From: Betaproteobacteria bacterium
GTDB taxonomy: Bacteria; Pseudomonadota; Gammaproteobacteria; Burkholderiales; SG8-41
NCBI GenBank assembly: GCA_900299145.1
Contig: OMIN01000110.1
Location: 1-64,000, forward strand
Length of the DNA: 64,000 nt
Direction: 5' to 3'
Both the position numbers and the translations under genes were made by a program. Below the pieces are notes generated by a model, which ran no database searches, was not told the DNA's origin, and saw only the letters and a program-made list of their open reading frames with translations. Below are positions 1-64,000 of this stretch, in pieces. The stretch's first letter is position 1; each line of letters begins with the position of its first letter.

Positions 1-1752
1 GGTTGACCAGCCTTGCCCAATGCGCACGGCGTGCCACAGTGCACTATAGGCGTAGGGCGAGGCATACCCTGGATCTAGTTGGATGGCACGCGCGAACATG
101 TCTTTTGCGCTGTCGAAGCGTTTGCGATCGAGTTGATAGACCAATTCAAGTCCGCGCAGGAAACAATCATAAGCACTGAAATTCTCTGGCCGTTTTTGCG
201 CGATACGGGAAATCTCCGCCTTTTGCAACTGCGGCGCAATGGTCGCCACAATATGTTGCGCCACGCGATCCTGAAAACTGAAGATATCGTCGAACTCGCC
301 ATCGATCTTGTCCGACCACAATACGCTCATGCTCTCGCATTCACTCAATTCCGCGGTGATACGTATTCTTTGACTGGTCCGTCGAACGCTGCCGGAAAGT
401 ACGTAGCGTACGCCCAATGCTTGTTGTACCTGTTTAAGGCTCGATGTGCCGCTTAGAAACGCGAGCGTGGATGCCCGCGATACCACAAACAGACCAGGTG
501 TTGCGGCCAGTGCATTGACGATGTCTTCGACCATGCCGTCGCCAAAGTAGTCGCCATCGCGGGCGTCGCTTTCGGAGAATGGTAAGATTGCAATCGACGG
601 GCCGCGGGACTCGCGCAACCACGCGGGCAACTCCAGTAGGCTATATGCGCGTACGCGGCGTTCGATGCCCTTTAACGCGATGTCGCCAACGTTTTCCATG
701 GGCTCGGCAATTCGTCCGCGCACCAACTCTTCCACTGCCGCTGAAATTACAATTCCACCGGGTGCGGCAAATTCCTGCAGGCGCGAGGTAATATTGACGG
801 CGTTGCCTTGCAAATCGCCATCCCAGAGTGCGACTTCGCCAGCGTGAACAGCCGCCCGCAATTTAAATGTGGGACCCTCGTGCGACTGGTCCGCGAAGAA
901 CCTCTGAATGTCAATCACACAAGTTACGGCATCATGGGCATCAGGAAATGTGACGAGTATGCCGTCACCGAGTTTGCGGAATATTTTTCCACCGTAATGC
1001 GTGATGGATGGCTCTATACAGGCGCTGCACAATGTTCTTCAGCGATGCGTGGTTGCCGCTTCATTACGTTCGGTCAAGCTGGTGAAGCCCACGACATCCA
1101 TCATTACAACGGCTGTCCACCGGGATACCGCCGCAGCCACCGCGAGGCCGAGCCGATTGTCGAGTGTGGGCGAACCCGGTCGCTTCTTACCATGCGGTGC
1201 GTCTGCACTAGGGGATTTTGCGGCCGACGGCCGCAGGCAATATGCGCGGACGGGGTGGCTCCCGTCTTCAGCATCAATTTTTCCAAGGTCCTCGAGGTCT
1301 GCGTCTAGCCAAGGCGGCAACTGCCCGCGTGCCGTATGGGAAATGACGATTTCTCCGGCACCGGCTCTGCGCGTAGTCATTCGGGTCACGAATTCAATCA
1401 AGTTATCTTCACCGGAATGCACCGAACCCCTGTGTACTGCCATGCGAGCATTAACGTGACGTTGCGGTGGCGCGCTCAGGTTGAAGTCATTACAGAACTG
1501 GCGGATCGCGATGGCAGCCCTGAAGGCGGGTCGAACCTCGGGAAATGTAAGCATCAATGAATCTTCATCCGTTTCGCCGATCTGCCCGCCCAGCGCGGGT
1601 GCCAGACTGTTGCGCACGTAACTGAACAATTGCAGCCATCCCTGCACCGACCTCACTGGTTGTTGGTCATGGGTACGATTGACACGCATCCGCTGCACCC
1701 ACAAAACGGCCTTTGCAGACGGGTGTGTGTCGAATTCTTCTGAAACTGACAT
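1..1752 (-). pseudogene. Class III adenylate/guanylate cyclase with TPR region, interrupted by in-frame TGA; 3' end outside window
   Basis: Read from 1752 downwards, the frame stays coding to the window edge (about 584 codons) except for one TGA at 1041-1039. The first ~190 residues look like a degenerate cyclase-fold domain (ARMAVHRGSVHSGE, GEIVISHTARGQL). A second, canonical domain follows: MMDVVGFTSL with the first metal Asp, then past the stop KLGDGILVTF with the second, and NITSR of the active site. After that come a TolB-like segment (SIAILPF, YFGDGMVEDI) and TPR-like helices (AKDMFARAIQLDPGYA). The TGA falls between the two metal-binding strands, so termination there would leave no working catalytic domain. 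No hairpin like those of the selenoprotein genes follows it. A nonsense mutation or sequence error is more likely than recoding. Confidence 0.8.
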
Positions 1753-2100
1753 GCTAGGTAGTCTTGATTCTTTTAACCATATCGATTTTGGCGTAGGCCA
1801 TTTGTCGGCATCGAAATGTCCGATGCCCCTTTTCCTCTACCGAAGGGGCATTGCTTGTCTGGCTGATGATTACAGGAATGTCCTAGAAATGCAAAATCAG
1901 GTGCGTTTACGCACATACAATGCGGACGTGAGTTCGCATACTGGGTAAAAGAATAAGACACTTGTCCTATTTCTGCGGTCAAGGTTCATTTATCTTATTG
2001 ATTTTTCGAATATTTTTTGAGTTTTGTATAGGTGTTAGCACGGTTGACATTTCATTCAGAGGGGGAGCTCTGGTGACGTGAGATTATTTGAGGAAGTTAG
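1753..2100. other. AT-rich divergent intergenic region
   Basis: This 348-bp gap separates the 5' ends of the cyclase (leftward) and the LuxR-type gene (rightward), so both promoters should lie here. Composition is clearly more AT-rich than the neighbouring genes, especially 1940-2060. A TTGACA hexamer is present at 2044-2049, but no good -10 lies 17 bp further on. GAGGAAG a few bases before 2101 is a good ribosome-binding site. No ORF, RNA gene or repeat copy was seen. Confidence 0.6.
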
Positions 2101-2472
2101 ATGCAAAGTCCCACAGAGAATTTGTATTTGCTATGCCCGGTTACGGACGTAACTCGCGTCGGTCGGCTAACGCCCCGTCAGCGTGACGTACTTGTATTGT
2201 TGTGTGAGGGTATGTCCAATAAGTCCATAGGCAAGCGACTTAACATTGCCGTCGGCACTGTTAAAGTGCACATTGCCTATATACTCAGAACATTGCGGGT
2301 GACGCGGCGAACGCAAGCGGTTCTGGTGGCGCGAAGTCTCGGCTTTCCAAGCAAAATGGGCGTTACCGAAAGCGATGTCCAAGACGCGTTGACCCGGCGG
2401 CCAGCCCGTGGGGCAGTCTATCCGCTTCCGTACGCTGCCGATACCGCGTTACTTTCGCTGGGAGTCGAATAG
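2101..2472 (+). CDS. Small LuxR/FixJ-type HTH DNA-binding protein
   Basis: This 123-residue protein is little more than a LuxR-type helix-turn-helix. Residues ~20-80 read LTPRQRDVLVLLCEGMSNKS followed by IGKRLNIAVGTVKVHI, the usual GerE-family recognition region. There is no receiver or autoinducer domain, so it may respond to protein partners or to its own level. The start is supported by GAGGAAG just upstream. It is divergent from the cyclase gene and convergent with the Crp/Fnr pair. Its targets cannot be told from the sequence. Confidence 0.75.
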   Translation: MQSPTENLYLLCPVTDVTRVGRLTPRQRDVLVLLCEGMSNKSIGKRLNIAVGTVKVHIAYILRTLRVTRRTQAVLVARSLGFPSKMGVTESDVQDALTRRPARGAVYPLPYAADTALLSLGVE

Positions 2473-2490
2473 TTTTACGACTACAGTTGC

Positions 2491-3243
2491 TTACAGCGTG
2501 GTGCGCCTTACATCGGCAACGATTTTTTCGAGTAGCGCGACATCCTGCAGAACCAGAGCGCGTCCCGAGCGCCTTACAAGGCCCTGCTTTGCCATCGCCG
2601 ACAGTTCCCGCGTTACCTGCTCGCGATAAGTGCTGATTTGACTGGAGAGTTCTGCGTGTTTCGGTGCGGGATCGATACGCGCCATATTGTTGCGAACGCC
2701 TGCCTCGCGCGCAAGTCGCAGCAATTCCGCGTGCAGGCGGTTTTGCACGCCAAGCGTACTCAGGTCGAAAATGCGTTCGGTCAAATGTCGCACCGAAGTA
2801 ACCAAGCGCAAGAGCACCTGGTCACAAGCCGTTGGGTACGCGTGCAGGATTTGCTGAAAGAGTTCAGGTGTCATTGACGCGACGAGCGTGTCTTCCAGTG
2901 TGATGATGTCGGCGGAGCGCGACAAGCCGTCAATTGCGGCAAAGTCGCCGAACCAGTCTCCTGCGAGTATGTCGCGGTAAGTTACCTGTCGCCCCGAGGC
3001 TGAAAAAGACGTCACTCGCACCCGGCCCGACACCACAAGATAGACATCTCGGTCGCGTGAGTCACGTGATATTACCCGTTGTCCGGAATGGCAATGCCGC
3101 CACACGCATTGCTCCGCGAGATCTGCCAGTATGTTGTCGGGAAGCCCGGTGAACAACTTGATACGTTTCAGGCCGAGTATCGACCGCGCAAGCGGCGCCG
3201 ACGGAGATTGCCCGCGTGCTGAGCCTTTACCGCGAGTCACCAC
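2491..3243 (-). CDS. Crp/Fnr-family transcriptional regulator (distal gene of a pair)
   Basis: This 250-residue protein has a cyclic-nucleotide-binding-like fold at ~30-150 (LFTGLPDNILADLAEQ, DVYLVVSGRVRVTS, GDWFGDFAAIDG) and a winged-helix region (AELSSQISTYREQVTRELSA). Fnr-type cysteine ligands are absent, so an oxygen-sensing Fe-S cluster is unlikely. Canonical CRP cAMP contacts are not evident either. Its start overlaps the end of the upstream Crp/Fnr gene by 7 bp, which suggests translational coupling. The ligand is unknown. Confidence 0.85.
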   Translation of the reverse strand: MVTRGKGSARGQSPSAPLARSILGLKRIKLFTGLPDNILADLAEQCVWRHCHSGQRVISRDSRDRDVYLVVSGRVRVTSFSASGRQVTYRDILAGDWFGDFAAIDGLSRSADIITLEDTLVASMTPELFQQILHAYPTACDQVLLRLVTSVRHLTERIFDLSTLGVQNRLHAELLRLAREAGVRNNMARIDPAPKHAELSSQISTYREQVTRELSAMAKQGLVRRSGRALVLQDVALLEKIVADVRRTTL

Positions 3244-3896
3244 TTCGGCGGCAGCCGTTTATGTATTACGACCTGACGGTTCTCAAATGAAATGAAACCG
3301 CCATTTTCAAGGTCACGAAGGATGCGGCTTACCAGCTCGCGCGAGCAGCCAATGCGCTTGGCGATCGCCAGATGCGTCAGGCGTTCCTCAACGATGCCTT
3401 GGCTCCCGTCGTGCTGCACTGAAAGGGCGTTCAGCAGTCGCGCGAGCCTTCCATAAGCGTCAAGCAAAGCGAGGCTGCGTGCGTTCTCCGTGGCAAGGCG
3501 AGCGCGGCCAATCAGTCTTTGAATGAGTTCCAGCGCGAAATCCGGATGTGTGGCGACATGATGGCGCAGGGCTGAGCCACTGATGCAGGCGCACACGGTG
3601 GCGCATTCGGCCGAGACGTTGGCTGAACGAGGGCCGCCATCCAGTGACATCTCGCCGACATATTCACCGCGGCCATACAACGCCAGCGTGATTTCCCGCC
3701 CGGATGCGTCCGAGCAATACACTCGCAGCATACCATCAAGAATGACGAACACCGTATCGCCGTAGTCGCCCTCGGTGATCAACATGGCGTTTGCGCGGTA
3801 CTGACGGATCGTTCCCTGTTCGGCCAGCGCACGGATGATTGGTGGCAAGCCTTCGAGCAACCCAGCGGTGGACAGCTTGACCTGTTTTAGCGGCAT
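3237..3896 (-). CDS. Crp/Fnr-family transcriptional regulator (proximal gene of a pair)
   Basis: This 219-residue regulator has an N-terminal sensor barrel (AMLITEGDYGDTVFVILDG, GRGEYVGEMSLDGGPRSA) and a C-terminal winged helix (LTHLAIAKRIGCSRELVSRI) typical of CRP-type DNA recognition. The ORF track starts at 3932, but AGGAGG lies about 10 nt before the ATG at 3896, inside the longer ORF, so the shorter start is preferred. PRSA resembles the phosphate-binding-cassette motif of CRP, so a cyclic nucleotide ligand is possible but unproven. It is cotranscribed with the overlapping second regulator. Confidence 0.85.
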   Translation of the reverse strand: MPLKQVKLSTAGLLEGLPPIIRALAEQGTIRQYRANAMLITEGDYGDTVFVILDGMLRVYCSDASGREITLALYGRGEYVGEMSLDGGPRSANVSAECATVCACISGSALRHHVATHPDFALELIQRLIGRARLATENARSLALLDAYGRLARLLNALSVQHDGSQGIVEERLTHLAIAKRIGCSRELVSRILRDLENGGFISFENRQVVIHKRLPPKW

Positions 3897-4078
3897 GAGC
3901 TGGCATCCTCCTGATGCGCAACGCAATGGCAATTATTATTATTGTGAAACAATTTTAACAGCATACCGATAGTGCGAGGCGAGTAGCGCAGTGGATTACT
4001 TTGATGGCAAGGAGGCAGCGCCAATTTGGCGGTAAAATGTGTTTTTCATCAAGTGGAATAACCGTCAGGGCTGATGAC

Positions 4079-4780
4079 ATGACACAGGGTATGGCTTTTA
4101 CAGACAAGCAGGTAATGGCGGAACTTACCGCAAAAATGCTGATCGAGGTTGACGCCGTGCAGTTCATGGGCGAGAAACCCTACATCTATACCTCGGGCCT
4201 TGCGAGCCCCGTGTATACCGATTGCCGGCGGCTGATTTCGTTTCCGCGTGTGCGGCAGACGTTGACCAATTTCGGTGTGGCCACGATACATCGCAACGTT
4301 GGCTTTGAGCAGTTTGATGCCGTCGCGGGCGGCGAGACTGCAGGTATTCCGTACGCGGCGTGGTTTGCGGATCGCATGATGTTGCCGATGCAATATGTGC
4401 GCAAAAAGGCCAAGGGCTTTGGCCGCAACGCGCAGATCGAGGGCGTGGTTGCCGAGGGCCAGCGCGTGCTGTTGGTGGAAGATCTCGCCACCGACGGCGG
4501 CAGCAAAGTGAATTTTTGCAATGCGCTGCGTGCGGCAGGTTGCAAGTGCGATCACGTGTTTGTTAATTTTTACTACAACATTTTTCCGGAAGGCGCGAAG
4601 CTGCTCGACGACATGGGCGTAAAAATGCATTGGCTTGCGACGTGGCAGGACGTGCTGGCGGTGGCGAAGGCCGCGAACAAGTTCGACGAGAAGATGTTGA
4701 GTGAAGTTGAAAAATTCATCCACGATCCGCGTGGCTGGTCGAAGGCTCACGGCGGTACGGCAGGCGCAGGCAGTGAGTAA
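4079..4780 (+). CDS. pyrE: Orotate phosphoribosyltransferase
   Basis: This enzyme joins orotate to PRPP to give orotidine monophosphate in pyrimidine synthesis. The 233-residue protein contains the PRPP-binding signature [14 protein letters not shown] at ~141-154 and the family N-terminal segment [20 protein letters not shown]. The ORF could begin at 4001, but those extra residues resemble no PyrE. ATG at 4079 gives near-family length. The TAA stop is followed directly by a dispersed AT-rich repeat and then pyrD, an operon of two pyrimidine genes. No lesion is seen. Confidence 0.93.
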
Positions 4781-4804
4781 AATTCAATAAAAACAAATAG
4801 TTAC
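4781..4804 (+). repeat. AT-rich dispersed repeat, copy 1 (forward)
   Basis: Core AATAAAAACAAATAGTTA at 4786-4803, starting right after the pyrE stop codon and before pyrD. It matches the consensus core with G at the variable position. Confidence 0.85.
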
Positions 4805-4819
4805 GGTATATTCTTCTAG

Positions 4820-5899
4820 ATGCCTTCGTATGCCCTAATAAGGCCTTTGCTGCATCTGCTCTCACCGGAATCTGCGCACGGCGTCGCGATCTGGGCGCTG
4901 AAAAGTGGTCTCGCGGGCCGTGCGAGGGCTTCCGATAAGGCAGACGACGCGCTGCTTGCCACACGCGTGTGGCGACTGTCGTTTCCCAATCCGATAGGCC
5001 TCGCCGCAGGCTTCGACAAAGACGCCGAGGTGATGGACGCCATGCTCGCGTTCGGTTTCGGCTTCGTTGAGGCAGGCAGTGTGACGCCGATGCCGCAGCC
5101 GGGCAATCCGCAGCCACGCTTGTTCCGGCTGGATGAAGATCAGGCGGTGATCAACCGCTTTGGTTTTAACAGCAAGGGCCTTGAACACTTTGCGGAAAAA
5201 CTCGCGGCGCGAAAGCGCTTGGGTGCTACCGGCATCGTCGGCGCCAACGTAGGCAAGAATCGAGATGCACCCGATGCCGCGGCCGATTACGCCACGGGCA
5301 TCACGCGCGTGTGCGGGCTGGCGGATTATCTGGTGTGCAATGTGTCGTCGCCCAACACGCCGGGCCTGCGCGGCTTGCAGGCGCGTACGCAGATCGAAGA
5401 TTTGATCAACCGCGTGCTCGAAGCGCGTTACAACGCCGCACAGGATAAAAACAACCTGCCGCCGCTGCTGGCGAAAGTCGGCCCTGATCTTGACGAAGCG
5501 CAATGTCAGGACATCGCGGAGGTTGCTCTTGCCACAAAAATTGACGGCCTGATTGTCGGCAACACCACCATTACCCGTCCACCGCTGAAAAGCCGTCATG
5601 CGGCCGAGACCGGCGGCCTGTCCGGCCCGCCGTTGATGACACTGGCTACGCAGTGCCTGTCGATGATGTACCGGTTGACCGGCGGCAAGCTGCCGATCAT
5701 TGGCTGCGGCGGTGTGGCGAGCGGCAAAGATGCCTATGCAAAAATCCGCGCGGGTGCGTCGCTGGTCCAACTGTATTCGGCACTGGTGTATCACGGCCCG
5801 GAGCTGGTCGCGCGCATCAAGCGTGAACTGGCGTCATGCCTGCGCGCCGACGGCTTCCAGTCGGTCTCTGACGCCGTCGGCGCGGATCATCGCCGGTAG
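4820..5899 (+). CDS. pyrD: Dihydroorotate dehydrogenase (quinone), class 2
   Basis: This enzyme oxidises dihydroorotate to orotate and passes electrons to membrane quinone. The 359-residue length and the N-terminal helical extension (LIRPLLHLLSPESAHGVA) fit the membrane-associated class 2 type. Flavin and substrate motifs are clear: PNPIGLAAGFDKDAE, INRFGFNSKGL, GANVGKN, and CNVSSPNTPGLRGLQ with the catalytic Ser loop. PIIGCGGVASGKDAYAKIRA is the C-terminal phosphate-binding strand. The gene follows pyrE by 39 bp, with a dispersed repeat in the gap. Confidence 0.95.
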   Translation: MPSYALIRPLLHLLSPESAHGVAIWALKSGLAGRARASDKADDALLATRVWRLSFPNPIGLAAGFDKDAEVMDAMLAFGFGFVEAGSVTPMPQPGNPQPRLFRLDEDQAVINRFGFNSKGLEHFAEKLAARKRLGATGIVGANVGKNRDAPDAAADYATGITRVCGLADYLVCNVSSPNTPGLRGLQARTQIEDLINRVLEARYNAAQDKNNLPPLLAKVGPDLDEAQCQDIAEVALATKIDGLIVGNTTITRPPLKSRHAAETGGLSGPPLMTLATQCLSMMYRLTGGKLPIIGCGGVASGKDAYAKIRAGASLVQLYSALVYHGPELVARIKRELASCLRADGFQSVSDAVGADHRR

Positions 5900-5999
5900 C
5901 CGGGGCGCGGTACGCGTAGCGGCGAGGGCGCGCATACCTGTGGTAGAATGCGCGTCCTTTCCAGGGTGACTTTCCTGCGTCCGTCGCCCTGATTCCCAA

Positions 6000-6075
6000 G
6001 CCGTTGTAGCTCAGCTGGTAGAGCAGGCGCTTCGTAAGCGTCAGGTCGGGGGTTCGATTCCCTCCAACGGCACCA
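6000..6075 (+). tRNA. tRNA-Thr (anticodon CGT)
   Basis: The cloverleaf folds fully. The acceptor stem GCCGTTG pairs with CAACGGC. The D arm is GCTC/GAGC. The anticodon stem GGCGC/GCGTC carries loop TTCGTAA, giving anticodon CGT, which reads ACG. The T arm is GGGGG/CCCTC with loop TTCGATT. The terminal ACCA is encoded. TGGTAGAAT at about 5940-5948 could act as an extended -10 promoter element. Confidence 0.95.
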
Positions 6076-6204
6076 ACAATTTCGTTCGCGGTGTGATTTT
6101 TCGCACGCTTACCCGGCGGTTTGCCGCTGGTCGGCGACGGGCGGGCATGTCACGCTCCGGCGCATGCCTACAATGGTGGCGTCGTGCAACAGGAGGCTGC
6201 CGTG

Positions 6205-6954
6205 ATGAATAGCCCGCTGGATGTGAACGAACTGAAAGCCGTGATGGACACCGCAAACCTGACGGACGCGCCCGATTTTCTGGTGCGTTCGCGGCGTGAG
6301 GTCGTGCGCCTGTTTAATGGCCTGTTTGAGGCCGGCGCCGCGCTGTCGATCAGCGTGATGAACAGCGAAGATGGTGCCGAGAGCACGCTGCTCGATGTGG
6401 ACGAGCCAGGACAGCGCTTGTTGCTGGACTGTCCGCCCGGCTGGCTGGGCGTGACACGGCGGCATAGCGGCGGCGATACCTTGATGCTCACCAGCGTTCG
6501 GGGTGATACGAAAATTCAGTTTCAGTCGGCTATGGGCGAAATCATCGCGGTCGACGATGCGCGCGTGTTGTGTCTGCCCATGCCGGATTTTCTGTGGCGC
6601 TTTCAGCGCCGGCGTGATGTGCGCCGTGCTGCGGCGGGCTTAAAAATTTCACTCAATCTTGGTTTTGGCTGCGCAGATGCGCAGGTGTGCGACTTGGGCA
6701 TGGGCGGCATCGGCGTGTTTCATTGCGACAGCGCGCTGCATCTGCATCCGGGCGAACTTCTGCAAGGCTGTGCCATCGCCCTGCCGGGCGTGGGGCAGGT
6801 CGCGGTGGATTTAACCGTGCGCCACGTCACGCCCGAACGCCTGGCGAACGGGCACTATGTCACGCGCGTGGGCTGCGAGTTTTCCCAACTCGACAGCCAC
6901 ACGCAGCAATTACTCGCGCATTGCCTTGAGACTTTGGCGGAAGATATCCAATAA
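6205..6954 (+). CDS. ycgR: YcgR-like PilZ-domain flagellar brake protein
   Basis: This 249-residue protein resembles YcgR, the c-di-GMP effector that slows flagellar motors. The N-terminal YcgR domain spans ~25-125. A PilZ domain follows, with the c-di-GMP motif RRRDVRR and the partner motif DLGMGGIG. The track start at 6121 is too early: AGGAGG sits 7 nt before ATG 6205, where the family sequence begins. No flagellar genes are in the window. The GGDEF/EAL protein at 14.5-18 kb is the only other c-di-GMP gene seen here. Confidence 0.88.
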   Translation: MNSPLDVNELKAVMDTANLTDAPDFLVRSRREVVRLFNGLFEAGAALSISVMNSEDGAESTLLDVDEPGQRLLLDCPPGWLGVTRRHSGGDTLMLTSVRGDTKIQFQSAMGEIIAVDDARVLCLPMPDFLWRFQRRRDVRRAAAGLKISLNLGFGCADAQVCDLGMGGIGVFHCDSALHLHPGELLQGCAIALPGVGQVAVDLTVRHVTPERLANGHYVTRVGCEFSQLDSHTQQLLAHCLETLAEDIQ

Positions 6955-6955
6955 A

Positions 6956-6979
6956 ATATAAATAAAAACAAATACTTAT
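6956..6979 (+). repeat. AT-rich dispersed repeat, copy 2 (forward)
   Basis: Exact core AATAAAAACAAATACTTA at 6961-6978. It starts just after the ycgR stop and ends 12 bp from the stop of the convergent SDR gene. Confidence 0.85.
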
Positions 6980-6990
6980 GCTATATCCGT

Positions 6991-7764
6991 TTATAGCACG
7001 CCCGAGGTGCCGCCATCCAGATTGAGCGAACTGCCAGTGACGTAACTGCCCATCGACGACATGAAGAATACGATGGCGTTGGCGGCTTCTTCGGCTTCAC
7101 CAAAGCGCGCCATCGGAATGTCTTTGGAGTTGTCGTTGTAGTACTTCTCCGGGCTGATGTTGTTGTTGACCATGCGCCGGTCGTGCTGGCCGGATTTGAT
7201 TTTGCCGATGCACACCGTGTTCACCAGAATGTTTTCCGGTGCGTATTCCTTCGAAAGCGCCTTGGTGATGACGAGGCCTGCCGCGCGCGACAGCGACGTC
7301 GGCATCGAGCCTGCGCCCGGCTGCTTGGCGCTGGAAATCGTGATGTTGACTATGCGCCCGCCGCCGCGTTTGCGCATTTCGGGAATCGCGCGGCGCAGGC
7401 AGCGGATCGCGCCGTAAACTTTAATGTCGATGTCGATTTGCCACATCTTGTCGTCGATTTCGAGAAACTTGCCGCGCTGCGACAGCCCGGCGTTGTTGAG
7501 CAGCAAATCCACGCCACCGTATTTCTTGACCGTTTCATCGAACAGGCGGTTGACATCGGCGTCGCTGGTCACATCTGCCTTGATTGCCGTAACTTCACCA
7601 CCCGCCTTGCGGATGTGGGCAACCGTCTGGTCGAGTTTTTCCTGGCCGCGTGCGCAGATCACCACTTTGGCGCCTTCGCGCGCGAGCACTTCTGCCGTGG
7701 CGCGGCCAATGCCATCGCTGCCGCCGGTGATGACCGCGACTTTGCCTTTGAGTCCTAGATCCAT
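6991..7764 (-). CDS. SDR-family protein lacking the canonical Tyr-Lys pair
   Basis: This 257-residue protein has a classical short-chain dehydrogenase/reductase fold: cofactor motif TGGSDGIG at ~13-20, structural LLNNAG, and the C-terminal GSSLNLDGG. A basic residue pattern after strand 2 (ICARGQEK) suggests NADP(H). Where active SDRs have YxxxK, this protein reads TSLSRAA, so Tyr is Thr and Lys is Arg; the preceding Ser is kept (ITISSAK). It may be a divergent catalyst or a binding protein. The start at 7764 is supported by AGGAG 7 nt upstream; the track start at 7842 is too early. The substrate is unknown. Confidence 0.85.
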   Translation of the reverse strand: MDLGLKGKVAVITGGSDGIGRATAEVLAREGAKVVICARGQEKLDQTVAHIRKAGGEVTAIKADVTSDADVNRLFDETVKKYGGVDLLLNNAGLSQRGKFLEIDDKMWQIDIDIKVYGAIRCLRRAIPEMRKRGGGRIVNITISSAKQPGAGSMPTSLSRAAGLVITKALSKEYAPENILVNTVCIGKIKSGQHDRRMVNNNISPEKYYNDNSKDIPMARFGEAEEAANAIVFFMSSMGSYVTGSSLNLDGGTSGVL

Positions 7765-7996
7765 GTGAAATCTCCTGTGAATGAGTGAGTGGAAAGAATG
7801 AGAATGGTTGAAACCTAACTTGCGGATTGTTTTGTGGGGCACCGCACAGCAGGCGCACCAATTTGGGGAACAATGCTGCCGGAGCGTGATCCTGCGTAAG
7901 CCGCCGGCATTTTAGCCTGAATCCACGCGCGCCGCGCCGTACTTACCAAACCTGGAAATTCGTCGTAGCATACGTTATCAACTTCCGGAGATTCTC

Positions 7997-9049
7997 GTGA
8001 ATTTCATCTTCAGCCGAGCCTTCAAAATAGTCGCCGCCGGGTTCACGTTGTCTGCCCTGCTAACTATCGTGGGTGCCGCGCGTGCGCAGGATGCCGCGCC
8101 GGACAGTCCAGCCCCGGCGGCGCCTGCCACGCCACGCGGCAAACCTGAAATGACGGTCGATGCCCTGTCGGTGGTGCGCGTGCGCGCGCAGACGTCGGCT
8201 GATGCACGTAGCGGCCGTACGCTCGGTCGTAATCGTGAAGGCACTGGTGTGGTAATCGATTCCGGCGGGCTGATACTCACTATCGGTTATCTCATCACCG
8301 AAGCGGAAAAGGTTGAAGTCAACACCGCTGACGGCAAGGTGTATCCCGCCACGGTTTTGGGCTTTGACAACGCCACCGGACTGGGATTGCTCAAATCACT
8401 GGTGCCGGTGCCGATCAAGCCCATCGACTTGGGCCTGTCTTCGGAGGCCAAGGAACGCGACATGGTGCTGATTGTCGGCTTTGACGGCGTCGCGCCCGCG
8501 TATGTGGTATCCAAACGCCAGTTCGTCGGTTACTGGGAATATCTGCTCGATGAAGCGATCTACACTGCCCCTGCCACCGTGAACTGGCAGGGCGCCGCGT
8601 TGGTGAGCAAGGACGGCAAACTGCTTGGCATCGGCTCGCTCGCGGTAAGCAACGCCATGGGTGCGACTGGCAACGTGCCGGGTAATATGTTTGTGCCCAT
8701 TGACGTGCTCAAGCCCGTGATCGGCGATTTCATTGCCAATGGCAAATCCACGGCGAAGACCCGGCCGTGGCTGGGCATTTCTTCGCAGGAAGTCGGCGGC
8801 AATCTGCTGCTGGTGCGCGTGTCGCCCGAAAGCCCGGCCGACGCGGCGGGGCTAAAGGCCGGCGACATTATTGTCGGCATTGCCGGCGAGGCGCTTAAGG
8901 GACAGGCAGATTTTTACACGCGCCTGTGGAAATCAGGCGCGGCGGGCGTGGAAGTCACCCTTGACGTGCTGCGCAGCAATCGCGTAGAAAACATTTCGGT
9001 GAAGAGCGCGGATCGCAACAATTACTTTCGCGTAAAGGCCACTTACTGA
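7997..9049 (+). CDS. HtrA/DegP-like periplasmic protein with degenerate catalytic triad and PDZ domain
   Basis: This 350-residue protein starts at GTG with GGAG 6 nt upstream. It has a signal peptide ending near ARAQDA, a Pro/Ala-rich linker, a trypsin-like HtrA domain (~65-250) and a PDZ domain (PWLGISSQEV, SPADAAGLKAGDIIVGI). All three catalytic positions look changed. The His strand reads ILTIGYLITEA where HtrA has a TNNHV-type sequence. The Asp region reads NATGLGLLK instead of TDLALLK. The Ser loop reads NWQGAAL instead of GNSGGAL. It is probably a non-proteolytic binding protein of the cell envelope. Confidence 0.83.
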   Translation: MNFIFSRAFKIVAAGFTLSALLTIVGAARAQDAAPDSPAPAAPATPRGKPEMTVDALSVVRVRAQTSADARSGRTLGRNREGTGVVIDSGGLILTIGYLITEAEKVEVNTADGKVYPATVLGFDNATGLGLLKSLVPVPIKPIDLGLSSEAKERDMVLIVGFDGVAPAYVVSKRQFVGYWEYLLDEAIYTAPATVNWQGAALVSKDGKLLGIGSLAVSNAMGATGNVPGNMFVPIDVLKPVIGDFIANGKSTAKTRPWLGISSQEVGGNLLLVRVSPESPADAAGLKAGDIIVGIAGEALKGQADFYTRLWKSGAAGVEVTLDVLRSNRVENISVKSADRNNYFRVKATY

Positions 9050-9102
9050 TTTTTCGATGCAGACGGATTTCACCGGTTTGAAGATAAGAGGGTAGTTACC
9101 GC

Positions 9103-9960
9103 ATGACGTTTCCCGCATTGCGCGCGTGGGCTTGGCGACTAGTCATTGCCGCGTGGCTCGCGACCGCGCCGTGGGCTGGCGCACGGGCGCAGGAGGCGTT
9201 CACCATCGGGGTGTTGCCTAACGTTAGCGCGCGGGTAATATTTGCCAACTATCAACCCATGCGCGACTATTTCGAACGCGAACTGAAGCGCAAGGTGGAA
9301 ATCGCTACAGCCGCCGATTTTCGAGCGTTCAATGCCGCTACCGTTCGCGGCGATTACCAGATGGTGGTGACGGCGGCCAACGTCGGGCGGGTTAATCAAC
9401 TGGATGCCAAATGGGCGCCGCTGGCGATTTACGAACCGCAGATCCCGGGCTTGCTGGTGGCCGCCGTAGATAACGCCGACAGTGCCGTGGCGCAATTGAA
9501 GGGCAAATCGCTGGCGATGGCCAATCCGCAATCGTTGGTGGCGTTGCGCGGATTGCAGTGGCTGCGGGAACAGGGTTTGCAGGCGGAGCGCGATTACAAA
9601 ATCGTTCGGGCTGGTAACGACGACAGTCTGGGAACGCTGGTGCGTTCCGGCGAGGCGCCGATGGCGATGATGAGTATGGGTGAATTCCGGCAGATCGGCG
9701 AGGAGACACGAAAGTCGTTAAGAATCGTTACCGAGTTTGCCCGGGTTCCCGGCTTTCTGGTGTTGTCCAACCCCAAGCTCGTGTCGGCGGAAGTCCAGCG
9801 CCTCAAGGCGCTGATCCTGCAATTTCCCAAAAGCGAAGACGGCAAGCGTTTTATGGCGCTGTCGGGCTTTGCCAATATCCGGGACGTGAGTTCGCTGGAG
9901 CTGGATCCGCTGGACGCCTTTGCGGAACAGACGCGCGCCGGGCTCGCGCCGCCCCGCTAA
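9103..9960 (+). CDS. PhnD-like periplasmic substrate-binding protein
   Basis: This 285-residue protein has a signal peptide (ending GARAQ) and a phosphate/phosphonate-type binding fold: FTIGVLPNVSARVIFANYQP, then FRAFNAATVRGDYQMVVTAA. There are no ABC permease or ATPase genes nearby. It ends 3 bp before a hybrid histidine kinase. Together these suggest a periplasmic sensor for the kinase rather than a transporter component, as in other receptor-kinase pairs. The ligand cannot be told from the sequence. Confidence 0.82.
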   Translation: MTFPALRAWAWRLVIAAWLATAPWAGARAQEAFTIGVLPNVSARVIFANYQPMRDYFERELKRKVEIATAADFRAFNAATVRGDYQMVVTAANVGRVNQLDAKWAPLAIYEPQIPGLLVAAVDNADSAVAQLKGKSLAMANPQSLVALRGLQWLREQGLQAERDYKIVRAGNDDSLGTLVRSGEAPMAMMSMGEFRQIGEETRKSLRIVTEFARVPGFLVLSNPKLVSAEVQRLKALILQFPKSEDGKRFMALSGFANIRDVSSLELDPLDAFAEQTRAGLAPPR

Positions 9961-9963
9961 GCC

Positions 9964-11859
9964 GTGTGGCGATCCCTCAGCCTTCGTGGCAAGCTCGTCG
10001 CCACGGGAGTGATCGTACAGCTTGCTGCGTTTGCGTTGCTGACGTGGAATAGCGCGGACCTGATTGACAACTATCTGCGTTCTGAACTGCACGCGCGCGC
10101 GGAGCGGGACGCGCCGCTGCTCAATGCGGCGTTTGCGGCACCGATGCTGCAACGCGACTATGCCACCGTGCAGGCGATCATCGTCGAGAGCCGGGCCAAG
10201 CAGGGCATGTCGTACCTGATCGTGTGTGACGCGGCTGGCCGCGCGGTGGGGCAGGATGGTTGGCCGGCCGGTGCGCCCAAGCCCGATACCACGCTGCCGC
10301 AGCCTGTGCGCGCGGATGATGGATCCCGGCGCTTTGATTTCAAGTCGCCGCTCACTCTGGAAGGTCGCAAACTGGGCGTCATGCATTTCGGTCTGTCGGG
10401 CACGTTCATAGAAGAGGCGCGCGGCCGCCTGCTGCAACGTACAGTACTGGTGGGCGTGGGGGTGCTGGCCGCGTCTTTGCTGCTGCTGGCGCTGGTGGCC
10501 TATTGGCTGACGCTGCCGTTGCAGCGCCTCACTGCGGCAAGCCGCCAGATCCGCTCCGGTGACTACGACGTACGATTGCAGGCCGCTGGTGGTGACGAAG
10601 TCGGCGTGTTGACTGAGGATTTTCGCAATATGGCGGCCGAGATCAAACGCCGCGTCGCCGAGTTGCAGGCCGAGCACGCCGCGCTGGAGGCGGCGCGCGT
10701 CATTGCGGAAACTGCCAGTCAGGCGAAATCAGATTTTCTGGCCAAGATGAGCCACGAAATTCGCACCCCCATGCACGGCATACTCGGCATGGTCGAATTG
10801 CTCAAGGCGGGCACGCTAAGTGACAGCCAGCGCGAGCGGGGGGAACTGGTGCGGCGCTCGGGCGAGGCGTTGCTTGGTGTGGTGAACGACGTGCTCGATT
10901 TTTCCAAGATTCAGGTGGGCAAGCTTTCGTTGGAAATAGTGGCGTATCGTCCAGGCGACCTTGTGCAAGACATGATCAGTCTCTACTTGCCGCGCGCGGC
11001 GGCCAAGGGCGTGCAGCTCGCTGCTGAGGTTCTGCCTGGGGCTCCGTTGGTAGTGTATGGTGATCCTGCGCGGCTACGCCAGGTGTTGGGTAATTTGTTG
11101 AGCAACGCGGTGAAATTTACTTCACAGGGTGCGATTTCGCTGCGGGTACGGGGTGTGGAGGGCGCGGAGCCGGAGGCAGCGCGCCTGCTGTTCGAAGTCG
11201 AAGATACCGGGTTGGGTGTCGCACCGGAATTTCACGAGCGTATTTTTGAGCCGTTTGCACAGGCTGATGATTCGACCACGCGGCGTTTCGGAGGCACAGG
11301 GCTGGGATTGGCGATCTCACGCCAGCTTGTGGCATTGATGGGCGGCGAGTTGACGATCACATCCGTGCCTGGAAAGGGCTCGACCTTTCGGGTGGAGCTA
11401 CCTGCGCCACCAGCGCCGGAGGAGGATGCTTTGTTGGCCATGCCGAGCACGGTGCCAACAGATCTGCCGGTATCGATCGACTGCAAGGTGCTGCTCGCGG
11501 AAGACAATAGGGTTAATCAGATACTGGCGCGAACCATTCTTGACCGGCTTGGCTGCACAGTGAAGGTTGCGGTCAATGGCAAGGACGCCGTGACGGCCTA
11601 CGCCGCGGACGGGTTTGATCTGGTACTGATGGACTGCCATATGCCGGAGATGGATGGCTACGAAGCCGCCCGCAGGATTCGTGAAATCGAGGCCGGACCA
11701 CCGGCGCGGGGCAAGCGCGTTCCAATAATTGCCGTGACCGCCAATGCATTGCCGGGCGAACGCGATCGCTGTCTGGCCGCCGGCATGGACGATTACCTGG
11801 CGAAGCCGTTTCGTGCGGAGGATATCGCGACCCTGATCAGAAAATGGTGGGGCGCCTAG
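9964..11859 (+). CDS. Hybrid sensor histidine kinase with HAMP and receiver domains
   Basis: This 631-residue inner-membrane kinase starts at GTG. Transmembrane segments lie at ~8-27 and ~160-183 around a periplasmic domain, followed by HAMP (~180-235). HisKA has the phosphoacceptor His264 in KMSHEIRTPMHG. The ATPase has NLLSNAVKFTSQ, DTGLGV and GGTGLGLAIS. A C-terminal receiver (VLLAEDNRVNQ) has Asp557 in LMDCHMPEMDG. No separate response regulator or HPt protein lies next to it, so the output partner is elsewhere. It is translated almost continuously with the PhnD-like gene. Confidence 0.92.
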   Translation: MWRSLSLRGKLVATGVIVQLAAFALLTWNSADLIDNYLRSELHARAERDAPLLNAAFAAPMLQRDYATVQAIIVESRAKQGMSYLIVCDAAGRAVGQDGWPAGAPKPDTTLPQPVRADDGSRRFDFKSPLTLEGRKLGVMHFGLSGTFIEEARGRLLQRTVLVGVGVLAASLLLLALVAYWLTLPLQRLTAASRQIRSGDYDVRLQAAGGDEVGVLTEDFRNMAAEIKRRVAELQAEHAALEAARVIAETASQAKSDFLAKMSHEIRTPMHGILGMVELLKAGTLSDSQRERGELVRRSGEALLGVVNDVLDFSKIQVGKLSLEIVAYRPGDLVQDMISLYLPRAAAKGVQLAAEVLPGAPLVVYGDPARLRQVLGNLLSNAVKFTSQGAISLRVRGVEGAEPEAARLLFEVEDTGLGVAPEFHERIFEPFAQADDSTTRRFGGTGLGLAISRQLVALMGGELTITSVPGKGSTFRVELPAPPAPEEDALLAMPSTVPTDLPVSIDCKVLLAEDNRVNQILARTILDRLGCTVKVAVNGKDAVTAYAADGFDLVLMDCHMPEMDGYEAARRIREIEAGPPARGKRVPIIAVTANALPGERDRCLAAGMDDYLAKPFRAEDIATLIRKWWGA

Positions 11860-11922
11860 CGCTGTTGTAGCGGGTGCGCTGTTACACTGTCGCCCTTCTT
11901 TAAATTGCAGAGCGAGTAATTC

Positions 11923-12852
11923 ATGACTTCCATAAGCGCCCACGATCACTGGACCAAGAAAGGCGATGTGAATCTTTTCCTGTATGAAAAGGTCTCCGCA
12001 AATTCGCCCGTGGAGAAAGACGCCGGCAAGCCAGGCCAAAAGCCGGCAATTCTGTTCGTGCACGGCTCGTCAATGGCTTCCCAGCCGACGTTTGACCTGA
12101 AGGGGCCGGGGCGGCCGCATTCATCGGCGATGGATTACTTCGTCGAAAAAGGTTTTGACACCTGGTGCGTGGATATGGAGGGCTACGGCCGCTCCGACAA
12201 AAAGCGCGACATTAACTTCGACATCGCCAATGGCGTGGATGATCTGGTGGCCGCCACCGATTACATCGCCAAAACGCGCGGCATCATGTCCTTCATGGTT
12301 TACGGCATTTCATCGGGTGCGCTGCGCGCTGCATGTTTTGCCGAACGCTGCCCGGAGCGCGTGTCGCGTTTGGCGCTTGACGCATTCGTGTGGACGGGTG
12401 AGGGTAGCGTCACGCTGGACGAACGCAAAAAGAAGCTGCCGGATTTCATCAAGGTGAATCGCCGCCCGATGGATCGCGCGTTCATTCATTCGATTTTTGA
12501 GCGCGATCATCCCGGCTGCGCCGAGAAAAATGTGATCGACGCCTTTGCCGAGCAGGTGGTGGCGCTGGATGATTCCGTGCCCACCGGCACGTATGTCGAC
12601 ATGTGTTCGAAGTTGCCGGTGTGCGATCCGGCAAAAATTCAGGCGGCGACCATCATCATGCGCGGGCAGTTTGACGGCATTGCCGGCTTCGATGATTTGA
12701 TTGAGTTTTTCAAACGCCTGCCGAACCCCGACAAACAGTTTGCGGTGATGTCGGGCATTTCGCACGCGAGTTTTCAACAGATCAATTACATGATGGTGTA
12801 TCACATTCTGCATGCGTTTTTTACGCAGCCCGAGCCAATTTATCGCGCTTGA
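11923..12852 (+). CDS. Alpha/beta hydrolase
   Basis: This 309-residue cytoplasmic protein has an alpha/beta hydrolase fold. The oxyanion region is LFVHGSSM, the nucleophile elbow GISSGA, a likely acid is in GQFDGIAG, and the catalytic His is in GISHASFQ. The triad looks complete. The insertion after strand 6 (DERKKKLPDFIKVNRRP) may form the lid. The gene stands alone between the hybrid kinase and the amidase. Substrate unknown; an ester or a ring-cleavage product would fit the fold. Confidence 0.82.
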   Translation: MTSISAHDHWTKKGDVNLFLYEKVSANSPVEKDAGKPGQKPAILFVHGSSMASQPTFDLKGPGRPHSSAMDYFVEKGFDTWCVDMEGYGRSDKKRDINFDIANGVDDLVAATDYIAKTRGIMSFMVYGISSGALRAACFAERCPERVSRLALDAFVWTGEGSVTLDERKKKLPDFIKVNRRPMDRAFIHSIFERDHPGCAEKNVIDAFAEQVVALDDSVPTGTYVDMCSKLPVCDPAKIQAATIIMRGQFDGIAGFDDLIEFFKRLPNPDKQFAVMSGISHASFQQINYMMVYHILHAFFTQPEPIYRA

Positions 12853-12864
12853 ATTGCAAAACCA

Positions 12865-12925
12865 TTGACGCAGGTAAACGCTGATTTACGCAGATGCGGC
12901 CGAGGTAAATCTGTGTTTATCTGTG
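12865..12925. repeat. Imperfect inverted repeat between hydrolase and amidase
   Basis: The left arm CAGGTAAACGCTGATTTACG is nearly complementary to the right arm GGTAAATCTGTGTTTATCTG. It could form a long hairpin in either transcript. The sequence resembles dispersed palindromes with 'CGCAGAT/ATCTGCG' themes found between genes in many proteobacteria. No T-run follows, so it is not a classical terminator. Confidence 0.5.
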
Positions 12926-12950
12926 AAAGCCGCGTCAACAGTGGATTGTT

Positions 12951-12975
12951 TAAGTATTTGATTTTATTGAGTAAT
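12951..12975 (-). repeat. AT-rich dispersed repeat, copy 3 (reverse)
   Basis: TAAGTATTTGATTTTATT at 12951-12968 is the reverse complement of the core with one change. It lies just upstream of the amidase start. Confidence 0.75.
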
Positions 12976-12989
12976 TTTTTTATTCATCG

Positions 12990-14279
12990 ATGACGACAAG
13001 AGTGCTTCACCAACTCACCGCCAGCCAAATCGTAGCCGCGATATCCGGCGGCAAAACCACCGCTGAAGCCGTCGCGCGCGCTTGTCTTGATCACATCGCC
13101 GCGCGCGAACCGCAGGTTGAGGCATGGCAGTTTCTCGATCCCGATCTGGTGCTGAAACAGGCGCGCGCGCTGGATGCCAGTGGCAAAGTGGGGCCATTGC
13201 AGGGCGTACCGGTAGGCATTAAGGACATCATCGATACTGCCGACATGCCCACCGAATACGGCACGCCGATCCATAAGGGGCACCGGCCGCGTATCGACGC
13301 CGCGGTGGTGGCACTGACGCGGCGCGCTGGCGGCATCATCATGGGCAAGACGGTGACCACGGAATTTGCCAACCGGCACCCCGGCAAGACCCATCACCCG
13401 ATGGATCACGCGCGCACGCCCGGAGGTTCGTCCAGTGGTTCAGCCGCGGCGGTGGGTGATAGCATGGTGCCTCTGGCCGTCGGCACGCAGACCACCGGCT
13501 CTACCATCCGCCCGGCCGCGTATTGTGGCTGCGTGGGTTACCGGCCGACTTGGGGCGACATTCGTTGCCACGGCGTGATGGAGGCTTCCGGCTCGGTGGA
13601 CACTGTCGGCCTGATTGCGCGCTCGGTAGAAGACATCGCGTTGTATCGCGATGTTCTTATCGGCATGATCCCGCAGCCCTTGGCGCCCAAGCCCATTGAC
13701 CCGCCGCGCATCGGATTTTGCCGCACGCCGTTCTGGAGCCAATGCGAGCCCAGCACGCAACAGTCGCTTGAGGCTCTGGCTGCCACGCTGGCAAAGGCCG
13801 ACGCGAAAGTCACTGAGGTCACCCTACCCGACGCCTTCAATCAGATTGAAGATGCGCACCGCTGGGTCACCAGTTTTGAGTTCGCGCGCAACCGTACCTG
13901 GGAAATCAATCATCACTACGAAAAGATCAGTGAAACGCTTCGTAATAACCGTCTTAAAGATGGCCTCGCGTGCAGCTTCGAAAAGTATCGCGAATCGCGA
14001 GCCTTTCTTGCTCGCTTGAGACGCATGATGCACGATGTATTCCGCGATATTGATGTGCTGCTGGTACCCGCTGCGTCGGGCGAAGCGCCGGTGGGGCTGA
14101 ATGCCACCGGCAATGCCTCGCACTGTTTGATCGGCACCAGCACCCATGTGCCGTGCATGACGCTGCCCCTGTTTAAAGGGCCGAATGGCTTGCCGGTGGG
14201 TGCGCAGTTGATGGCCGCACGCAATAACGACCGATTGCTGTTTGAGGTGGCGCGTTGGGTTTTCGGCAGCGCGGCTTAG
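12990..14279 (+). CDS. Amidase-signature family amidohydrolase
   Basis: This 429-residue enzyme is of the Ser-cisSer-Lys amidase family, which hydrolyses amide bonds. The triad is visible: Lys78 in VGIKDII, Ser147 in PGGSSSGSAAAV, and the nucleophile Ser171 in TTGSTIRPA. It lacks the GatB/GatC partners of a tRNA amidotransferase, so it is probably catabolic. The nitrile hydratase lies 32 kb away, so a nitrile-amide-acid route is possible but not supported by linkage. Start ATG at 12990 lies just after a dispersed repeat. Confidence 0.88.
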   Translation: MTTRVLHQLTASQIVAAISGGKTTAEAVARACLDHIAAREPQVEAWQFLDPDLVLKQARALDASGKVGPLQGVPVGIKDIIDTADMPTEYGTPIHKGHRPRIDAAVVALTRRAGGIIMGKTVTTEFANRHPGKTHHPMDHARTPGGSSSGSAAAVGDSMVPLAVGTQTTGSTIRPAAYCGCVGYRPTWGDIRCHGVMEASGSVDTVGLIARSVEDIALYRDVLIGMIPQPLAPKPIDPPRIGFCRTPFWSQCEPSTQQSLEALAATLAKADAKVTEVTLPDAFNQIEDAHRWVTSFEFARNRTWEINHHYEKISETLRNNRLKDGLACSFEKYRESRAFLARLRRMMHDVFRDIDVLLVPAASGEAPVGLNATGNASHCLIGTSTHVPCMTLPLFKGPNGLPVGAQLMAARNNDRLLFEVARWVFGSAA

Positions 14280-14539
14280 GGTGGCCGGTCGGGCGATATC
14301 GATGGCGTGATGGCGAATGGCCTTGCGGCTGGGCGAAAATAATACAGACGGCGAATTCGTATGGCGGCCAGCGGGCGCCGCACTTGACCACTGCCATGGC
14401 GCGGTTCACACTCCTATTGCTGAATGTTCGTAACTACCTGATTTCATGGTGAATGTTTACTGCCTCTCTGAGGCCGGCAGCACCTATAACCGTTCGCCCC
14501 TAGCGTGTTTCCAGATAAAGGCTCGGCCGATTCAAGGGA

Positions 14540-17500
14540 GTGTCGGTGTACCTGACTGATCAGAGCGCACCCGTATTATTGCTGCTGGCGGTGATTGTCC
14601 TCGCGGTGTTGCAGTTGCTGTGGAACCGCATGCTGCGTAACCGCGTCGAGGCGAGTACCGCCGAACTTCGTGCGGCGAATCAGACGCTATCCGCGCAAGC
14701 CACGCGCTTGTCCGATCTCTACAACAACGTACCCTGCGGCTACCACTCGCTGGACGCCGGCGGCGTCATTACCGAAATCAACGACACCGAATTGCGCTGG
14801 CTGGGCAGTACGCGCGAGGCGGTCGAGGGCCGACGAGAGTTTGTGACGTTTCTGGCCAGCCATAGCGCCGATAAATTCCGTGCCATGTTCGAGCGGCTGA
14901 AAGCAGGCGGCGATGCGCAGGGCGAAGAACGGATCTTTGAACTCGCCGAACAGGGCGGGCTGTGCAGAATTGTGTCCATCACCAGTACTGTGGTGACCGG
15001 AGTAGGTGGTGTTTTCGCGGGAATGCGCTCCACGGTCTACGATATCACGCGGCAGGAGCGGGCGGCACAGGCCTTACGCGCGACGCTCGACAACACGCCC
15101 AGCGTAGCCGTGCAGTGGTTTAATCAGGCGGGCCGCGTTTGCTATTGGAACAAAGCGTCCACCGAAGTGTTCGGCTGGAGCGAAGCTGAGGCAATGGGCC
15201 GTACGCTCGACGAAATCGGTCTTTATACGCCCGGGCAGACGCGCGGGTTTGTCGACGCGCTGCAGGAGATCAGCCGTACCGGCCGCGGATTCGAGCCGGC
15301 CGAAAGCTCGTTCACACGCAAGGATGGCTCCGAGGGTGTGCTGCTCTCCACGCTGTTTCCGATACCTGCGCCCGACGGAACGACCTATTTTGTATGTATG
15401 GATATTGACGTCACCGAGCGACAGCGCAGCGAAGAGCGCCTGCGTGCCACGCTGGAAAATACGCCCGGGGTGGCGATCCAGTGGTTCGATCGTGAGGCGC
15501 GCGTGCTTTACTGGAACCCGGCCTCCGAGATGCTGTACGGGTTAAGTACGGACGAGGCCATGGGCAAGCGGATGGACGAATTGCTCTATGACCCGGAGCA
15601 ATACGGCGACTTCGTCAGGTTCCTGCGCGAGGTGGAGCGGGGACAGGATGCATCCGGTATCGCCGAGGCTACGGTGAAGGGGCGGCATGGCGTGATGGTG
15701 ACGGTGATGCGGCGCGCCTGTATGGTGCCAGGCATTGGCGCCGAGCCGATTTTTGCCTGCATGGAAGTCGACATAACCGATGGCCGCGCACTGGAGCGCG
15801 AACACGAACAATTGAACGTGATTCTGAGCCGCGTGACCGAGGCGGTGCCGGTGTGCCTGTCCTACCTCGATGCCGAGGGCCGCTACGTCTGGACCAATGC
15901 GCGCAACGCCACGCGCTTGGGCATTGAGCCGGATCGCATGATCGGCCGCACGGTGCGCGAAGTCAACGTGGCGTTGAGGGAGGGATGGCAGAGCCCCGCG
16001 GTCGAGGCTGCGCTTGACGGCAAGCCGCAACACGATGAAACAGCGTGGCAGCATGCCAATGGTGAAATGCATGCCTACGAGCGCTTTCTGGTGCCTGACT
16101 TGGACGCGCAGGGGGTGCTGCGCGGTTGTACTTCAGTTTGGCTGGACGTGACTTCGCGCAAGGAGGCCGAAAACCGCATTCACCGGCTGAATCGTGTGTA
16201 CGCGGTGTTGAGTAACATCAATGCCGCGTTGGTTCGGACCAAAAATCTGCGTGATCTGGCAGACGAGGCATGTCGCATCGCGGTGGAGTATGGCGGGTTT
16301 GGCGTCGCGTGGATCGGATTGCTCGACCCGGCCACGGGCCGCATCAATTCGCTGTCTTGGGCCGGTGAAGATGCCCAGGTATTCGCGGCGATGGAAGACA
16401 CGACGCCCGCACCGATTGGCGAACGCGCGGGTCTGTTGACACAGTGTATCCGCGAAAAGCGGCCCGTGGTGAATAACGACATTTCCGCGCAGACACTGCC
16501 CGACGGGTCGCGGCGCCAGCGCGCTGTGGCGCTGGGTTATCAGTCGGTGATCATGCTGCCGCTGCTGGTCAACGGCGCGGTGAGCGGTCTCTTCGGCATG
16601 ATCGCGCGTGAGAAGAATTTTTTTACCGAAGAGGAAGTGCGGCTGCTGACCGATTTGTCGGGCGATGTGGCGTTTGCGCTGGAAGTGATCGAGAAGGAAA
16701 AGCGTATCGATTACCTGGCGTAGTATGATTCACTGACGGCACTGCCCAATCGCAATTTGCTCGATGAGCGGCTGGGCCAGTTGTTGCAGGCCGCGGTGCC
16801 ACACGAGGCGCGGGTCGCCGTGTTACTGGTCGATATTCGGCGCTTTCGCTTTGTCAACGAAACCATCGGACGCCAATCCGACGACAACACGATACGCGAA
16901 TGCGCGCGGCGACTGCGCGAATCGTGGCCGGAGCAGGACAACGTCGGGCGTATTGCGAGCGACCGCTTTGCATTGCTGTTGGGCGAGTTTGACAACGAAT
17001 CTGAATTACTGCTGGCGATTGAACAAACGGTCATCAGTACGTTTCAGACGGCGTTTACTGTGGATGGTCACACATTCAGTCTGTCTGCCGTGGCAGGCAT
17101 CGCGCTGTTCCCTGAAGATGGCGCCGACGTCGATACGTTGTTCAAGAACGCCGAGGCTGCGCTGGTACAGGCGAAGGCGGCGTCCGAACCCTATGTGTTC
17201 TACCAACCGCAAATGAACGCGCGCATGGCGCATACGCTACTGCTGGAGAGCAAAATGCGTGGCGCGCTCGAACACGAACAGTTTGTGCTGCACTATCAGC
17301 CCAAGGTGCGCACTCACGGTGCGCGCATTGCCGGATTCGAGGCGCTGATTCGCTGGAAGGATCCTGATGGCGGCTTGGTTGGCCCCGGCGAATTCATACC
17401 TATCCTCGAGGAAACCGGCATGATCAACGAGGTGGGGCTGTGGGCGCTGCGCCGCGTGCTGCGCGATCAAGCCGAGTGGCGCAAGCGCGGGCTCGACGTG

Positions 17501-18004
17501 CCGCGGGTGGCCGTCAATGTATCGGCGGTGCAACTGCGGCGGCGCGATTTCACCGAGCAAATGCGCTCGCTGCTCGCCAACAATGCTGGGCAGGCGCTCG
17601 ACATCGAGATTACGGAGAGCCTGCTGATGGAAGACATCGAAGGCAGTATTGAAAAGCTCGAAGAAATACGCGATCTGGGTGTAAAAATCGCGATTGATGA
17701 TTTCGGCACCGGCTATTCGTCGTTGTCGTATCTCTCACGGCTGCCGGTGCACGCGCTGAAAATCGACCGCTCGTTCATCGACGGCATGTTGCGGGCGAAC
17801 GAAAACATGTCCATCGTGTCATCGGTCATCTCGCTGGCGCACGCGTTAAAGCTGAAAGTGATCGCCGAGGGCGTGGAAACCGATGAGCAATGCCGCGTGC
17901 TGCAGGAACTGGAGTGTGACGAAATTCAGGGCTATCTCGTCAGCAAGCCTATGCCGGCCGACGAGGTGGCGCGCATGCTGCAGCAGAACGCGCTGGCGGC
18001 GTAG
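14540..18004 (+). pseudogene. Membrane PAS-GAF-GGDEF-EAL c-di-GMP protein with in-frame TAG
   Basis: The frame runs for 1155 codons with one TAG at 16721-16723. A single N-terminal transmembrane helix (~10-30) precedes several PAS domains (~55-545) and a GAF domain (~555-725). The stop falls in the linker, where LA*YDSLTALPNRN replaces the usual LAYYDSLTGLPNR, so one Tyr codon became TAG. The GGDEF domain is degenerate (ASDRF in place of GGDEF). The EAL domain looks active: FEALIRW, ITESLLM, DDFGTGYSSLSYL, EGVET. If the stop is real, a PAS-GAF fragment and perhaps an internally started GGDEF-EAL piece remain. The N terminus looks short: no periplasmic sensor precedes the helix. Confidence 0.82.
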
Positions 18005-18025
18005 CGGCCGCGGCAACGCGTAATC

Positions 18026-18050
18026 GTAACTATTTGTTTTCATTGATTAT
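18026..18050 (-). repeat. AT-rich dispersed repeat, copy 4 (reverse)
   Basis: TAACTATTTGTTTTCATT at 18027-18044 matches the reversed core with one change. It lies 22 bp after the EAL gene stop. Confidence 0.75.
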
Positions 18051-18138
18051 TTATTTCAGGTCATCCTGCCGGCGAGGTGCGCCGGTTCCCTGACTAATGT
18101 TAAGCGGGTGTCTCGACCATGCGCCGGCATCTATGCAG

Positions 18139-18167
18139 CCGCCACTGCCTGTTGCAGGCGGTGGCGG
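18139..18167. other. Strong GC-rich hairpin
   Basis: CCGCCACTGCCTG and CAGGCGGTGGCGG form a 13-bp stem with one G-T wobble and a TTG loop, between the EAL gene and the next receptor gene. No T-run follows. It may be part of a dispersed palindrome or a 5' leader structure. Confidence 0.5.
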
Positions 18168-18235
18168 ACGTTAGATAAGGAACTTCTTGCCATGTTGTCT
18201 ATGACTGACGTGGGTTATTGCGGCGATTGGATGCC

Positions 18236-19231
18236 ATGAGAAAAGTTTGCCGGTACGTGTGCGGATATATAGCACTTGCCACGCCTTTCGCGACGGTCAT
18301 GGCGCAGTCCGCTCCCGCGAACTTTGCACAGGCTTTTCCTAACAAGCCGGTCCGTCTAATCATTGGCTTCGCACCCGGCGGTGGCACCGACGTTGCCTCG
18401 CGCGTGCTCACGCATCATCTGACTGACAAATTCGGCCAGCCCATAGTCATCGATTATCGTCCCGGTGCGGGCGGCACCGTGGGTAACGCGCTCGCGGCGA
18501 AGGCGACGCCCGATGGCTACACGTGGCTGATGACGGCCACTGGCCCGCATGTCATCGGGCCGAGTTATTACCGGTCACTGCCGTACGATCCGTTTCGCGA
18601 TTTTACGGAAATTGCCATGGTGTCCATCAGCCCGTATTTGCTGGTGGTGCATCCGTCGATCGACGTGAAGACGGTACCGGAACTCGTGGCGTGGTTGCGC
18701 AAACGCACCGCTCCCGCGGCGTATTCCACTGCCGGCGCGGGCACGCCCAGCCATCTGGCGAGCGAGCTGTTCAAGTCGATGGCAAAAGTGGAGCTGACGC
18801 ATGTGCCGTACAAGGGCGCAGCGCCGGCGTTGATGGATATCATCGGGGGGCAGGTGCAACTCGGCTTTAGTGACATCCTGATTTCCGGGCCGCATCTCAC
18901 CAGCGGCCGTCTGCGCGCACTCGCCACCAGCGGCAGCACGCGCACACCGCTCGCGCCTGATTTGCCTACCGTCGCGGAATCCGGCTTGCCCGGCTTTGAG
19001 GGGCTGGTGTGGTACGGCCTCGTCGGCCCCCAGGGCATGCCTGCCGCCGTGGTACGCACGGTCAATGCTGAAGTGAGCCGCCTGCTGGGCCTAGCCGAAG
19101 TGCGCGAGCGCTACGCGCAACTGGGGGCAACGCCCACGCCAGGTGCGCCCGCGGAATTCTCCGCACAAATCAAGCGCGACTTTGATAAATGGGCGAAGGT
19201 GATGAAATCCGCCGGCATACGGCAGGACTGA
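18236..19231 (+). CDS. Bug/TctC-family periplasmic solute receptor (1 of 13)
   Basis: This 331-residue receptor belongs to the tripartite tricarboxylate transporter family. These proteins bind small organic acids in the periplasm and normally work with TctA/TctB membrane partners, none of which is in the window. The signal peptide (MRKVCRYVCGYIALATPF) ends before QSAPANF. Family motifs are KPVRLIIGFAPGGGTD, TPDGYTWL, HVPYKGAAPALMD and SGLPGFEGL. ATG 18236 is chosen over TTG 18218 because it starts the signal peptide. The ligand is unknown. Confidence 0.9.
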   Translation: MRKVCRYVCGYIALATPFATVMAQSAPANFAQAFPNKPVRLIIGFAPGGGTDVASRVLTHHLTDKFGQPIVIDYRPGAGGTVGNALAAKATPDGYTWLMTATGPHVIGPSYYRSLPYDPFRDFTEIAMVSISPYLLVVHPSIDVKTVPELVAWLRKRTAPAAYSTAGAGTPSHLASELFKSMAKVELTHVPYKGAAPALMDIIGGQVQLGFSDILISGPHLTSGRLRALATSGSTRTPLAPDLPTVAESGLPGFEGLVWYGLVGPQGMPAAVVRTVNAEVSRLLGLAEVRERYAQLGATPTPGAPAEFSAQIKRDFDKWAKVMKSAGIRQD

Positions 19232-19243
19232 CGGCACTGGCCG

Positions 19244-20254
19244 CTATTTCGCACCGGTATAAAGCCCGGCGTCGCGCGCCGCTTTGGTCCAGCGCGTGAT
19301 TTCCATGCGTGCAAAATCGCTGAATTCCTTGGGCGAACCGCCGCCCAACTCAATGCCCACCGCTTCGAGCTGTTTGGCGAACGCTGCATTGGCCAGGGCC
19401 TGACGCATTTCGGCGTTGAGTTTCGCGACAATGGGTGCGGGCATGCCTGTGGGACCGACAATACCGTACCAGCCATCGCAGGAAAATCCGGGTACTGCTT
19501 CAGCAATCGTCGGCACGTCAGGCATGGCGCGCAGCCGCTTGGCGTGGCCCGTAGCCAGTGCGCGCAGCTTGCCCGCCGTGACCTGGGGCTGGCTGCCGGT
19601 GACGCTGCCGAAAAACGCGTGAATACGCCCCGCCACCAGATCAATCATGCCAAAGCCCGCGCCCTTGTAGGGCACGTGCAGAAAACGCGTGTTGGCCGTG
19701 GTGTTGAGCAGCGCGATACTCAAATGGCCGAGCGAACCGGTGCCGGGCGAACCAAAGCTGATTTTGTCGGGCTGTGACCGTGCAAGCTCGATGAATTCAC
19801 GCATGTCTTTTGAAGCAACGCCCGGATGCACCACCAGCAGTTGTGGCGCATAACCGGCCAGCCCGACAGACTGAAAATCCTTGATCGGATCATAATCAAG
19901 CTTGGTGCCGAAGGCCGGGTTAGACGCTAACCCCGAAGATGACGCCAGTAGCAGTGTGTAACCGTCGGGTGTCGCCTTCGCGCCCAGCGTATGCGCAATG
20001 GCGGTACCTGCACCAGGGCGATTGTCTGCCACCACGGGTACGCCAAATTTGTCGGCAAACCACGCGCCGAACGCACGCGCCAGCGGATCAGCCGACCCAC
20101 CCGGTGGAAACGGCACGATCAATCGTATGGCCTTGTTCGGATAGTTGCCGGCGGAAGGTTGCGCGCGTGCGGACCCCGCGAGAAAGAAATGCGCTCCGAT
20201 AGCGGCGCCCGCCACGAAAACTGCGGAACGTGCAAAAGACCTTTTATGGCTCAT
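19244..20254 (-). CDS. Bug/TctC-family periplasmic solute receptor (2 of 13)
   Basis: This 336-residue receptor is convergent with the previous one, with 12 bp between stops. The start at 20254 is supported by GGAGG shortly upstream; the longer track start at 20293 lacks support. The signal peptide ends at GSARAQPSAG. Ligand-pocket motifs are [44 protein letters not shown] and VPGFSCDGWYG. The Asp after the PGGSA loop, thought to help choose carboxylated ligands in this family, is kept. Confidence 0.9.
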   Translation of the reverse strand: MSHKRSFARSAVFVAGAAIGAHFFLAGSARAQPSAGNYPNKAIRLIVPFPPGGSADPLARAFGAWFADKFGVPVVADNRPGAGTAIAHTLGAKATPDGYTLLLASSSGLASNPAFGTKLDYDPIKDFQSVGLAGYAPQLLVVHPGVASKDMREFIELARSQPDKISFGSPGTGSLGHLSIALLNTTANTRFLHVPYKGAGFGMIDLVAGRIHAFFGSVTGSQPQVTAGKLRALATGHAKRLRAMPDVPTIAEAVPGFSCDGWYGIVGPTGMPAPIVAKLNAEMRQALANAAFAKQLEAVGIELGGGSPKEFSDFARMEITRWTKAARDAGLYTGAK

Positions 20255-20455
20255 GACGCCTCCATGTGAGTGCGTGCGGTTGCGGGCGAACACAGGCGGT
20301 TCCGGCCGATCCGCGCCAACGCGTGTCCCCGCGTTTGCCCACGAAATATCTTATGCGATTTTCAGGTTTTGCGGTCGTCACGAAAATTTGTGCCGAAGGT
20401 GTAGCATTGGGGACGGAACTTCCGCATCTTTGTCACAGCGGATGGAAAGGCTTTC

Positions 20456-21448
20456 ATGCATACCTGTTTGAAACTGCTGGCGCCGTGTGGCGCACTGCTG
20501 CTGGCCGCGTTCTACGGTGCGGCCACGGCACAGGACAAGCTCAACAAGCCAGCCAACTATCCGGTGCGTCCGATCCGAATTGTCGTTGCCGTGCCGCCGG
20601 GTGCGGGCGGCGACGCCGTCGCGCGCATGGTTGGGCAGATGCTGAGCGATAAACTCGGTCAGAATGCAGTGATCGACAATCGCGCGGGCGGCGGCGGGGT
20701 CATCGCCACGGAAATCGTGGCGAGAAGCGCGCCCGATGGTTACACGTTGTTAAGTCAGGGCGAGACCGTGCTGCTGCAGGGCGTGACCAAACGCCTGCCC
20801 TTCGAAGTGCTCACGGCGCTGGAACCCGTGGTGGCGACCTCCGCGCAGCCGTACATCCTGCTCGCCGGCCCCACGCTGCCGGTGAAATCGATGAAGGAAC
20901 TCGTCGTATTTTCCGCCAAACAAACTGTGTCGTATTCCGGCGGCGCAGGGCTGGGCAGCACGCTGCATCTGGGCATGGAATGGTGGGTACAACTGTCTGG
21001 CGCAAAGATGCTGTTCGTGCCCTACAAGGGCAGCGCACCCGCGGTGGTGGGTGCGATGGGTGGCGAAATTCATCTGGCAGGCGCCAGCGCCATGGCCGCC
21101 AGCAGCGCCATTCGCAGCGGCAAACTGCGCGGGCTCGCGGCGCTGAGTCTCGCGCGCGTGCCGGCGATGCCGGATCTGCCAACGGTGGCCGAGCAGGGCT
21201 GGCCGAATTTCAAAATCACCAACCGCTACATGATGTACGCGCCAGCGGGCATGCCGCGCCCGATTTTTAACGTGATCCATCGCGTCATTATTGACGGTAT
21301 GCATACGCCGCAAATGACCCAGCGGCTGATCGCCGAAGGCAGCCAGCCCGCCGAGCGCATGACGCCGGAAGAACTGAAGGCAACGGTGACGCGCGAATAC
21401 GGCGAACTGGAGCAGCAGGTGAAGCGGCTCAATATCAAGATTCAGTAG
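20456..21448 (+). CDS. Bug/TctC-family periplasmic solute receptor (3 of 13)
   Basis: This 330-residue receptor starts at ATG with GGAAAGG 6 nt upstream. The signal peptide (MHTCLKLLAPCGALLLAAFYGA) ends near TAQDK. Motifs are RIVVAVPPGAGGDAVARMVG, APDGYTLL, FVPYKGSAPAVVGAM and WPNFKITNRYMMYAP. It lies 57 bp upstream of the first selenoprotein gene on the same strand, so the two may be cotranscribed. That would link this receptor to the substrate of the selenoprotein (inference). Confidence 0.9.
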   Translation: MHTCLKLLAPCGALLLAAFYGAATAQDKLNKPANYPVRPIRIVVAVPPGAGGDAVARMVGQMLSDKLGQNAVIDNRAGGGGVIATEIVARSAPDGYTLLSQGETVLLQGVTKRLPFEVLTALEPVVATSAQPYILLAGPTLPVKSMKELVVFSAKQTVSYSGGAGLGSTLHLGMEWWVQLSGAKMLFVPYKGSAPAVVGAMGGEIHLAGASAMAASSAIRSGKLRGLAALSLARVPAMPDLPTVAEQGWPNFKITNRYMMYAPAGMPRPIFNVIHRVIIDGMHTPQMTQRLIAEGSQPAERMTPEELKATVTREYGELEQQVKRLNIKIQ

Positions 21449-21505
21449 CGTGCCACTATTGCGCGACAATGCCCCCATTCCCGTAACAAGCACCCGTCAT
21501 ACACC

Positions 21506-23110
21506 ATGAGCCAAAACGTCATACTCGACCCCGCCGCGCCCTCCGGCACAGGTGTGCAGCGCCCGTGGAAAGCGCTCGACACGCTACAGGGCAAAGTTGT
21601 TGCCTTCATCGACAACTCCAAGCCCAATTTCATTCATCTGGCCGCCGATTTGGGCGAGCTGTTGGTGAAGCACCATGGCGTGGCGCGCGTTATTCATCAC
21701 CGCAAGCGCGCGGCGTCGGTGCCGGCATTGGAGTCGGTCTACGCTGATATCGAGGCCAATGTCGATCTGGTGATTACCGGCTCGGGCGATTGAGGCTCCT
21801 GCACGTCGTGGAGTGTCCACGACACCGCCGAATCGGTGAAGCGCGGCGTGCCCGCGATCACGATTTGCTCTGATCAGTTCATCGTGCTCGGGCGCAAGCA
21901 ATTGAAGGCGCTGGGTAGCGAGGGGCATCCGATCGCGGTGATTCCGCATCCTTTCGGCTTGCGCACGCGCGAGCAAGTCCGTGCCATCGCCGAAACCTGC
22001 GTGACTGATATCGCGCGCATCGCGGTTGATCCGAAGGCGGGCGCGTTACCCGGCGCAAAGGTATCGGGAGCGCCAGCGCGCGCGGTGCGCATTGAAGCGC
22101 CTGACGACGTCGACGAATTCGATCAGTTTTGCATCGCGCGCAAATGGAGCGACGGCCTGCCGCTACGCCCACCGACGGTCGAGAAAGTCGAACGCATGAT
22201 CGCCGCCAGTGGCCGCGCTGCCGAAGAAGTCATCGCCATTGTGCAGCCCGGCTTTGGCACGGCGACGGTGGAAGGCATAGCCATTAACGCGGTGATGGCG
22301 GGTTGCAGGCCCGAATACATCCGCACGCTGATCGCGGCGGTAGAGGCCTTCACCGACCGGCGTTTTAACCTTCAGGGTATACAGGCCACCACCAACCCAG
22401 CCACCGCGATGATCATTGTGAATGGCCCGGAAGCGAGGCGCATTGGCGTCAACGGGCATCTGAATTGTCTGGGGCAGGGCGCGTGGGCCAACGCCACGCT
22501 GGGCCGCGCGCTGAGGCTCATCATGCAAAACATCGGCGGCACATTGCCGGGCGAAATGGATCGCGCCACGCAAGGCCAGCCCGGTAAATACAGTTTTTGC
22601 TGCGCCGAGAACGAAGCCGACAGCCCGTGGGAACCCTTGCACGTGGAGCGTGGCTTTCACAAGGACGACAGCACCGTCACCATCGTCGGTGCGGCGGGTA
22701 CGGTGAATTTCAATTCACACGCCAAGGACGCAGCGGATCTGCTGAAAGTGATCGCCGACAGCATCTGTTTTCCCACCAACAACGATTACTACTTCGGCGG
22801 CGAGCCTTGGCTGCTGCTGGGGCCGGAGCACGCCGAGATCCTCGCACGCGAAGGCTTGAGCAAGCGCGACGTGAAGCTGAAGCTGTGGGAAATGTCCAAG
22901 CTGCACGTCGACCGGCTGGCGGCGAAGGATCGCATGCGCCTGCAACACACGCGCGGCGCGGAACTCGGACAGTTCAGCGCAGACACAAAAATTCCGATTT
23001 CGATCAAGCCGGAAGAAGTCAGCATCATTGTCGCGGGCGGGCCGGGCACGCACTCGGTGCACGTGCCGACGTTCGGGCACACGCGCTCAGTTACCAAAAA
23101 AATCAATTAA
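21506..23110 (+). CDS. UGSC-family selenoprotein with C-terminal DGLP domain (Sec96, TGA 21791-21793)
   Basis: The track shows two ORFs, 21506-21793 and 21836-23110, in the same frame on either side of one TGA. Reading TGA as selenocysteine gives 534 residues with ITGSGD-U-GSCTSWSVHD, the UGSC motif that names a family known from selenoprotein surveys. The upstream half (KVVAFIDNSKPNFIHLA) and the segment just after Sec (KRGVPAITICSDQF) form the N-terminal domain. The C-terminal domain begins near KWSDGLPLRPPT and holds NAVMAGCRPEYI, NATLGRALRLI and PWEPLHVERGF. A hairpin with a GTG loop follows the TGA. The function of the family is not established. The stop lies inside a dispersed repeat. 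Confidence 0.9.
21805..21823 (+). promoter_or_regulatory. Putative bacterial SECIS hairpin of UGSC gene 1
   Basis: GTCGTGGA pairs perfectly with TCCACGAC around loop GTG. The stem begins 11 nt after TGA, in the range used by bacterial SECIS elements read by SelB. Loop content matches the hairpins after the other two UGSC-family TGAs. Confidence 0.75.
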
Positions 23111-23124
23111 AACAAATACTTAAA
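23101..23124 (+). repeat. AT-rich dispersed repeat, copy 5 (forward)
   Basis: AATTAAAACAAATACTTA at 23105-23122, one change from the core. It contains the TAA stop of the first selenoprotein gene. Confidence 0.8.
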
Positions 23125-23142
23125 TTACATCAAGGTGCGGCC

Positions 23143-24123
23143 ATGAGATTTCATCGAATAGCAAGAACACTGCCCGTGTTGCTACCGTTGTTAAGCGCCG
23201 TGGCACACGCCCAAAGTGGTGCTGAAAATTATCCGGCGCGGCCGGTGCGGCTCATCATTCCGCAAGCCGCGGGTGGAGCGACGGATATTTTCATCCGTAC
23301 GGTCATTCCCAAATTATCGGAGACGCTGGGCCAGCAAGTGGTGGTCGACAATCGTCCCGGCGCCAACGGCGTGATCGGCGACGAGATGGCGGTGAAAGCG
23401 CCCGCCGACGGCTACACCTTCATGGCCAATGCCATCGGCATCGTGATGAACCCCAGCCTCTACAAACTGAACTACGACATAACACGCGACCTGCAAGGCG
23501 TGACCAGACTGGGCGCGATCGACATGCTGATCGGCATCCACCCATCGGTGCCGGCGAAAAGCGTCGCGGAGTTGATTTCGCACGCGAAGGCCAATCCCAA
23601 TAAACTGAACTACGCCTCATTCGGCATCGGCAGCATTTCGCATGTCGCGGGCGAAATGTTCAAGCAGGCTTCTGGCACGCAAATTGTGCATGTGCCGTTC
23701 AAGAGCTCGCCGCTCGCCGTGCAGGAAACCATCGGCGGGCAAACCCACATTGTGATGGGCGGCATTTCCTATATGCTGCCGCAGGCGCGCAGCGGCCGAT
23801 TGCGCGGTATCGCCATCACGGCAATGCAACGTAACTCCAACGCCCCCGACATTCCCACGGCGCATGAATCAGGGCTGCCCAGCTTTGACATCAACGCCTG
23901 GTTCGGCACGTGGGTGCCCGCCGCGGTGCCCAAGCCCGTGCTGGCAAAGCTGTATGATGCGATGAGCAAAACGCTCGCTGCCCCCGATGTCAGAGCCGCA
24001 ATCGACAAACACGGCTACAAAATCGGTGGTGAACCGCCCGAGCAATTTAACCAATTTGTGCGTCGTGAAGTGGAGAAGTTTGCGAAAGTGCTGAAGGCGG
24101 CGGGAATCAAGCCGGAGGGCTGA
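23143..24123 (+). CDS. Bug/TctC-family periplasmic solute receptor (4 of 13)
   Basis: The track ORF starts at 22597, deep inside the selenoprotein gene in another frame. The real start is ATG 23143 with AAGGTG 5 nt upstream, giving 326 residues. The signal peptide (MRFHRIARTLPVLLPLLSAV) ends at AHAQSG. Motifs are RLIIPQAAGGATDIFIRTV, PADGYTFM, HVPFKSSPLAVQET and LPSFDINAWFGTW. The ligand-loop Asp is present. It follows the selenoprotein gene by 32 bp, so that gene is flanked by receptors on both sides. Confidence 0.9.
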   Translation: MRFHRIARTLPVLLPLLSAVAHAQSGAENYPARPVRLIIPQAAGGATDIFIRTVIPKLSETLGQQVVVDNRPGANGVIGDEMAVKAPADGYTFMANAIGIVMNPSLYKLNYDITRDLQGVTRLGAIDMLIGIHPSVPAKSVAELISHAKANPNKLNYASFGIGSISHVAGEMFKQASGTQIVHVPFKSSPLAVQETIGGQTHIVMGGISYMLPQARSGRLRGIAITAMQRNSNAPDIPTAHESGLPSFDINAWFGTWVPAAVPKPVLAKLYDAMSKTLAAPDVRAAIDKHGYKIGGEPPEQFNQFVRREVEKFAKVLKAAGIKPEG

Positions 24124-24224
24124 ACATTAGCGGCCACCTTCTCTTGGCTTCAGACCACGCGCTCCCGCTCGCAGTAGAAGGGCGGCGAGAGGGCGGCGAA
24201 AAGTTAATTTAATTGGAGAACACC

Positions 24225-25073
24225 ATGCCTCAAATCACCATCCGCAACGCCCATATCAACTATGAAATCCTCGGCAACAGCGGGCCGTGGGTTGCGCTTT
24301 CTCCCGGCGGGCGCCGTCCGCTGGAAGGCGTGAAACACCTTGCCGAGCGCGTCGCGGCGAAAGGCTATCGCGTGCTGATTTTTGACCGGCGCAACTGTGG
24401 TGCATCCGACGTGGTGTTTGAAGGCACGCCCGACGCACCCACCGAATACGAAATTTGGGCTGAAGATCTCTACGCAATGCTCAAACACTTCAACGCCACG
24501 CCGGCGTGGGTGGGTGGCGGTTCGTCGGGCTGCCGTATGTCGATGTTGTTAGCCATGAAGCACCCGGACGCGGTGAAGGGCCTTTTGCTGTGGCGCGTGA
24601 CCGGCGGCGAATTCGCGGCAAAGCGCCTGGCAAATCAATACTATTTTCAGTTCATCAAGGCCGCCAAAGAAGGCGGCATGGCAGCAGTGTGCGCGAGCGA
24701 ACATTTCGCTGAACGCGTTCAGCAACGCGCCGTCAATCGCGATGCCATTCTGAAGATGGACGTGAGCCGCTTTATCGCTTCATTCGAGAAATGGGCGCAG
24801 GGCTTTCTCGACGACGCGGGTAAGCCGGTGATCGGCGCCACCGAGGCGCAACTGAACGCCCTCAAAATTCCCACCCTTGTGGTGCCAGGCAACGACAAGA
24901 CGCATGACCGCGCCATCGGCACGCGTGCACAAAAGTGCATTCCCAACAGCGAACTCTACGTGTTGTTCCCGAAAGACGAAGACATCGATATCGTGCCGCC
25001 GAAGGAATGGGAGTTCAAAGACGACGAACTTGCCGGCGTATTCGACAGTTTTATCAGGCGCCACAGTGCGTAA
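24225..25073 (+). CDS. Alpha/beta hydrolase, catalytic His not evident
   Basis: This 282-residue protein has start ATG 24225 with GGAG upstream, 12 nt inside the track ORF. The alpha/beta hydrolase fold is clear: VALSPGGRRP oxyanion region, DRRNCGASD, and nucleophile elbow GGSSGC. After the last strands, where a catalytic His is expected, the sequence is VLFPKDEDIDIVPPKEW with no His. It may have lost hydrolase activity or use another base. It stands 100 bp after receptor 4 on the same strand. Confidence 0.78.
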   Translation: MPQITIRNAHINYEILGNSGPWVALSPGGRRPLEGVKHLAERVAAKGYRVLIFDRRNCGASDVVFEGTPDAPTEYEIWAEDLYAMLKHFNATPAWVGGGSSGCRMSMLLAMKHPDAVKGLLLWRVTGGEFAAKRLANQYYFQFIKAAKEGGMAAVCASEHFAERVQQRAVNRDAILKMDVSRFIASFEKWAQGFLDDAGKPVIGATEAQLNALKIPTLVVPGNDKTHDRAIGTRAQKCIPNSELYVLFPKDEDIDIVPPKEWEFKDDELAGVFDSFIRRHSA

Positions 25074-25162
25074 CCTGTGTAAAGTGCGTAATCGCCGCCC
25101 GATGGCGCCGCGTTAAGTGCGCAATACCTCAACCTACAATCCACCAGAACCCCGGAGCCGCC

Positions 25163-25444
25163 ATGAAATCCTTGCTTGCCACCGCCGCGCTGCTGCTCTC
25201 GGCGAACGCCCATGCGACGGGCCTTGCCACCTGTGAATCCGGGCCGAAATCCGGCTGGCAGCCGCAGGAAAAGCTGGAAAAGCAGCTCGTCGAACAAAAT
25301 GGCTGGAAGATCCGCCGCATTAAAGAAGACGGTGGCTGCTATGAAGTCTACGCGTTCGACAAAAACGGCGACCGAGTCAATGCTTATTACCACCCGGTGA
25401 CTTTTGTGCTGGTGCCCAACACGTTGTCGGTACGCAAGAACTGA
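25163..25444 (+). CDS. Small periplasmic PepSY-like protein
   Basis: This 93-residue protein begins at ATG 25163; the track start at 24935 overlaps the hydrolase in another frame. A signal peptide (MKSLLATAALLLSANAHA) is followed by one PepSY-like domain: PQEKLEKQLVEQNGWKIRRI, CYEVYAFDKNGDRVNAYYHP. Such proteins are often encoded with b-type cytochromes. Here the stop overlaps the start of the cytochrome b561 gene (1 bp shared), which indicates translational coupling and a joint redox role. Confidence 0.82.
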   Translation: MKSLLATAALLLSANAHATGLATCESGPKSGWQPQEKLEKQLVEQNGWKIRRIKEDGGCYEVYAFDKNGDRVNAYYHPVTFVLVPNTLSVRKN

Positions 25445-25992
25445 TGACTGTAAAACGCAGCGACGCGCCCACCGTCAAGGTGTGGGACCCGCTGGTTCGC
25501 ATTATTCACTGGAGTCTCGTCGCGGGTGTCGCCGCCGCATGGTTTGTCCACGGCAAGTGGCACGAGTGGATCGGTTATGCCGTGCTGGGCGCGGTCACCT
25601 TGCGCATCCTATGGGGCTTTGCAGGATCACGCTACGCGCGTTTTGCGCAATTTGTGCACGCTCCGGCACACACCCGACAATATGCAAAATCGGTTGCGAA
25701 TGGCGTTGAGCCGCGCCACCTCGGCCACAATCCGCTCGGCGCGTGGATGATTGTCACGCTACTTGCAACCCTCGTGGCTATTTGTGCAACCGGATGGCTT
25801 TACACCACCGACCGGTTCTGGGGCGAAACATGGGTGGAAAACGTACACATTGCGGCAAGTTATTTCGTGCTGGCGCTGGTGGCGCTGCACGTCGCCGGCG
25901 TCATTTTTTCATCGCTGCGCCATGGCGAGAACCTGGTGGCCGCGATGCTGCACGGCAGGAAACGCGCGCCGGGGCCGGGCGACGTTCCCTGA
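25444..25992 (+). CDS. Cytochrome b561-like membrane protein
   Basis: This 182-residue inner-membrane protein has four predicted helices and His residues placed for two b hemes (IIHWSLVAGV, VHGKWHEWIGY, NVHIAASYF, VALHVAGVI). The opening KVWDPLVRIIHWSL is typical of the family that moves electrons between quinone and periplasmic partners. It is coupled to the PepSY-like gene just upstream. The partner could be the PepSY protein or a small c-type cytochrome elsewhere. No lesion is seen. Confidence 0.88.
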   Translation: MTVKRSDAPTVKVWDPLVRIIHWSLVAGVAAAWFVHGKWHEWIGYAVLGAVTLRILWGFAGSRYARFAQFVHAPAHTRQYAKSVANGVEPRHLGHNPLGAWMIVTLLATLVAICATGWLYTTDRFWGETWVENVHIAASYFVLALVALHVAGVIFSSLRHGENLVAAMLHGRKRAPGPGDVP

Positions 25993-26003
25993 TCCCATAA
26001 AAA

Positions 26004-26873
26004 CTAACCCAGCTCGCGGTGCACAAACTCAATAATCTTCGCGACGGCTTCCTTCGCCTGTTGCGAGTTCGGATCGTTGGTGATGAAGGCCTCGCCCACG
26101 CCCTCGAACAAATGTAAATCCACCCGGCCGCCCGCCTTGCGGTATTGCGCGATGAAGCGGTCACGGTTCGGCACCGGGTGCGCAAGGTCCGCCGTGCCCT
26201 GCAAATAAATCACCGGCGGCATCACCGCGGTTTCACCGCGCTCGAGCAAGCGCGTCGGGTTGGCCTTGGCCATATTCCCGGTGCTGCCCCAATACCGGTC
26301 GTGGCTGGTGATCCAATTTTTCGCCTGCTTGTCGTGCTCGCCGCCTTTCAAGCCCTGTGCGTATTCGTAACGGCCCAGTGGATCAATCACCGGCCAGCAC
26401 ATCACCGCGCATTGCACAGTGGCGTCCACGCCGACGGGGCCTTGCAGCGCGGTATAAGTGGCGTCGTGCGGCCGCATCGCCGTCAGCATCGCCTGATGCC
26501 CGCCGCTTGACACGCCGAGAATGCCCACGCGCGTGGGGTCGATACCGAATTTCGCAGCGTTGGCTTTGAACCAGCGCACGGCAAAGTTGATGTCCTGCAT
26601 AGACGCAGGGTAAGCGCAGTTCTCGCCATCGCCCGGCATGCGAAAGTCCAATGCAGCCACGACAACACCGGTTCGCGCGAGCGGCGCATCCGTGCCTTCA
26701 TCTGACATGCGATCCTTGTTCACCCACGCGCCGCCGTGAATATCAATCAACAGCGGAAACGGCCCCGCGCCCTTGGGCTTGTAGACGCGGGCGAGATACG
26801 GCTTGCCGCCGTGCTTGATGTATTCCACGTCGGTGACGTCGATTTCGTAGCGGATGCGTTCTGCGGTGTCCAT
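26004..26873 (-). CDS. HSL-type alpha/beta hydrolase with Glu in place of the catalytic His
   Basis: This 289-residue protein resembles hormone-sensitive-lipase-type esterases: oxyanion motif DIHGGAWV and nucleophile GVSSGGHQA. The start is supported by AGGAG 6 nt upstream. Near the C terminus, where the family has GxGHAF or similar, this protein reads GVGEAF, so the catalytic His appears to be Glu (codon GAG). A possible acid is in GTADLAHP, which includes another His. It may be inactive or catalytically unusual. It is convergent with the cytochrome gene. Confidence 0.8.
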   Translation of the reverse strand: MDTAERIRYEIDVTDVEYIKHGGKPYLARVYKPKGAGPFPLLIDIHGGAWVNKDRMSDEGTDAPLARTGVVVAALDFRMPGDGENCAYPASMQDINFAVRWFKANAAKFGIDPTRVGILGVSSGGHQAMLTAMRPHDATYTALQGPVGVDATVQCAVMCWPVIDPLGRYEYAQGLKGGEHDKQAKNWITSHDRYWGSTGNMAKANPTRLLERGETAVMPPVIYLQGTADLAHPVPNRDRFIAQYRKAGGRVDLHLFEGVGEAFITNDPNSQQAKEAVAKIIEFVHRELG

Positions 26874-26971
26874 GAATGTCTCCTAGTTAGTGGCGAGCGG
26901 CAAAATCAGATTGTAGCGCCGCTAGCGTGGCTTGCGAGTCACTGAAAGGATAATGTCAATATTCAAATTAA

Positions 26972-26996
26972 TATTCAATAAAAACAGATAGTTATA
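26972..26996 (+). repeat. AT-rich dispersed repeat, copy 6 (forward)
   Basis: AATAAAAACAGATAGTTA at 26977-26994, one change from the core. It lies about 12 bp after the cupin gene stop, read on the minus strand. Confidence 0.8.
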
Positions 26997-27007
26997 ACAT
27001 TCTTCGA

Positions 27008-27586
27008 CTAGTGTCCTGATGCCCCAAACCACCCCTTCAACTCCTCATCAAACTCCCCATCAATCAGCACATAAAGCATCTTCGCCACCTTCCCGGAGCG
27101 ATTACTCCACGCATGATTCGTCCCCAACTGAATCAGCACGTCGCCCGCCTTCAACGTCACCTCACCTTCATCCAGCAACATGACAATTTCGCCTTCGATG
27201 CAGATGGCGTAGTCGATGGTTTCCGTGCGGTGCATCATCGGATGCCGCCCGCCGCGGCCGAAGGACGACGCGGCTTCGTTGCCCTGAGCCTTGAACACTT
27301 CGCGCGCTCTTTCCGGCGTCATGTTGCGGATTTCATCTGACTCCGGGCCGATTTCGGCGATGCGGATAATGGTACCGCCCTTGGGCGGATGAATCTGGCG
27401 CGGTCCCGGCGTCGGGTCTTCGTGCACCGCGTGCAGCTTGTACGGCAGCGGGCCGGTTTTCCAGATGTCGTTCGACACATGGCCGGGGCGCATGGGGTTG
27501 GTGCGCACAGTGGGCGCCATGCGGTCTTCTATCAAAATGGATTTGCCTTCCTTGTTGTGGCCTACTACGACGCGTCTGACGGGCAT
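27008..27586 (-). CDS. Cupin-domain protein
   Basis: This 192-residue protein has a single cupin barrel at ~100-175: motif 1 HPMMHRTETIDYAICIEGEI and motif 2 DVLIQLGTNHAWSNRSG, with His/Glu positions fit to bind a metal. The N-terminal 100 residues also look beta-rich (RRVVVGHNKEGKSILIED). AAGGAG lies 5 nt before ATG. It sits between receptor 5 and the hydrolase on the same strand, so a small catabolic operon is likely. Substrate unknown. Confidence 0.85.
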   Translation of the reverse strand: MPVRRVVVGHNKEGKSILIEDRMAPTVRTNPMRPGHVSNDIWKTGPLPYKLHAVHEDPTPGPRQIHPPKGGTIIRIAEIGPESDEIRNMTPERAREVFKAQGNEAASSFGRGGRHPMMHRTETIDYAICIEGEIVMLLDEGEVTLKAGDVLIQLGTNHAWSNRSGKVAKMLYVLIDGEFDEELKGWFGASGH

Positions 27587-27610
27587 GATGACTCCTTTAG
27601 TGGATATTCT

Positions 27611-27628
27611 TAAGTATTTGATTAATTA
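27611..27628 (-). repeat. AT-rich dispersed repeat, copy 7 (reverse)
   Basis: TAAGTATTTGATTAATTA, three changes from the reversed core, 17 bp after the stop of receptor 5 as read on the minus strand. Confidence 0.7.
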
Positions 27629-27644
27629 AATAAGTTATTCTGGT

Positions 27645-28610
27645 TCATTCCGGTTGAATGCCCGCGATTTTCACGATTTCAGCGAACTTCTTCACCGCAT
27701 CCGCCAGCAGCACACGAAACTCCGCCGCGCTACTGCCGACCGGCTTTAACTCAATTTTCGCAAACTGCTCGCGCGTACGTGGCGCCTGCACCGCCGTGCG
27801 CGCTTCCTGTTCGATGCGCGCAAGAATCGCGGCAGGTGTTTTCGCCGGCGCCAGCAGCCCGTGCCAGCTCGCGTCCATTTGCATGTTTGCGACACCCGCT
27901 TCGTTCATGGTCGGCACCTCCGGCAAGAATGGCGCTCGCGTGCCGAAGTTGTAGGCAAGCGCTTTTAAACGGCCCGAGCGGATGTGCGCGACCACCAGCG
28001 GCGGTGTGGTCATCATCAGCTGTACCTCGCCCGCCATCAGCGCGGCGATGGCCGCCCCCGCGCCTTTGTACGGCACATGCACCATGCCCAAGCCCGCGCG
28101 CTGATTCAGCAGTGCGGCCGCCAAGTGCAATGCATTGCCAATGCCCGGCGAGCCATACGAAAGTTTCGCGCCGGGCTTCTTGGCGTAGTCGATCAGCTCG
28201 CGCACGGTGTTCACGCCGAGTGCGTTGTTTACCACCAGTATGTGGCCGTCCGACCCGGCGATCTGAGACAGTGGTGCAAAATCAGCCAGCGTATCGAACG
28301 GCAGCTTGCGATAGATGCTGGGGTTCACCGCGAACGCGCCGGAGGTCACCAGCAGCGTGTGGCCGTCGGGTGTTGACTTGGCAACAAGATCGCTGCCGAT
28401 GATGCTGTTTGCGCCGGGCCGGTTGTCCACGACGAACTGCTGGCCGGTTTGCTGCGACAACTGCGCGGCGAGGATGCGCGCAGTCGTATCAGGGCCGCCC
28501 GCGCCAAAGCCGACGACCACGCGCACGGGGCGGGTGGGGTAGTCTTGGGCTTGGACGGCGGGGAGCGTTGCGGCAAACAGCAACGGCAGAGTTGCGACTA
28601 TTGTTTTCAT
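27645..28610 (-). CDS. Bug/TctC-family periplasmic solute receptor (5 of 13)
   Basis: This 321-residue receptor starts at ATG 28610, which begins a clean signal peptide ([22 protein letters not shown]); the track start at 28628 is a TTG. Motifs are [27 protein letters not shown] (His where most have Tyr), [15 protein letters not shown] and [13 protein letters not shown]. The pocket loop has GGPDTTA. Next on the strand comes the cupin gene, 58 bp away. Confidence 0.9.
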
Positions 28611-28676
28611 GATTTTTGTGTTGGACAAAGTATAGCGCCAGACGTGGCACTTATTGACGCGAGTTACAAACCAAAC

Positions 28677-28760
28677 CTGTCATTCCCGCGAAAGCGGGAA
28701 TCCATAACCGTGTCTCAAGTGGCACTGTGTTATGGGTTCCCGCTTTCGCGGGAACGACAG
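28677..28760. repeat. Paired palindromic REP-like repeat with TGG microsatellite edge
   Basis: The arms 28677-28708 and 28729-28760 are inverted copies matching at 30 of 32 positions. Each arm also holds its own hairpin TTCCCGCGAAAGCGGGAA. The right arm runs into six TGG triplets (28761-28778). It lies between receptor 5 and the ABC transporter, in a gap with no gene. The layout resembles a REP doublet or a small non-coding mobile element. Confidence 0.8.
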
Positions 28761-28813
28761 TGGTGGTGGTGGTGGTGGAGCAACGGAGATATGCCCCAGC
28801 TAAACAGCAATAC

Positions 28814-30535
28814 CTACGCCGCTTCAGCAATAAACTGCAACCGCGCCAGATGCGCATACAGCGCGCTGTCGCGCAGCAACTCGTTGTGTGTGCCCACCGC
28901 GTGCAGGCGCCCGCCATCCATCACGATGATGCGATCCGCATTTCGTACGGTGGCGAGGCGATGCGCGATCACCAACGTGGTGCGGCCACGCTCCAGCCGC
29001 TCCAGCGCCTCGGCGACTTGTCGTTCGCTTTCGGCGTCGAGAGAACTGGTGGCCTCATCCAGCAGCAGTATCGGCCGGTTGGCAAGCAACGCGCGCGCAA
29101 TCGAAATTCGCTGGCGCTGCCCGCCGGAGAGTTTGATGCCGCGCTCGCCCAAATCCGTATCAAAACCCTGTGGCAGTTTCTCGATGAATTCCAGCGCGTG
29201 CGCCGCTGCGCACGCTTCTCGAACTTCGGCGTCCGTGGCATCGGGCCAGCCAAAGCGCACGTTATCGCTGACACTCGCGGCAAAAATCACCGGGTCTTGC
29301 GGCACGATGGCCATAGCGTGCCGCACGGCTTGCGGATCGCAATGGCGCACGTCCATGCCGTCAATCAGCACGCGGCCCGACACGGCATCGTAAAAGCGCA
29401 GCAGCAGTGAAAAAATCGTCGATTTGCCCGCGCCCGATGGCCCAACCAATGCCACGCGCTCGCCGGGCTTGATATCGATAGACACCGCGTTCAGCACAGG
29501 CGTTTCGGGACGGCTGGGGTAGGTGAATCGCACCATGTCAAAGCGAATCGCGCCCTTGACCCGCGAGGGCGCCGCCAGCACCGGCGGTTGCGCAGCGAGT
29601 GCAGGTTGAGTATCCAGCAACTCGAACAGCCGCTCGGTGGCGCCCGCCGCGCGCTGGATTTCGCCCCACACCTCCGATATAAAACCCGCGCCATTGGCAA
29701 CCACCACGGCGTAAAACACAAACGCCGACAATTCACCCGCGCTGATGCGTCCGGCAAACACATCGTGCCCGCCCACCCACAAGATGGCGCCCACGCCGCA
29801 AAAGCCGATCAGCATCACCGAGGCAATCAGCCACGCTTTTACCGTCACGCGATACACGCCGCTGCGATATGCGGCTTCCGCCGCGCGGTTGAACTGCTCG
29901 CGGCTGCGCGCCTCGTGCCCGTATGCCTGAACGGTGCGCACCTCGTGCAATGACTCATCGACGTGCGCCGACACATCGGCAACCCTGTCCTGATTGTCGC
30001 GTGACAACTTGCGCACATACCGGCCCGCGAGCAGGATCGGAATCATCGCCGCCGGTACGCCCAGCACCACCAGCGCGGCAAGCTTGCCGCTGGTAGCGAA
30101 CATCATTATCAGCGCGCCCACCATCATCAACAGGTTGCGCAAAAACATCGACAGGCCGTAACCCACCCCCTGGCGGATTTGTTCGGTGTCGTTGGTCAGG
30201 CGCGAAGCGATCTCGCCGGTGCGCGCCGAGTCGAAGTACGCCGGCGACAGCGTCAGCACATGCGCGTAGGCGGCCTTGCGCAGATCGGCGATGATGCGTT
30301 CGCCGAGGCTCATCATCAGATAAAAGCGTGCAAAAGTTGCACACGCCATCACTGCGGCAACACCCACCACAGCCAACAGCGCCGTGTTCAGCAAGCCCGG
30401 ATCGCGGGTGCCGAATCCGGCGTCGATGACGTAACGCAAGCCTTGGCCGAGTGCGAGTACGCTGCCTGCGGCGATTACCAGTGCGGTCAACGCGCCAGCG
30501 ATGCGCCATCGGTACGGCAGCAGAAAGCCACCCAA
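28814..30535 (-). CDS. ABC exporter half-transporter (MsbA-like)
   Basis: This 573-residue protein fuses a six-helix ABC membrane domain (~1-290) to an ATPase domain. Walker A is GPSGAGKST, the signature LSGGQRQRIS and Walker B ILLLDEATSS, with the switch His in IAHRL. As a half-transporter it would act as a homodimer exporting lipids or drugs. The start is uncertain. The track start is a TTG at 30535, but coding-like sequence continues upstream (TPTTGAPPPPKRGITQLAR) to a CTG at 30595 with AAGGTG 5 nt before it. No ATG or GTG is in frame there. Confidence 0.88.
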   Translation of the reverse strand: MGGFLLPYRWRIAGALTALVIAAGSVLALGQGLRYVIDAGFGTRDPGLLNTALLAVVGVAAVMACATFARFYLMMSLGERIIADLRKAAYAHVLTLSPAYFDSARTGEIASRLTNDTEQIRQGVGYGLSMFLRNLLMMVGALIMMFATSGKLAALVVLGVPAAMIPILLAGRYVRKLSRDNQDRVADVSAHVDESLHEVRTVQAYGHEARSREQFNRAAEAAYRSGVYRVTVKAWLIASVMLIGFCGVGAILWVGGHDVFAGRISAGELSAFVFYAVVVANGAGFISEVWGEIQRAAGATERLFELLDTQPALAAQPPVLAAPSRVKGAIRFDMVRFTYPSRPETPVLNAVSIDIKPGERVALVGPSGAGKSTIFSLLLRFYDAVSGRVLIDGMDVRHCDPQAVRHAMAIVPQDPVIFAASVSDNVRFGWPDATDAEVREACAAAHALEFIEKLPQGFDTDLGERGIKLSGGQRQRISIARALLANRPILLLDEATSSLDAESERQVAEALERLERGRTTLVIAHRLATVRNADRIIVMDGGRLHAVGTHNELLRDSALYAHLARLQFIAEAA

Positions 30536-30643
30536 ACGCGCGAGTTGGGTGATGCCGCGCTTGGGAGGGGGCGGTGCGCCGGTAGTTGGAGTCAGACGAT
30601 CACCTTGTGGTTCACCTTGACTGTGCCTTGCACACGTAGCACC

Positions 30644-31630
30644 TTAGTACTCATCGAACATGCGCTGAATATCATGCAGATCCGCAGTACGTGCGAGAGC
30701 CAGCGAAAGCAACAACGCAGCTTTCTGCGGCAGCAGGTTGCCGGCAGCGATCATGTTCTTTTCCTGATACGCGCTGTCGGCGAGCACGCGGCCCTCGCCT
30801 ACCCGCGCGCTACGCACCACCACGGCGCGGCTCTCGGCGGCAATCGCCGCGCACTCGTAGGTCAGGTTGCCAATGGCGCCGGCGCCAATGCCGGCGATCA
30901 CCAGCCCCTTGGCGCCAAGCTTGCAGGCGGCATCCGCCATGCCCGCGTGCGAACCAGCATAAATGGAGAGGATTTCCACGCGCGGCAGTGGCTTTTCGGC
31001 ATCGAACTCGCTGCGTATCGTGTGCCGCTGCAACGGTGCGCGGTAATACACTACGCGGTCGGCGTCGGCATAGCCGAGCATGCCGAGGCCGCGCGTGCGA
31101 AACGTGTGCACGTGGTACGTATTGGTTTTGGTGACATCGCGCGCGGCATTGATCTCACCGTTGGCGACCACCACCACGCCCTTGCCGTGTGTATCGGCAT
31201 GCGCGGCCACGCGAAACGCATCATACAAATTCGGCGGCGCGTCGGAACTTAACGCCGTGAATGGCCGCTGCGCGCCGGTGACCACCACCGGCTTCGTGCT
31301 TTTCACGGTCAGTGTCAGAAAGTAGGCGGTTTCTTCGAGCACGTTGGTGCCCTGCACGAATACCACGCCGTCGACATCCGGCCTCTGCAGCAGCGTGTTC
31401 ACGCGCTGCGCGAGGCGGCGAATTTCTTCGAGCGCCGTCACCTCATGCGGGTTGCCGGGGTCAACCGTCACCTGCGCCACCTGCGCGATTTCCGGAATGG
31501 CTTCGAGCAATTCCCCGCCAGTCATGCGCGGCTTGCCGCTATTGCGATAGTGCGCGAAATCCATGCGGCCGCTGCCACGGCTGTGCAGTGTGCCGGGGCC
31601 GATCAGCAAATGAATACGGGGCAAGCTCAT
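30644..31630 (-). CDS. L-asparaginase-like amidohydrolase with altered active site
   Basis: This 328-residue protein follows the bacterial L-asparaginase fold. The first catalytic Thr is in LLIGPGTLHS. The second Thr is in VQGTNVLEETA, where most enzymes have GTDT, so the conserved Asp is Asn here. The Lys of the second triad is kept in INAARDVTKTNTYHVHTF. The change may alter activity or specificity. No signal peptide is seen, so it is cytoplasmic. It lies just after the split selenoprotein pair on the same strand. Confidence 0.85.
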   Translation of the reverse strand: MSLPRIHLLIGPGTLHSRGSGRMDFAHYRNSGKPRMTGGELLEAIPEIAQVAQVTVDPGNPHEVTALEEIRRLAQRVNTLLQRPDVDGVVFVQGTNVLEETAYFLTLTVKSTKPVVVTGAQRPFTALSSDAPPNLYDAFRVAAHADTHGKGVVVVANGEINAARDVTKTNTYHVHTFRTRGLGMLGYADADRVVYYRAPLQRHTIRSEFDAEKPLPRVEILSIYAGSHAGMADAACKLGAKGLVIAGIGAGAIGNLTYECAAIAAESRAVVVRSARVGEGRVLADSAYQEKNMIAAGNLLPQKAALLLSLALARTADLHDIQRMFDEY

Positions 31631-31642
31631 GGACTTATTTTA

Positions 31643-31672
31643 CGTAAGTATTTGTTTTTATTCAATAATTTT
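31643..31672 (-). repeat. AT-rich dispersed repeat, copy 8 (reverse)
   Basis: Exact reversed core TAAGTATTTGTTTTTATT at 31645-31662. Read on the minus strand it encodes the last residues (KIIE) and the TAA stop of the UGSC C-terminal-domain gene. Confidence 0.85.
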
Positions 31673-32697
31673 AGAAACACTCAAACTCTGCGCGCCAGCC
31701 GTTGGCAGGAACATCGACTTGCCGCCCGCACCGCCGCCAACGATCACGATCAAATCATCCGGCGCGTTCATGATCGGCACCATCGAATGGTCATTCGTTT
31801 TGTCGACAAATTCCGGAAACGCGGGCCTTTGGATTTGCCGCGATTTTTCATCAAACCCCACGGCTGGCGCGCCATTTCAAAAAGCGCCTTTTGAATGTCA
31901 CGCTTGTTCCAGCCCGCCGCCGACAGGTGTTGCACGTGCTCCAGCCCCAGCACCAGCACCGGGTGGCCCTGCGAATACAGATTGTTCACGCCGAGTGTCG
32001 CCATTGACGAGGCAAACGTGCGCATGATTTCAACCGGGTCGGTCTGGATGTTTTCCGTCATGCTGTGCGGCGCTTCGGCGTTGACTACCGTTACCACGTT
32101 TTGCTCGCGCTTGAAGCCACGCGTGACATGCAACGGCTCCCACGGGTTGGCGTCTTCGTATTCGGCAATGCAGTAAGTGTATTTACCCGGGTGTCCGGTC
32201 TGCGAGGCGTCCACTCCCGGCCCGGCGCCGCCGATGTTGACGAGCACCAGGCGCAGCGCGCGGCCGATGGTCGCGTTTGCGCGCCAGCCGGGGCCGAACA
32301 GCCCCGTGCCGCCGTTCAGCCGCAGTTTTTTGATGATCGGCCCGTTGACGATAACGAGCGGCGCACCGGCATGGGTCGTCGTCTGCCGGTGATGCAAGCC
32401 GTAGTCGCGTTCGGAAACCGCGCGCAATGCGGCCACCACCACTGGCAAATACTCGGGCTTGCAGCCCGCCATTACCGCGTTCACCGCCACCTGCCGCAGC
32501 GTGGCCTGTCCATTCTTCGGCGGCACTATGCTTATAAGCTCGTCCGGGTCGTGCGAAGGCATGCCCTCGAGCAGGGCGGCCACGCGCGCTTCGGTGGGTG
32601 GCACGATGGGTAGCCCGTCGGTCCAGCCCTGCTCGTAGAAGTAATCGTTGATCGCATCCCAAGACGCGTCCGATTCGGTGGCGGCCGACGGGCTCAT
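31658..32697 (-). pseudogene. Stand-alone C-terminal (DGLP) domain of UGSC system, apparent 1-bp frameshift
   Basis: The first frame (32697 to ~31835) encodes WTDGLPIVPPTEARV, NAVMAGCKPEYLP, ANATIGRALRLVLVNIGG and PWEPLHVTRGF, matching the C-terminal domain of the other two UGSC-family proteins. In the track it ends at 31768 in an unrelated tail. In the frame one base earlier the family-like ending returns (FPEFVDKTNDHSM, IVIVGGGAGGKS) and stops at 31658. One base therefore seems missing near 31818-31835, by mutation or sequence error. Its start overlaps the stop of the upstream selenoprotein by 4 bp. Confidence 0.8.
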
Positions 32698-33305
32698 CGC
32701 GGCATCACCGCGTCCGGCAACGGGAATGGATGTGCATGCACCTCACGCGCCAATGTTTCGGCGGGCGTGGTCAGCGCGTGCGCGCACGCTGCCGCAATGG
32801 CCGCACCGCGTTGCTCAATCAGCGCGTGATCGCGATCCCCCACCGGATGCGGCACCACCACAAACGGCAAATCGTCGTGGCCAATGCCTTGCGCGGTCAC
32901 CTGCGCCAGCGGCGCGAATGCGGTACTCACCACGGTAATGGTCGGAATTCCCAGCGCTTCCAGTTCGGCCGCGTCACGCGCGGTCCAGGGCGTTGACGAG
33001 CCTCAATGCCCCACGCCGTTGATCACCGCATCACAGCTTGCGGCCATCTCCCGCGCAAATGGGGAAGGCTTACCCAGATAGTCCTTGCGCCAGACGGTGA
33101 CCTGCACGCTCTGCTCCCGTGCAAGCGTATTCGCCACGCCGCGCAACACGATATCGGCAAACTCCTTGTGATTGTCGAGGATGCCGATGCGGGCGCCACG
33201 CAATGCCCGCAAGCGTGGCGCCAGCGCATGCACGGCGGTTTCGATCGCGCCGGTGGGCACATACACCTTGATGCCGCCGACCATGCGGGTTTGTGACCGA
33301 GCCAT
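32694..33305 (-). CDS. UGSC-family selenoprotein, N-terminal domain only, UGSS variant (Sec101, TGA 33005-33003)
   Basis: The track has ORFs 33305-33003 and 32933-32694 in one frame, separated by a TGA. Read through, the protein has 203 residues with INGVGH-U-GSSTPWTARD, so the second redox Cys of the UGSC motif is Ser. The N-terminal domain has RIGILDNHKEFADIVL; the tail has PTITVVSTAFAPLA and VVVPHPVGDRD. It ends before the DGLP domain, which is a separate gene overlapping by 4 bp. A hairpin with loop CGTGA lies 19 nt past the TGA. A Cys or Ser at Sec would confirm homology in relatives. Confidence 0.88.
32969..32983 (-). promoter_or_regulatory. Putative SECIS hairpin of UGSS gene
   Basis: CCGCG and CGCGG close a CGTGA loop, starting 19 nt after TGA. 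The stem is shorter than in the other two genes but the GTG loop is shared. Confidence 0.55.
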
Positions 33306-33382
33306 AACGCGTTCCTTCCAATGGTATGCTTGAGAACACGCATCGTAGCGCTATGCGTAAACGCCCGCCACTGTCTGGCAAC

Positions 33383-33418
33383 ACTGCAATCACCGCAACC
33401 ATCGCAACCACTGCAACC
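33383..33418 (+). repeat. Four 9-bp tandem repeats in a translation initiation region
   Basis: ACTGCAATC, ACCGCAACC, ATCGCAACC and ACTGCAACC follow each other and end 2 bp before the ATG of receptor 6. They occupy the place of a ribosome-binding site; no Shine-Dalgarno sequence is visible. Confidence 0.75.
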
Positions 33419-33420
33419 AA

Positions 33421-34389
33421 ATGCTGAAACGCGCCCTTGCCGTCGCCTGCGCCACCGTTGGGCTATTGAATTGCACCTCAGCGGCGGCGCAATCCTGGCC
33501 CGCGCGTGCCGTGCGCATTATTGCGCCCTTCGCGGCGGGCGGCACGGCCGACTTGCTGGGACGCATCACCGCGGGCAAATTAACCGAGTCGCTCGGCGTT
33601 TCGTTTGTCGTCGAGAATCGCACGGGCGCGGGTGGCGTGCTTGGCTCTGAACTGGTGGCGCGCAGTGCGCCTGACGGCTACACGCTGCTGGTGTCGGGCG
33701 TGGCCTCGCACGCGGTCGCGCCCGCGCTGTCGGCAAAATTTCCGTTTGATCCGGTGAAGGATTTTTCGCACATTGCGCTATTCGGCGGTCCGCCGTCGGT
33801 GCTGGCGGTGCACCCGTCGCTGCCGGTGAAGGATTTAAACGCGTTCATCGCCTTTGCCAAATCCAAACCGCGCGAACTCACCTACGGCTCACCTGGCAAC
33901 GGCACGCAGGGCCATTTGATCGCGGAACTCTTCAAACGCAGCGCCGGCTTCGAGATGCAGCACGTCCCCTACAAGGGCGCGAGCGGCGCAGTGGTTGACG
34001 TGATGGCCGGGCACACCCATGCGATTTCCACCACGCTCACCACCGCTGGCGCGCAAATACGCGCGGGCCGCCTGCGCGCACTGGCGATCAGCTCGGCGGC
34101 ACGCTTGCCTGACTACAACGTGCCCACGTATCGTGAAGCAGGGTTCCCCGACCTCGTGGCAAACATCTGGTTTTCGCTTTCGGGCCCGGCAGCGTTATCG
34201 CCGGACATCGTCAATCGGCTCAACAGCGAAGTGCGCCGCGTGCTGCAACTCCCAGACGTGCGTGCGCGGCTGCGTCCCGAGGGGATCGAGCCGGGCAATC
34301 TCGATGCGAAAGCGTTTACCGAGTTTGTCGCGGCGGAGGTCAAGCGCTGGGCGCCGGTGGTTAAGGCTTCTGGGGCGAAGGCGGATTAG
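33421..34389 (+). CDS. Bug/TctC-family periplasmic solute receptor (6 of 13)
   Basis: This 322-residue receptor has signal peptide MLKRALAVACATVGLLNCTSAAAQ. Motifs are [43 protein letters not shown] and GFPDLVANIWFSL. No Shine-Dalgarno site is visible; tandem 9-bp repeats reach to the start codon, so translation may be weak or variable. It is divergent from the UGSS selenoprotein, with 115 bp between starts, so the two could share a control region. Confidence 0.9.
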   Translation: MLKRALAVACATVGLLNCTSAAAQSWPARAVRIIAPFAAGGTADLLGRITAGKLTESLGVSFVVENRTGAGGVLGSELVARSAPDGYTLLVSGVASHAVAPALSAKFPFDPVKDFSHIALFGGPPSVLAVHPSLPVKDLNAFIAFAKSKPRELTYGSPGNGTQGHLIAELFKRSAGFEMQHVPYKGASGAVVDVMAGHTHAISTTLTTAGAQIRAGRLRALAISSAARLPDYNVPTYREAGFPDLVANIWFSLSGPAALSPDIVNRLNSEVRRVLQLPDVRARLRPEGIEPGNLDAKAFTEFVAAEVKRWAPVVKASGAKAD

Positions 34390-34399
34390 CGTTGCCTCG

Positions 34400-35365
34400 T
34401 CACTGCGGCTTGATGCCGGCCATTCTGATGACTTTGCCCCACTTTTCGGTTTCCCGGCGGATAAAATCAGCTGCAAATTCGGGCGTGCCACCTATGGTGA
34501 CTGCGCCGCGGTCAGTGAAGGCCTTTGATACGACTGGCGAGAATAACGCTTTGTTGATTTCGCTGCTTAGCCGCGACCGAATGTCCCGCGCGACACCGCC
34601 TGGGGCCGCATATCCTCCCCAAGATGTAATTTCATAGCCGGGCAACCCGGCCTCCTCAATCGTTGGCAATTCCGGCAATACAGGCGAGCGTTTCTGGGTC
34701 GTCACCCCAAGTCCGCGCAGGCGGCCTGATTTGATCATGGGCAGCAACGGTGAAATGTTGTCGCAGAGAATCTGGATTTGCCCGCTGATCAGATCGGTGA
34801 TGGCCTGTTGCGTGCCCTTGTATGCAACATGCACCAGTGAGGTGCCTGTCATTGCTGCGAACATTTCCATCGTAAGATGTGGGCTGGCCCCCACGCCCCC
34901 ACTGCCATAGGACAGCTTGCCGGGATTACTCTTGGCGTGCTCGATCAATTCTTTTACCGAACGCACCGGCAGTGCGGGATTCACCGTAAGCACATTCGGC
35001 GTCGCCCCAGACATAGCCAGTGGCTGAAAGTCCCGCGCAAGATCGTAAGGCAACTTCGAAAACATGAAAGGATTGGTCGCTACCAAAAAAGTAATGTAGC
35101 CAAAGGTGTAGCCGTCCGGTGTCGCACGCGCCAGTGCCTCGTAGCCAATTATGCCGCTTGCGCCGGGCCGGTTCTCTACGACAAATGGTTGTCCCATTTG
35201 CAGGGCTAATTGAGTGGCGAGGCTACGCACGGAGATGTCGGGTGAGCCACCCGGCGCGGAAGCCACGATGATGCGGATGGGCTTTGAAGGATAGGCCTGC
35301 GCGCACGCATTGCCGCAGGCGAAACACGCCACACCAGTGGTAACCAAAAACATCAGTTTACCCAC
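34400..35365 (-). CDS. Bug/TctC-family periplasmic solute receptor (7 of 13)
   Basis: GTG at 35365 is chosen as start, with GGGAG 6 nt upstream and a good signal peptide (VGKLMFLVTTGVACFACGNACAQ); the track start at 35497 adds unrelated residues. The 321-residue protein has RIIVASAPGGSPDISVRSL, TPDGYTFGYI, HVAYKGTQQAITDLI and GYEITSWGGYAAP. The pocket loop Asp is present. It is convergent with receptor 6, with 10 bp between stops. Confidence 0.9.
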   Translation of the reverse strand: MGKLMFLVTTGVACFACGNACAQAYPSKPIRIIVASAPGGSPDISVRSLATQLALQMGQPFVVENRPGASGIIGYEALARATPDGYTFGYITFLVATNPFMFSKLPYDLARDFQPLAMSGATPNVLTVNPALPVRSVKELIEHAKSNPGKLSYGSGGVGASPHLTMEMFAAMTGTSLVHVAYKGTQQAITDLISGQIQILCDNISPLLPMIKSGRLRGLGVTTQKRSPVLPELPTIEEAGLPGYEITSWGGYAAPGGVARDIRSRLSSEINKALFSPVVSKAFTDRGAVTIGGTPEFAADFIRRETEKWGKVIRMAGIKPQ

Positions 35366-35506
35366 GCCTATCTCCCTAAAAATTGGACAGAAGATGGAAT
35401 CGCTATTTTCAGTGCGTCTGAAATGTATCGCCCGGCAGTGTTGGCGCTCAATCACAACAACCCTGTGCGCATAGGGCTGCTTGAAAGCCAAAACCAACTC
35501 CCCGAG

Positions 35507-35944
35507 CTAAACTTCTGGAAACCCCTCCGTCCGTTCCCAAGTTAGCGTATTAATAAACTGCCGAGTATCAGTTCCCGCCGTGCGCGGCGTGGTTTCGATC
35601 ACCAGTTCGTCGCCAGTGACTTTAATCTTTCGCACCTGCTTCGTGCCGGTCCAGGCTTCGTTCCATGATTGCAGCACGGTGTGTATCACGGTGTCGCCTT
35701 CCACCACGTAGCTGCCGGAGTACGCGCTGATGATCGACTTGAACAAGCGCACGCGTTCCGCATCGGTCAGCACTTCGCCGGCGGGCGGCTCGCGCTTTTC
35801 CTCGACGGTGATCGACATCATGAAGCCGCCCGGCGTGTAGAGGATGTACGCCTGCGGCAGCATGTCAGTGCGCACTTCGCCGGTGTCGAGAAAACGCCGC
35901 GCGTAGTGTTTGAGTTTCCACACGCCTTCGATGGGATGACTCAT
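35507..35944 (-). CDS. Lipocalin-like domain protein
   Basis: This 145-residue protein resembles the Lipocalin_5 group of small cytoplasmic beta-barrels: opening GVWKLKHYARRFLDTGEV, then AYILYTPGGFMMSITV and the closing strand VIETTPRT. There is no signal peptide. It follows the DoxX-like gene by 16 bp on the same strand, so the two are probably cotranscribed. The ligand is unknown; the family often accompanies catabolic genes. Confidence 0.8.
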   Translation of the reverse strand: MSHPIEGVWKLKHYARRFLDTGEVRTDMLPQAYILYTPGGFMMSITVEEKREPPAGEVLTDAERVRLFKSIISAYSGSYVVEGDTVIHTVLQSWNEAWTGTKQVRKIKVTGDELVIETTPRTAGTDTRQFINTLTWERTEGFPEV

Positions 35945-35960
35945 TGCGCAGTCTCACCGG

Positions 35961-36347
35961 TCATTTTACGAATTGCAGTAACAGTAGCAGCCCGCCGATC
36001 ACCGCGATGTTGTTCAACGCCGCGATACGCAGCATCTGTCGCCGCATTGGGTCGTCCACCAGCCAGAAGCGGTGAAAAATCGATCCGGCAATCACCGTAA
36101 ACGCGATCAGCAGCCACACGCCCACTTGCGCGTGCCAGCCGGCCAGAATCAGCGCGCAGCCGGTGAATTCCATGCCGATGCCGAACCAGAAGGCGAATGC
36201 CGGCAGCGGCACGCCGAAACCGGCCATGCGGTCGATGTGATCCTTCACCCGTGCGGGCGCAAGGTTAAGGCTGCCCGTCACTAAAAACAATAATAAAATC
36301 ATATACTTGCCTAATACTATCGCCCATGCCGCATCGCACTGACCCAT
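35961..36347 (-). CDS. DoxX-like small membrane protein
   Basis: This 128-residue protein has four predicted helices (MILLLFLVTGSLNLAPA, AFAFWFGIGMEFTGCALILAG, VGVWLLIAFTVIAGS, IAVIGGLLLLLQF), the DoxX/DUF-type layout. AAGGAG lies 8 nt before ATG 36347, so that start is preferred over ATG 36302. A diverged dispersed repeat spans codons for KYMILLL at the first helix. It is probably an inner-membrane redox or quinone-linked protein; no catalytic residues can be named. Confidence 0.78.
   Translation of the reverse strand: MGQCDAAWAIVLGKYMILLLFLVTGSLNLAPARVKDHIDRMAGFGVPLPAFAFWFGIGMEFTGCALILAGWHAQVGVWLLIAFTVIAGSIFHRFWLVDDPMRRQMLRIAALNNIAVIGGLLLLLQFVK
36292..36309 (+). repeat. AT-rich dispersed repeat, diverged copy 9 (forward)
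   Basis: AATAAAATCATATACTTG, three changes from the core, inside the 5' coding part of the DoxX-like gene. Confidence 0.55.
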
Positions 36348-36511
36348 TGCCGGTGCTCCTTCGTTTCGCTTCCCTCAGATGAGGTAGCTTTAGCGGATTA
36401 TTATGCCCTGACGCCAGTTTTTCCAAACAGGAAAATATCATCTTCCAAAATAGCGCTTGTTTCCATGTGGACGGCTTACCTAAAATGGGCCGCTTCAAAA
36501 AGGATAACTTC

Positions 36512-37555
36512 ATGAAATTTGGCATTTTTGGCGGTGCACGAGTCGGACGCGCGGATACCCTGCATGACAGCGGCGCCTACGAGGCGTTTATCGATTACAT
36601 CATTGCCGCTGAAAAAGTCGGCTTTGAAGGCATGTTTCTGGTGGAGCATCATTTCACCGGGCAGGGCCAGTTGTCGGCGTCGCTGAATTTGCTGTCGTAT
36701 ATCGCCGCCAAAACCACGCGTATACGTCTGGGCACGGGCGTGGTGGTGCTGCCGTGGCACAACCCGGTGCTGCTCGCCGAGCAGGTCGCGACACTCGACG
36801 TGCTCTCGGGCGGCCGTGTTGATCTGGGCATCGGCCGCGGTTACCGCAAGGAAGAATTCGCGCAGTTCTGCATCCCGCTCACCGAAGCGCAAGACCGCTT
36901 CGAAGAATGTTTCAGCTTGATGTTGAAATGCTGGCAAAGCGACGAGCGGTTCAGCTATCACAGCAAACTCTGGAACTACGAAAGCATTGTGGTTGAGCCC
37001 GCGCCGGTGCAGCGCCCGCATCCGCCAATCTGGATGGCTGGCGGCAGCCCCGGCGGCATTGGCTTTATTTCGAGCAAGAATTACAACCTCATGCTCGACC
37101 AGCTTGCCACCGTGCAGCAGGTCAAGGAACGCGTGGGCCTCTATCTCGACGGCCTCGACAAAATCGGACAAAAGCGTGATACCACCCGCTGCGTGGTGGC
37201 GCGGTCCGTCACCATTGTCAAGACGGATGCCGAGCGCAAGAAAGCGCTGGAACGCCGCAAGGAAACCTTCAAGCGCATCGGCGCCATTGCCGTGCACGGC
37301 ACGCCGGGCGCGGCGGCGCAGCCCGTCAGTCAGGCCGATCCGGATCTCGCCACCGACGACAGCGCGCTGATGGGCACGCCGCAGGAAATCGTCGATCAAA
37401 TCGGCGCATTGGCCGAGGCGGGCGTGGGCTACATCCTCATCACCATGCCGACTCTGACACCGGCGTCGATGCAGCAATTCTCCGAGGAAATTCTGCCGCA
37501 CGTCAAAAACCTCGGCCCCGCGTTTGACGCGCCGCGCGTGGCAGCGGCAGCCTGA
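36512..37555 (+). CDS. LLM-class flavin-dependent monooxygenase
   Basis: This 347-residue protein has the luciferase-like TIM barrel: MKFGIFGGARVGRA, EGMFLVEHHFTG, RIRLGTGVVVLPWHNPVLLAEQ and SGGRVDLGIGRGY. AAGGATAA lies just before ATG 36512, so the track start at 36467 is too early. Such enzymes take FMNH2 from a separate reductase, and the next gene encodes a likely one 35 bp downstream. Its tail reads GTPQEIVDQIGALAEAGVG. The substrate is unknown. Confidence 0.88.
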   Translation: MKFGIFGGARVGRADTLHDSGAYEAFIDYIIAAEKVGFEGMFLVEHHFTGQGQLSASLNLLSYIAAKTTRIRLGTGVVVLPWHNPVLLAEQVATLDVLSGGRVDLGIGRGYRKEEFAQFCIPLTEAQDRFEECFSLMLKCWQSDERFSYHSKLWNYESIVVEPAPVQRPHPPIWMAGGSPGGIGFISSKNYNLMLDQLATVQQVKERVGLYLDGLDKIGQKRDTTRCVVARSVTIVKTDAERKKALERRKETFKRIGAIAVHGTPGAAAQPVSQADPDLATDDSALMGTPQEIVDQIGALAEAGVGYILITMPTLTPASMQQFSEEILPHVKNLGPAFDAPRVAAAA

Positions 37556-37590
37556 CAGATTTTCGCGCAACCATGCTACAGGACACACGC

Positions 37591-38124
37591 ATGACTCCGC
37601 AGCCTGCAACGAGGTCGCAGCACGCTCCCCCGTCCCACGCCGATGAACGCATGGCGCTGCGCTCGGCGCTTGGGCGCTTCACCACGGGTGTGACGGTGAT
37701 TTGCGCGCAATCGCCCGATCTGCATGTGCATTGCATGACGGTGAATTCGTTTGCTTCGCTCTCGCTCGACCCGCCGCTGATTCTGTGGACACTGCGCACG
37801 GGCTCGGCACGCTATGAGACGTTTTCCAAGGCCACTTCGTTTTCAGTGAACGTCCTGGCCGAGACACAAATTGAGGTTTCACGCAAACACGCCAAGCCCC
37901 CCGCCGAGGGCTTTTCTGTGCGCAACTGGAAGGCCTTTCTTGGCGGCTGCCCGATTATCGAAGGCGCCTCCGCGCATTTTGTGTGCAAGGGCCACACCGA
38001 GGTCAAAAAGGGTGATCACGTCATTCTGATTGGCGAAGTCACGGATTTCGCGGAATACAACCATCCGCCGCTGTTGTTCATGGGCGGCAAGTATTTTTCA
38101 GGTTCCAGCGTCAAGCCGCTGTAA
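37591..38124 (+). CDS. Flavin reductase family protein (FMN-binding split barrel)
   Basis: This ~177-residue protein has the HpaC/RutF-type flavin reductase fold: LGRFTTGVTVICAQ, TVNSFASLSLDPPLILW, FSVNVLAETQ and GDHVILIGEV. ATG 37591 with CAGGA 8 nt upstream is preferred; ATG 37573 in the same frame is possible. It is expected to supply reduced FMN to the LLM monooxygenase encoded just upstream. Together they would form a two-component monooxygenase, with the next hydrolase acting on the product (inference). Confidence 0.86.
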   Translation: MTPQPATRSQHAPPSHADERMALRSALGRFTTGVTVICAQSPDLHVHCMTVNSFASLSLDPPLILWTLRTGSARYETFSKATSFSVNVLAETQIEVSRKHAKPPAEGFSVRNWKAFLGGCPIIEGASAHFVCKGHTEVKKGDHVILIGEVTDFAEYNHPPLLFMGGKYFSGSSVKPL

Positions 38125-38304
38125 CGCCGGCACGGGCACCGGCCCCACGGAAGGGCGGCGGTGGGTTACTCTTCCCGTACCTTTCGCATTCGCTGCAAGT
38201 CCGGCGCGCCTCGTGGTAAATTTCTGTCTCCATCAGTTTCCAATTCGCTGGACTGCCAGTCCATTCATCGCCACCATCACCATAGCCACCAAGGGAGAAC
38301 ACGC

Positions 38305-39090
38305 ATGTCATCCGATTCCGGCATCAAAGACGGCTTTGCCAAAACCAAGGGCTACGGCCGCATACACTATCGCGAGATCGGCAGTGGCCCCGCGCTGATG
38401 CTGATGCACACCAACGGCGCATCGGCGCATCAGTACGACATCATCGCACCGCTGCTCGCCAAACACTTTCGCGTGATTTCGTGGGACATGCCCGGCCACG
38501 GTGATTCCGACCGCATCACCCGCCACTACACCATGGAAGACCACGCCAAGGCGCTGGCGGCGTTGATGACGGCGCTGAAAATCAAGGCGGCGCACATCAG
38601 CGGCGCGTCCGTCGGCGGCACGCTTACTGTTGCCTTTGCTAGCCTGTTCCCCACGCGCACGCTGACTGCCGTGCCGGTGGAAACGCCGTGCCGCAACGAC
38701 GAAGAATGGGGCGCGGCCTGGCATCACGTCGAAGGAAACTTTGGCTTGCCGCGGCAAACCATTCCACAAATCAAGGAACGCGTCGCCGTCGTCGATGCCG
38801 CGCTCGAACAGCGCTGGAACATCGATCGCTGCAAGGCCGGCGCGTGGGCCATGGTCGACGTGATGTGGGGCATCCGCGGCTTCAACACCCCCGCCGCCGC
38901 AAAGAAAATCAAAAAACCGATGATGGTCGTCTATGGCCGCAAAGGCCCCACTATTGCGTTGGGTAATCGGCTCACCGGCGCCAACCCCAAGGCCAAACTC
39001 ACCGTCATGGAAAACTCCGGCCACTTCCCCATGCTGGATGAACCGTCTGCGTTCGCGGCCATGTACATCAAGTTTTGCGGTGGAAAATAA
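38305..39090 (+). CDS. Alpha/beta hydrolase
   Basis: This 261-residue hydrolase has AGGGAG before ATG 38305; the track start at 38161 is too early. The oxyanion region is LMLMHTNGAS, with WDMPGHGDSD, nucleophile elbow GASVGG and catalytic His in NSGHFPML. The acid lies near VVYGRKGPT. It belongs to the same-strand group with the LLM monooxygenase and flavin reductase, a small oxidative catabolic module. The stop is met by a dispersed repeat, then a terminator. Confidence 0.85.
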   Translation: MSSDSGIKDGFAKTKGYGRIHYREIGSGPALMLMHTNGASAHQYDIIAPLLAKHFRVISWDMPGHGDSDRITRHYTMEDHAKALAALMTALKIKAAHISGASVGGTLTVAFASLFPTRTLTAVPVETPCRNDEEWGAAWHHVEGNFGLPRQTIPQIKERVAVVDAALEQRWNIDRCKAGAWAMVDVMWGIRGFNTPAAAKKIKKPMMVVYGRKGPTIALGNRLTGANPKAKLTVMENSGHFPMLDEPSAFAAMYIKFCGGK

Positions 39091-39112
39091 TTTAATAAAA
39101 ACAAATAGTTAC
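39089..39112 (+). repeat. AT-rich dispersed repeat, copy 10 (forward)
   Basis: Exact core AATAAAAACAAATAGTTA at 39094-39111, starting at the hydrolase stop codon. Confidence 0.85.
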
Positions 39113-39127
39113 AGAGTTTTCTGATAC

Positions 39128-39160
39128 AACGGCGCTGGATCATCCGGCGCCGTTTTTTAT
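39128..39160 (+). terminator. Rho-independent terminator after the LLM/hydrolase group
   Basis: AACGGCGC pairs with GCGCCGTT around an 11-nt loop, followed by TTTTTATT. It ends the 36.5-39.1 kb transcription unit. Confidence 0.85.
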
Positions 39161-39195
39161 TGGGTAAATCAGGCACGGTGGCTAACATTGGGAGT

Positions 39196-39260
39196 GCGGG
39201 CGTCTCGCCCGCAACGCGCTTGCCGGACCAACCGTGCTTTCCTGCGGACGGGACGTCCGC
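39196..39260. repeat. Two adjacent perfect palindromes
   Basis: GCGGGCGTCTCGCCCGC (39196-39212) and GCGGACGGGACGTCCGC (39244-39260) each form a 7-bp stem with a 3-nt loop. They lie between a terminator and the stop of receptor 8. The style suggests a dispersed REP-like element. Confidence 0.65.
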
Positions 39261-39301
39261 GATCCCAGTGGGTGGTTAGTCCTTATCTACGTGCTTCGCA
39301 C

Positions 39302-40282
39302 TCAATCAATCCGTATATTCGTCTCGCGCGCGAGTTTGGCTTTTTTATCGAACTCGGTTTTGATGTACGCCGTGAATTCCTCCGGCGAGTTGCTGGCGGC
39401 AAGTTCGATGCCGCGTTCGAGGTAGCGTTTGCGCAGTTCGGGCAGGCGCGTGATGCGTGTGACTTCCGTCTGGATGCGGGTGAGCGCTTCGCGCGGCGTG
39501 CCGGCGGGGGCCATAAGGCCGTTGAAAGTGATTTCTTCGTAGCCCTTCAGGCCCGATTCGTCGATGGTCGGCACGTTGGGGAAGAGCGGTGAGCGGGTGA
39601 GGCTGGTGACGCCCAGCGCGCGCAGCCGGCCGGCGTCGATATACGGTTTGCCGGAACTCACCTGATCAAACATGAGCTGCACGTTGCCGGCAATGACGTC
39701 GATAATGGTCGCTGAATTGCCCTTGTACGGCACGTGCAGCATTTTGATGCCAGCCTGCATGCCGAGTAGTTCCGCCGCGATGTGCCCGGTACTGCCCGCG
39801 CCTGTCGCGCCGTAGGCGATCTGCCCCGGCCGCGCCTTGGCCAGCGTGATCAAGTCCTTCACGGTTCGCACCGGCAGCGTGGGCGTGACCACCAGCACCA
39901 TCGGCACCAGACACGTAAGCGTCACGCCGGTGAAATCCTTCAGCGCATCGTAGCCGGGGTTCTTCAGGAGCGACGGCACGGTGGCGAAGGTGTTGGCGAT
40001 TTTCAGCAGTGTGTAGCCGTCTGCCGGCGACTTGGCGACAAACTGCGTGCCGACCAGGCTGCTGGCGCCGGGCCGCGCCTCCACAATGACTTGCTGGCCG
40101 AAGGTTTCGGACATCGGCGCGGCAATCGCGCGCGCCACGATATCCAGATTGCCGCCCGCCGCCACCGGGACGATGATGCGGATGGGCTTGACCGGGTAGG
40201 CCTGCGCGTGCGCAGCGGGGGTGGCCGATGCGGCCCATGCAATCATTGCGGCGGCGCCCGCACGGGATAGGGATCGCTTCAC
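39302..40282 (-). CDS. Bug/TctC-family periplasmic solute receptor (8 of 13)
   Basis: GTG at 40282 is preferred: AGGAGG lies 4 nt upstream and it opens a standard signal peptide (VKRSLSRAGAAAMIAWAASA), whereas the track start at 40321 adds 13 residues. The 326-residue protein has RIIVPVAAGGNLDIVARAI, PADGYTLLK, HVPYKGNSATIIDVI and GYEEITFNGLMAPAG. The pocket loop Asp is present. Transcription is toward the terminator and palindromes at 39.1-39.3 kb. Confidence 0.9.
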   Translation of the reverse strand: MKRSLSRAGAAAMIAWAASATPAAHAQAYPVKPIRIIVPVAAGGNLDIVARAIAAPMSETFGQQVIVEARPGASSLVGTQFVAKSPADGYTLLKIANTFATVPSLLKNPGYDALKDFTGVTLTCLVPMVLVVTPTLPVRTVKDLITLAKARPGQIAYGATGAGSTGHIAAELLGMQAGIKMLHVPYKGNSATIIDVIAGNVQLMFDQVSSGKPYIDAGRLRALGVTSLTRSPLFPNVPTIDESGLKGYEEITFNGLMAPAGTPREALTRIQTEVTRITRLPELRKRYLERGIELAASNSPEEFTAYIKTEFDKKAKLARETNIRID

Positions 40283-40433
40283 TTCGCCTCCTGTTGTCCG
40301 AATTGCCATGATGACGTCCATGCTTTAATGCCACACTATAAGTCGCGGTACGGCGCGTGAAAACTGCCGCCCGAGGGACTGTAATTTTTCAATGCTGCGA
40401 GGGCGAGTGTAACATCCGCCTAACAGAGGGTTT

Positions 40434-40458
40434 CATAACTATCTGTTTTTATTGATAT
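40434..40458 (-). repeat. AT-rich dispersed repeat, copy 11 (reverse)
   Basis: TAACTATCTGTTTTTATT at 40436-40453, one change from the reversed core. It lies in the divergent gap between receptor 8 and the glycine-zipper protein. Confidence 0.8.
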
Positions 40459-40569
40459 TTTTGTTGATCACCCGTTACACCTGCAATACTTTGTTGCACA
40501 TCCGCGGTATGCCGCGCCGGGCGCCACGCGTTTTTGGAAGTGCTGGGCAATCACTTAAAGGAGCCTGCC

Positions 40570-41151
40570 ATGAAAGCGACCAAAACCGTGAAGTTTTTAA
40601 CCACTGCCACACTGCTGGCCGCTGCCACGTTGACCACGGCCACGCACGCCGACCCGCGCTGGGAGCGCGATGGCCGTGGCCCGCGCTTCAACGCGCCACC
40701 CGCCGCTGTTGTGCATGGCCGTCCGGTTGCGCAACCCGTGTTCCGGCATGTGCCGCCGCCGGTGCTGGTGTCGCATCGCCCCATGTATGCACCCGCGCCA
40801 GTGATCGTGCAACGGCCGGTGATCGTGGAACGCCCGGTGTATGTCGAGCGCCCCGTTTATGTTGAACAACCCGTATACGCGCCTTCGCCCGTGGCGTACC
40901 CGGAACCCGCGCCGGTGGCTTACCCCGAATCGGTCGTGTATCCGTCAGCCACGCCTGAACCGGTGTATGCGCCCGCGCCGGTTTACTACTCGCCGCCCGT
41001 TTCACGCGTTAACACGGAAGGTGCGATTGGCGGCGCGGTGGTCGGTGGCGTGATCGGCAACCTGATCGGCGGCAACGCCGGCCGCGACAGCCGCGGCCCT
41101 GGCACCGCCATTGGCGCCATCATCGGCGGCTTGATCGGCAGCGGGTTGTAG
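40570..41151 (+). CDS. Envelope protein with P/V/Y repeats and glycine zipper
   Basis: This 193-residue protein has a signal peptide (MKATKTVKFLTTATLLAAAT, cut near THA), then a proline-rich stretch with repeated PVYVERPVYVEQPVYAPSP-type units (~60-145), then a glycine-zipper 2TM segment (GAIGGAVVGGVIGNLIGG, AIIGGLIGSGL) like that of the 17-kDa surface antigen family. AAGGAG lies upstream of ATG 40570. It is probably an outer-membrane or periplasmic envelope protein. It is monocistronic, ending at a strong terminator. Confidence 0.82.
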   Translation: MKATKTVKFLTTATLLAAATLTTATHADPRWERDGRGPRFNAPPAAVVHGRPVAQPVFRHVPPPVLVSHRPMYAPAPVIVQRPVIVERPVYVERPVYVEQPVYAPSPVAYPEPAPVAYPESVVYPSATPEPVYAPAPVYYSPPVSRVNTEGAIGGAVVGGVIGNLIGGNAGRDSRGPGTAIGAIIGGLIGSGL

Positions 41152-41177
41152 TCACTCACCGCAGTAGCCGGCTTTAA

Positions 41178-41207
41178 AGAGGGGCAGCTTCGGCTGCCCC
41201 CTTTTCT
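41178..41207 (+). terminator. Rho-independent terminator with TTCG tetraloop
   Basis: GGGGCAGC and GCTGCCCC form a perfect 8-bp stem with loop TTCG, followed by CTTTTCT. It lies between two convergent genes and may act on both. Confidence 0.9.
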
Positions 41208-41216
41208 ATTCTTCCT

Positions 41217-41963
41217 TTACCTTTGCCCTGCCACCCGCATTTTCCACAGCTCCCACGGGCGATCCATATTCGCGTAATTTGCGGCATCCGCGCCGGCGGC
41301 TTCGGCATCGTTCAGGAAATTGATTTCGCCGCCGCCCGTCGCGGCAATCAGCCGCAGCGCCTCGGCCTGCAAGCGCGCATTTTGCTCGGCATATACCGCG
41401 CGATACACGACCTGCCGGATCGAATCACCCACGGCCACCGCGCCGTGCCCGCGCATCAGTGCAAACGCTGCGCCGCCCAGTGTGCGCGCAAACGCCACGC
41501 CCAATTGCGGCGTGCGGATCAGCATGTCAGTCGCCGGCCCGCCGGCATCTCGGATTTCAAAGTTCGGCACGCCACCCGCAAGAAAGCCGCTCATGTGCGA
41601 AATCGGCCGCAGTTTCGCGTTGGTCACGCCAAAGGGAATCACCGCCGGAGAATGATTGTGCACTACCGATTGCACGTCGGGGCGCGCGCGATACACCTCG
41701 CTGTGGATGAAGCGCTCAAGATACGGCTTGCGTCCCGATGTGCTGCTTTCATCCACCGGGTTGCCGTCCAGATCAAACACCATGATGTCCCCGGCCTTGA
41801 CCTTGCCCGGCGCGATGCTGCGTGACAGCAGAAATAAGTCCGGCCGCGTGGGATGGCGCACGCTGACGTGACCAAAGCCATCAACTACACCTTCGTTATA
41901 CAAAATATGATTGGCAGTGACGAGATCGTCGATCAGTTCTTCAATGCCGGCGTGTTCGGCCAT
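41217..41963 (-). CDS. Class II aldolase/adducin-family protein
   Basis: This 248-residue protein has the zinc-dependent class II aldolase fold. The likely metal His pair is VVHNHSPAVIPFG, with a further His in LMRGHGAVAVGDS. GFGHVSVRHPTRPDLFLLSR is the opening phosphate-type region. ATG 41963 begins the family-like sequence; the track start at 42032 is too early. The gene follows pcaG by 17 bp and ends the pcaHG operon, so it may act on an aromatic breakdown product (inference). Confidence 0.87.
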   Translation of the reverse strand: MAEHAGIEELIDDLVTANHILYNEGVVDGFGHVSVRHPTRPDLFLLSRSIAPGKVKAGDIMVFDLDGNPVDESSTSGRKPYLERFIHSEVYRARPDVQSVVHNHSPAVIPFGVTNAKLRPISHMSGFLAGGVPNFEIRDAGGPATDMLIRTPQLGVAFARTLGGAAFALMRGHGAVAVGDSIRQVVYRAVYAEQNARLQAEALRLIAATGGGEINFLNDAEAAGADAANYANMDRPWELWKMRVAGQR

Positions 41964-41980
41964 GATGTTTCGCCAGTGTT

Positions 41981-42553
41981 CTAGTAGTCGAAGAAAACCG
42001 TTTCCTGCGGCCCTTGCAGATGCACATTCCATTGCAGCGTGCCATCCGGCGACTTGGCGGCTATCAACGTCCCGCGCCGCGCCGCGGGCACCAGATTCAG
42101 CACGGGGTCGGCGGCATTGGCCGCTTCATCCGGAAAGTAAATCCGCGTCATCAAATGCTTCAACAGCCCGCGCATGAAAATCACCACCGTGATATGCGGC
42201 GCCTGTTCGCGGCCTGGATGACCATCGGGGCCGGCTACCTTGCCGGGTTTCACCGTGGCGAGCCGGAAGCCGCCTTGCGCGTCCGCCAGCACGCGGCCGA
42301 AACCCCTGAAGTTGTCTTCGAGAAGCTTTTCCTGCGCGTCGTCGGGATGCGCGTATTTGCCGAACGAATTGGCCTGCCAGGTTTCGAGCACCGCGTCGGT
42401 CACCGGCAGGCCGTCGCCGTCGAAAATTCTGCCGGTGATTACCACGCGCTCACCTGCAATCCCCGCGGGCGCCACATCCGGCACGGCAGTGGTCTCGAAG
42501 CCGATGGACACAAACGGGCCGACGGTTTGCGCGGCGGTCAACAATAGACTCAT
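41981..42553 (-). CDS. pcaG: Protocatechuate 3,4-dioxygenase alpha subunit
   Basis: This 190-residue protein is the alpha chain of intradiol ring-cleavage dioxygenase, which pairs with the iron-carrying beta chain. The family opening TAAQTVGPFVSIGFE, the barrel segment VTDAVLETWQANSFGKYAHP and HITVVIFMRGLLKHLMTRIYF are present. As expected for alpha, the iron-binding His-x-His pair is absent. The start overlaps the pcaH stop by 4 bp (ATGA). Confidence 0.92.
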   Translation of the reverse strand: MSLLLTAAQTVGPFVSIGFETTAVPDVAPAGIAGERVVITGRIFDGDGLPVTDAVLETWQANSFGKYAHPDDAQEKLLEDNFRGFGRVLADAQGGFRLATVKPGKVAGPDGHPGREQAPHITVVIFMRGLLKHLMTRIYFPDEAANAADPVLNLVPAARRGTLIAAKSPDGTLQWNVHLQGPQETVFFDY

Positions 42554-43269
42554 TTCTTGTTCTCTTGCGTTTCCATCGGTGTCGCGTCACGCCCGCGCAA
42601 AATGATATCGAAGCGATAGGCGATCGCGTATTCGGGCTGGGTGTTTTCCCAATCAAAGCTTGACACCAGCCGCGCGCGCGCCTTGTCGTCGGGCACGCTC
42701 AGGTACATCGGGTCGAACGCCAGCAAAGGATCGCCGGGAAAATACATCTGTGTCACCAGCCGCTGCGCAAAGCCCTGCCCAAACAGCGAAAAATGCAAAT
42801 GTGCGGGCCGCCACGCGTTATAGTGGTTACGCCACGGATACGCCCCCGGTTTGATGGTCTTGAAGCGGTAGTTGCCTTGTGCGTCCGTCAGCACGCGGCC
42901 GGCGCCGGTAAAGTTCGGATCAAGCGGTGCGTCGTGATTGTCGACCGGGTGCTTGTAACGCCCGGCGGCGTTGGCTTGCCACAACTCCACCAGTGCATTC
43001 GGCACCGGCCGGCCGCCTTCGTCGAGCAGGCGGCCCGACACGAACATGCGTTCACCCAGGGGTTCGCCCGCGTGCTGCGCGGTGAGATCCCACTCGCTGT
43101 CGGCCACATCGCTCGCGCAAAACAAAGGGCCGGTAATCTCCGATAGCGTTTGCGGAATCTGAACCAGCGGCTGCGTGGGCGCCCGCTTGACGGTGGAACG
43201 ATATGCCGGGAACAGAAAATCCGGTTGCGTGTTGAAATAAGATTTACGGTAGGGGTTGGGATTACTCAT
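42550..43269 (-). CDS. pcaH: Protocatechuate 3,4-dioxygenase beta subunit
   Basis: This 239-residue protein is the catalytic beta chain. It opens the protocatechuate ring between the hydroxyl groups to give carboxymuconate. The ferric ligands can be seen: one Tyr in NAAGRYKHP, a second in RNHYNAWRP, and the His pair in AHLHFSLFG. ATG 43269 is chosen; the track start at 43317 lies in the adjacent inverted repeat. The downstream protocatechuate genes (pcaB, pcaC) are not here, though a CMD-family gene lies at 55.1 kb. Confidence 0.93.
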   Translation of the reverse strand: MSNPNPYRKSYFNTQPDFLFPAYRSTVKRAPTQPLVQIPQTLSEITGPLFCASDVADSEWDLTAQHAGEPLGERMFVSGRLLDEGGRPVPNALVELWQANAAGRYKHPVDNHDAPLDPNFTGAGRVLTDAQGNYRFKTIKPGAYPWRNHYNAWRPAHLHFSLFGQGFAQRLVTQMYFPGDPLLAFDPMYLSVPDDKARARLVSSFDWENTQPEYAIAYRFDIILRGRDATPMETQENKK

Positions 43270-43298
43270 GCGGAGCAACTCTGTTCCTGATCGGGTTT

Positions 43299-43384
43299 TG
43301 TAGCCCGTATGAAGCAAAGCGTAATACGGGAAACTGTTTCTGCATTAGCGTTCCCGTATTGCGCTTTGCTCCATACGGGCTACA
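43299..43384. repeat. Long inverted repeat (34-bp arms)
   Basis: The left arm 43299-43332 and right arm 43351-43384 match at 32 of 34 positions when inverted; both mismatches still pair as G-U. The sequence (GTAGCCCGTATGAAGC...) is of a kind seen as dispersed palindromes in betaproteobacteria. It fills the gap between pcaH and the tautomerase gene and could be a small non-coding mobile element. Confidence 0.85.
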
Positions 43385-43392
43385 GGTTACTG

Positions 43393-43578
43393 CTAAGCAT
43401 CCGACGCCAGCTTGCCGCCCGACGCCCAATCCGATTTCTTGATGTCCTCGAAAATAATGTCCACGGCTTCAGGCGCGCATTTGAGTGTGCGTGCTGTCTC
43501 GGCGGTCACGGCTTTGACGAATTCGCGCTTTTGTTCAATGGTGCGGCCTTCGTAAAGGCTGACGTGGATGAGTGGCAT
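43393..43578 (-). CDS. 4-oxalocrotonate tautomerase-like protein
   Basis: The 61-residue protein begins MPLIHVSLYEGRT, so Pro is exposed after Met removal as the catalytic base, and the Arg after the first strand is kept. The closing segment is WASGGKLASDA. GGGAG lies 6 nt before ATG 43578; the track ORF start at 43692 is wrong. Such tautomerases act on keto-enol acids from aromatic ring cleavage, which fits the adjacent pcaHG. Confidence 0.88.
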   Translation of the reverse strand: MPLIHVSLYEGRTIEQKREFVKAVTAETARTLKCAPEAVDIIFEDIKKSDWASGGKLASDA

Positions 43579-43745
43579 GCTGGCTCCCAGTGAATTGAAA
43601 ATTGAGAAAACAGGCGGCGCCATAGCTACCGAAGTACTGCAGTACTGAACGCGCCGACGCGGGAATGTAGCCCGCGTGAGCCATCGCGTCAAACGGGATG
43701 CGCGGCGGCGCTCAACCCCGTTTGCCTTCGCCAGAAAGCCGTGAA

Positions 43746-44177
43746 CTACGCCAGCACCTGAGACATCTGCTCCTGACGCAGAATTTCGAACACAAACGAT
43801 TCGAGCTCCGGCCCCATGGCGTCGCGCACGGAGATCATGCCGACAGGACGGCCATTTTCGGCCACCGGCACGTGGCGAAAGCGCCCAGTGTGCATGATTT
43901 CCAGGGCCGCATTGAATGTCGCATCGGGGCCCAGCGTGCGCGGGTTCGCGGTCATCACGTCGGCGAGTGTAGTGGCGGCGGCATCGCGGCCCTCGGCCAC
44001 CACGCGATTCAGGGCATCGCGCTCGGTGAAAATGCCAACGAGAAAGCCATGTTCCACCACCATGATCGCGCCGACCCGCTGCTGTTTCATCACCCGCGCG
44101 GCTTCGCGCACGCGCATGCTCGCGGGCGCGGTGACGGGCTGCTGATTCTGAATGACGTCGCGTATCGTGCGTTCCAT
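43746..44177 (-). CDS. Tandem CBS-domain protein
   Basis: This 143-residue protein consists of two CBS motifs: residues ~1-68 (TAPASMRVREAARVMKQQRV, IFTERDALNRV) and ~75-135 (DATFNAALEIMHTGRFRHVP, MISVRDAMG). Such stand-alone pairs bind adenine nucleotides. GGAGAGCC lies just upstream of ATG. It is monocistronic between the tautomerase and receptor 9. Partner unknown. Confidence 0.88.
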   Translation of the reverse strand: MERTIRDVIQNQQPVTAPASMRVREAARVMKQQRVGAIMVVEHGFLVGIFTERDALNRVVAEGRDAAATTLADVMTANPRTLGPDATFNAALEIMHTGRFRHVPVAENGRPVGMISVRDAMGPELESFVFEILRQEQMSQVLA

Positions 44178-44386
44178 GATGGCTCTCCGAAGTTAAAGTT
44201 CGTTGGTCCAGCGGTGGTCACAGCGTTTGCCTTGCCTGCAGCGTGTACTTTCTAGCTGCAATTTCATGCTACGCGCGCATGACACACCGGTCAAACAAAA
44301 GGTTTTTCCGCGACACGTGAGCGATTATTATGTGGGCAAGCCGCCATGCACTTTTTTCGTTCACGCCAAGGCATCAGTCCGTCGCT

Positions 44387-45379
44387 ATGAATATCAAAGC
44401 AAGTATTTGTTTTTATTCAATAATTTGTGCCGCGACGAACGCGCTATGCGCTGGCCCCGCCTACGCGCAGCGCACCACCGTGGAGCCGGCATTTCCAGCG
44501 AAGCCGATCCGCTTCATTGTGCCGCAGGCAACCGGCGGCAGTAACGATACGCTGGGGCGTTTGATGGGCCACCATTTGTCGGAGCGTCTCGGCAAGCAGG
44601 TCGTGATCGATAACCGCCCCGGCGCCGACGGCATTATCGGCACTGAAATCGCGGCGCGGGCGGCCGCTGACGGCCACACCTGGCTGATGGCCTCAGGCGC
44701 TTACGCGATGAACGCCGCCGTGCGCAAAATGCCTTACGATCCCGCCACCGCGTTCGCGTGGTTCGCGCTGCTCGGCAACGGGCCGTCGGTGTTGGTGACG
44801 CATCCGTCGATACCGGTGACTTCGGTAAAAGACATCATCGCGCTGGGCAAGGCCAAGCCCGGCTACTTCACCATGGCCTCGGCCGGCGGTTATCAGCATT
44901 TCGTGTCGGAGCTTTTTCGCGGCCTGTCCGGCATTGATATGGCGATCGTGCTGTATCGCGGCGGATTTCCGGCACTGCTCGACGTGATGAGCGGGCAGGC
45001 ACATCTGCTGCTCGGCTCGTTCGTCACCTCCAACACGCACATACGTTCAGGCAAGGTCAAAGCCATTGCCACCTGCGGCGCGCGGCGCACACCGCTCCTG
45101 CCCGATTTGCCGACCATTGCCGAATCCGGCCTGCCCGGTTATGACGCGTCGAATTATTGGGCCATCGGCAGTGCTACTGGCACGCCGCCCGCGGTCATCA
45201 CCCGCGTGAGCAACGACATTGGCGCTATCTTGAAGCTGCCGGAAACGCAAAAACGCTTCACACTCGAAGGCGCAGAAGCCGAATTCAAACCGTCAGCCGA
45301 GGCGGATAAATTCCTCAAGGCGGACATCGTCAAATGGGCGCGTGTCGCGCGGGAAGCGCGCATGGCCAGCGATAAATAA
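44387..45379 (+). CDS. Bug/TctC-family periplasmic solute receptor (9 of 13); signal peptide overlaps a repeat
   Basis: This 330-residue receptor starts at ATG 44387. Its signal peptide MNIKASICFYSIICAATNAL is partly encoded by a reversed copy of the dispersed repeat, which shows that the element can become coding sequence. The mature part has RFIVPQATGGSNDTLGRLM, AADGHTWLM, a pocket region YRGGFPALLDVM where the usual HVPYKG is VLYRGG, and GLPGYDASNYWAIG. It lies 89 bp before the nitrile hydratase-like operon and may deliver its substrate (inference). Confidence 0.88.
   Translation: MNIKASICFYSIICAATNALCAGPAYAQRTTVEPAFPAKPIRFIVPQATGGSNDTLGRLMGHHLSERLGKQVVIDNRPGADGIIGTEIAARAAADGHTWLMASGAYAMNAAVRKMPYDPATAFAWFALLGNGPSVLVTHPSIPVTSVKDIIALGKAKPGYFTMASAGGYQHFVSELFRGLSGIDMAIVLYRGGFPALLDVMSGQAHLLLGSFVTSNTHIRSGKVKAIATCGARRTPLLPDLPTIAESGLPGYDASNYWAIGSATGTPPAVITRVSNDIGAILKLPETQKRFTLEGAEAEFKPSAEADKFLKADIVKWARVAREARMASDK
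44400..44425 (-). repeat. AT-rich dispersed repeat, copy 12 (reverse), inside a coding region
   Basis: CAAGTATTTGTTTTTATT at 44400-44417, one change from the reversed core. It falls in the signal-peptide codons of receptor 9. Confidence 0.85.
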
Positions 45380-45468
45380 ACGAAAGTAAGCGCGGGGATT
45401 GCCGCATGCGGGCGAACCGGATTATCCTGCCTGCTGCACAACCCAGGTAACCACAGGTTAAATCCGTC

Positions 45469-45831
45469 ATGAGCGACACAACCAAACTACCCTCCGACAT
45501 CGGCGGCGAACACGCCGGGCCGGTGGACACGCTTGACCACGGCATGCGGCACTGGGAGCGGCAGGCCAACGCCTTTCGCTCCGTGGTGCAAATGACCAAA
45601 CTCACCTGCACCGATGAGCTGCGGCGTGCCGCCGAGGAACTCGGCAGCCGTTACAAGGATATGGAATATTTCGAGATCACCACCAGCGCCATGCGCACGG
45701 TGCTGCTCGAAAAAGGCGTGTTCACCGAGCAGGAACTTCAGGCCAAGATGGCCGAAGTGCGCGCGCGATTTAACGTGCCTGATGAAATGGAATCGCCGGT
45801 GAAGAAGGGCGCCAGCATGGTGCAGAAATGA
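45469..45831 (+). CDS. Nitrile hydratase/thiocyanate hydrolase, beta N-terminal-half subunit
   Basis: This 120-residue protein matches the N-terminal half of nitrile hydratase beta: SDIGGEHAGPVDTLDHGMRH and FEITTSAMRTVLLEKGVFT. In most nitrile hydratases this half is fused to the C-terminal half, but here they are separate genes overlapping by 4 bp. That is the subunit order seen in thiocyanate hydrolase (scnB-scnA-scnC). Which reaction it serves cannot be told from the sequence. Confidence 0.83.
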   Translation: MSDTTKLPSDIGGEHAGPVDTLDHGMRHWERQANAFRSVVQMTKLTCTDELRRAAEELGSRYKDMEYFEITTSAMRTVLLEKGVFTEQELQAKMAEVRARFNVPDEMESPVKKGASMVQK

Positions 45832-46160
45832 GCGCGGATTTTTCCTTCAAGTCGACCTACGCGCCCGCGCCGGTGCGTCGCTATAACGTTGGTGACAAAG
45901 TCACCGTCAAGCGCGCGTTCCCGCCGGGCCATCGCCGCACGCCGCAATACATCCGCGGCAAGCAGGGCGTGATCGAGCGCATTTGCGGCGCGTATCCGAA
46001 TCCGGAAGAGCTCGCCTACGGCTTTGACGGCAAACCGGAAAAGGTGCTCTACCGCGTGCGCTTCGCGCAATCGCACGTGTGGCCGGGATACGCGGGGCCG
46101 GCGAATGATGTGATCGAGATGGAAGTTTATGAGCACTGGCTGGAGCCGGTGAAGGGCTAA
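45828..46160 (+). CDS. Nitrile hydratase/thiocyanate hydrolase, beta C-terminal-half subunit
   Basis: This 110-residue protein equals the C-terminal SH3-like barrel of nitrile hydratase beta: YNVGDKVTVKRAFPPGHRRTP, YIRGKQGVIERICGAYPNPE, and LYRVRFAQSHVWP. The overlap ATGA with the upstream gene implies coupled translation in equal amounts. The Arg residues in this barrel that contact the oxidised cysteines in known enzymes are plausible here (FPPGHRRTP) but not proven. Confidence 0.85.
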   Translation: MSADFSFKSTYAPAPVRRYNVGDKVTVKRAFPPGHRRTPQYIRGKQGVIERICGAYPNPEELAYGFDGKPEKVLYRVRFAQSHVWPGYAGPANDVIEMEVYEHWLEPVKG

Positions 46161-46191
46161 ACGTTTTTGAACCTGACATGAAGGCGCCAAC

Positions 46192-46881
46192 ATGACCAAT
46201 CCCACCCACGACTACTACGCCCGTTCACATCACGATCATGATCATGCGCACGACCATGATCACGATGACCACAAGGTTCCCAACCCGGCCAACGAGCACG
46301 ACAATGGCCCGCCCGGTGAGTATGAAATCATGAGCCGCGCCATGCAGGAACTGCTCGAGCAAAAAGGCCTGATTACCGCCGAGCAGGTGGCCAAGCGCAT
46401 GGAGCAGTTCGACGAGGAGTTTCCGTATCGCGGCGCGCAAATTGTGGCGCGCGCCTGGACAGACCCCGCTTACAAGCAGCGGCTGCTCGACGATGGCCGC
46501 GCGGCGTGCGCCGAGGCTGGCGTGATGCTTGAGGCCGAACGGCTGATCGCCGTGGAAAACACGCCTGCGGTGCATAACGTCATCGTGTGCACGCTGTGCT
46601 CGTGCTATCCGCGTTCGCTGCTCGGCATGCCGCCCACCTGGTATAAGAGCCGCAACTACCGTTCGCGCGTGGTGTTCGAGCCGCGAACCGTGCTGCGTGA
46701 ATTCGGCACAGTGCTGCCCGACAGCGTGACCGTGCGCGTGCACGACTCCAACGCCGACATGCGCTATCTGGTGGTGCCGATGCGCCCCGCCGGCACCGAC
46801 GGCTGGAGTATTGAGCGTCTGGCGGGGTTGATTTCGCGCGATATGCTGGTGGGCGTGACCGTGCCCAAATTGCCTGCATAA
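46192..46881 (+). CDS. Cobalt-type nitrile hydratase alpha/thiocyanate hydrolase gamma subunit with His-rich N terminus
   Basis: This 229-residue metal subunit carries VCTLCSCYPRSLLG, the claw motif with three Cys ligands; Thr in CTLC marks the cobalt type (iron types have Ser). The tail LRYLVVPMRPAGTDGWS is typical of alpha subunits. Unusual is the N terminus with the run HHDHDHAHDHDHDDH, likely able to bind cobalt and perhaps help load the site. No separate activator or cobalt transporter gene is visible nearby. The stop is met by a dispersed repeat. Confidence 0.9.
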   Translation: MTNPTHDYYARSHHDHDHAHDHDHDDHKVPNPANEHDNGPPGEYEIMSRAMQELLEQKGLITAEQVAKRMEQFDEEFPYRGAQIVARAWTDPAYKQRLLDDGRAACAEAGVMLEAERLIAVENTPAVHNVIVCTLCSCYPRSLLGMPPTWYKSRNYRSRVVFEPRTVLREFGTVLPDSVTVRVHDSNADMRYLVVPMRPAGTDGWSIERLAGLISRDMLVGVTVPKLPA

Positions 46882-46906
46882 AAATCAATAAAAACAAATA
46901 CTTATA
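46882..46906 (+). repeat. AT-rich dispersed repeat, copy 13 (forward)
   Basis: Exact core AATAAAAACAAATACTTA at 46887-46904, filling the gap between the hydratase stop and the next start codon at 46907. Confidence 0.85.
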
Positions 46907-48103
46907 ATGAATCCTGCACCGCGGCTGGACACAGCTTGGGCCGCCAGATTGGTGGCTGCGTGGGATGGCAGCGGCCTACATCGGATGTGCACGCCGGGCG
47001 ATTTCGCCAGCGGCGCGTGGCTGGAGGCCGAAGCCGCACGCAGCGGCGCTGCGGTCTTGCGCATGCCCGTGCCCACGCAGCGCACCGTCATCCACGAGGC
47101 GTTTCTCGAATGCGCGGGCCATCGCATTGACGGCTTGCCAATGTTCGACGCGCCGTCGATTGCAGAGATGTCGGGCGCGCTTTGTACCAGTGGCGCTGTT
47201 AGCGCCGGTAGCACAAGTGGTTCAAATGGAACCATCGGTTACGCCGAGTTTCCGCCCAACGCGGCCTCGATCAAAGGCCAGCCGCTGGAAAAGCTGCGGC
47301 GCGCCACACAACATCAGGCGCTGGTCGTGGCCACGCGCGTGAGCGGTGATTCGCTCGCGCCGATCAACGCGCAATTTTTCAACACGCCCTTCGGCCCGCC
47401 CGTGCTGCTGGTGGCTGGCATGCATCACGAATTGCTCGCCGGCCTTGCGGCCCGGCAAACGCCCGCGCGGCTCGTGAGCCACTACACGCGCGATGCGATG
47501 GACTCCTTCAACGTGGAAGCGCAAGTCGCTGGAGCCGGAAGTGGCGCGGCGCCACTGGCCATCGTCACACCGCGCACGGGCTGGTGGGAATCCACTGCCG
47601 AACGCGCCGGCGGCATCGTGGCCTGGCTCGCCGCGCTGGATGCCGCAGCGCAACTCAAACGCAGCGCCGCCCTAAAGCGCGACGTCGTGGCGTGGGCCAC
47701 CTGCGGCCACGAACTGGGCCACATCGGCTTGCAGGAACTCACGCGGCTAAACGGGCCCACCGTTACCGCTGCAAAATACTGGCTGCATCTGGGCGCGAAT
47801 CTCGGCGGCGCGGGGAATCTCACCATGATGGTGCGCGCGACCGTCAAGGCCGACGCCGAAGCCTTGCGCGATCTGCTGGTGGCCGAAGGCTATCCCGCAC
47901 AGCACATCCTGGTTGAACCCGACAGCAAACTCTCCGGCGAAGGCCACGACTTGCATCACCTTGGCGCGAAAGTCATGTCGCTCGCCGGCAGCAATGGGCA
48001 TTTTCATGCGGCGAGTGACCGATGGCCCGGCAACGTCAACGCGGCGGGCATCGCCAGCATCTCGCGCGCGGTGGCGCGGTGGGTGGCTGTGCAGGTGACG
48101 TAA
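46907..48103 (+). CDS. Uncharacterised protein, distantly like M28-type metallopeptidases
   Basis: The function of this 398-residue protein is not recognised with confidence. The C-terminal half resembles the M28 aminopeptidase fold: IVTPRTGWWESTAERAGGIV, ATCGHELGHIGLQEL, YWLHLGANLGG and HFHAASDRWPGNVNAAG. The usual metal ligands (His, Asp, Glu, Asp, His) do not line up clearly; GHELGHIG replaces the EExGLxG-type motif. It may be inactive or use another metal site. The start is joined to the hydratase operon by a repeat; coexpression is possible. Confidence 0.55.
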   Translation: MNPAPRLDTAWAARLVAAWDGSGLHRMCTPGDFASGAWLEAEAARSGAAVLRMPVPTQRTVIHEAFLECAGHRIDGLPMFDAPSIAEMSGALCTSGAVSAGSTSGSNGTIGYAEFPPNAASIKGQPLEKLRRATQHQALVVATRVSGDSLAPINAQFFNTPFGPPVLLVAGMHHELLAGLAARQTPARLVSHYTRDAMDSFNVEAQVAGAGSGAAPLAIVTPRTGWWESTAERAGGIVAWLAALDAAAQLKRSAALKRDVVAWATCGHELGHIGLQELTRLNGPTVTAAKYWLHLGANLGGAGNLTMMVRATVKADAEALRDLLVAEGYPAQHILVEPDSKLSGEGHDLHHLGAKVMSLAGSNGHFHAASDRWPGNVNAAGIASISRAVARWVAVQVT

Positions 48104-48163
48104 GCCCGGGATGGAACAAGGGGAGCTTATGGCCTCTGCGTGAGGAGGGACAAGGCGTCAGTC

Positions 48164-49189
48164 TCAAATCCCCTGCCGCACCCGCGGCAGGACCTCTTTG
48201 CCCAGCAATTGCAGCGTATCCAATGCCATGCTCTGCGGCATGCCTGGCCACTGACAGCTCAGCACGTGGTGGTTGATGCCGGTTTTTCGCGTGTAGCCGA
48301 TGATCTGTTCGGCCACCTCGTCCACGCCGCCGAGGAAGAAGCGGTCTTTGATCAAATCGTCGAAAGCGAGACCCAAGTCGTTGTCGCCTTCCGGCATCGC
48401 CTTGTCTTGTCCCCACGCGTGGTACACCTCATATTTTTTGGTGAGATAGGGGCGGCACAGGCGGATGGCTTCCTCGCGCGTGGCCGCGACAAAGCACTCG
48501 CGGCGTCCGGGAAACTCCACGGGAAAAGGCTTGCCGGCCGCGTCGAGCGCGCGTTTGTAGACTTCAATCTGGCGTTCTATGGTGTCCATGCGATTGTGCG
48601 GATTGACGTACCAGCAGTCTCCGATGCGGGCGGCGCGCTCAATGGCCGGGTCCGCGTTGGCGCCGATCCATATCGGCGGGTGCGGCTTTTGCACCGGCTT
48701 CACCGAAACGTTGGCGTCCAGCAGCTCGAAGTAGCTGCCCTTCATCGACACCTTGTCCTCGGTCCACAGGCGCTTGATGGCCTCGATGTTTTCATTGAAG
48801 CGGCGCACGATTTCCTTGCGCTTGACGCCAAACGCGGCGAGTTCAACCTCGCGATAGCCAAGTCCTGCGCCGAAAATTACGCGCCCGTTGGAAATCACAT
48901 CAAGCGAGGCGAGTTGCTCGGCAATTTCCAGCGGCTGATGCAAAGAAAGCAGAATGATGCCGAAGTTCAGCCGCAGCCTGCGCGATTCGGCCGCCATGCG
49001 CGAAAGGAAAACCATCTGATTTAACGTCTGCAGCGGATACGACGCGTAGTGCAACCCCTTGGTAAGCGAAGCAAAGCCGAGCGCATCGGCAAGGCGCACC
49101 TGCTCGACCATTTCTTCGAAGCGCGCGCCCATATCCTCGCCCTGGGGAAACTGGCCGCGAATCATCAATCCGAATTGTACGTTGCTCAT
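48164..49189 (-). CDS. LLM-class flavin-dependent monooxygenase
   Basis: This 341-residue protein has the luciferase-like barrel: FGLMIRGQFPQGED, ADALGFASLTKGLHY, LRLNFGIILLSLHQPLEIAE, NGRVIFGAGLGYREVEL and HPPIWIGANADPA. It shares the family with the gene at 36.5 kb but is clearly different in sequence, and no flavin reductase lies next to it. It is convergent with the M28-like gene. Substrate unknown. Confidence 0.87.
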   Translation of the reverse strand: MSNVQFGLMIRGQFPQGEDMGARFEEMVEQVRLADALGFASLTKGLHYASYPLQTLNQMVFLSRMAAESRRLRLNFGIILLSLHQPLEIAEQLASLDVISNGRVIFGAGLGYREVELAAFGVKRKEIVRRFNENIEAIKRLWTEDKVSMKGSYFELLDANVSVKPVQKPHPPIWIGANADPAIERAARIGDCWYVNPHNRMDTIERQIEVYKRALDAAGKPFPVEFPGRRECFVAATREEAIRLCRPYLTKKYEVYHAWGQDKAMPEGDNDLGLAFDDLIKDRFFLGGVDEVAEQIIGYTRKTGINHHVLSCQWPGMPQSMALDTLQLLGKEVLPRVRQGI

Positions 49190-49312
49190 CGATTCTGACT
49201 TTCAGGTTAATGCGGGGCGCCGCCATTGCGGCGAGGGTGGGATGAACAACAGGATCATCCGGGTCATTCGTTCGAACGCTCTGAACCTTTGGGAGATTGC
49301 AGCAAGAACGGA

Positions 49313-50572
49313 TCAAGCCGCCGCCGCAACCACGTCCGCGACCAGCTCGCCCGTCAGTGCCAGACGCGTCGAGCCGTCCTGTTCCACCACGAACACGCCT
49401 TGACCATTGGTGTAGATAATCGTGCCATCCGGGCTCATGTCGTACGAGGCCACATTGGTGGCTAGCACGCGCTCTTCACCATCCTGATTGCGGCTGACAA
49501 GTTGCCAACTGTCCGGCACCAAAGAGGGCACGCCTTGCACGGCGCGCGCGCTGCGAAGGGCTTTCTCGGCGTCGATGCGGCGGCCCTGCAGCAAAATGTT
49601 TTTCATGTCGGCCTGCACCGCCGGGCCGGAAGCGCTGGTCAGCGGCTTGCGGCTGTACATCAGCGAGGAAAAATTGAGGTAATGAAACACGGCACGCAGT
49701 AGCCGGAATGGAAACAGCAGGGTATCGATGAGCACTGCTGCAAAGCCGTACCGTGGCGCTTCATACGGTCGCCGGATGAAAAGTAGATCTCCCTTGGGGC
49801 TTACGCGCGGCTTCAGATGATCAAAGCGGGCATCATCCAGAATTGGTGTGACAGCGCTCGAAGTCATATCGAGCTTCTGGATGGTGGCATGGCCCTGCGC
49901 AACGATGTAACCCTGCTCATTGCGCGCCAGCCCTTGCGATTGAAACAGCAGGCGGTCAGGCACGCCGGGCAGCCAAGCCGGTGCGGTGTCCACCGTGTCG
50001 CCGCCGGTGACTTCGCGGTAATTGTTGCCATCGCTTTTTAGCAACGCAATATTGGCGATACCACCCGCCTGTTGCGATGATGCGGCCAATAGTGCTCCGT
50101 CGGGGGAGAGGTTGATATCGCCCAGATGCAGATTTTGCCGCAGTAACAAACGCAGTTCCTTGCCCGAAGCCGCTTCCCGCCGGAACAGGCCACCGATATT
50201 GTCGTCCTTCAAAAAGTAAAGCAGATCGCCGTTGGGCTCAAATGTTGCTGACGTTGTGACGGGCGGCTTATCCGGTGCGTCAAAATTGCGCATGCCGCCG
50301 CTGGCGGAAACACCAAAACTCGTGCCTTGCTTCCAGCTATGGCGGTCGCGTGCGCGCTCACGGCGATCCACCGCTTCCTGTGCATAGGGGCTATGCACCT
50401 GCTCAACTTCGCCGCCGTGCTTGCGATAAAACAGCATGCCGTTCGAAAGGAAGGCGATGCCGCGGTCGCTGCGGGCGGGGGCTTGTGCCGCCTGCGCTGG
50501 CGCCGCGAAATAAAAGCGGTAAATGACATAGGCCAAAAGCGCCGCCACCAACAATCCCAGTATCACAGGCAT
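49313..50572 (-). CDS. Membrane-anchored beta-propeller protein (TolB/WD40-like)
   Basis: This 419-residue protein has an N-terminal membrane helix (MPVILGLLVAALLAYVIYRF), then beta-propeller-like repeats with the recurring pattern S/EPNGDLLYF, LSPDGALLA, VSPKGDLLFI and MSPDGTIIYT. A hydrophobic insert (AAVLIDTLLFPFRLLRAVFH) could touch the membrane. No enzyme motif is visible, so a binding or scaffold role in the periplasm or at the membrane is more likely. It is monocistronic. Confidence 0.68.
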   Translation of the reverse strand: MPVILGLLVAALLAYVIYRFYFAAPAQAAQAPARSDRGIAFLSNGMLFYRKHGGEVEQVHSPYAQEAVDRRERARDRHSWKQGTSFGVSASGGMRNFDAPDKPPVTTSATFEPNGDLLYFLKDDNIGGLFRREAASGKELRLLLRQNLHLGDINLSPDGALLAASSQQAGGIANIALLKSDGNNYREVTGGDTVDTAPAWLPGVPDRLLFQSQGLARNEQGYIVAQGHATIQKLDMTSSAVTPILDDARFDHLKPRVSPKGDLLFIRRPYEAPRYGFAAVLIDTLLFPFRLLRAVFHYLNFSSLMYSRKPLTSASGPAVQADMKNILLQGRRIDAEKALRSARAVQGVPSLVPDSWQLVSRNQDGEERVLATNVASYDMSPDGTIIYTNGQGVFVVEQDGSTRLALTGELVADVVAAAA

Positions 50573-50734
50573 TTTGCGTCCTCTTGTTGTGACGCCAACC
50601 GCAAAACGCCAACAACGTTGGCGAGCGGGTAGCGTTTCTGCACATCAACGATCAAGCACGACAATACCACCACAGACGCGCGCATGGGTATTCGCATCTG
50701 GCGAAACACCGCAGCGGCTCAATAAAAAATACTC

Positions 50735-50751
50735 AATAAAACATATAGTTA
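50735..50751 (+). repeat. AT-rich dispersed repeat, copy 14 (forward, shortened)
   Basis: AATAAAACATATAGTTA, one A shorter than the core with one other change, 43 bp beyond the stop of receptor 10 on the minus strand. Confidence 0.65.
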
Positions 50752-50793
50752 TGAACGAAGTCGATAAAGACATGCAACGCTGGCGCGCCACAT

Positions 50794-51789
50794 TCATTCC
50801 ACTTTTATTCCCGCCACCTTGACCACTTTCGCCCACTTTGTCATTTCACCCTGGATAAATGCGCCAAATTCTTCCGGCGTGTTGCTCATCGGTTCGGCGC
50901 CGATGGAATAAAACCGGGCTCGCGCGTCCGGCTCGCACAGTGCATTTGCCACTTCGGTATTCAGGCGCATGATGATGTCGCGCGGCGTGCCGGCCGGCGC
51001 GAGCAGGCCGTACCACGAATTGACTTCAAAGCCGGGCAGGCTTTCGCTGATGGCCGGGATGTCGGGCGCGCCCTGCCAGCGTTTGGCGGTGGTGACGCCC
51101 AGTGCGCGCAGGCGGCCGGTTTTTGCGGCGGGCACGCCGGTGACGATGCCGTCGAACATCATCGATAGCTGGCCGCCGATGGTGTCCACGTGCGCGGGGG
51201 CGAGGCCCTTGTAGGGCACATGGGTGATGCGAACGCCGCCGATCATTTTCATCAGTTCGCCCGACAAATGCGACGAGGTGCCCGCGCCGGCGGAGCCGAT
51301 GGTGAGTTGATCGGGCTTTGTTTTGGCGAACGCGATCAGCTCTTTGACCGAGCGCGCGGGGATTGAAGGATGCACCACCAGCAGATTGGCGATCGAGGCA
51401 AACATCAGCACGGGCGCGAAATCCCTCGCGGCGTCGAACGGCAATTTGGCGTACAGCGAAGGATTTACGGCATGCGCGAACGCTGCAGCGATCAGCGTAT
51501 AGCCGTCGGCGGGCGCCTTGGCCGCCATGTCGGTGGCGATGTTGCCCGCCGCGCCGGGACGAAAGTCGATGACCACCGGCTGGCCCCATTTTTCCGTGAG
51601 CTTTTGACCAATGGTGCGCGCGCCGACATCACTCGGCCCGCCGGCGGCAAAGCCAACCAGAATGCGTATGGGCTTTACAGGGTATGACTGTGCCTGCACG
51701 GCGCCCGCAAAACTCGCGAGAGCCGCCAACAGGGCCGCTGCGGTGACCGCCGCGGGCGACAATCCGCACCTGCGATTCGGATTCTTCAT
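50794..51789 (-). CDS. Bug/TctC-family periplasmic solute receptor (10 of 13)
   Basis: ATG 51789 with AAGGAAATTT upstream begins a signal peptide ending SFAGAVQAQS; the track start at 52041 runs back into the neighbouring receptor. The 331-residue protein has RILVGFAAGGPSDVGARTI, PADGYTLIA, HVPYKGLAPAHVDTI and LPGFEVNSWYGLLAP. It follows receptor 11 by 29 bp on the same strand, and a degenerate dispersed repeat fills that gap. Confidence 0.9.
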   Translation of the reverse strand: MKNPNRRCGLSPAAVTAAALLAALASFAGAVQAQSYPVKPIRILVGFAAGGPSDVGARTIGQKLTEKWGQPVVIDFRPGAAGNIATDMAAKAPADGYTLIAAAFAHAVNPSLYAKLPFDAARDFAPVLMFASIANLLVVHPSIPARSVKELIAFAKTKPDQLTIGSAGAGTSSHLSGELMKMIGGVRITHVPYKGLAPAHVDTIGGQLSMMFDGIVTGVPAAKTGRLRALGVTTAKRWQGAPDIPAISESLPGFEVNSWYGLLAPAGTPRDIIMRLNTEVANALCEPDARARFYSIGAEPMSNTPEEFGAFIQGEMTKWAKVVKVAGIKVE

Positions 51790-51797
51790 AAATTTCC

Positions 51798-51815
51798 TTT
51801 TAAAACAGATGGTTA
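51798..51815 (+). repeat. AT-rich dispersed repeat, degenerate copy 15 (forward)
   Basis: TTTTAAAACAGATGGTTA, recognisable with several changes. It lies 3 bp past the receptor 11 stop and just upstream of the receptor 10 start. Confidence 0.55.
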
Positions 51816-51818
51816 TGA

Positions 51819-52832
51819 TCAATCCGGTCTGAGGCCGATGGCGCGGATCAGCTTCGCATTCTGCGCAAGTTGCCCGGCGATGAATGCGGCGAACTGTTCG
51901 GGCGTCGTGGTCTGCGCTTCCAGACCCTGCTTGCCGTAAGCCGTCTTCATTTCCGGCGTGTTGACCGTGCCTGCCAGTGCGGCATTGACTTTGGCGATGA
52001 TGTCGCGCGGCACGCTTGCTGGTGCAAGCACGCCCACCCACGAAGAACGGTCGTAACCGGTGACACCGGATTCATGCAGCGTCGGTAGTGCGGGCATGAA
52101 CGAGGCGCGCTGCATGCTGGTAACCGCCAGCGCGCGCACACGGGGAGCGCCGCTGCCAATCACCGGCATCAGCGATGGCATGCTGGCGAACACCATATCG
52201 ACGAGGCCGCTGACATTGGCGATCACGTTATCCAGCCCGCCTTTGTATGGCACGTGCAGAATGTCGATGCCTGCCATCATCTTTAACGCCTCTGCTGAAA
52301 GATGCGGCGTGGTGCCAGTGCCCACCGAGCCGTAACTCAACTTGCCCGGCTGCGCGCGCGCCAGTGCGATGAGTTCCTTCACGTTGCGCGCCGGCACTGA
52401 TGGATGCACCACCAATATGAACGGCGCCACCGCCATCAGCGACACCGGCGCAAGATCGCGTTCGAGGTTATAGGGCAGCTTCGGGCGCATCACCGGGATC
52501 ACTGTATCGGCGGCCGTGGGCGCGAGCAGCGTGTAGCCGTCGGCGGGCGCGGTGGCGACGCGCTCGGTGGCAATGGCGCCCGAAGCGCCGGGGCGGTTTT
52601 CCACGACGATTTGCTGCCCCAACGCTTCGGCGAGTTTCGGTGCTGCCTGGCGTACGGTGACGTCGGCGATGCCGCCGGGCGAAAAACCGACGACGATGCG
52701 AATGGGTTTGGCGGGGTAACCGGATTGCGGTTGGGCATGGGGTTGCGCTGTCGCGCCCGCGGCGGCGCAACCCAACAACGCCGCAGCGGCTTTACGCTTC
52801 AACGCTTGCTTTGCCGGCGGTTTTCGCGGCAT
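51819..52832 (-). CDS. Bug/TctC-family periplasmic solute receptor (11 of 13)
   Basis: This 337-residue receptor has a basic N terminus (MPRKPPAKQALKRK) and a signal peptide ending near GATAQPHAQ. Motifs are RIVVGFSPGGIADVTVRQA, PADGYTLLA, HVPYKGGLDNVIANV and YDRSSWVGVLAP. Its start overlaps the end of the dioxygenase gene by 41 bp, so the dioxygenase and receptors 11 and 10 form one unit. Confidence 0.9.
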   Translation of the reverse strand: MPRKPPAKQALKRKAAAALLGCAAAGATAQPHAQPQSGYPAKPIRIVVGFSPGGIADVTVRQAAPKLAEALGQQIVVENRPGASGAIATERVATAPADGYTLLAPTAADTVIPVMRPKLPYNLERDLAPVSLMAVAPFILVVHPSVPARNVKELIALARAQPGKLSYGSVGTGTTPHLSAEALKMMAGIDILHVPYKGGLDNVIANVSGLVDMVFASMPSLMPVIGSGAPRVRALAVTSMQRASFMPALPTLHESGVTGYDRSSWVGVLAPASVPRDIIAKVNAALAGTVNTPEMKTAYGKQGLEAQTTTPEQFAAFIAGQLAQNAKLIRAIGLRPD

Positions 52833-53892
52833 GTATCCCCGTGCGGTTCCGCCGGAACTGCGTCACGTCGCGCCACCAGCCTTCGCGGCACGGCACACCC
52901 CCGCGAACCTGCCCGCGCTCGATGGCTCCGAACACTTCTTCATAGCCTTGAGGCAGCGGCCGTTCGGCGGTCGACAGCCACAGGCGCAACAACAAACGCT
53001 TGCGGTCTTCCTCCGGGAAATCGATGTAGCTGGTGCGGCCGTGGTAGATGACGTGGTTGTTCAACAACTGAATGTCACCCGGCTCAAACTGCATGTCGAG
53101 CGCGAGTTCGCTGGCGAGCTGTCCGTAAAGTTCCAGGGCCGCGAGCTGCTTTTCCGTATGGCGCGGCACTTCGGGAAAATCCTGCGCGAACTGTGTATAG
53201 GCAGGCGAGAACATGCCGGTAAAGTAGCCGTCGCGAAACCCGAACACGGGCCGCAGATAAGTACGGCCGCTGCCCGGCGGCTCTTCGCCCTGCCAGCTGT
53301 GAACCCAGTTTTCGTAGTAAGTGTCCATCAAGTCCGGCCGGCGGCGCAGGATTTCATTGTGGATGGCCGCCGCGCTCACGATGCGGCTTGCACCGCCTTC
53401 CTTCGCCTTGCGCACGCACAGCAGGCCCACGATGTCGCAGCGGTCGCTATGAAACTGGAGACCGGCATTGGTCTTCGAGCCGCGTCGCGTGGTGTTGACG
53501 TAAGGCTCCTGAAAATCCTTGACGATGCCGAAGAGCTCGCCGGTTTTGTTCTGCGACAGCGCCGTGCCCAGATGCGTGCCAATGCCCCAATACACGATCT
53601 GCAAATCCTCCGGCGTATACGACAGCGGCAGCCCGCGCAGCATGATCATGCCGCGGCCGCTTTCCAGCTCCCGTGAGATGTCCGCGAGCGCTGAAGAAAA
53701 TTCCGGCAGTGGAAAATCGGCCTTTTCGACATCAAACAGATCCTTGTCGCTGTGCTTGACCGATTGCAGCGCGCCGTCGATTTCCGCGAGCTCGGCCGCA
53801 CTGAAAGGCCGCAGCCAGTCGCTGCGGCCTTTCATTTGCGCGCCCGACCACGCGCAGGGCGCTTCAATGGCTTGGTGTTTTTGCGCTTGCAT
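52792..53892 (-). CDS. TauD/TfdA-like Fe(II)/2-oxoglutarate-dependent dioxygenase
   Basis: This ~366-residue protein has the TauD-type facial triad: HxD in LQFHSDRCDIVGLL and the distal His in NNHVIYHGRTSY, with Arg RKRLLLRLWL likely binding 2-oxoglutarate. GGGAGG lies 7 nt before ATG 53892, so that start is preferred over 53928. The next genes on the strand are receptors 11 and 10, and receptor 12 lies just upstream on the same strand. A link to the uptake of the acid it oxidises is a reasonable guess. Confidence 0.87.
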   Translation of the reverse strand: MQAQKHQAIEAPCAWSGAQMKGRSDWLRPFSAAELAEIDGALQSVKHSDKDLFDVEKADFPLPEFSSALADISRELESGRGMIMLRGLPLSYTPEDLQIVYWGIGTHLGTALSQNKTGELFGIVKDFQEPYVNTTRRGSKTNAGLQFHSDRCDIVGLLCVRKAKEGGASRIVSAAAIHNEILRRRPDLMDTYYENWVHSWQGEEPPGSGRTYLRPVFGFRDGYFTGMFSPAYTQFAQDFPEVPRHTEKQLAALELYGQLASELALDMQFEPGDIQLLNNHVIYHGRTSYIDFPEEDRKRLLLRLWLSTAERPLPQGYEEVFGAIERGQVRGGVPCREGWWRDVTQFRRNRTGIHAAKTAGKASVEA

Positions 53893-53946
53893 GGGTGTTC
53901 CTCCCGGCTTTGTTGACGCAGCACTCATAGTATAGGGAAATTTCGC

Positions 53947-54939
53947 TCACTGCTTCGGCAACCCGGTAGCGCGCACGACTTTGCCCCATTTGCCGATTTC
54001 CGACTGAATGTAGGCGCCGAATTGCGCCGGCGTACCGCCCAGCGGCTCCACGCCCAGCGCCGCGAACCGGTCGCGGATGTCAGCGGTTTGCAGCACGCGC
54101 GCGATTTCCGCGTTAAGCCGCGTGACAATGTCGCGCGGCGTGGCGGCAGGCACAGCAAAGCCCTGCCAGGTGGTCGATTCAAAGCCCGCCAGTCCTGATT
54201 CCGAGAGCGTGGGCAAATCGCGCACGGCGCTGGAGCGCTGTGCCGAGGTGACCGCCAGCGCACGCACCTTGCCGGATTGCATCTGCGGCATGCCCGATGG
54301 CAGGCCCATGAACAGCAGCGATATTTGTCCGCCGACAAGATCGGTAATCGCAGGCGGCATGCCGCGATACGGCACGTGAAGTAAATCAACCTTTGCCATC
54401 GTCTTGAACAATTCGCCGGTGAGATGCGTGCCGGTGCCCACACCCGCCGAGCCAAAAATGAGTTCGCCGCGCCGCGCATGCGCCAGCGTGATCAGCTCCT
54501 TGACCGACCGCGCGGGCACGGATGGATGAAGGGTCAGCATGTACAGCCCGTCGGCAATGCGCGACACCGGCGTGAAATCACGCAGAAGGTCATACGTGAG
54601 TTTGCTGTAGATATGCGGTGAAATCGCCTGCGCTGAGGACACCAGCAGCAGCGTGTAGCCGTCGGGCGCGGCGCGCGCCGCCAGCGGCATGCCGATGTTG
54701 CCACCCGCGCCGGGCTGATTGTCGATGACGATTTGCTGGCCGAGACGGTCCGAAAGGCCGCGCGCGACCAGCCGCGCGATAGTGTCGCTGGCGGAACCCG
54801 CACCCACCGGCAAAATCAGACGCAGTGGTTTGGCGGGCCAGGTTTGCGCGAAACCGGCGGCGCTGGCGAGCAGCAGCGCGATAAAGGTTGCGGCGGCAAT
54901 AACGGCGGCGCGACTCACACGCCGCCATTGCGCGAGCAT
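53947..54939 (-). CDS. Bug/TctC-family periplasmic solute receptor (12 of 13)
   Basis: ATG 54939 opens a normal signal peptide (MLAQWRRVSRAAVIAAATF to GFAQ). ATG 54984 is also possible and would place a dispersed-repeat copy in the coding region (MNKNRYLRLI). Neither has a strong Shine-Dalgarno site. The ~330-residue protein has RLILPVGAGSASDTIARLV, APDGYTLLL, HVPYRGMPPAITDLV and LAGFESTTWQGFAVP. It is followed on the strand by the TauD-like gene, 54 bp away. Confidence 0.88.
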   Translation of the reverse strand: MLAQWRRVSRAAVIAAATFIALLLASAAGFAQTWPAKPLRLILPVGAGSASDTIARLVARGLSDRLGQQIVIDNQPGAGGNIGMPLAARAAPDGYTLLLVSSAQAISPHIYSKLTYDLLRDFTPVSRIADGLYMLTLHPSVPARSVKELITLAHARRGELIFGSAGVGTGTHLTGELFKTMAKVDLLHVPYRGMPPAITDLVGGQISLLFMGLPSGMPQMQSGKVRALAVTSAQRSSAVRDLPTLSESGLAGFESTTWQGFAVPAATPRDIVTRLNAEIARVLQTADIRDRFAALGVEPLGGTPAQFGAYIQSEIGKWGKVVRATGLPKQ

Positions 54940-54960
54940 GGCGCTACCGCAGGAAATTAA

Positions 54961-54990
54961 TCTTAAGTATCTGTTTTTGTTCATTATTTT
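54961..54990 (-). repeat. AT-rich dispersed repeat, copy 16 (reverse)
   Basis: TAAGTATCTGTTTTTGTT at 54964-54981, two changes from the reversed core, at the 5' end of receptor 12. Confidence 0.75.
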
Positions 54991-55124
54991 CGGCTTGCCG
55001 GCGTTGCGCAATTGAAACGACGCTACACCGGGGAAACCAGCCGCGAAATCATAGTCGCTCGCCATGCTTTAGACTAGCCGGCGATAACTTCGCCGCCCCG
55101 ACTCAACTCATCACTGGAAAAACC

Positions 55125-55685
55125 ATGGCACGCATCCCGCTCGTCTCACGCGACACCCCGTTCACCGACGCCGAGAAGCCGTACGCCGAAAGTTTTCTCG
55201 GCACACGCGGCGTGTTCCCCGACGTGGGGCCTTATTCGACCATGCTGCACATGCCGGTGGTGGCGGAAAAGGTGGATTCGCTACGACGCTATTTGCGCGA
55301 CGAAGCAAGTCTGCCGCAAAACGTGCAGGAACTGGTGATGATCAGCGTCGCGCGTGAAATGGATTGCGTTTACATCTGGCACGCACATGCCGCTGCTGCG
55401 CGCAAGAATGGCGTACGCGGCGACATCATCGACAACATCCGCGACAAAAAGCCGCTCAGCGGACTAACCGCGGCGGAACAGGCGGCGGTGGATTTCACCC
55501 GCGAACTGCTGCGAAGCCGCAAGGTCAGCAAAGCCACGTTCGACAAGGCCAGTGCAAATTTCGGTCAGCGCGGCACGCTGACGCTCACCAATCTGGTGGC
55601 GTGTTACGCGGTGCTGGCCTACAACATGAACACGTACGAAGTGGGCGCGCCGGCAGGCGGTACGGAGCTGCCGTTGCCGGTGTAG
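55125..55685 (+). CDS. Carboxymuconolactone decarboxylase-family protein
   Basis: This 186-residue all-helical protein of the CMD/AhpD fold has AREMDCVYIWHAHAAAA: one Cys and the His, but no second Cys for an AhpD-type CxxC pair. That makes a peroxidase role less likely than a PcaC-like lactone decarboxylase role. It would fit protocatechuate breakdown, but it lies 12 kb from pcaHG. It is divergent from receptor 12. Confidence 0.82.
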   Translation: MARIPLVSRDTPFTDAEKPYAESFLGTRGVFPDVGPYSTMLHMPVVAEKVDSLRRYLRDEASLPQNVQELVMISVAREMDCVYIWHAHAAAARKNGVRGDIIDNIRDKKPLSGLTAAEQAAVDFTRELLRSRKVSKATFDKASANFGQRGTLTLTNLVACYAVLAYNMNTYEVGAPAGGTELPLPV

Positions 55686-55939
55686 TGCGTGCCCTGAATG
55701 CAGTCGGGTCTTCGCTGGCTTGTCGTATTGGTTAAAGTGATGTAGTGATGCGCGGGACAAGAGATGGAATACGGCATGCTTGTATGTGTGGCCATTTTGC
55801 GCAGCCTAGGTTACGGCCAGCCTTGCGTGACTGCTGTTCCGAGATTATCCTCTTTGCATTGGTGTGTCTTTGTCGTTTGATGGTTCTTTTCGAATGACAC
55901 TGGTAACGACTACATCTGTGTGGCTTGGGGAGTGCGGCA

Positions 55940-56947
55940 ATGTGTTTTACCGGCAATACATTCCGATCTATGCGTTACGTGCTGGTGATGGCGTGTTTGC
56001 TCGGGGCAGCCAAGTGTTGGGCGCAAAGTTCGCAGCAAGCAGCGACGGGATTCCCGAGTAAACCGGTACGTTATGTCGTCACCTTTGCTGCGGGCGCCGC
56101 ACCCGACACCGTGGCGCGGTTGCTCGCGGAACGCCTCACAAGAATGTGGGGGCATCAGGTCATTGTTGACAATCGCGTGGGGGTGGCGGGCCTGCTGGGT
56201 GCGGCGTCGGTGGCCAAGTCGCCGCCCGACGGCTACACGCTGGTTCAATGCAACATTGGCACCAACGCCATTGCGTTGTCGCTGTACACGAAAGTACCGT
56301 TTGATCAGAACCGCGACTTCGCGCCGGTCACCCGCATCGGTACCACGCCGAATGTGATCGTGGTGCATCCTTCCGTGCCGTTTCGCGGCGTCAAGGACAT
56401 GGTCACCTATGCCAGAACCAATCCGGGCAAGTTGAGCTATGCCGCCGGATTTGCCGGCACCTCGCAACCGCTGATGATGGAGCTGTTCAAGCTGATCGAG
56501 AAACTCGACATTGTTCATGTTCCCTACAAGGCTGGCCCTCAGGCCGTGACCGACAACGTGGGCGGGCAGGTGCCGATGGGTGTCTATCAGGCGCCGTCGG
56601 TGGTGGCGCATGTTCAGGGAGCACGCTTGCGCGGATTGGTGGTGAGCAGCGGCAAGCGCATTGTGCAATTGCCCATGGTGCCAACGATGGTCGAATCCGG
56701 GTGGACGGACTTTATCGTGACCTCGTGGTACGGCGTGTGTGCGCCGGCTGCAACGCCAGTGCCGGTGCTGGATAAACTGAACGCCGATTTCGTTGCCATA
56801 CTGCGCAGCACCGAACTACAACAACGGCTGGACGATCTCGTGGTGCTTTCCGCGCCCACCAGCCGCGAAGAATTCGATCAAATCATCCGCTCCGAAACCG
56901 TGCGCTGGGCGAAAGTCATCAAGGACGCGAGAATCCCGTTGCAGTGA
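55940..56947 (+). CDS. Bug/TctC-family periplasmic solute receptor (13 of 13)
   Basis: ATG 55940 is preferred because GGGGAG lies 7 nt upstream; ATG 55970 also fits and would give a shorter signal peptide (MRYVLVMACLLGAAKCWAQ). Motifs are RYVVTFAAGAAPDTVARLL, PPDGYTLVQ, HVPYKAGPQAVTDNV and FIVTSWYGVCAP. It is the last receptor of the region and is convergent with the small EthD-like gene. Pocket loop GAAPDT replaces the more common GGxxD. Confidence 0.88.
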   Translation: MCFTGNTFRSMRYVLVMACLLGAAKCWAQSSQQAATGFPSKPVRYVVTFAAGAAPDTVARLLAERLTRMWGHQVIVDNRVGVAGLLGAASVAKSPPDGYTLVQCNIGTNAIALSLYTKVPFDQNRDFAPVTRIGTTPNVIVVHPSVPFRGVKDMVTYARTNPGKLSYAAGFAGTSQPLMMELFKLIEKLDIVHVPYKAGPQAVTDNVGGQVPMGVYQAPSVVAHVQGARLRGLVVSSGKRIVQLPMVPTMVESGWTDFIVTSWYGVCAPAATPVPVLDKLNADFVAILRSTELQQRLDDLVVLSAPTSREEFDQIIRSETVRWAKVIKDARIPLQ

Positions 56948-57003
56948 TCCAGAAACAGGCTTTCATTAATCGTCATCCGGTGCTGCCCAGACAACGAGGG
57001 CGG

Positions 57004-57366
57004 CTATTGCGGATTGCGTGAGGGGCCGTTCTTTTCCTCAAAGGCCCCGGTTTCCGGAAACACCTGGCGATAAACTAGCCGGGTGCTCTTGTGCGTGGGT
57101 GTGTAGTCTGGCGGTGTGCAGGTGGCGACCGAATTTGCGTATGCTTCGCCATGCAACACTGACTCGTCCGCCAGTTCGTAAATATTGAGATATTTATAGG
57201 CGCCGCTGCCCTCGCACAATTCGAACCGCCGGGCGCTGAGAAAGCCGGGCACCATCATGCGCTCGGGAATGTGCTGTCCGGTAAACCACGCGCTCGACTT
57301 TTCCTGCACCTGCGGTTCAGCCTCCGTGAATACCACCAGTAGAGCTTTTCCGATTTCCTGCTTCAT
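57004..57366 (-). CDS. Small EthD/DUF4286-like dimeric barrel protein
   Basis: This 120-residue protein resembles ferredoxin-like dimeric barrels of the EthD/DUF4286 kind: ALLVVFTEAEPQ, then HIPERMMVPGFLSARRFEL and YLNIYELADESVL. AGGAGG lies 7 nt before ATG 57366. No catalytic residues can be named. It lies upstream of the GlcG/HbpS-like gene's far end in tandem on the same strand, so coexpression is possible. Confidence 0.68.
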   Translation of the reverse strand: MKQEIGKALLVVFTEAEPQVQEKSSAWFTGQHIPERMMVPGFLSARRFELCEGSGAYKYLNIYELADESVLHGEAYANSVATCTPPDYTPTHKSTRLVYRQVFPETGAFEEKNGPSRNPQ

Positions 57367-57466
57367 GGCCACGCCTCCTGTTCAGTTGTGATGCCCGCGG
57401 CCACCGGCAGAAGAACCAATTCCCGCGCGTTCAAAGACGAGTTCCACGGCAGCTTCGCGTGCCAGG

Positions 57467-57865
57467 CTATTTCAGCGCAGCCACGCCAGCTTTGGCAATT
57501 TCTTCGTCTTCCTCTGACTTGGCGCCACTCACGCCGATAGCACCCAGAACAGCGCCATTGCGCAATACCGGCACGGCACCTTGCGCAGGGACCATGTCCC
57601 CGCGTTGCGACAACATGAACGCCTGCATCACGGGCGAATTCGCGCGCGCGGTCAGTTCAGCGCTTGGCACGCCGAAGTTGGCCGAGGCATAGGCCTTACC
57701 CTTCGAAATGCCCGCCGTTCGCCACGACGCGCCATCCAGCCGTACCATGGTCAGCAGGTCGCCCCGCCCATCTACGACGGAGATCGAGACTTTCACGCCC
57801 ATTTGCTGCGCCTTGGCCTGTGCGGCTTGCAGCATCTTTTGTGCTTCGCTTGAAGTGAGATACAT
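57467..57865 (-). CDS. GlcG/HbpS-like heme-degrading-family protein
   Basis: This 132-residue protein matches the GlcG/HbpS (DUF336) fold: LTSSEAQKMLQAAQAKAQQM, VSISVVDGRGDLLTMVRLDG, GISKGKAYASANFG and GAIGVSGAKSEEDE. AAGGAG lies 6 nt before ATG. Family members bind heme or sit beside oxidation enzymes; here no signal peptide is present, so it is cytoplasmic. Neighbouring genes are small and of unclear purpose. Confidence 0.85.
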   Translation of the reverse strand: MYLTSSEAQKMLQAAQAKAQQMGVKVSISVVDGRGDLLTMVRLDGASWRTAGISKGKAYASANFGVPSAELTARANSPVMQAFMLSQRGDMVPAQGAVPVLRNGAVLGAIGVSGAKSEEDEEIAKAGVAALK

Positions 57866-57992
57866 GTGAGGCTCCTTGGTTGGCTGTGCGTCGGTTCCTG
57901 GGGATGGGCGATGTGAGATCGAATGTCGCTAAGGAGCGACGAGGCAACTGTGTATTGCGCTTGTGCGACGTAAGAAGAAAGGACGGTGGTAG

Positions 57993-58769
57993 TTACGGTG
58001 TGCTCACGGTACGGATGTACCACGGAAACACGTCCCAGCTCACCACTTTTTCCGTGCCGTCGAACAGCGCGGCGATCTTGCCGCCGCCCGCCTTGTAGGA
58101 AAACTTTTTCACGTTGTCCGGCGGGTTGGTAGTCGGGTTTCGCATGATGTCGATGGCCTGATCGGTCTTGAAAATCTGGTACTTCGACGGATCATTCGGA
58201 TAGAAGAATTTCACCTCGTTCGCGCCCTTGCGCGCAGGGCCACGCACGTATTCGACCTGTAGCGACATGTGCTCACCGCTCGCCGCCGCAAATTCCCATG
58301 ATTCCGCGCCGGTCAACACGCCGTTGTTCGACGCCGCCGTGCGCGACATTTTCGCGGTAGTGGCGTGCTGGTAAACACCGAACGTGCCGGGCGCGTCGGC
58401 GGCGTTGTCGGTCAGGCCGTGAATAATGATTTGCCCTTCATTCTTCGTGCCCGTTTGCCGCACGGGGATGGCCAGATACACCATGCGCGTGGCGTGCGGC
58501 GCCGCGGTCTTGCCGCCTTCGGCCATGATTGCCATGCGATCAATAAAAATCATGCGCAGGTTGCAATCCTTGGCGGGACCCTGAGTTTGGATCACCGTCT
58601 CCCAGCCGGTAGGTAGCATTTTCGCCAATGCCGCATCGTTAACGCGAAAATCGATCTGGTAACGGTGCTCGGCAGCCTGCTCAATGACGGTTTGTGCGTT
58701 GGCCAGTGTTACTGAGACCAGCAGTACGGTGGCCAATAGTATGCGGGTGATTCCGGTTCGTTGTGTCAT
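57993..58769 (-). CDS. Uncharacterised secreted protein
   Basis: GGGAG 7 nt before ATG 58769 sets the start; the track start at 58829 overlaps the dehydrogenase gene. The 258-residue protein has signal peptide MTQRTGITRILLATVLLVSV ending ANAQ. The mature part (YQIDFRVNDAALAKMLPTGW, LRMIFIDRMAIMAEGGK, SWDVFPWYIRT) vaguely recalls acetoacetate-decarboxylase-like barrels, but no catalytic Lys can be assigned. Function unknown. Confidence 0.65.
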   Translation of the reverse strand: MTQRTGITRILLATVLLVSVTLANAQTVIEQAAEHRYQIDFRVNDAALAKMLPTGWETVIQTQGPAKDCNLRMIFIDRMAIMAEGGKTAAPHATRMVYLAIPVRQTGTKNEGQIIIHGLTDNAADAPGTFGVYQHATTAKMSRTAASNNGVLTGAESWEFAAASGEHMSLQVEYVRGPARKGANEVKFFYPNDPSKYQIFKTDQAIDIMRNPTTNPPDNVKKFSYKAGGGKIAALFDGTEKVVSWDVFPWYIRTVSTP

Positions 58770-58825
58770 GTTGTTCTCCCTATGGGTTGAAGTTGACAAA
58801 ATATCAGCTTGGCGTTGGCTTGAAA

Positions 58826-59893
58826 TCATGCCTTGGGCTGGAAGCCGAAAACCCGTTCAAAGCGTTGGCAAAAGCTGCTCCACGCATCCGGGTTGATCAA
58901 TCGCGGCGGGCGCTCACCGCGCAGAATTTGCGCTACCTGATCGGCGTTCCAGTTGGCCATATTGTTGCGCGAATCGTGCGTGATGCCGGCGGTGTGATTG
59001 GTGGCAATCAAGTTTTTCATGGCGAGTAACGGGTGATCCTTGGGCGGAGGTTCGTCCACCCAGGTGTCGATGCCTGCCCCCGAGATATGCCCGGACTTCA
59101 ACGCTGCCGCGAGTGCCACTTCATAGACAATGCCACCGCGTGCCGCGTTGATGACTATCGCGCCGGGCTGCATCGCCGCCAGCGCGCGTGCATTGATAAG
59201 GTGATGCGTGTCCTTGTCGTAGGGGCAATGCGTAGTGACAAAACGCGCTTCCTTCAACAGTGTGTCGAAATCCACCTTGGTGGCGCCGCGTGCCTGGCAT
59301 TGTTCCGCCGTCAGATACGGATCACAGGCAATCACCCGCATTTGCAGACCCAGTCCGCAAATACGCGCGACACGGCTGCCCACCTCGCCAAGACCGACGA
59401 TACCCACGGTACGGCCCTTGGCGTTCCAGCCCTTGAATTGCTCGCGCTTGATGCCGCTGCCACTGCGCAGCGAGTCATCCGTCTGTGGAATGTTTTTAGT
59501 GAGCGACAGCATCATGCCCACCGTGTGCTCCGCCACCGCGTCGGCATTGCCGCCGGATTGATTCACCACCAGCACGCCCGCCGCCGTGCAGGCCGGTACA
59601 TCCACTGTGTCGTAGCCCGCGCCGCTGGTCGACACTACCAGCAAGTCGGGGCAACGCGCGAGCAGGGGCGCGCGCGCCTGATATTGCTCCGGCACTTCCT
59701 GGCGCGTTGAGCAGATGCAGTAGGCTTGGGAGGCCGACATTGCGCCCCAGTTGTCGGCTTCCGGGCCGTCGAAACGAAGTCGGTGCAGCGTGATTTCCGG
59801 GTTCTTGTCGAGCGAATCGGCGACGTTGGGCGATTTGCCGTCGTTGAACCAGAATGCGGTCTTGGCGGGTTTTGCGGAATGACTGGCGGGCAT
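58826..59893 (-). CDS. D-isomer-specific 2-hydroxyacid dehydrogenase
   Basis: This 355-residue NAD(P)-dependent dehydrogenase acts on 2-hydroxy or 2-keto acids. The nucleotide-binding motif is VGIVGLGEVGSRVA; the catalytic Arg lies in NAARGGIVYEVAL, a likely Glu in GIDTWVDEPP, and the His in TNHTAGITHDS. ATG 59893 starts the family-like sequence. It lies 56 bp upstream of the secreted protein gene and 100 bp downstream of the third selenoprotein on the same strand. Substrate unknown. Confidence 0.88.
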   Translation of the reverse strand: MPASHSAKPAKTAFWFNDGKSPNVADSLDKNPEITLHRLRFDGPEADNWGAMSASQAYCICSTRQEVPEQYQARAPLLARCPDLLVVSTSGAGYDTVDVPACTAAGVLVVNQSGGNADAVAEHTVGMMLSLTKNIPQTDDSLRSGSGIKREQFKGWNAKGRTVGIVGLGEVGSRVARICGLGLQMRVIACDPYLTAEQCQARGATKVDFDTLLKEARFVTTHCPYDKDTHHLINARALAAMQPGAIVINAARGGIVYEVALAAALKSGHISGAGIDTWVDEPPPKDHPLLAMKNLIATNHTAGITHDSRNNMANWNADQVAQILRGERPPRLINPDAWSSFCQRFERVFGFQPKA

Positions 59894-59993
59894 AAGGAGT
59901 CCGGGCGGTAAAGTTAACAGGTGTCTATCTGTGGCGATTTTGACACAAGCCACCCCCGCCCGGCGGGCAATCCATCGGCATCGTCATCTGCAA

Positions 59994-61754
59994 TCAACTT
60001 TTCGGCCGCGACGCCGCCAGCAACGCATCCCAGTTGCCGGGCAGCACGATCTTGCGGCTGGTTGGCACGCCTTGGACGTGGTTGCACACATAACCTTTCG
60101 ATTGATTGCGCCCCCAATCGCCGGCAATGACTATGCCGATCCATTCCGGTCGTTGGAACACCGGGATTAACCGGTCAGGGTCATCGGATTCGTGATATGC
60201 GTGCGGCAGCAAGCCCAGCTTGACGGCTTCAGTCACGCGAAAACCGGTCTGGCCGCAGTGCCATGCATAATGCTCAGCGCGCGAGGCGGGCATTTTCACA
60301 TGTTCATACAAGTAGCGGCGGATGTCGTCCTTGTTCCAGCCATCCTTGGCAAACACTTTTGCAATCGATGGCCCCAGCACGATCAGCGGGTGCCAGTTTG
60401 CATACACCATGCCTATTGCCGTCCAGTAACCGCAGGCGCGCTCGCCGATCACGTCGGCGATGATTTTCATGTGCTCTTCGGCGCTCTCGGTGCCGCTGTA
60501 AGTCGGCGCGCTGATCGCCACCACGCTTTGCACGGTAACCACGTTGTCGCCCGCCTTGAACCCGCGGTCCACGCTATAGGGCTGCCAGCCGATGTCGGCC
60601 ACGGCGTCTTCGTTTTCTGCCATCGCCACCAGAAAACTCTGGCCGATGCTGCCTTTGTCCGCACCTTCGGGGGCGTGCGTAAAGCCGGCGACATTGCGGA
60701 TGAACAGTCGCAGAAATCGTCCAACGCTGGTGTTCGCCTGCTTGCCCGTGCGCATTACGCCCTGCCCGGCGTTAAAACCGAGTGCCTTGACCAATGGCCC
60801 GCTGAGCGTAATTAGCGATTCCCAGCCCGGGGTGGAGCCGGCATCCTCGATTTTGTATTCCGGCGTGCAGATAATTTCGACTATCGCCAGCAGAATCGGC
60901 ATGTACTCCGGCCGGCAGCCGGCCATCACGCCATTCACCGCCACATTCCACACTGTTGCTTCGCGGTTCGCCGGTGGGCACACGCCAATGACTTCTCTCG
61001 GATCGCGTTCCGTGAATTGCAGAAATCTGTGCACACGTTCCTGCGTTGGCGGCACGATGGGCAAACCGTCCGACCAGTCGCGCTCATGAAAATAGTCGTT
61101 GATCTCATCGAGAGTGCCGCTCATCACGGCTTCTTCGGGTTGCGGCAGTAACACCTCTCGTTCCGGCTCGCCGCGTTGAATCGGCTTCGACAACCCTTCG
61201 ATCACGCGCGGTAATAGCAGTTCGACCACCTGCCTGCGCAACTCCTCTTTGCTCTGCGTCATCGGCACGCCGGGGAATTCCGCAATCGCCATTTCAGGCA
61301 GGCCAAGGCCCCTTGCCACCACCGCCGCCTGCTTGAGAAAGCCGCTCGAAATAATCGACACTGTGGGTACGCCGACGCGCTCCACCGCCGCACTTGCCCG
61401 CAACACGGCGGGCGTGCAGGCGCCTCAGGCGCCTATGCCGGAAATGACGGCATCAATTTTGTGTTCCGCCAGCAGCGCGGGAACTTTGGCGATCAACGCA
61501 CGCTGGTTGGGGCCGTGCAGATTGCCGAACGTATCGTAGGTGACAAAGCGGATTCCCGGATAGCGTTTGGCGAGTTCCTCGCGCAGGATCGGGAACCATT
61601 CTTCGCCACGAAACAGGTAATCCCAGGTTTCGCCGATAACCTTGTTCGATAGATCGGCTACGCGCTGATTCGGCGCGCGCGCGGCGTAGGCGGGTTTGCC
61701 GAGGGGCCAGACGACATCGTAGGCGGGCTCGGTGGAAGGTGAATGAATAGACAT
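59994..61754 (-). CDS. UGSC-family selenoprotein with C-terminal DGLP domain, UGAC variant (Sec110, TGA 61427-61425)
   Basis: The track splits this gene at TGA into 61856-61425 and 61406-59994, but both lie in one frame. From ATG 61754 the chain has 586 residues, with VISGIGA-U-GACTPAVLRAS. The N-terminal half has WDYLFRGEEWFPILREEL and IRFVTYDTFGNLHGPNQ. After Sec come RVGVPTVSIISSGF, then the fused C-terminal domain (DWSDGLPIVPPTQERV, NGVMAGCRPEYMP, NTSVGRFLRLFIRNVAG). A six-base-pair hairpin with a GTG loop follows TGA by 11 nt. selA starts 185 bp away on the other strand. Confidence 0.9.
61396..61413 (-). promoter_or_regulatory. Putative bacterial SECIS hairpin of UGAC gene
   Basis: GCCCGC and GCGGGC close loop CGTGTT, beginning exactly 11 nt after TGA, the same spacing as in the first UGSC gene. 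Confidence 0.75.
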
Positions 61755-61939
61755 GATGAGCAGTTGGCTCCGACGAGTACCAGTGAAACAGGACGCCATC
61801 GAGAATAGCATGCAGGCAGGGCTGTACGCTAAAATTGCAGTTCGTCCCAAATTCACCCTTTTGCATCCACCGCATCCATGTTCGCGCGCACTTTCATGGC
61901 ATCACGGCCGGCCCCTGTGTTTCTGGTATTTTCGCCGCC

Positions 61940-63376
61940 ATGGTGAATTCGGACCCAGCCGCGCGTCGCGCGCTACCCTCGGTTGACCGGCTGCTGAGCA
62001 ACAGCGCGGTTGCAACGCTTGTCGCGCGTTTTGGACGTGTGCTTACCACGGATACCATCCGTGCGCTGTTACAGATGCATCGCGACAAACTTGCGCAGAA
62101 CGCCAGCGCTTTTGAATTCGACGAAGCGCGCTTTACCGCCGAGTGTGAACAAAGCCTCCTGCGGCAAACACAGCCGTCTTTACGTCCGGTATTCAATCTT
62201 TCGGGTACGGTGTTGCACACTAATCTTGGCCGCGCGGTGATGCCGCAATCGGTCGCCGACGCCGTGATGATTGCGATGACGCGGCCGGTGAATCTGGAAT
62301 TCGACCTTGACGGCGGCGCACGCGGGGAACGTGACACGCACGTGGAAAAATGGATCACCCGGCTTGCTGGCGGCGACGGCGCAGTAGTGGTCAACAATAA
62401 CGCGGCGGCGGTATATCTCGCGTTAAACACACTCGGCGGTCAGCGCGGCAAATCGGAAATTATCGTCTCGCGAGGCGAACTCATTGAAATCGGTGGCGCA
62501 TTTCGCATCCCTGACATCATGAAGCGCGCGGGTGTGAAACTGGTCGAAGTCGGCACCACCAACCGCACGCATCTGAAGGATTTCGCCGAAGCCATCAGCC
62601 CGCGCACGGCGGCGATCATGAAGGTGCACACCAGCAATTACGCGGTGCAGGGTTTCACTGCCGCGGCGCCGGAGCCGGAACTCGCGGCACTCGCCCACGA
62701 ACACGGCATTCCGTATATTGTCGATTTGGGCAGCGGCATGCTGGTGAACCTCGAAGACTACGGCCTGCCGCACGAACCCACGCCGCGGGAAGCGCTGGCC
62801 AATGGTGCGGATTTGGTGACCTTCAGTGGTGATAAATTGCTTGGCGGCCCGCAAGCAGGCTTGCTCGTCGGCAAGAAGGATTTGATCGCGCGCATACGCA
62901 AAAATCCGATGAAGCGGGCGTTGCGGGTGGATAAGATGACGCTCGCCGCGCTGGACGCGCTGCTGCGGCTTTATACCAACCCCGACAAACTGCGCGACGA
63001 GGTCACCGCGATCCGTTTGCTCACGCGCACCCAGGCGGAGATTCGCACGCAGTGCGAGCGCGTGTTGCCGCATATCCAAAGCGCTCTCACAGGTAAGGCC
63101 GAAGCCAAAGTCATCGATACCGGCAGCCAGATTGGCAGTGGTTCTTTGCCGGTGGATTCGCTGCCGAGCGCGGGTATCGCTCTCACGCCGGCGGGCAAAG
63201 CAACGCGTTCGTTCGCGGATAAACTCTCGCTGGCGTTTCGGGCGCTACCTGTGCCAGTGATCGGGCACATCCGTGACGGCGCGTTCGTGCTGGATTTGCG
63301 TTGTCTGGATCGCGCAGATCACGAAGGCGAGTTCATTGCGCAGCTTAAGCAGTTAAGACTAAAAAATAGCATTTAA
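61940..63376 (+). CDS. selA: L-seryl-tRNA(Sec) selenium transferase
   Basis: SelA converts Ser-tRNA(Sec) to selenocysteinyl-tRNA with selenophosphate, using PLP. The 478-residue chain has the family opening LPSVDRLLSNSAVATLVARFG, then NLSGTVLHTNLGRAVMP, VVVNNNAAAVYLALNTL and the PLP Lys299 in FSGDKLLGGPQAG. ATG 61940 is chosen; the track start at 61835 is upstream of the family sequence. selB follows 23 bp later, with a dispersed repeat covering the selA stop. selD and selC were not found in the window. Confidence 0.94.
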   Translation: MVNSDPAARRALPSVDRLLSNSAVATLVARFGRVLTTDTIRALLQMHRDKLAQNASAFEFDEARFTAECEQSLLRQTQPSLRPVFNLSGTVLHTNLGRAVMPQSVADAVMIAMTRPVNLEFDLDGGARGERDTHVEKWITRLAGGDGAVVVNNNAAAVYLALNTLGGQRGKSEIIVSRGELIEIGGAFRIPDIMKRAGVKLVEVGTTNRTHLKDFAEAISPRTAAIMKVHTSNYAVQGFTAAAPEPELAALAHEHGIPYIVDLGSGMLVNLEDYGLPHEPTPREALANGADLVTFSGDKLLGGPQAGLLVGKKDLIARIRKNPMKRALRVDKMTLAALDALLRLYTNPDKLRDEVTAIRLLTRTQAEIRTQCERVLPHIQSALTGKAEAKVIDTGSQIGSGSLPVDSLPSAGIALTPAGKATRSFADKLSLAFRALPVPVIGHIRDGAFVLDLRCLDRADHEGEFIAQLKQLRLKNSI

Positions 63377-63392
63377 AAACAAATACTTACGT
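63369..63392 (+). repeat. AT-rich dispersed repeat, copy 17 (forward)
   Basis: TTTAAAAACAAATACTTA at 63372-63389, close to the core. It includes the selA TAA stop and lies before selB. Confidence 0.8.
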
Positions 63393-63399
63393 TAATCGC

Positions 63400-64000
63400 A
63401 TGATAGTCGCCACGGCAGGCCACATCGATCACGGCAAAACGCTGCTGGTGAAAACGCTCACCGGCGTGGATACCGATCGCCTGCCGGAAGAAAAAGCGCG
63501 CGGCATTTCGATTGATCTCGGATTTGCGTATCTGCCGTTACCCAACGGCGAGCTCATCGGTTTTGTTGATGTCCCCGGTCACGAGCGTTTTGTGCGCAAC
63601 ATGCTGGCTGGCGTGTGCGGCATCGAATACGCGCTGCTGGTGGTGGCGGCCGACGACGGCGTGATGCCGCAAACACTCGAGCATCTGAACATTCTCAATC
63701 TGCTGCACGTGCCGCGCGGCGCGGTGGTGGTCACCAAAATCGACCGTGTGGATGCCGTGCGCGTGCAGGAAGTCGGCGAACAGGTGTCGGCGTTGCTGGT
63801 CAACACGCCATTGGCCGGTGCGAAAGTCATGCCGGTGTCGGCTGTCAGCGGCGCGGGCATTGTTGAATTGCGTGACATGCTGAAGTCGCTGGCTGCATCG
63901 AATAAATCTCGTGCCAGCGCCGATCAGCATTTTCGTTACGCTGCCGATCGCGCATTCACCGTGGCGGGTAGCGGCACGGTGGTCACCGGCACGGTGTTCA
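63400..64000 (+). CDS. selB: Selenocysteine-specific elongation factor (5' part)
   Basis: The window ends inside this gene. The first 200 residues are a translation-type GTPase domain: G1 GHIDHGKT, G2 [16 protein letters not shown]3 DVPGHERF, G4 TKID and the start of domain 2 ([15 protein letters not shown]). The ISIDLGFA switch is typical of SelB rather than EF-Tu. SelB brings Sec-tRNA to UGA codons marked by a hairpin, so it should act on the three UGSC-family genes in this window. Confidence 0.93.

Follow-up and report, generated by a model that had tools for sequence, protein, structure and literature searches.

A split-beta, Co-type nitrile hydratase with a conserved His/Asp-rich alpha tail and no detected activator gene in a betaproteobacterial genome

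The split-beta operon and its surroundings

The window (the whole stretch of DNA analysed, 64 kb of a betaproteobacterial contig) contains three consecutive genes of the nitrile hydratase (NHase) family, all of them on the + strand. The betaN gene (45469-45831; 120 aa) encodes the N-terminal half of the beta subunit as a protein of its own, similar to AnhD (PF21006, NHase_beta_N, 47.7 bits), and the betaC gene (45828-46160; 110 aa) encodes the SH3-like C-terminal half, similar to AnhE (PF02211, NHase_beta_C, 78.8 bits). Both beta domains are consequently present, but on two genes. The betaC product matches 2dd4_A, the alpha chain of thiocyanate hydrolase, as well as the C-terminal halves of NHase beta subunits. 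The ATG of betaC overlaps the stop codon of betaN by 4 bases, which suggests that both genes may be translationally coupled. The alpha gene (46192-46881; 229 aa; PF02979, NHase_alpha, 262.4 bits) is the only PF02979 gene that the profile search found in the genome, a 158-contig assembly with a completeness of 99.7%. It is encoded in 12 of the 14 genomes of the genus, with 78-95% identity in the other 11.

The alpha subunit has an N-terminal His/Asp-rich tail; a conserved NEHDNGPP stretch separates it from the folded core. The His/Asp-rich segment, HHDHDHAHDHDHDDH, comprises residues 13-27 (46228-46272, + strand) and is predicted to be disordered: in the AlphaFold2 model, computed from an alignment of the window and genome-contig loci only, residues 1-37 have pLDDT values below 50 and the core is well folded. 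Within the core, the sequence displays the CTLCSC metal-claw motif of Co-type enzymes (46588-46605, + strand), which is invariant in the relatives. CTLCSC is also carried by one Fe-type enzyme, and the motif alone is not decisive for the Co-type. The Arg of CTLCSCYPR (46612-46614, + strand) marks the split-beta group, most activator-bearing NHases having Trp at this position. The initial annotation described the locus as a three-subunit Co-type hydratase with a His/Asp-rich tail, and this description is confirmed by the open reading frames, the profiles, the CTLCSC motif and the conservation of the tail.

A gene for a TctC-type periplasmic solute-binding protein (44330-45379, + strand; PF03401, 140.5 bits) is located around 90 bp upstream of the operon and is retained there in several relatives. 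About ten genes of this type are found in the window, most of them confirmed by Pfam and two judged by similarity (among them 18218-19228, 22597-24120, 33421-34386, 34403-35497, 39302-40321, 50794-52041, 51819-52832, 53950-55065 and 55925-56944). Directly downstream of alpha, the gene at 46907-48103 (+ strand) has no Pfam match; its predicted product shows an M28 aminopeptidase-like fold (model pLDDT 76; best Foldseek match 2ek8, E 2.3e-19), and on visual inspection the motifs that normally supply the M28 metal ligands appear altered. This gene adjoins alpha in most members of the genus. An amidase gene (12990-14276) is found in the window 31 kb away from the operon. Of the 64 split loci with 7 kb of sequence or more, 11 have an amidase of the same type nearby; as genomic context, amidase and hydratase together would fit a route from nitrile to amide to acid.

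Regarding the rest of the window, the region 41981-43317 contains two adjacent intradiol dioxygenase-like genes, one of which matches the beta subunit of protocatechuate 3,4-dioxygenase. Genes for a tautomerase and a class II aldolase are close to this pair, and the region is probably an aromatic degradation cluster. The selA gene (selenocysteine synthase, 61835-63373) lies near the end of the window. Close relatives of the operon also occur in two metagenome bins titled Bordetella parapertussis (L007, L013), a species label that is doubtful.

Enzyme identity and phylogenetic placement

The alpha subunit passes the NHase alpha model TIGR01323 (259.2 bits, cut-off 249.85) and fails the thiocyanate hydrolase model TIGR03887, built for ScnC/gamma (210.9 bits, cut-off 291.45). 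On the basis of these profiles the enzyme most likely hydrates nitriles to amides, nitriles being the inferred substrates. The initial annotation had compared the split-beta gene order with thiocyanate hydrolase rather than with the usual two-subunit NHase. That comparison holds for the gene order and also for the CTLCSCYPR motif; identity as a thiocyanate hydrolase does not hold, considering both profile results and the grouping of the enzyme with other split NHases.

It is very improbable that the enzyme is a thiocyanate hydrolase or functionally close to one. The betaN-betaC-alpha order, CTLCSCYPR and the side of the tree are all common to Scn, and a grouping of the window clade with Scn is not rejected in the concatenated data (p-AU 0.09). 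Nevertheless, TIGR03887 is missed by 80 bits while TIGR01323 is passed, the alpha core shares 45-46% identity with the Scn-like alphas, which do not have the VHDS[NT]A motif, and Scn is set apart on a long branch (1.7 changes per column). Besides, Scn operons are marked by an additional P15K-like activator gene, and none was found in the window operon.

For the phylogenetic analysis, custom-built HMMs served to sort the loci by gene order. A quick tree of 137 rows was not optimal (an alternative was 60 log units better) and was replaced by a 67-row alpha tree and a concatenated tree of alpha, betaN and betaC. In the alpha tree, a branch with 98/94 support parts two sides: one contains the activator-bearing enzymes, the probable Fe-type group and the operons with the order alpha-betaN-betaC-activator, and the other contains all the split activator-less enzymes, the betaN-alpha fusions and Scn. 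The support of this branch rises to 100/99 in the concatenated tree, where the window enzyme is placed inside the large split-beta activator-less group. Scn forms a 100/100 clade of its own, which does not include the window enzyme and sits basally on the split side at the end of a long branch, and the support for the split enzymes minus Scn is not strong (92/72). Placement of the window clade with the conventional group is rejected in the concatenated data (p-AU 0.012); that of the window clade plus its fused sisters is not (p 0.245), and with alpha only neither the Scn nor the conventional placement of the window clade is rejected. A position inside ordinary NHases, combined with an activator gene elsewhere, was not what the phylogeny and the genome searches yielded.

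Marker residues agree with this division. The residue after CTLCSCYP is R or K in all the split (112/112), fused (18/18) and Scn-like (8/8) alphas, versus W in 92 of 97 activator-bearing alphas; the YPR/YPW difference is an independent marker in agreement with the tree. Likewise, most of the split group has VHDS[NT]A where the conventional group has VWDS[TS]A. The alpha-betaN-betaC-activator operons (L087, L119, L120, L122, L128, L244) fall inside the conventional NHase clade; thus the beta gene was split at least twice, the second splitting being independent and accompanied by retention of the activator. These results suggest that the split activator-less branch is larger and less described than could be deduced from the literature.

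Cobalt maturation and the role of the tail

The initial annotation implied that no separate activator accompanies the operon, and none was detected beside it or elsewhere in the genome with the PF21006, TIGR03889 and P15K profiles, a search for P14K/P15K-type proteins in which a divergent one could be missed. PF21006 covers beta N-domains and also matched P14K-type activators in other genomes; in this genome its only match is the betaN gene. TIGR03889 (NHase accessory protein) gave 0 matches in the genome. This model also fails to find the P15K-like genes of the genomes with Scn operons (L113-L116) and, because of that, a P15K profile was built from four Scn operons; its sole match in the genome is betaN (E 0.008). 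Among the 12 genomes of the genus with the window enzyme, seven have this enzyme alone and are devoid of a TIGR03889 gene, and five have a conventional alpha-beta-activator operon in addition, which is the only one present in the two remaining genomes of the 14.

The tail itself is under selection and is not due to chance. In the 11 orthologues of the genus its pN/pS (0.131) is similar to that of the catalytic core (0.137), and the His segment accumulates 258 synonymous vs 67 non-synonymous codon pair differences. Most of the His and Asp columns are invariant as protein, with both CAC/CAT and GAC/GAT in use, and this alternation of synonymous codons rules out an artefact of low-complexity DNA or repeats. 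The length of the tail varies across orthologues while its composition is constant.

The relationship between tail and activator was surveyed in loci fetched by family profile regardless of the tail, using the alpha starts as predicted; a set of loci collected with HDHDHDDH itself among the search seeds was excluded from the tail counts, and the sample is weighted to Burkholderiales and other Pseudomonadota. Alphas were scored as tailed if a stretch of 15 residues ahead of the core contained 5 His or more. By this measure, tails occur in 33 of 42 split activator-less alphas vs 48 of 73 alphas from alpha-beta-activator operons (Fisher p = 0.20), figures from which no statistical association between tail and activator can be claimed either way, since the absence of the activator corresponds essentially to one branch. 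The tail as a marker of activator-less enzymes is ruled out by this survey. Nine of the 42 split alphas do not reach 5 His in any 15-residue stretch, and the tail is thus not needed in all split enzymes; tail-less activator-less examples are L032, L033, L042 and L199. As tails accompany activators and split enzymes without tails exist, both features dissociate in both directions. The tail was found in 0/4 beta-alpha-activator, 0/6 alpha-betaN-betaC-activator and 2/7 Scn-like loci, and it is absent from the six alphas of the probable Fe-type group, which is devoid of a P14K-like gene. Some activators have His-rich C-termini (for instance EGGDEGHHHHHHHDG and RHDHQRSGHHHPHH; L121, L122, L153, L157, L244) in operons where the alpha tail is short or absent. 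The correlation between activator C-terminal His and alpha tail is not significant (rho -0.19, p 0.07; Fisher p 0.10), and a compensating movement of the His tail between alpha and activator is suggestive only.

Three alternatives on maturation and the tail have been weighed. The initial annotation saw the tail as a possible built-in cobalt store that would stand in for the activator, a proposal that now seems improbable. In its favour, the tail is present and an activator gene was not found in the genome, and when all the activator-bearing alphas are pooled the comparison becomes 33/42 vs 48/83 (p = 0.029). However, that difference is not significant against the alpha-beta-activator class alone. 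Split enzymes without either element exist, and deletion of the His17 stretch from the Monosiga NHase reportedly left, in the absence of an activator, full cobalt and about half of the activity. Moreover, the published mass of S. canus AnhA (21.33 kDa) is close to that of the window alpha minus its tail (21.1 kDa), suggesting little or no tail there, and the Co-type NHase from P. putida is tailed (SHTHDHHHDG, 3QXE) and uses P14K (PMC3680314). Quite unlikely, too, is an unrecognised activator encoded elsewhere, for example one of three CobW/G3E GTPases or a divergent P14K: the genome does contain three PF02492 proteins, and the curated activator profile overlooks P15K in Scn genomes, but CobW-family proteins are present in 13 of 14 control genomes, those of this genome are on other contigs than the operon, and the activators of Co-type enzymes are members of the betaN family, of which only betaN itself was detected. 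A role of the tail unrelated to maturation (buffering of Zn, Ni or Co, detoxification, control of solubility or oligomerisation) is possible, although on balance doubtful. The tail is disordered, varies in length between orthologues and appears across NHases of different maturation types; against such a role, it was not seen in the six probable Fe-type alphas, and the His-rich activator C-termini found where the alpha tail is short or absent (p about 0.1) hint at metal delivery.

The best explanation, to which a probability of around 0.7 is given as a whole, is that of an activator-independent three-subunit Co-type NHase in which betaN aids maturation and the tail is an accessory. BetaN and betaC together would constitute the beta half; alpha would bear the Co(III)-(Cys)3 claw, and the complex would hydrate nitriles to amides. 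No separate P14K/P15K protein would be required. Instead, betaN, which is homologous to activators, would probably form a betaN2-alpha intermediate that helps cobalt into alpha and then hands alpha over to the full enzyme, which probably makes betaN, by analogy, a candidate maturation chaperone or in-built activator. The disordered His/Asp tail most likely concentrates Co2+ locally through loose binding, cobalt being the inferred ligand, and would act as a local cobalt buffer. The tail is probably an accessory common in Co-type NHases and not what makes the activator dispensable. The proposal for betaN as in-built activator follows the AnhD-AnhE-AnhA precedent of Streptomyces canus CGMCC 13662, whose ScNHase has this gene order and no activator gene (PMC7329996). 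There, AnhD acts as a metal and subunit-swapping chaperone: it forms AnhD2A, which activates the apo-enzyme, and cobalt enters AnhA without an activator and with reductant (PMC7329996).

In the use of Co-type NHases the activator is a complication; a broad lineage that does without one is therefore useful, and the one-residue marker YPR vs YPW makes it easy to mine. An attractive idea is corrected as well: loss of the activator is not paid for with a His tail, since enzymes that have an activator are tailed too. The question becomes testable in terms of what the tail does in both groups and whether betaN does the job of the activator.

Fused relatives and known systems

Marine betaN-alpha fusions from alpha- and gammaproteobacteria (L030, L034, L036, L043, L049, L051-L053, L055, L056), together with two Hyphomicrobiales fusions, are the sister group of the window clade in the concatenated tree (100/100). 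In most of the marine loci betaC is the next gene, and in L036 and L049 two betaN-alpha fusions flank one betaC. The tail-derived linker of the marine proteins keeps a short conserved His motif, HxHDGxxHxH, which favours a metal-binding role for the tail. In Roseomonas-like betaN-(HD)n-alpha fusions (L058, L062, L081, L082) no betaC was found within ~5 kb downstream, weak thresholds included. Opisthokont NHases are beta-His-alpha fusions (PMC3323583). As betaC directly precedes the tailed alpha in the split operons, fusion of both would yield the eukaryotic layout; an origin of these eukaryotic enzymes from split operons is a lead only. It is a tentative idea, held at clearly less than even odds, that the YPR branch is a distinct major Co-type lineage, that the tail is a conserved cobalt-loading element in it and that this branch was the source of the eukaryotic fusions, for which no activator is known either, the route within this joint reading being betaN-tail-alpha fusions such as those of marine alphaproteobacteria and Roseomonas-like bacteria. 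The Monosiga brevicollis fusion NHase (PMC3323583) is like the window enzyme in having a His-rich stretch just ahead of alpha and no activator known, and differs in being one fused polypeptide.

Conventional P14K-type NHases have an unsplit beta subunit and an activator gene, and the window operon has neither. The P. putida enzyme belongs with them (unsplit beta, separate P14K and YPW, on the conventional side of the 100/99 branch) and shares with the window its Co-type alpha and a short His-rich N-terminus. ScnABC (2DD4; TIGR03887) is closer in split beta, gene order, CTLCSCYPR and side of the tree, but it has a P15K-like activator gene in the operon and a separate long branch, and the window alpha stays under the TIGR03887 cut-off. 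The closest parallel is ScNHase, which is alike in its three subunits, betaN-betaC-alpha order, Co-type, lack of an activator and activator-homologous betaN; it differs in being actinobacterial and in its published AnhA mass, which would imply little or no tail. In the sequence comparison S. canus was represented by a homologue from a Streptomyces sp. NBC_01176 plasmid (L150), where the same three genes, with an alpha 54% identical to that of the window, are followed by genes for an aquaporin and a HoxN/NixA nickel/cobalt transporter.
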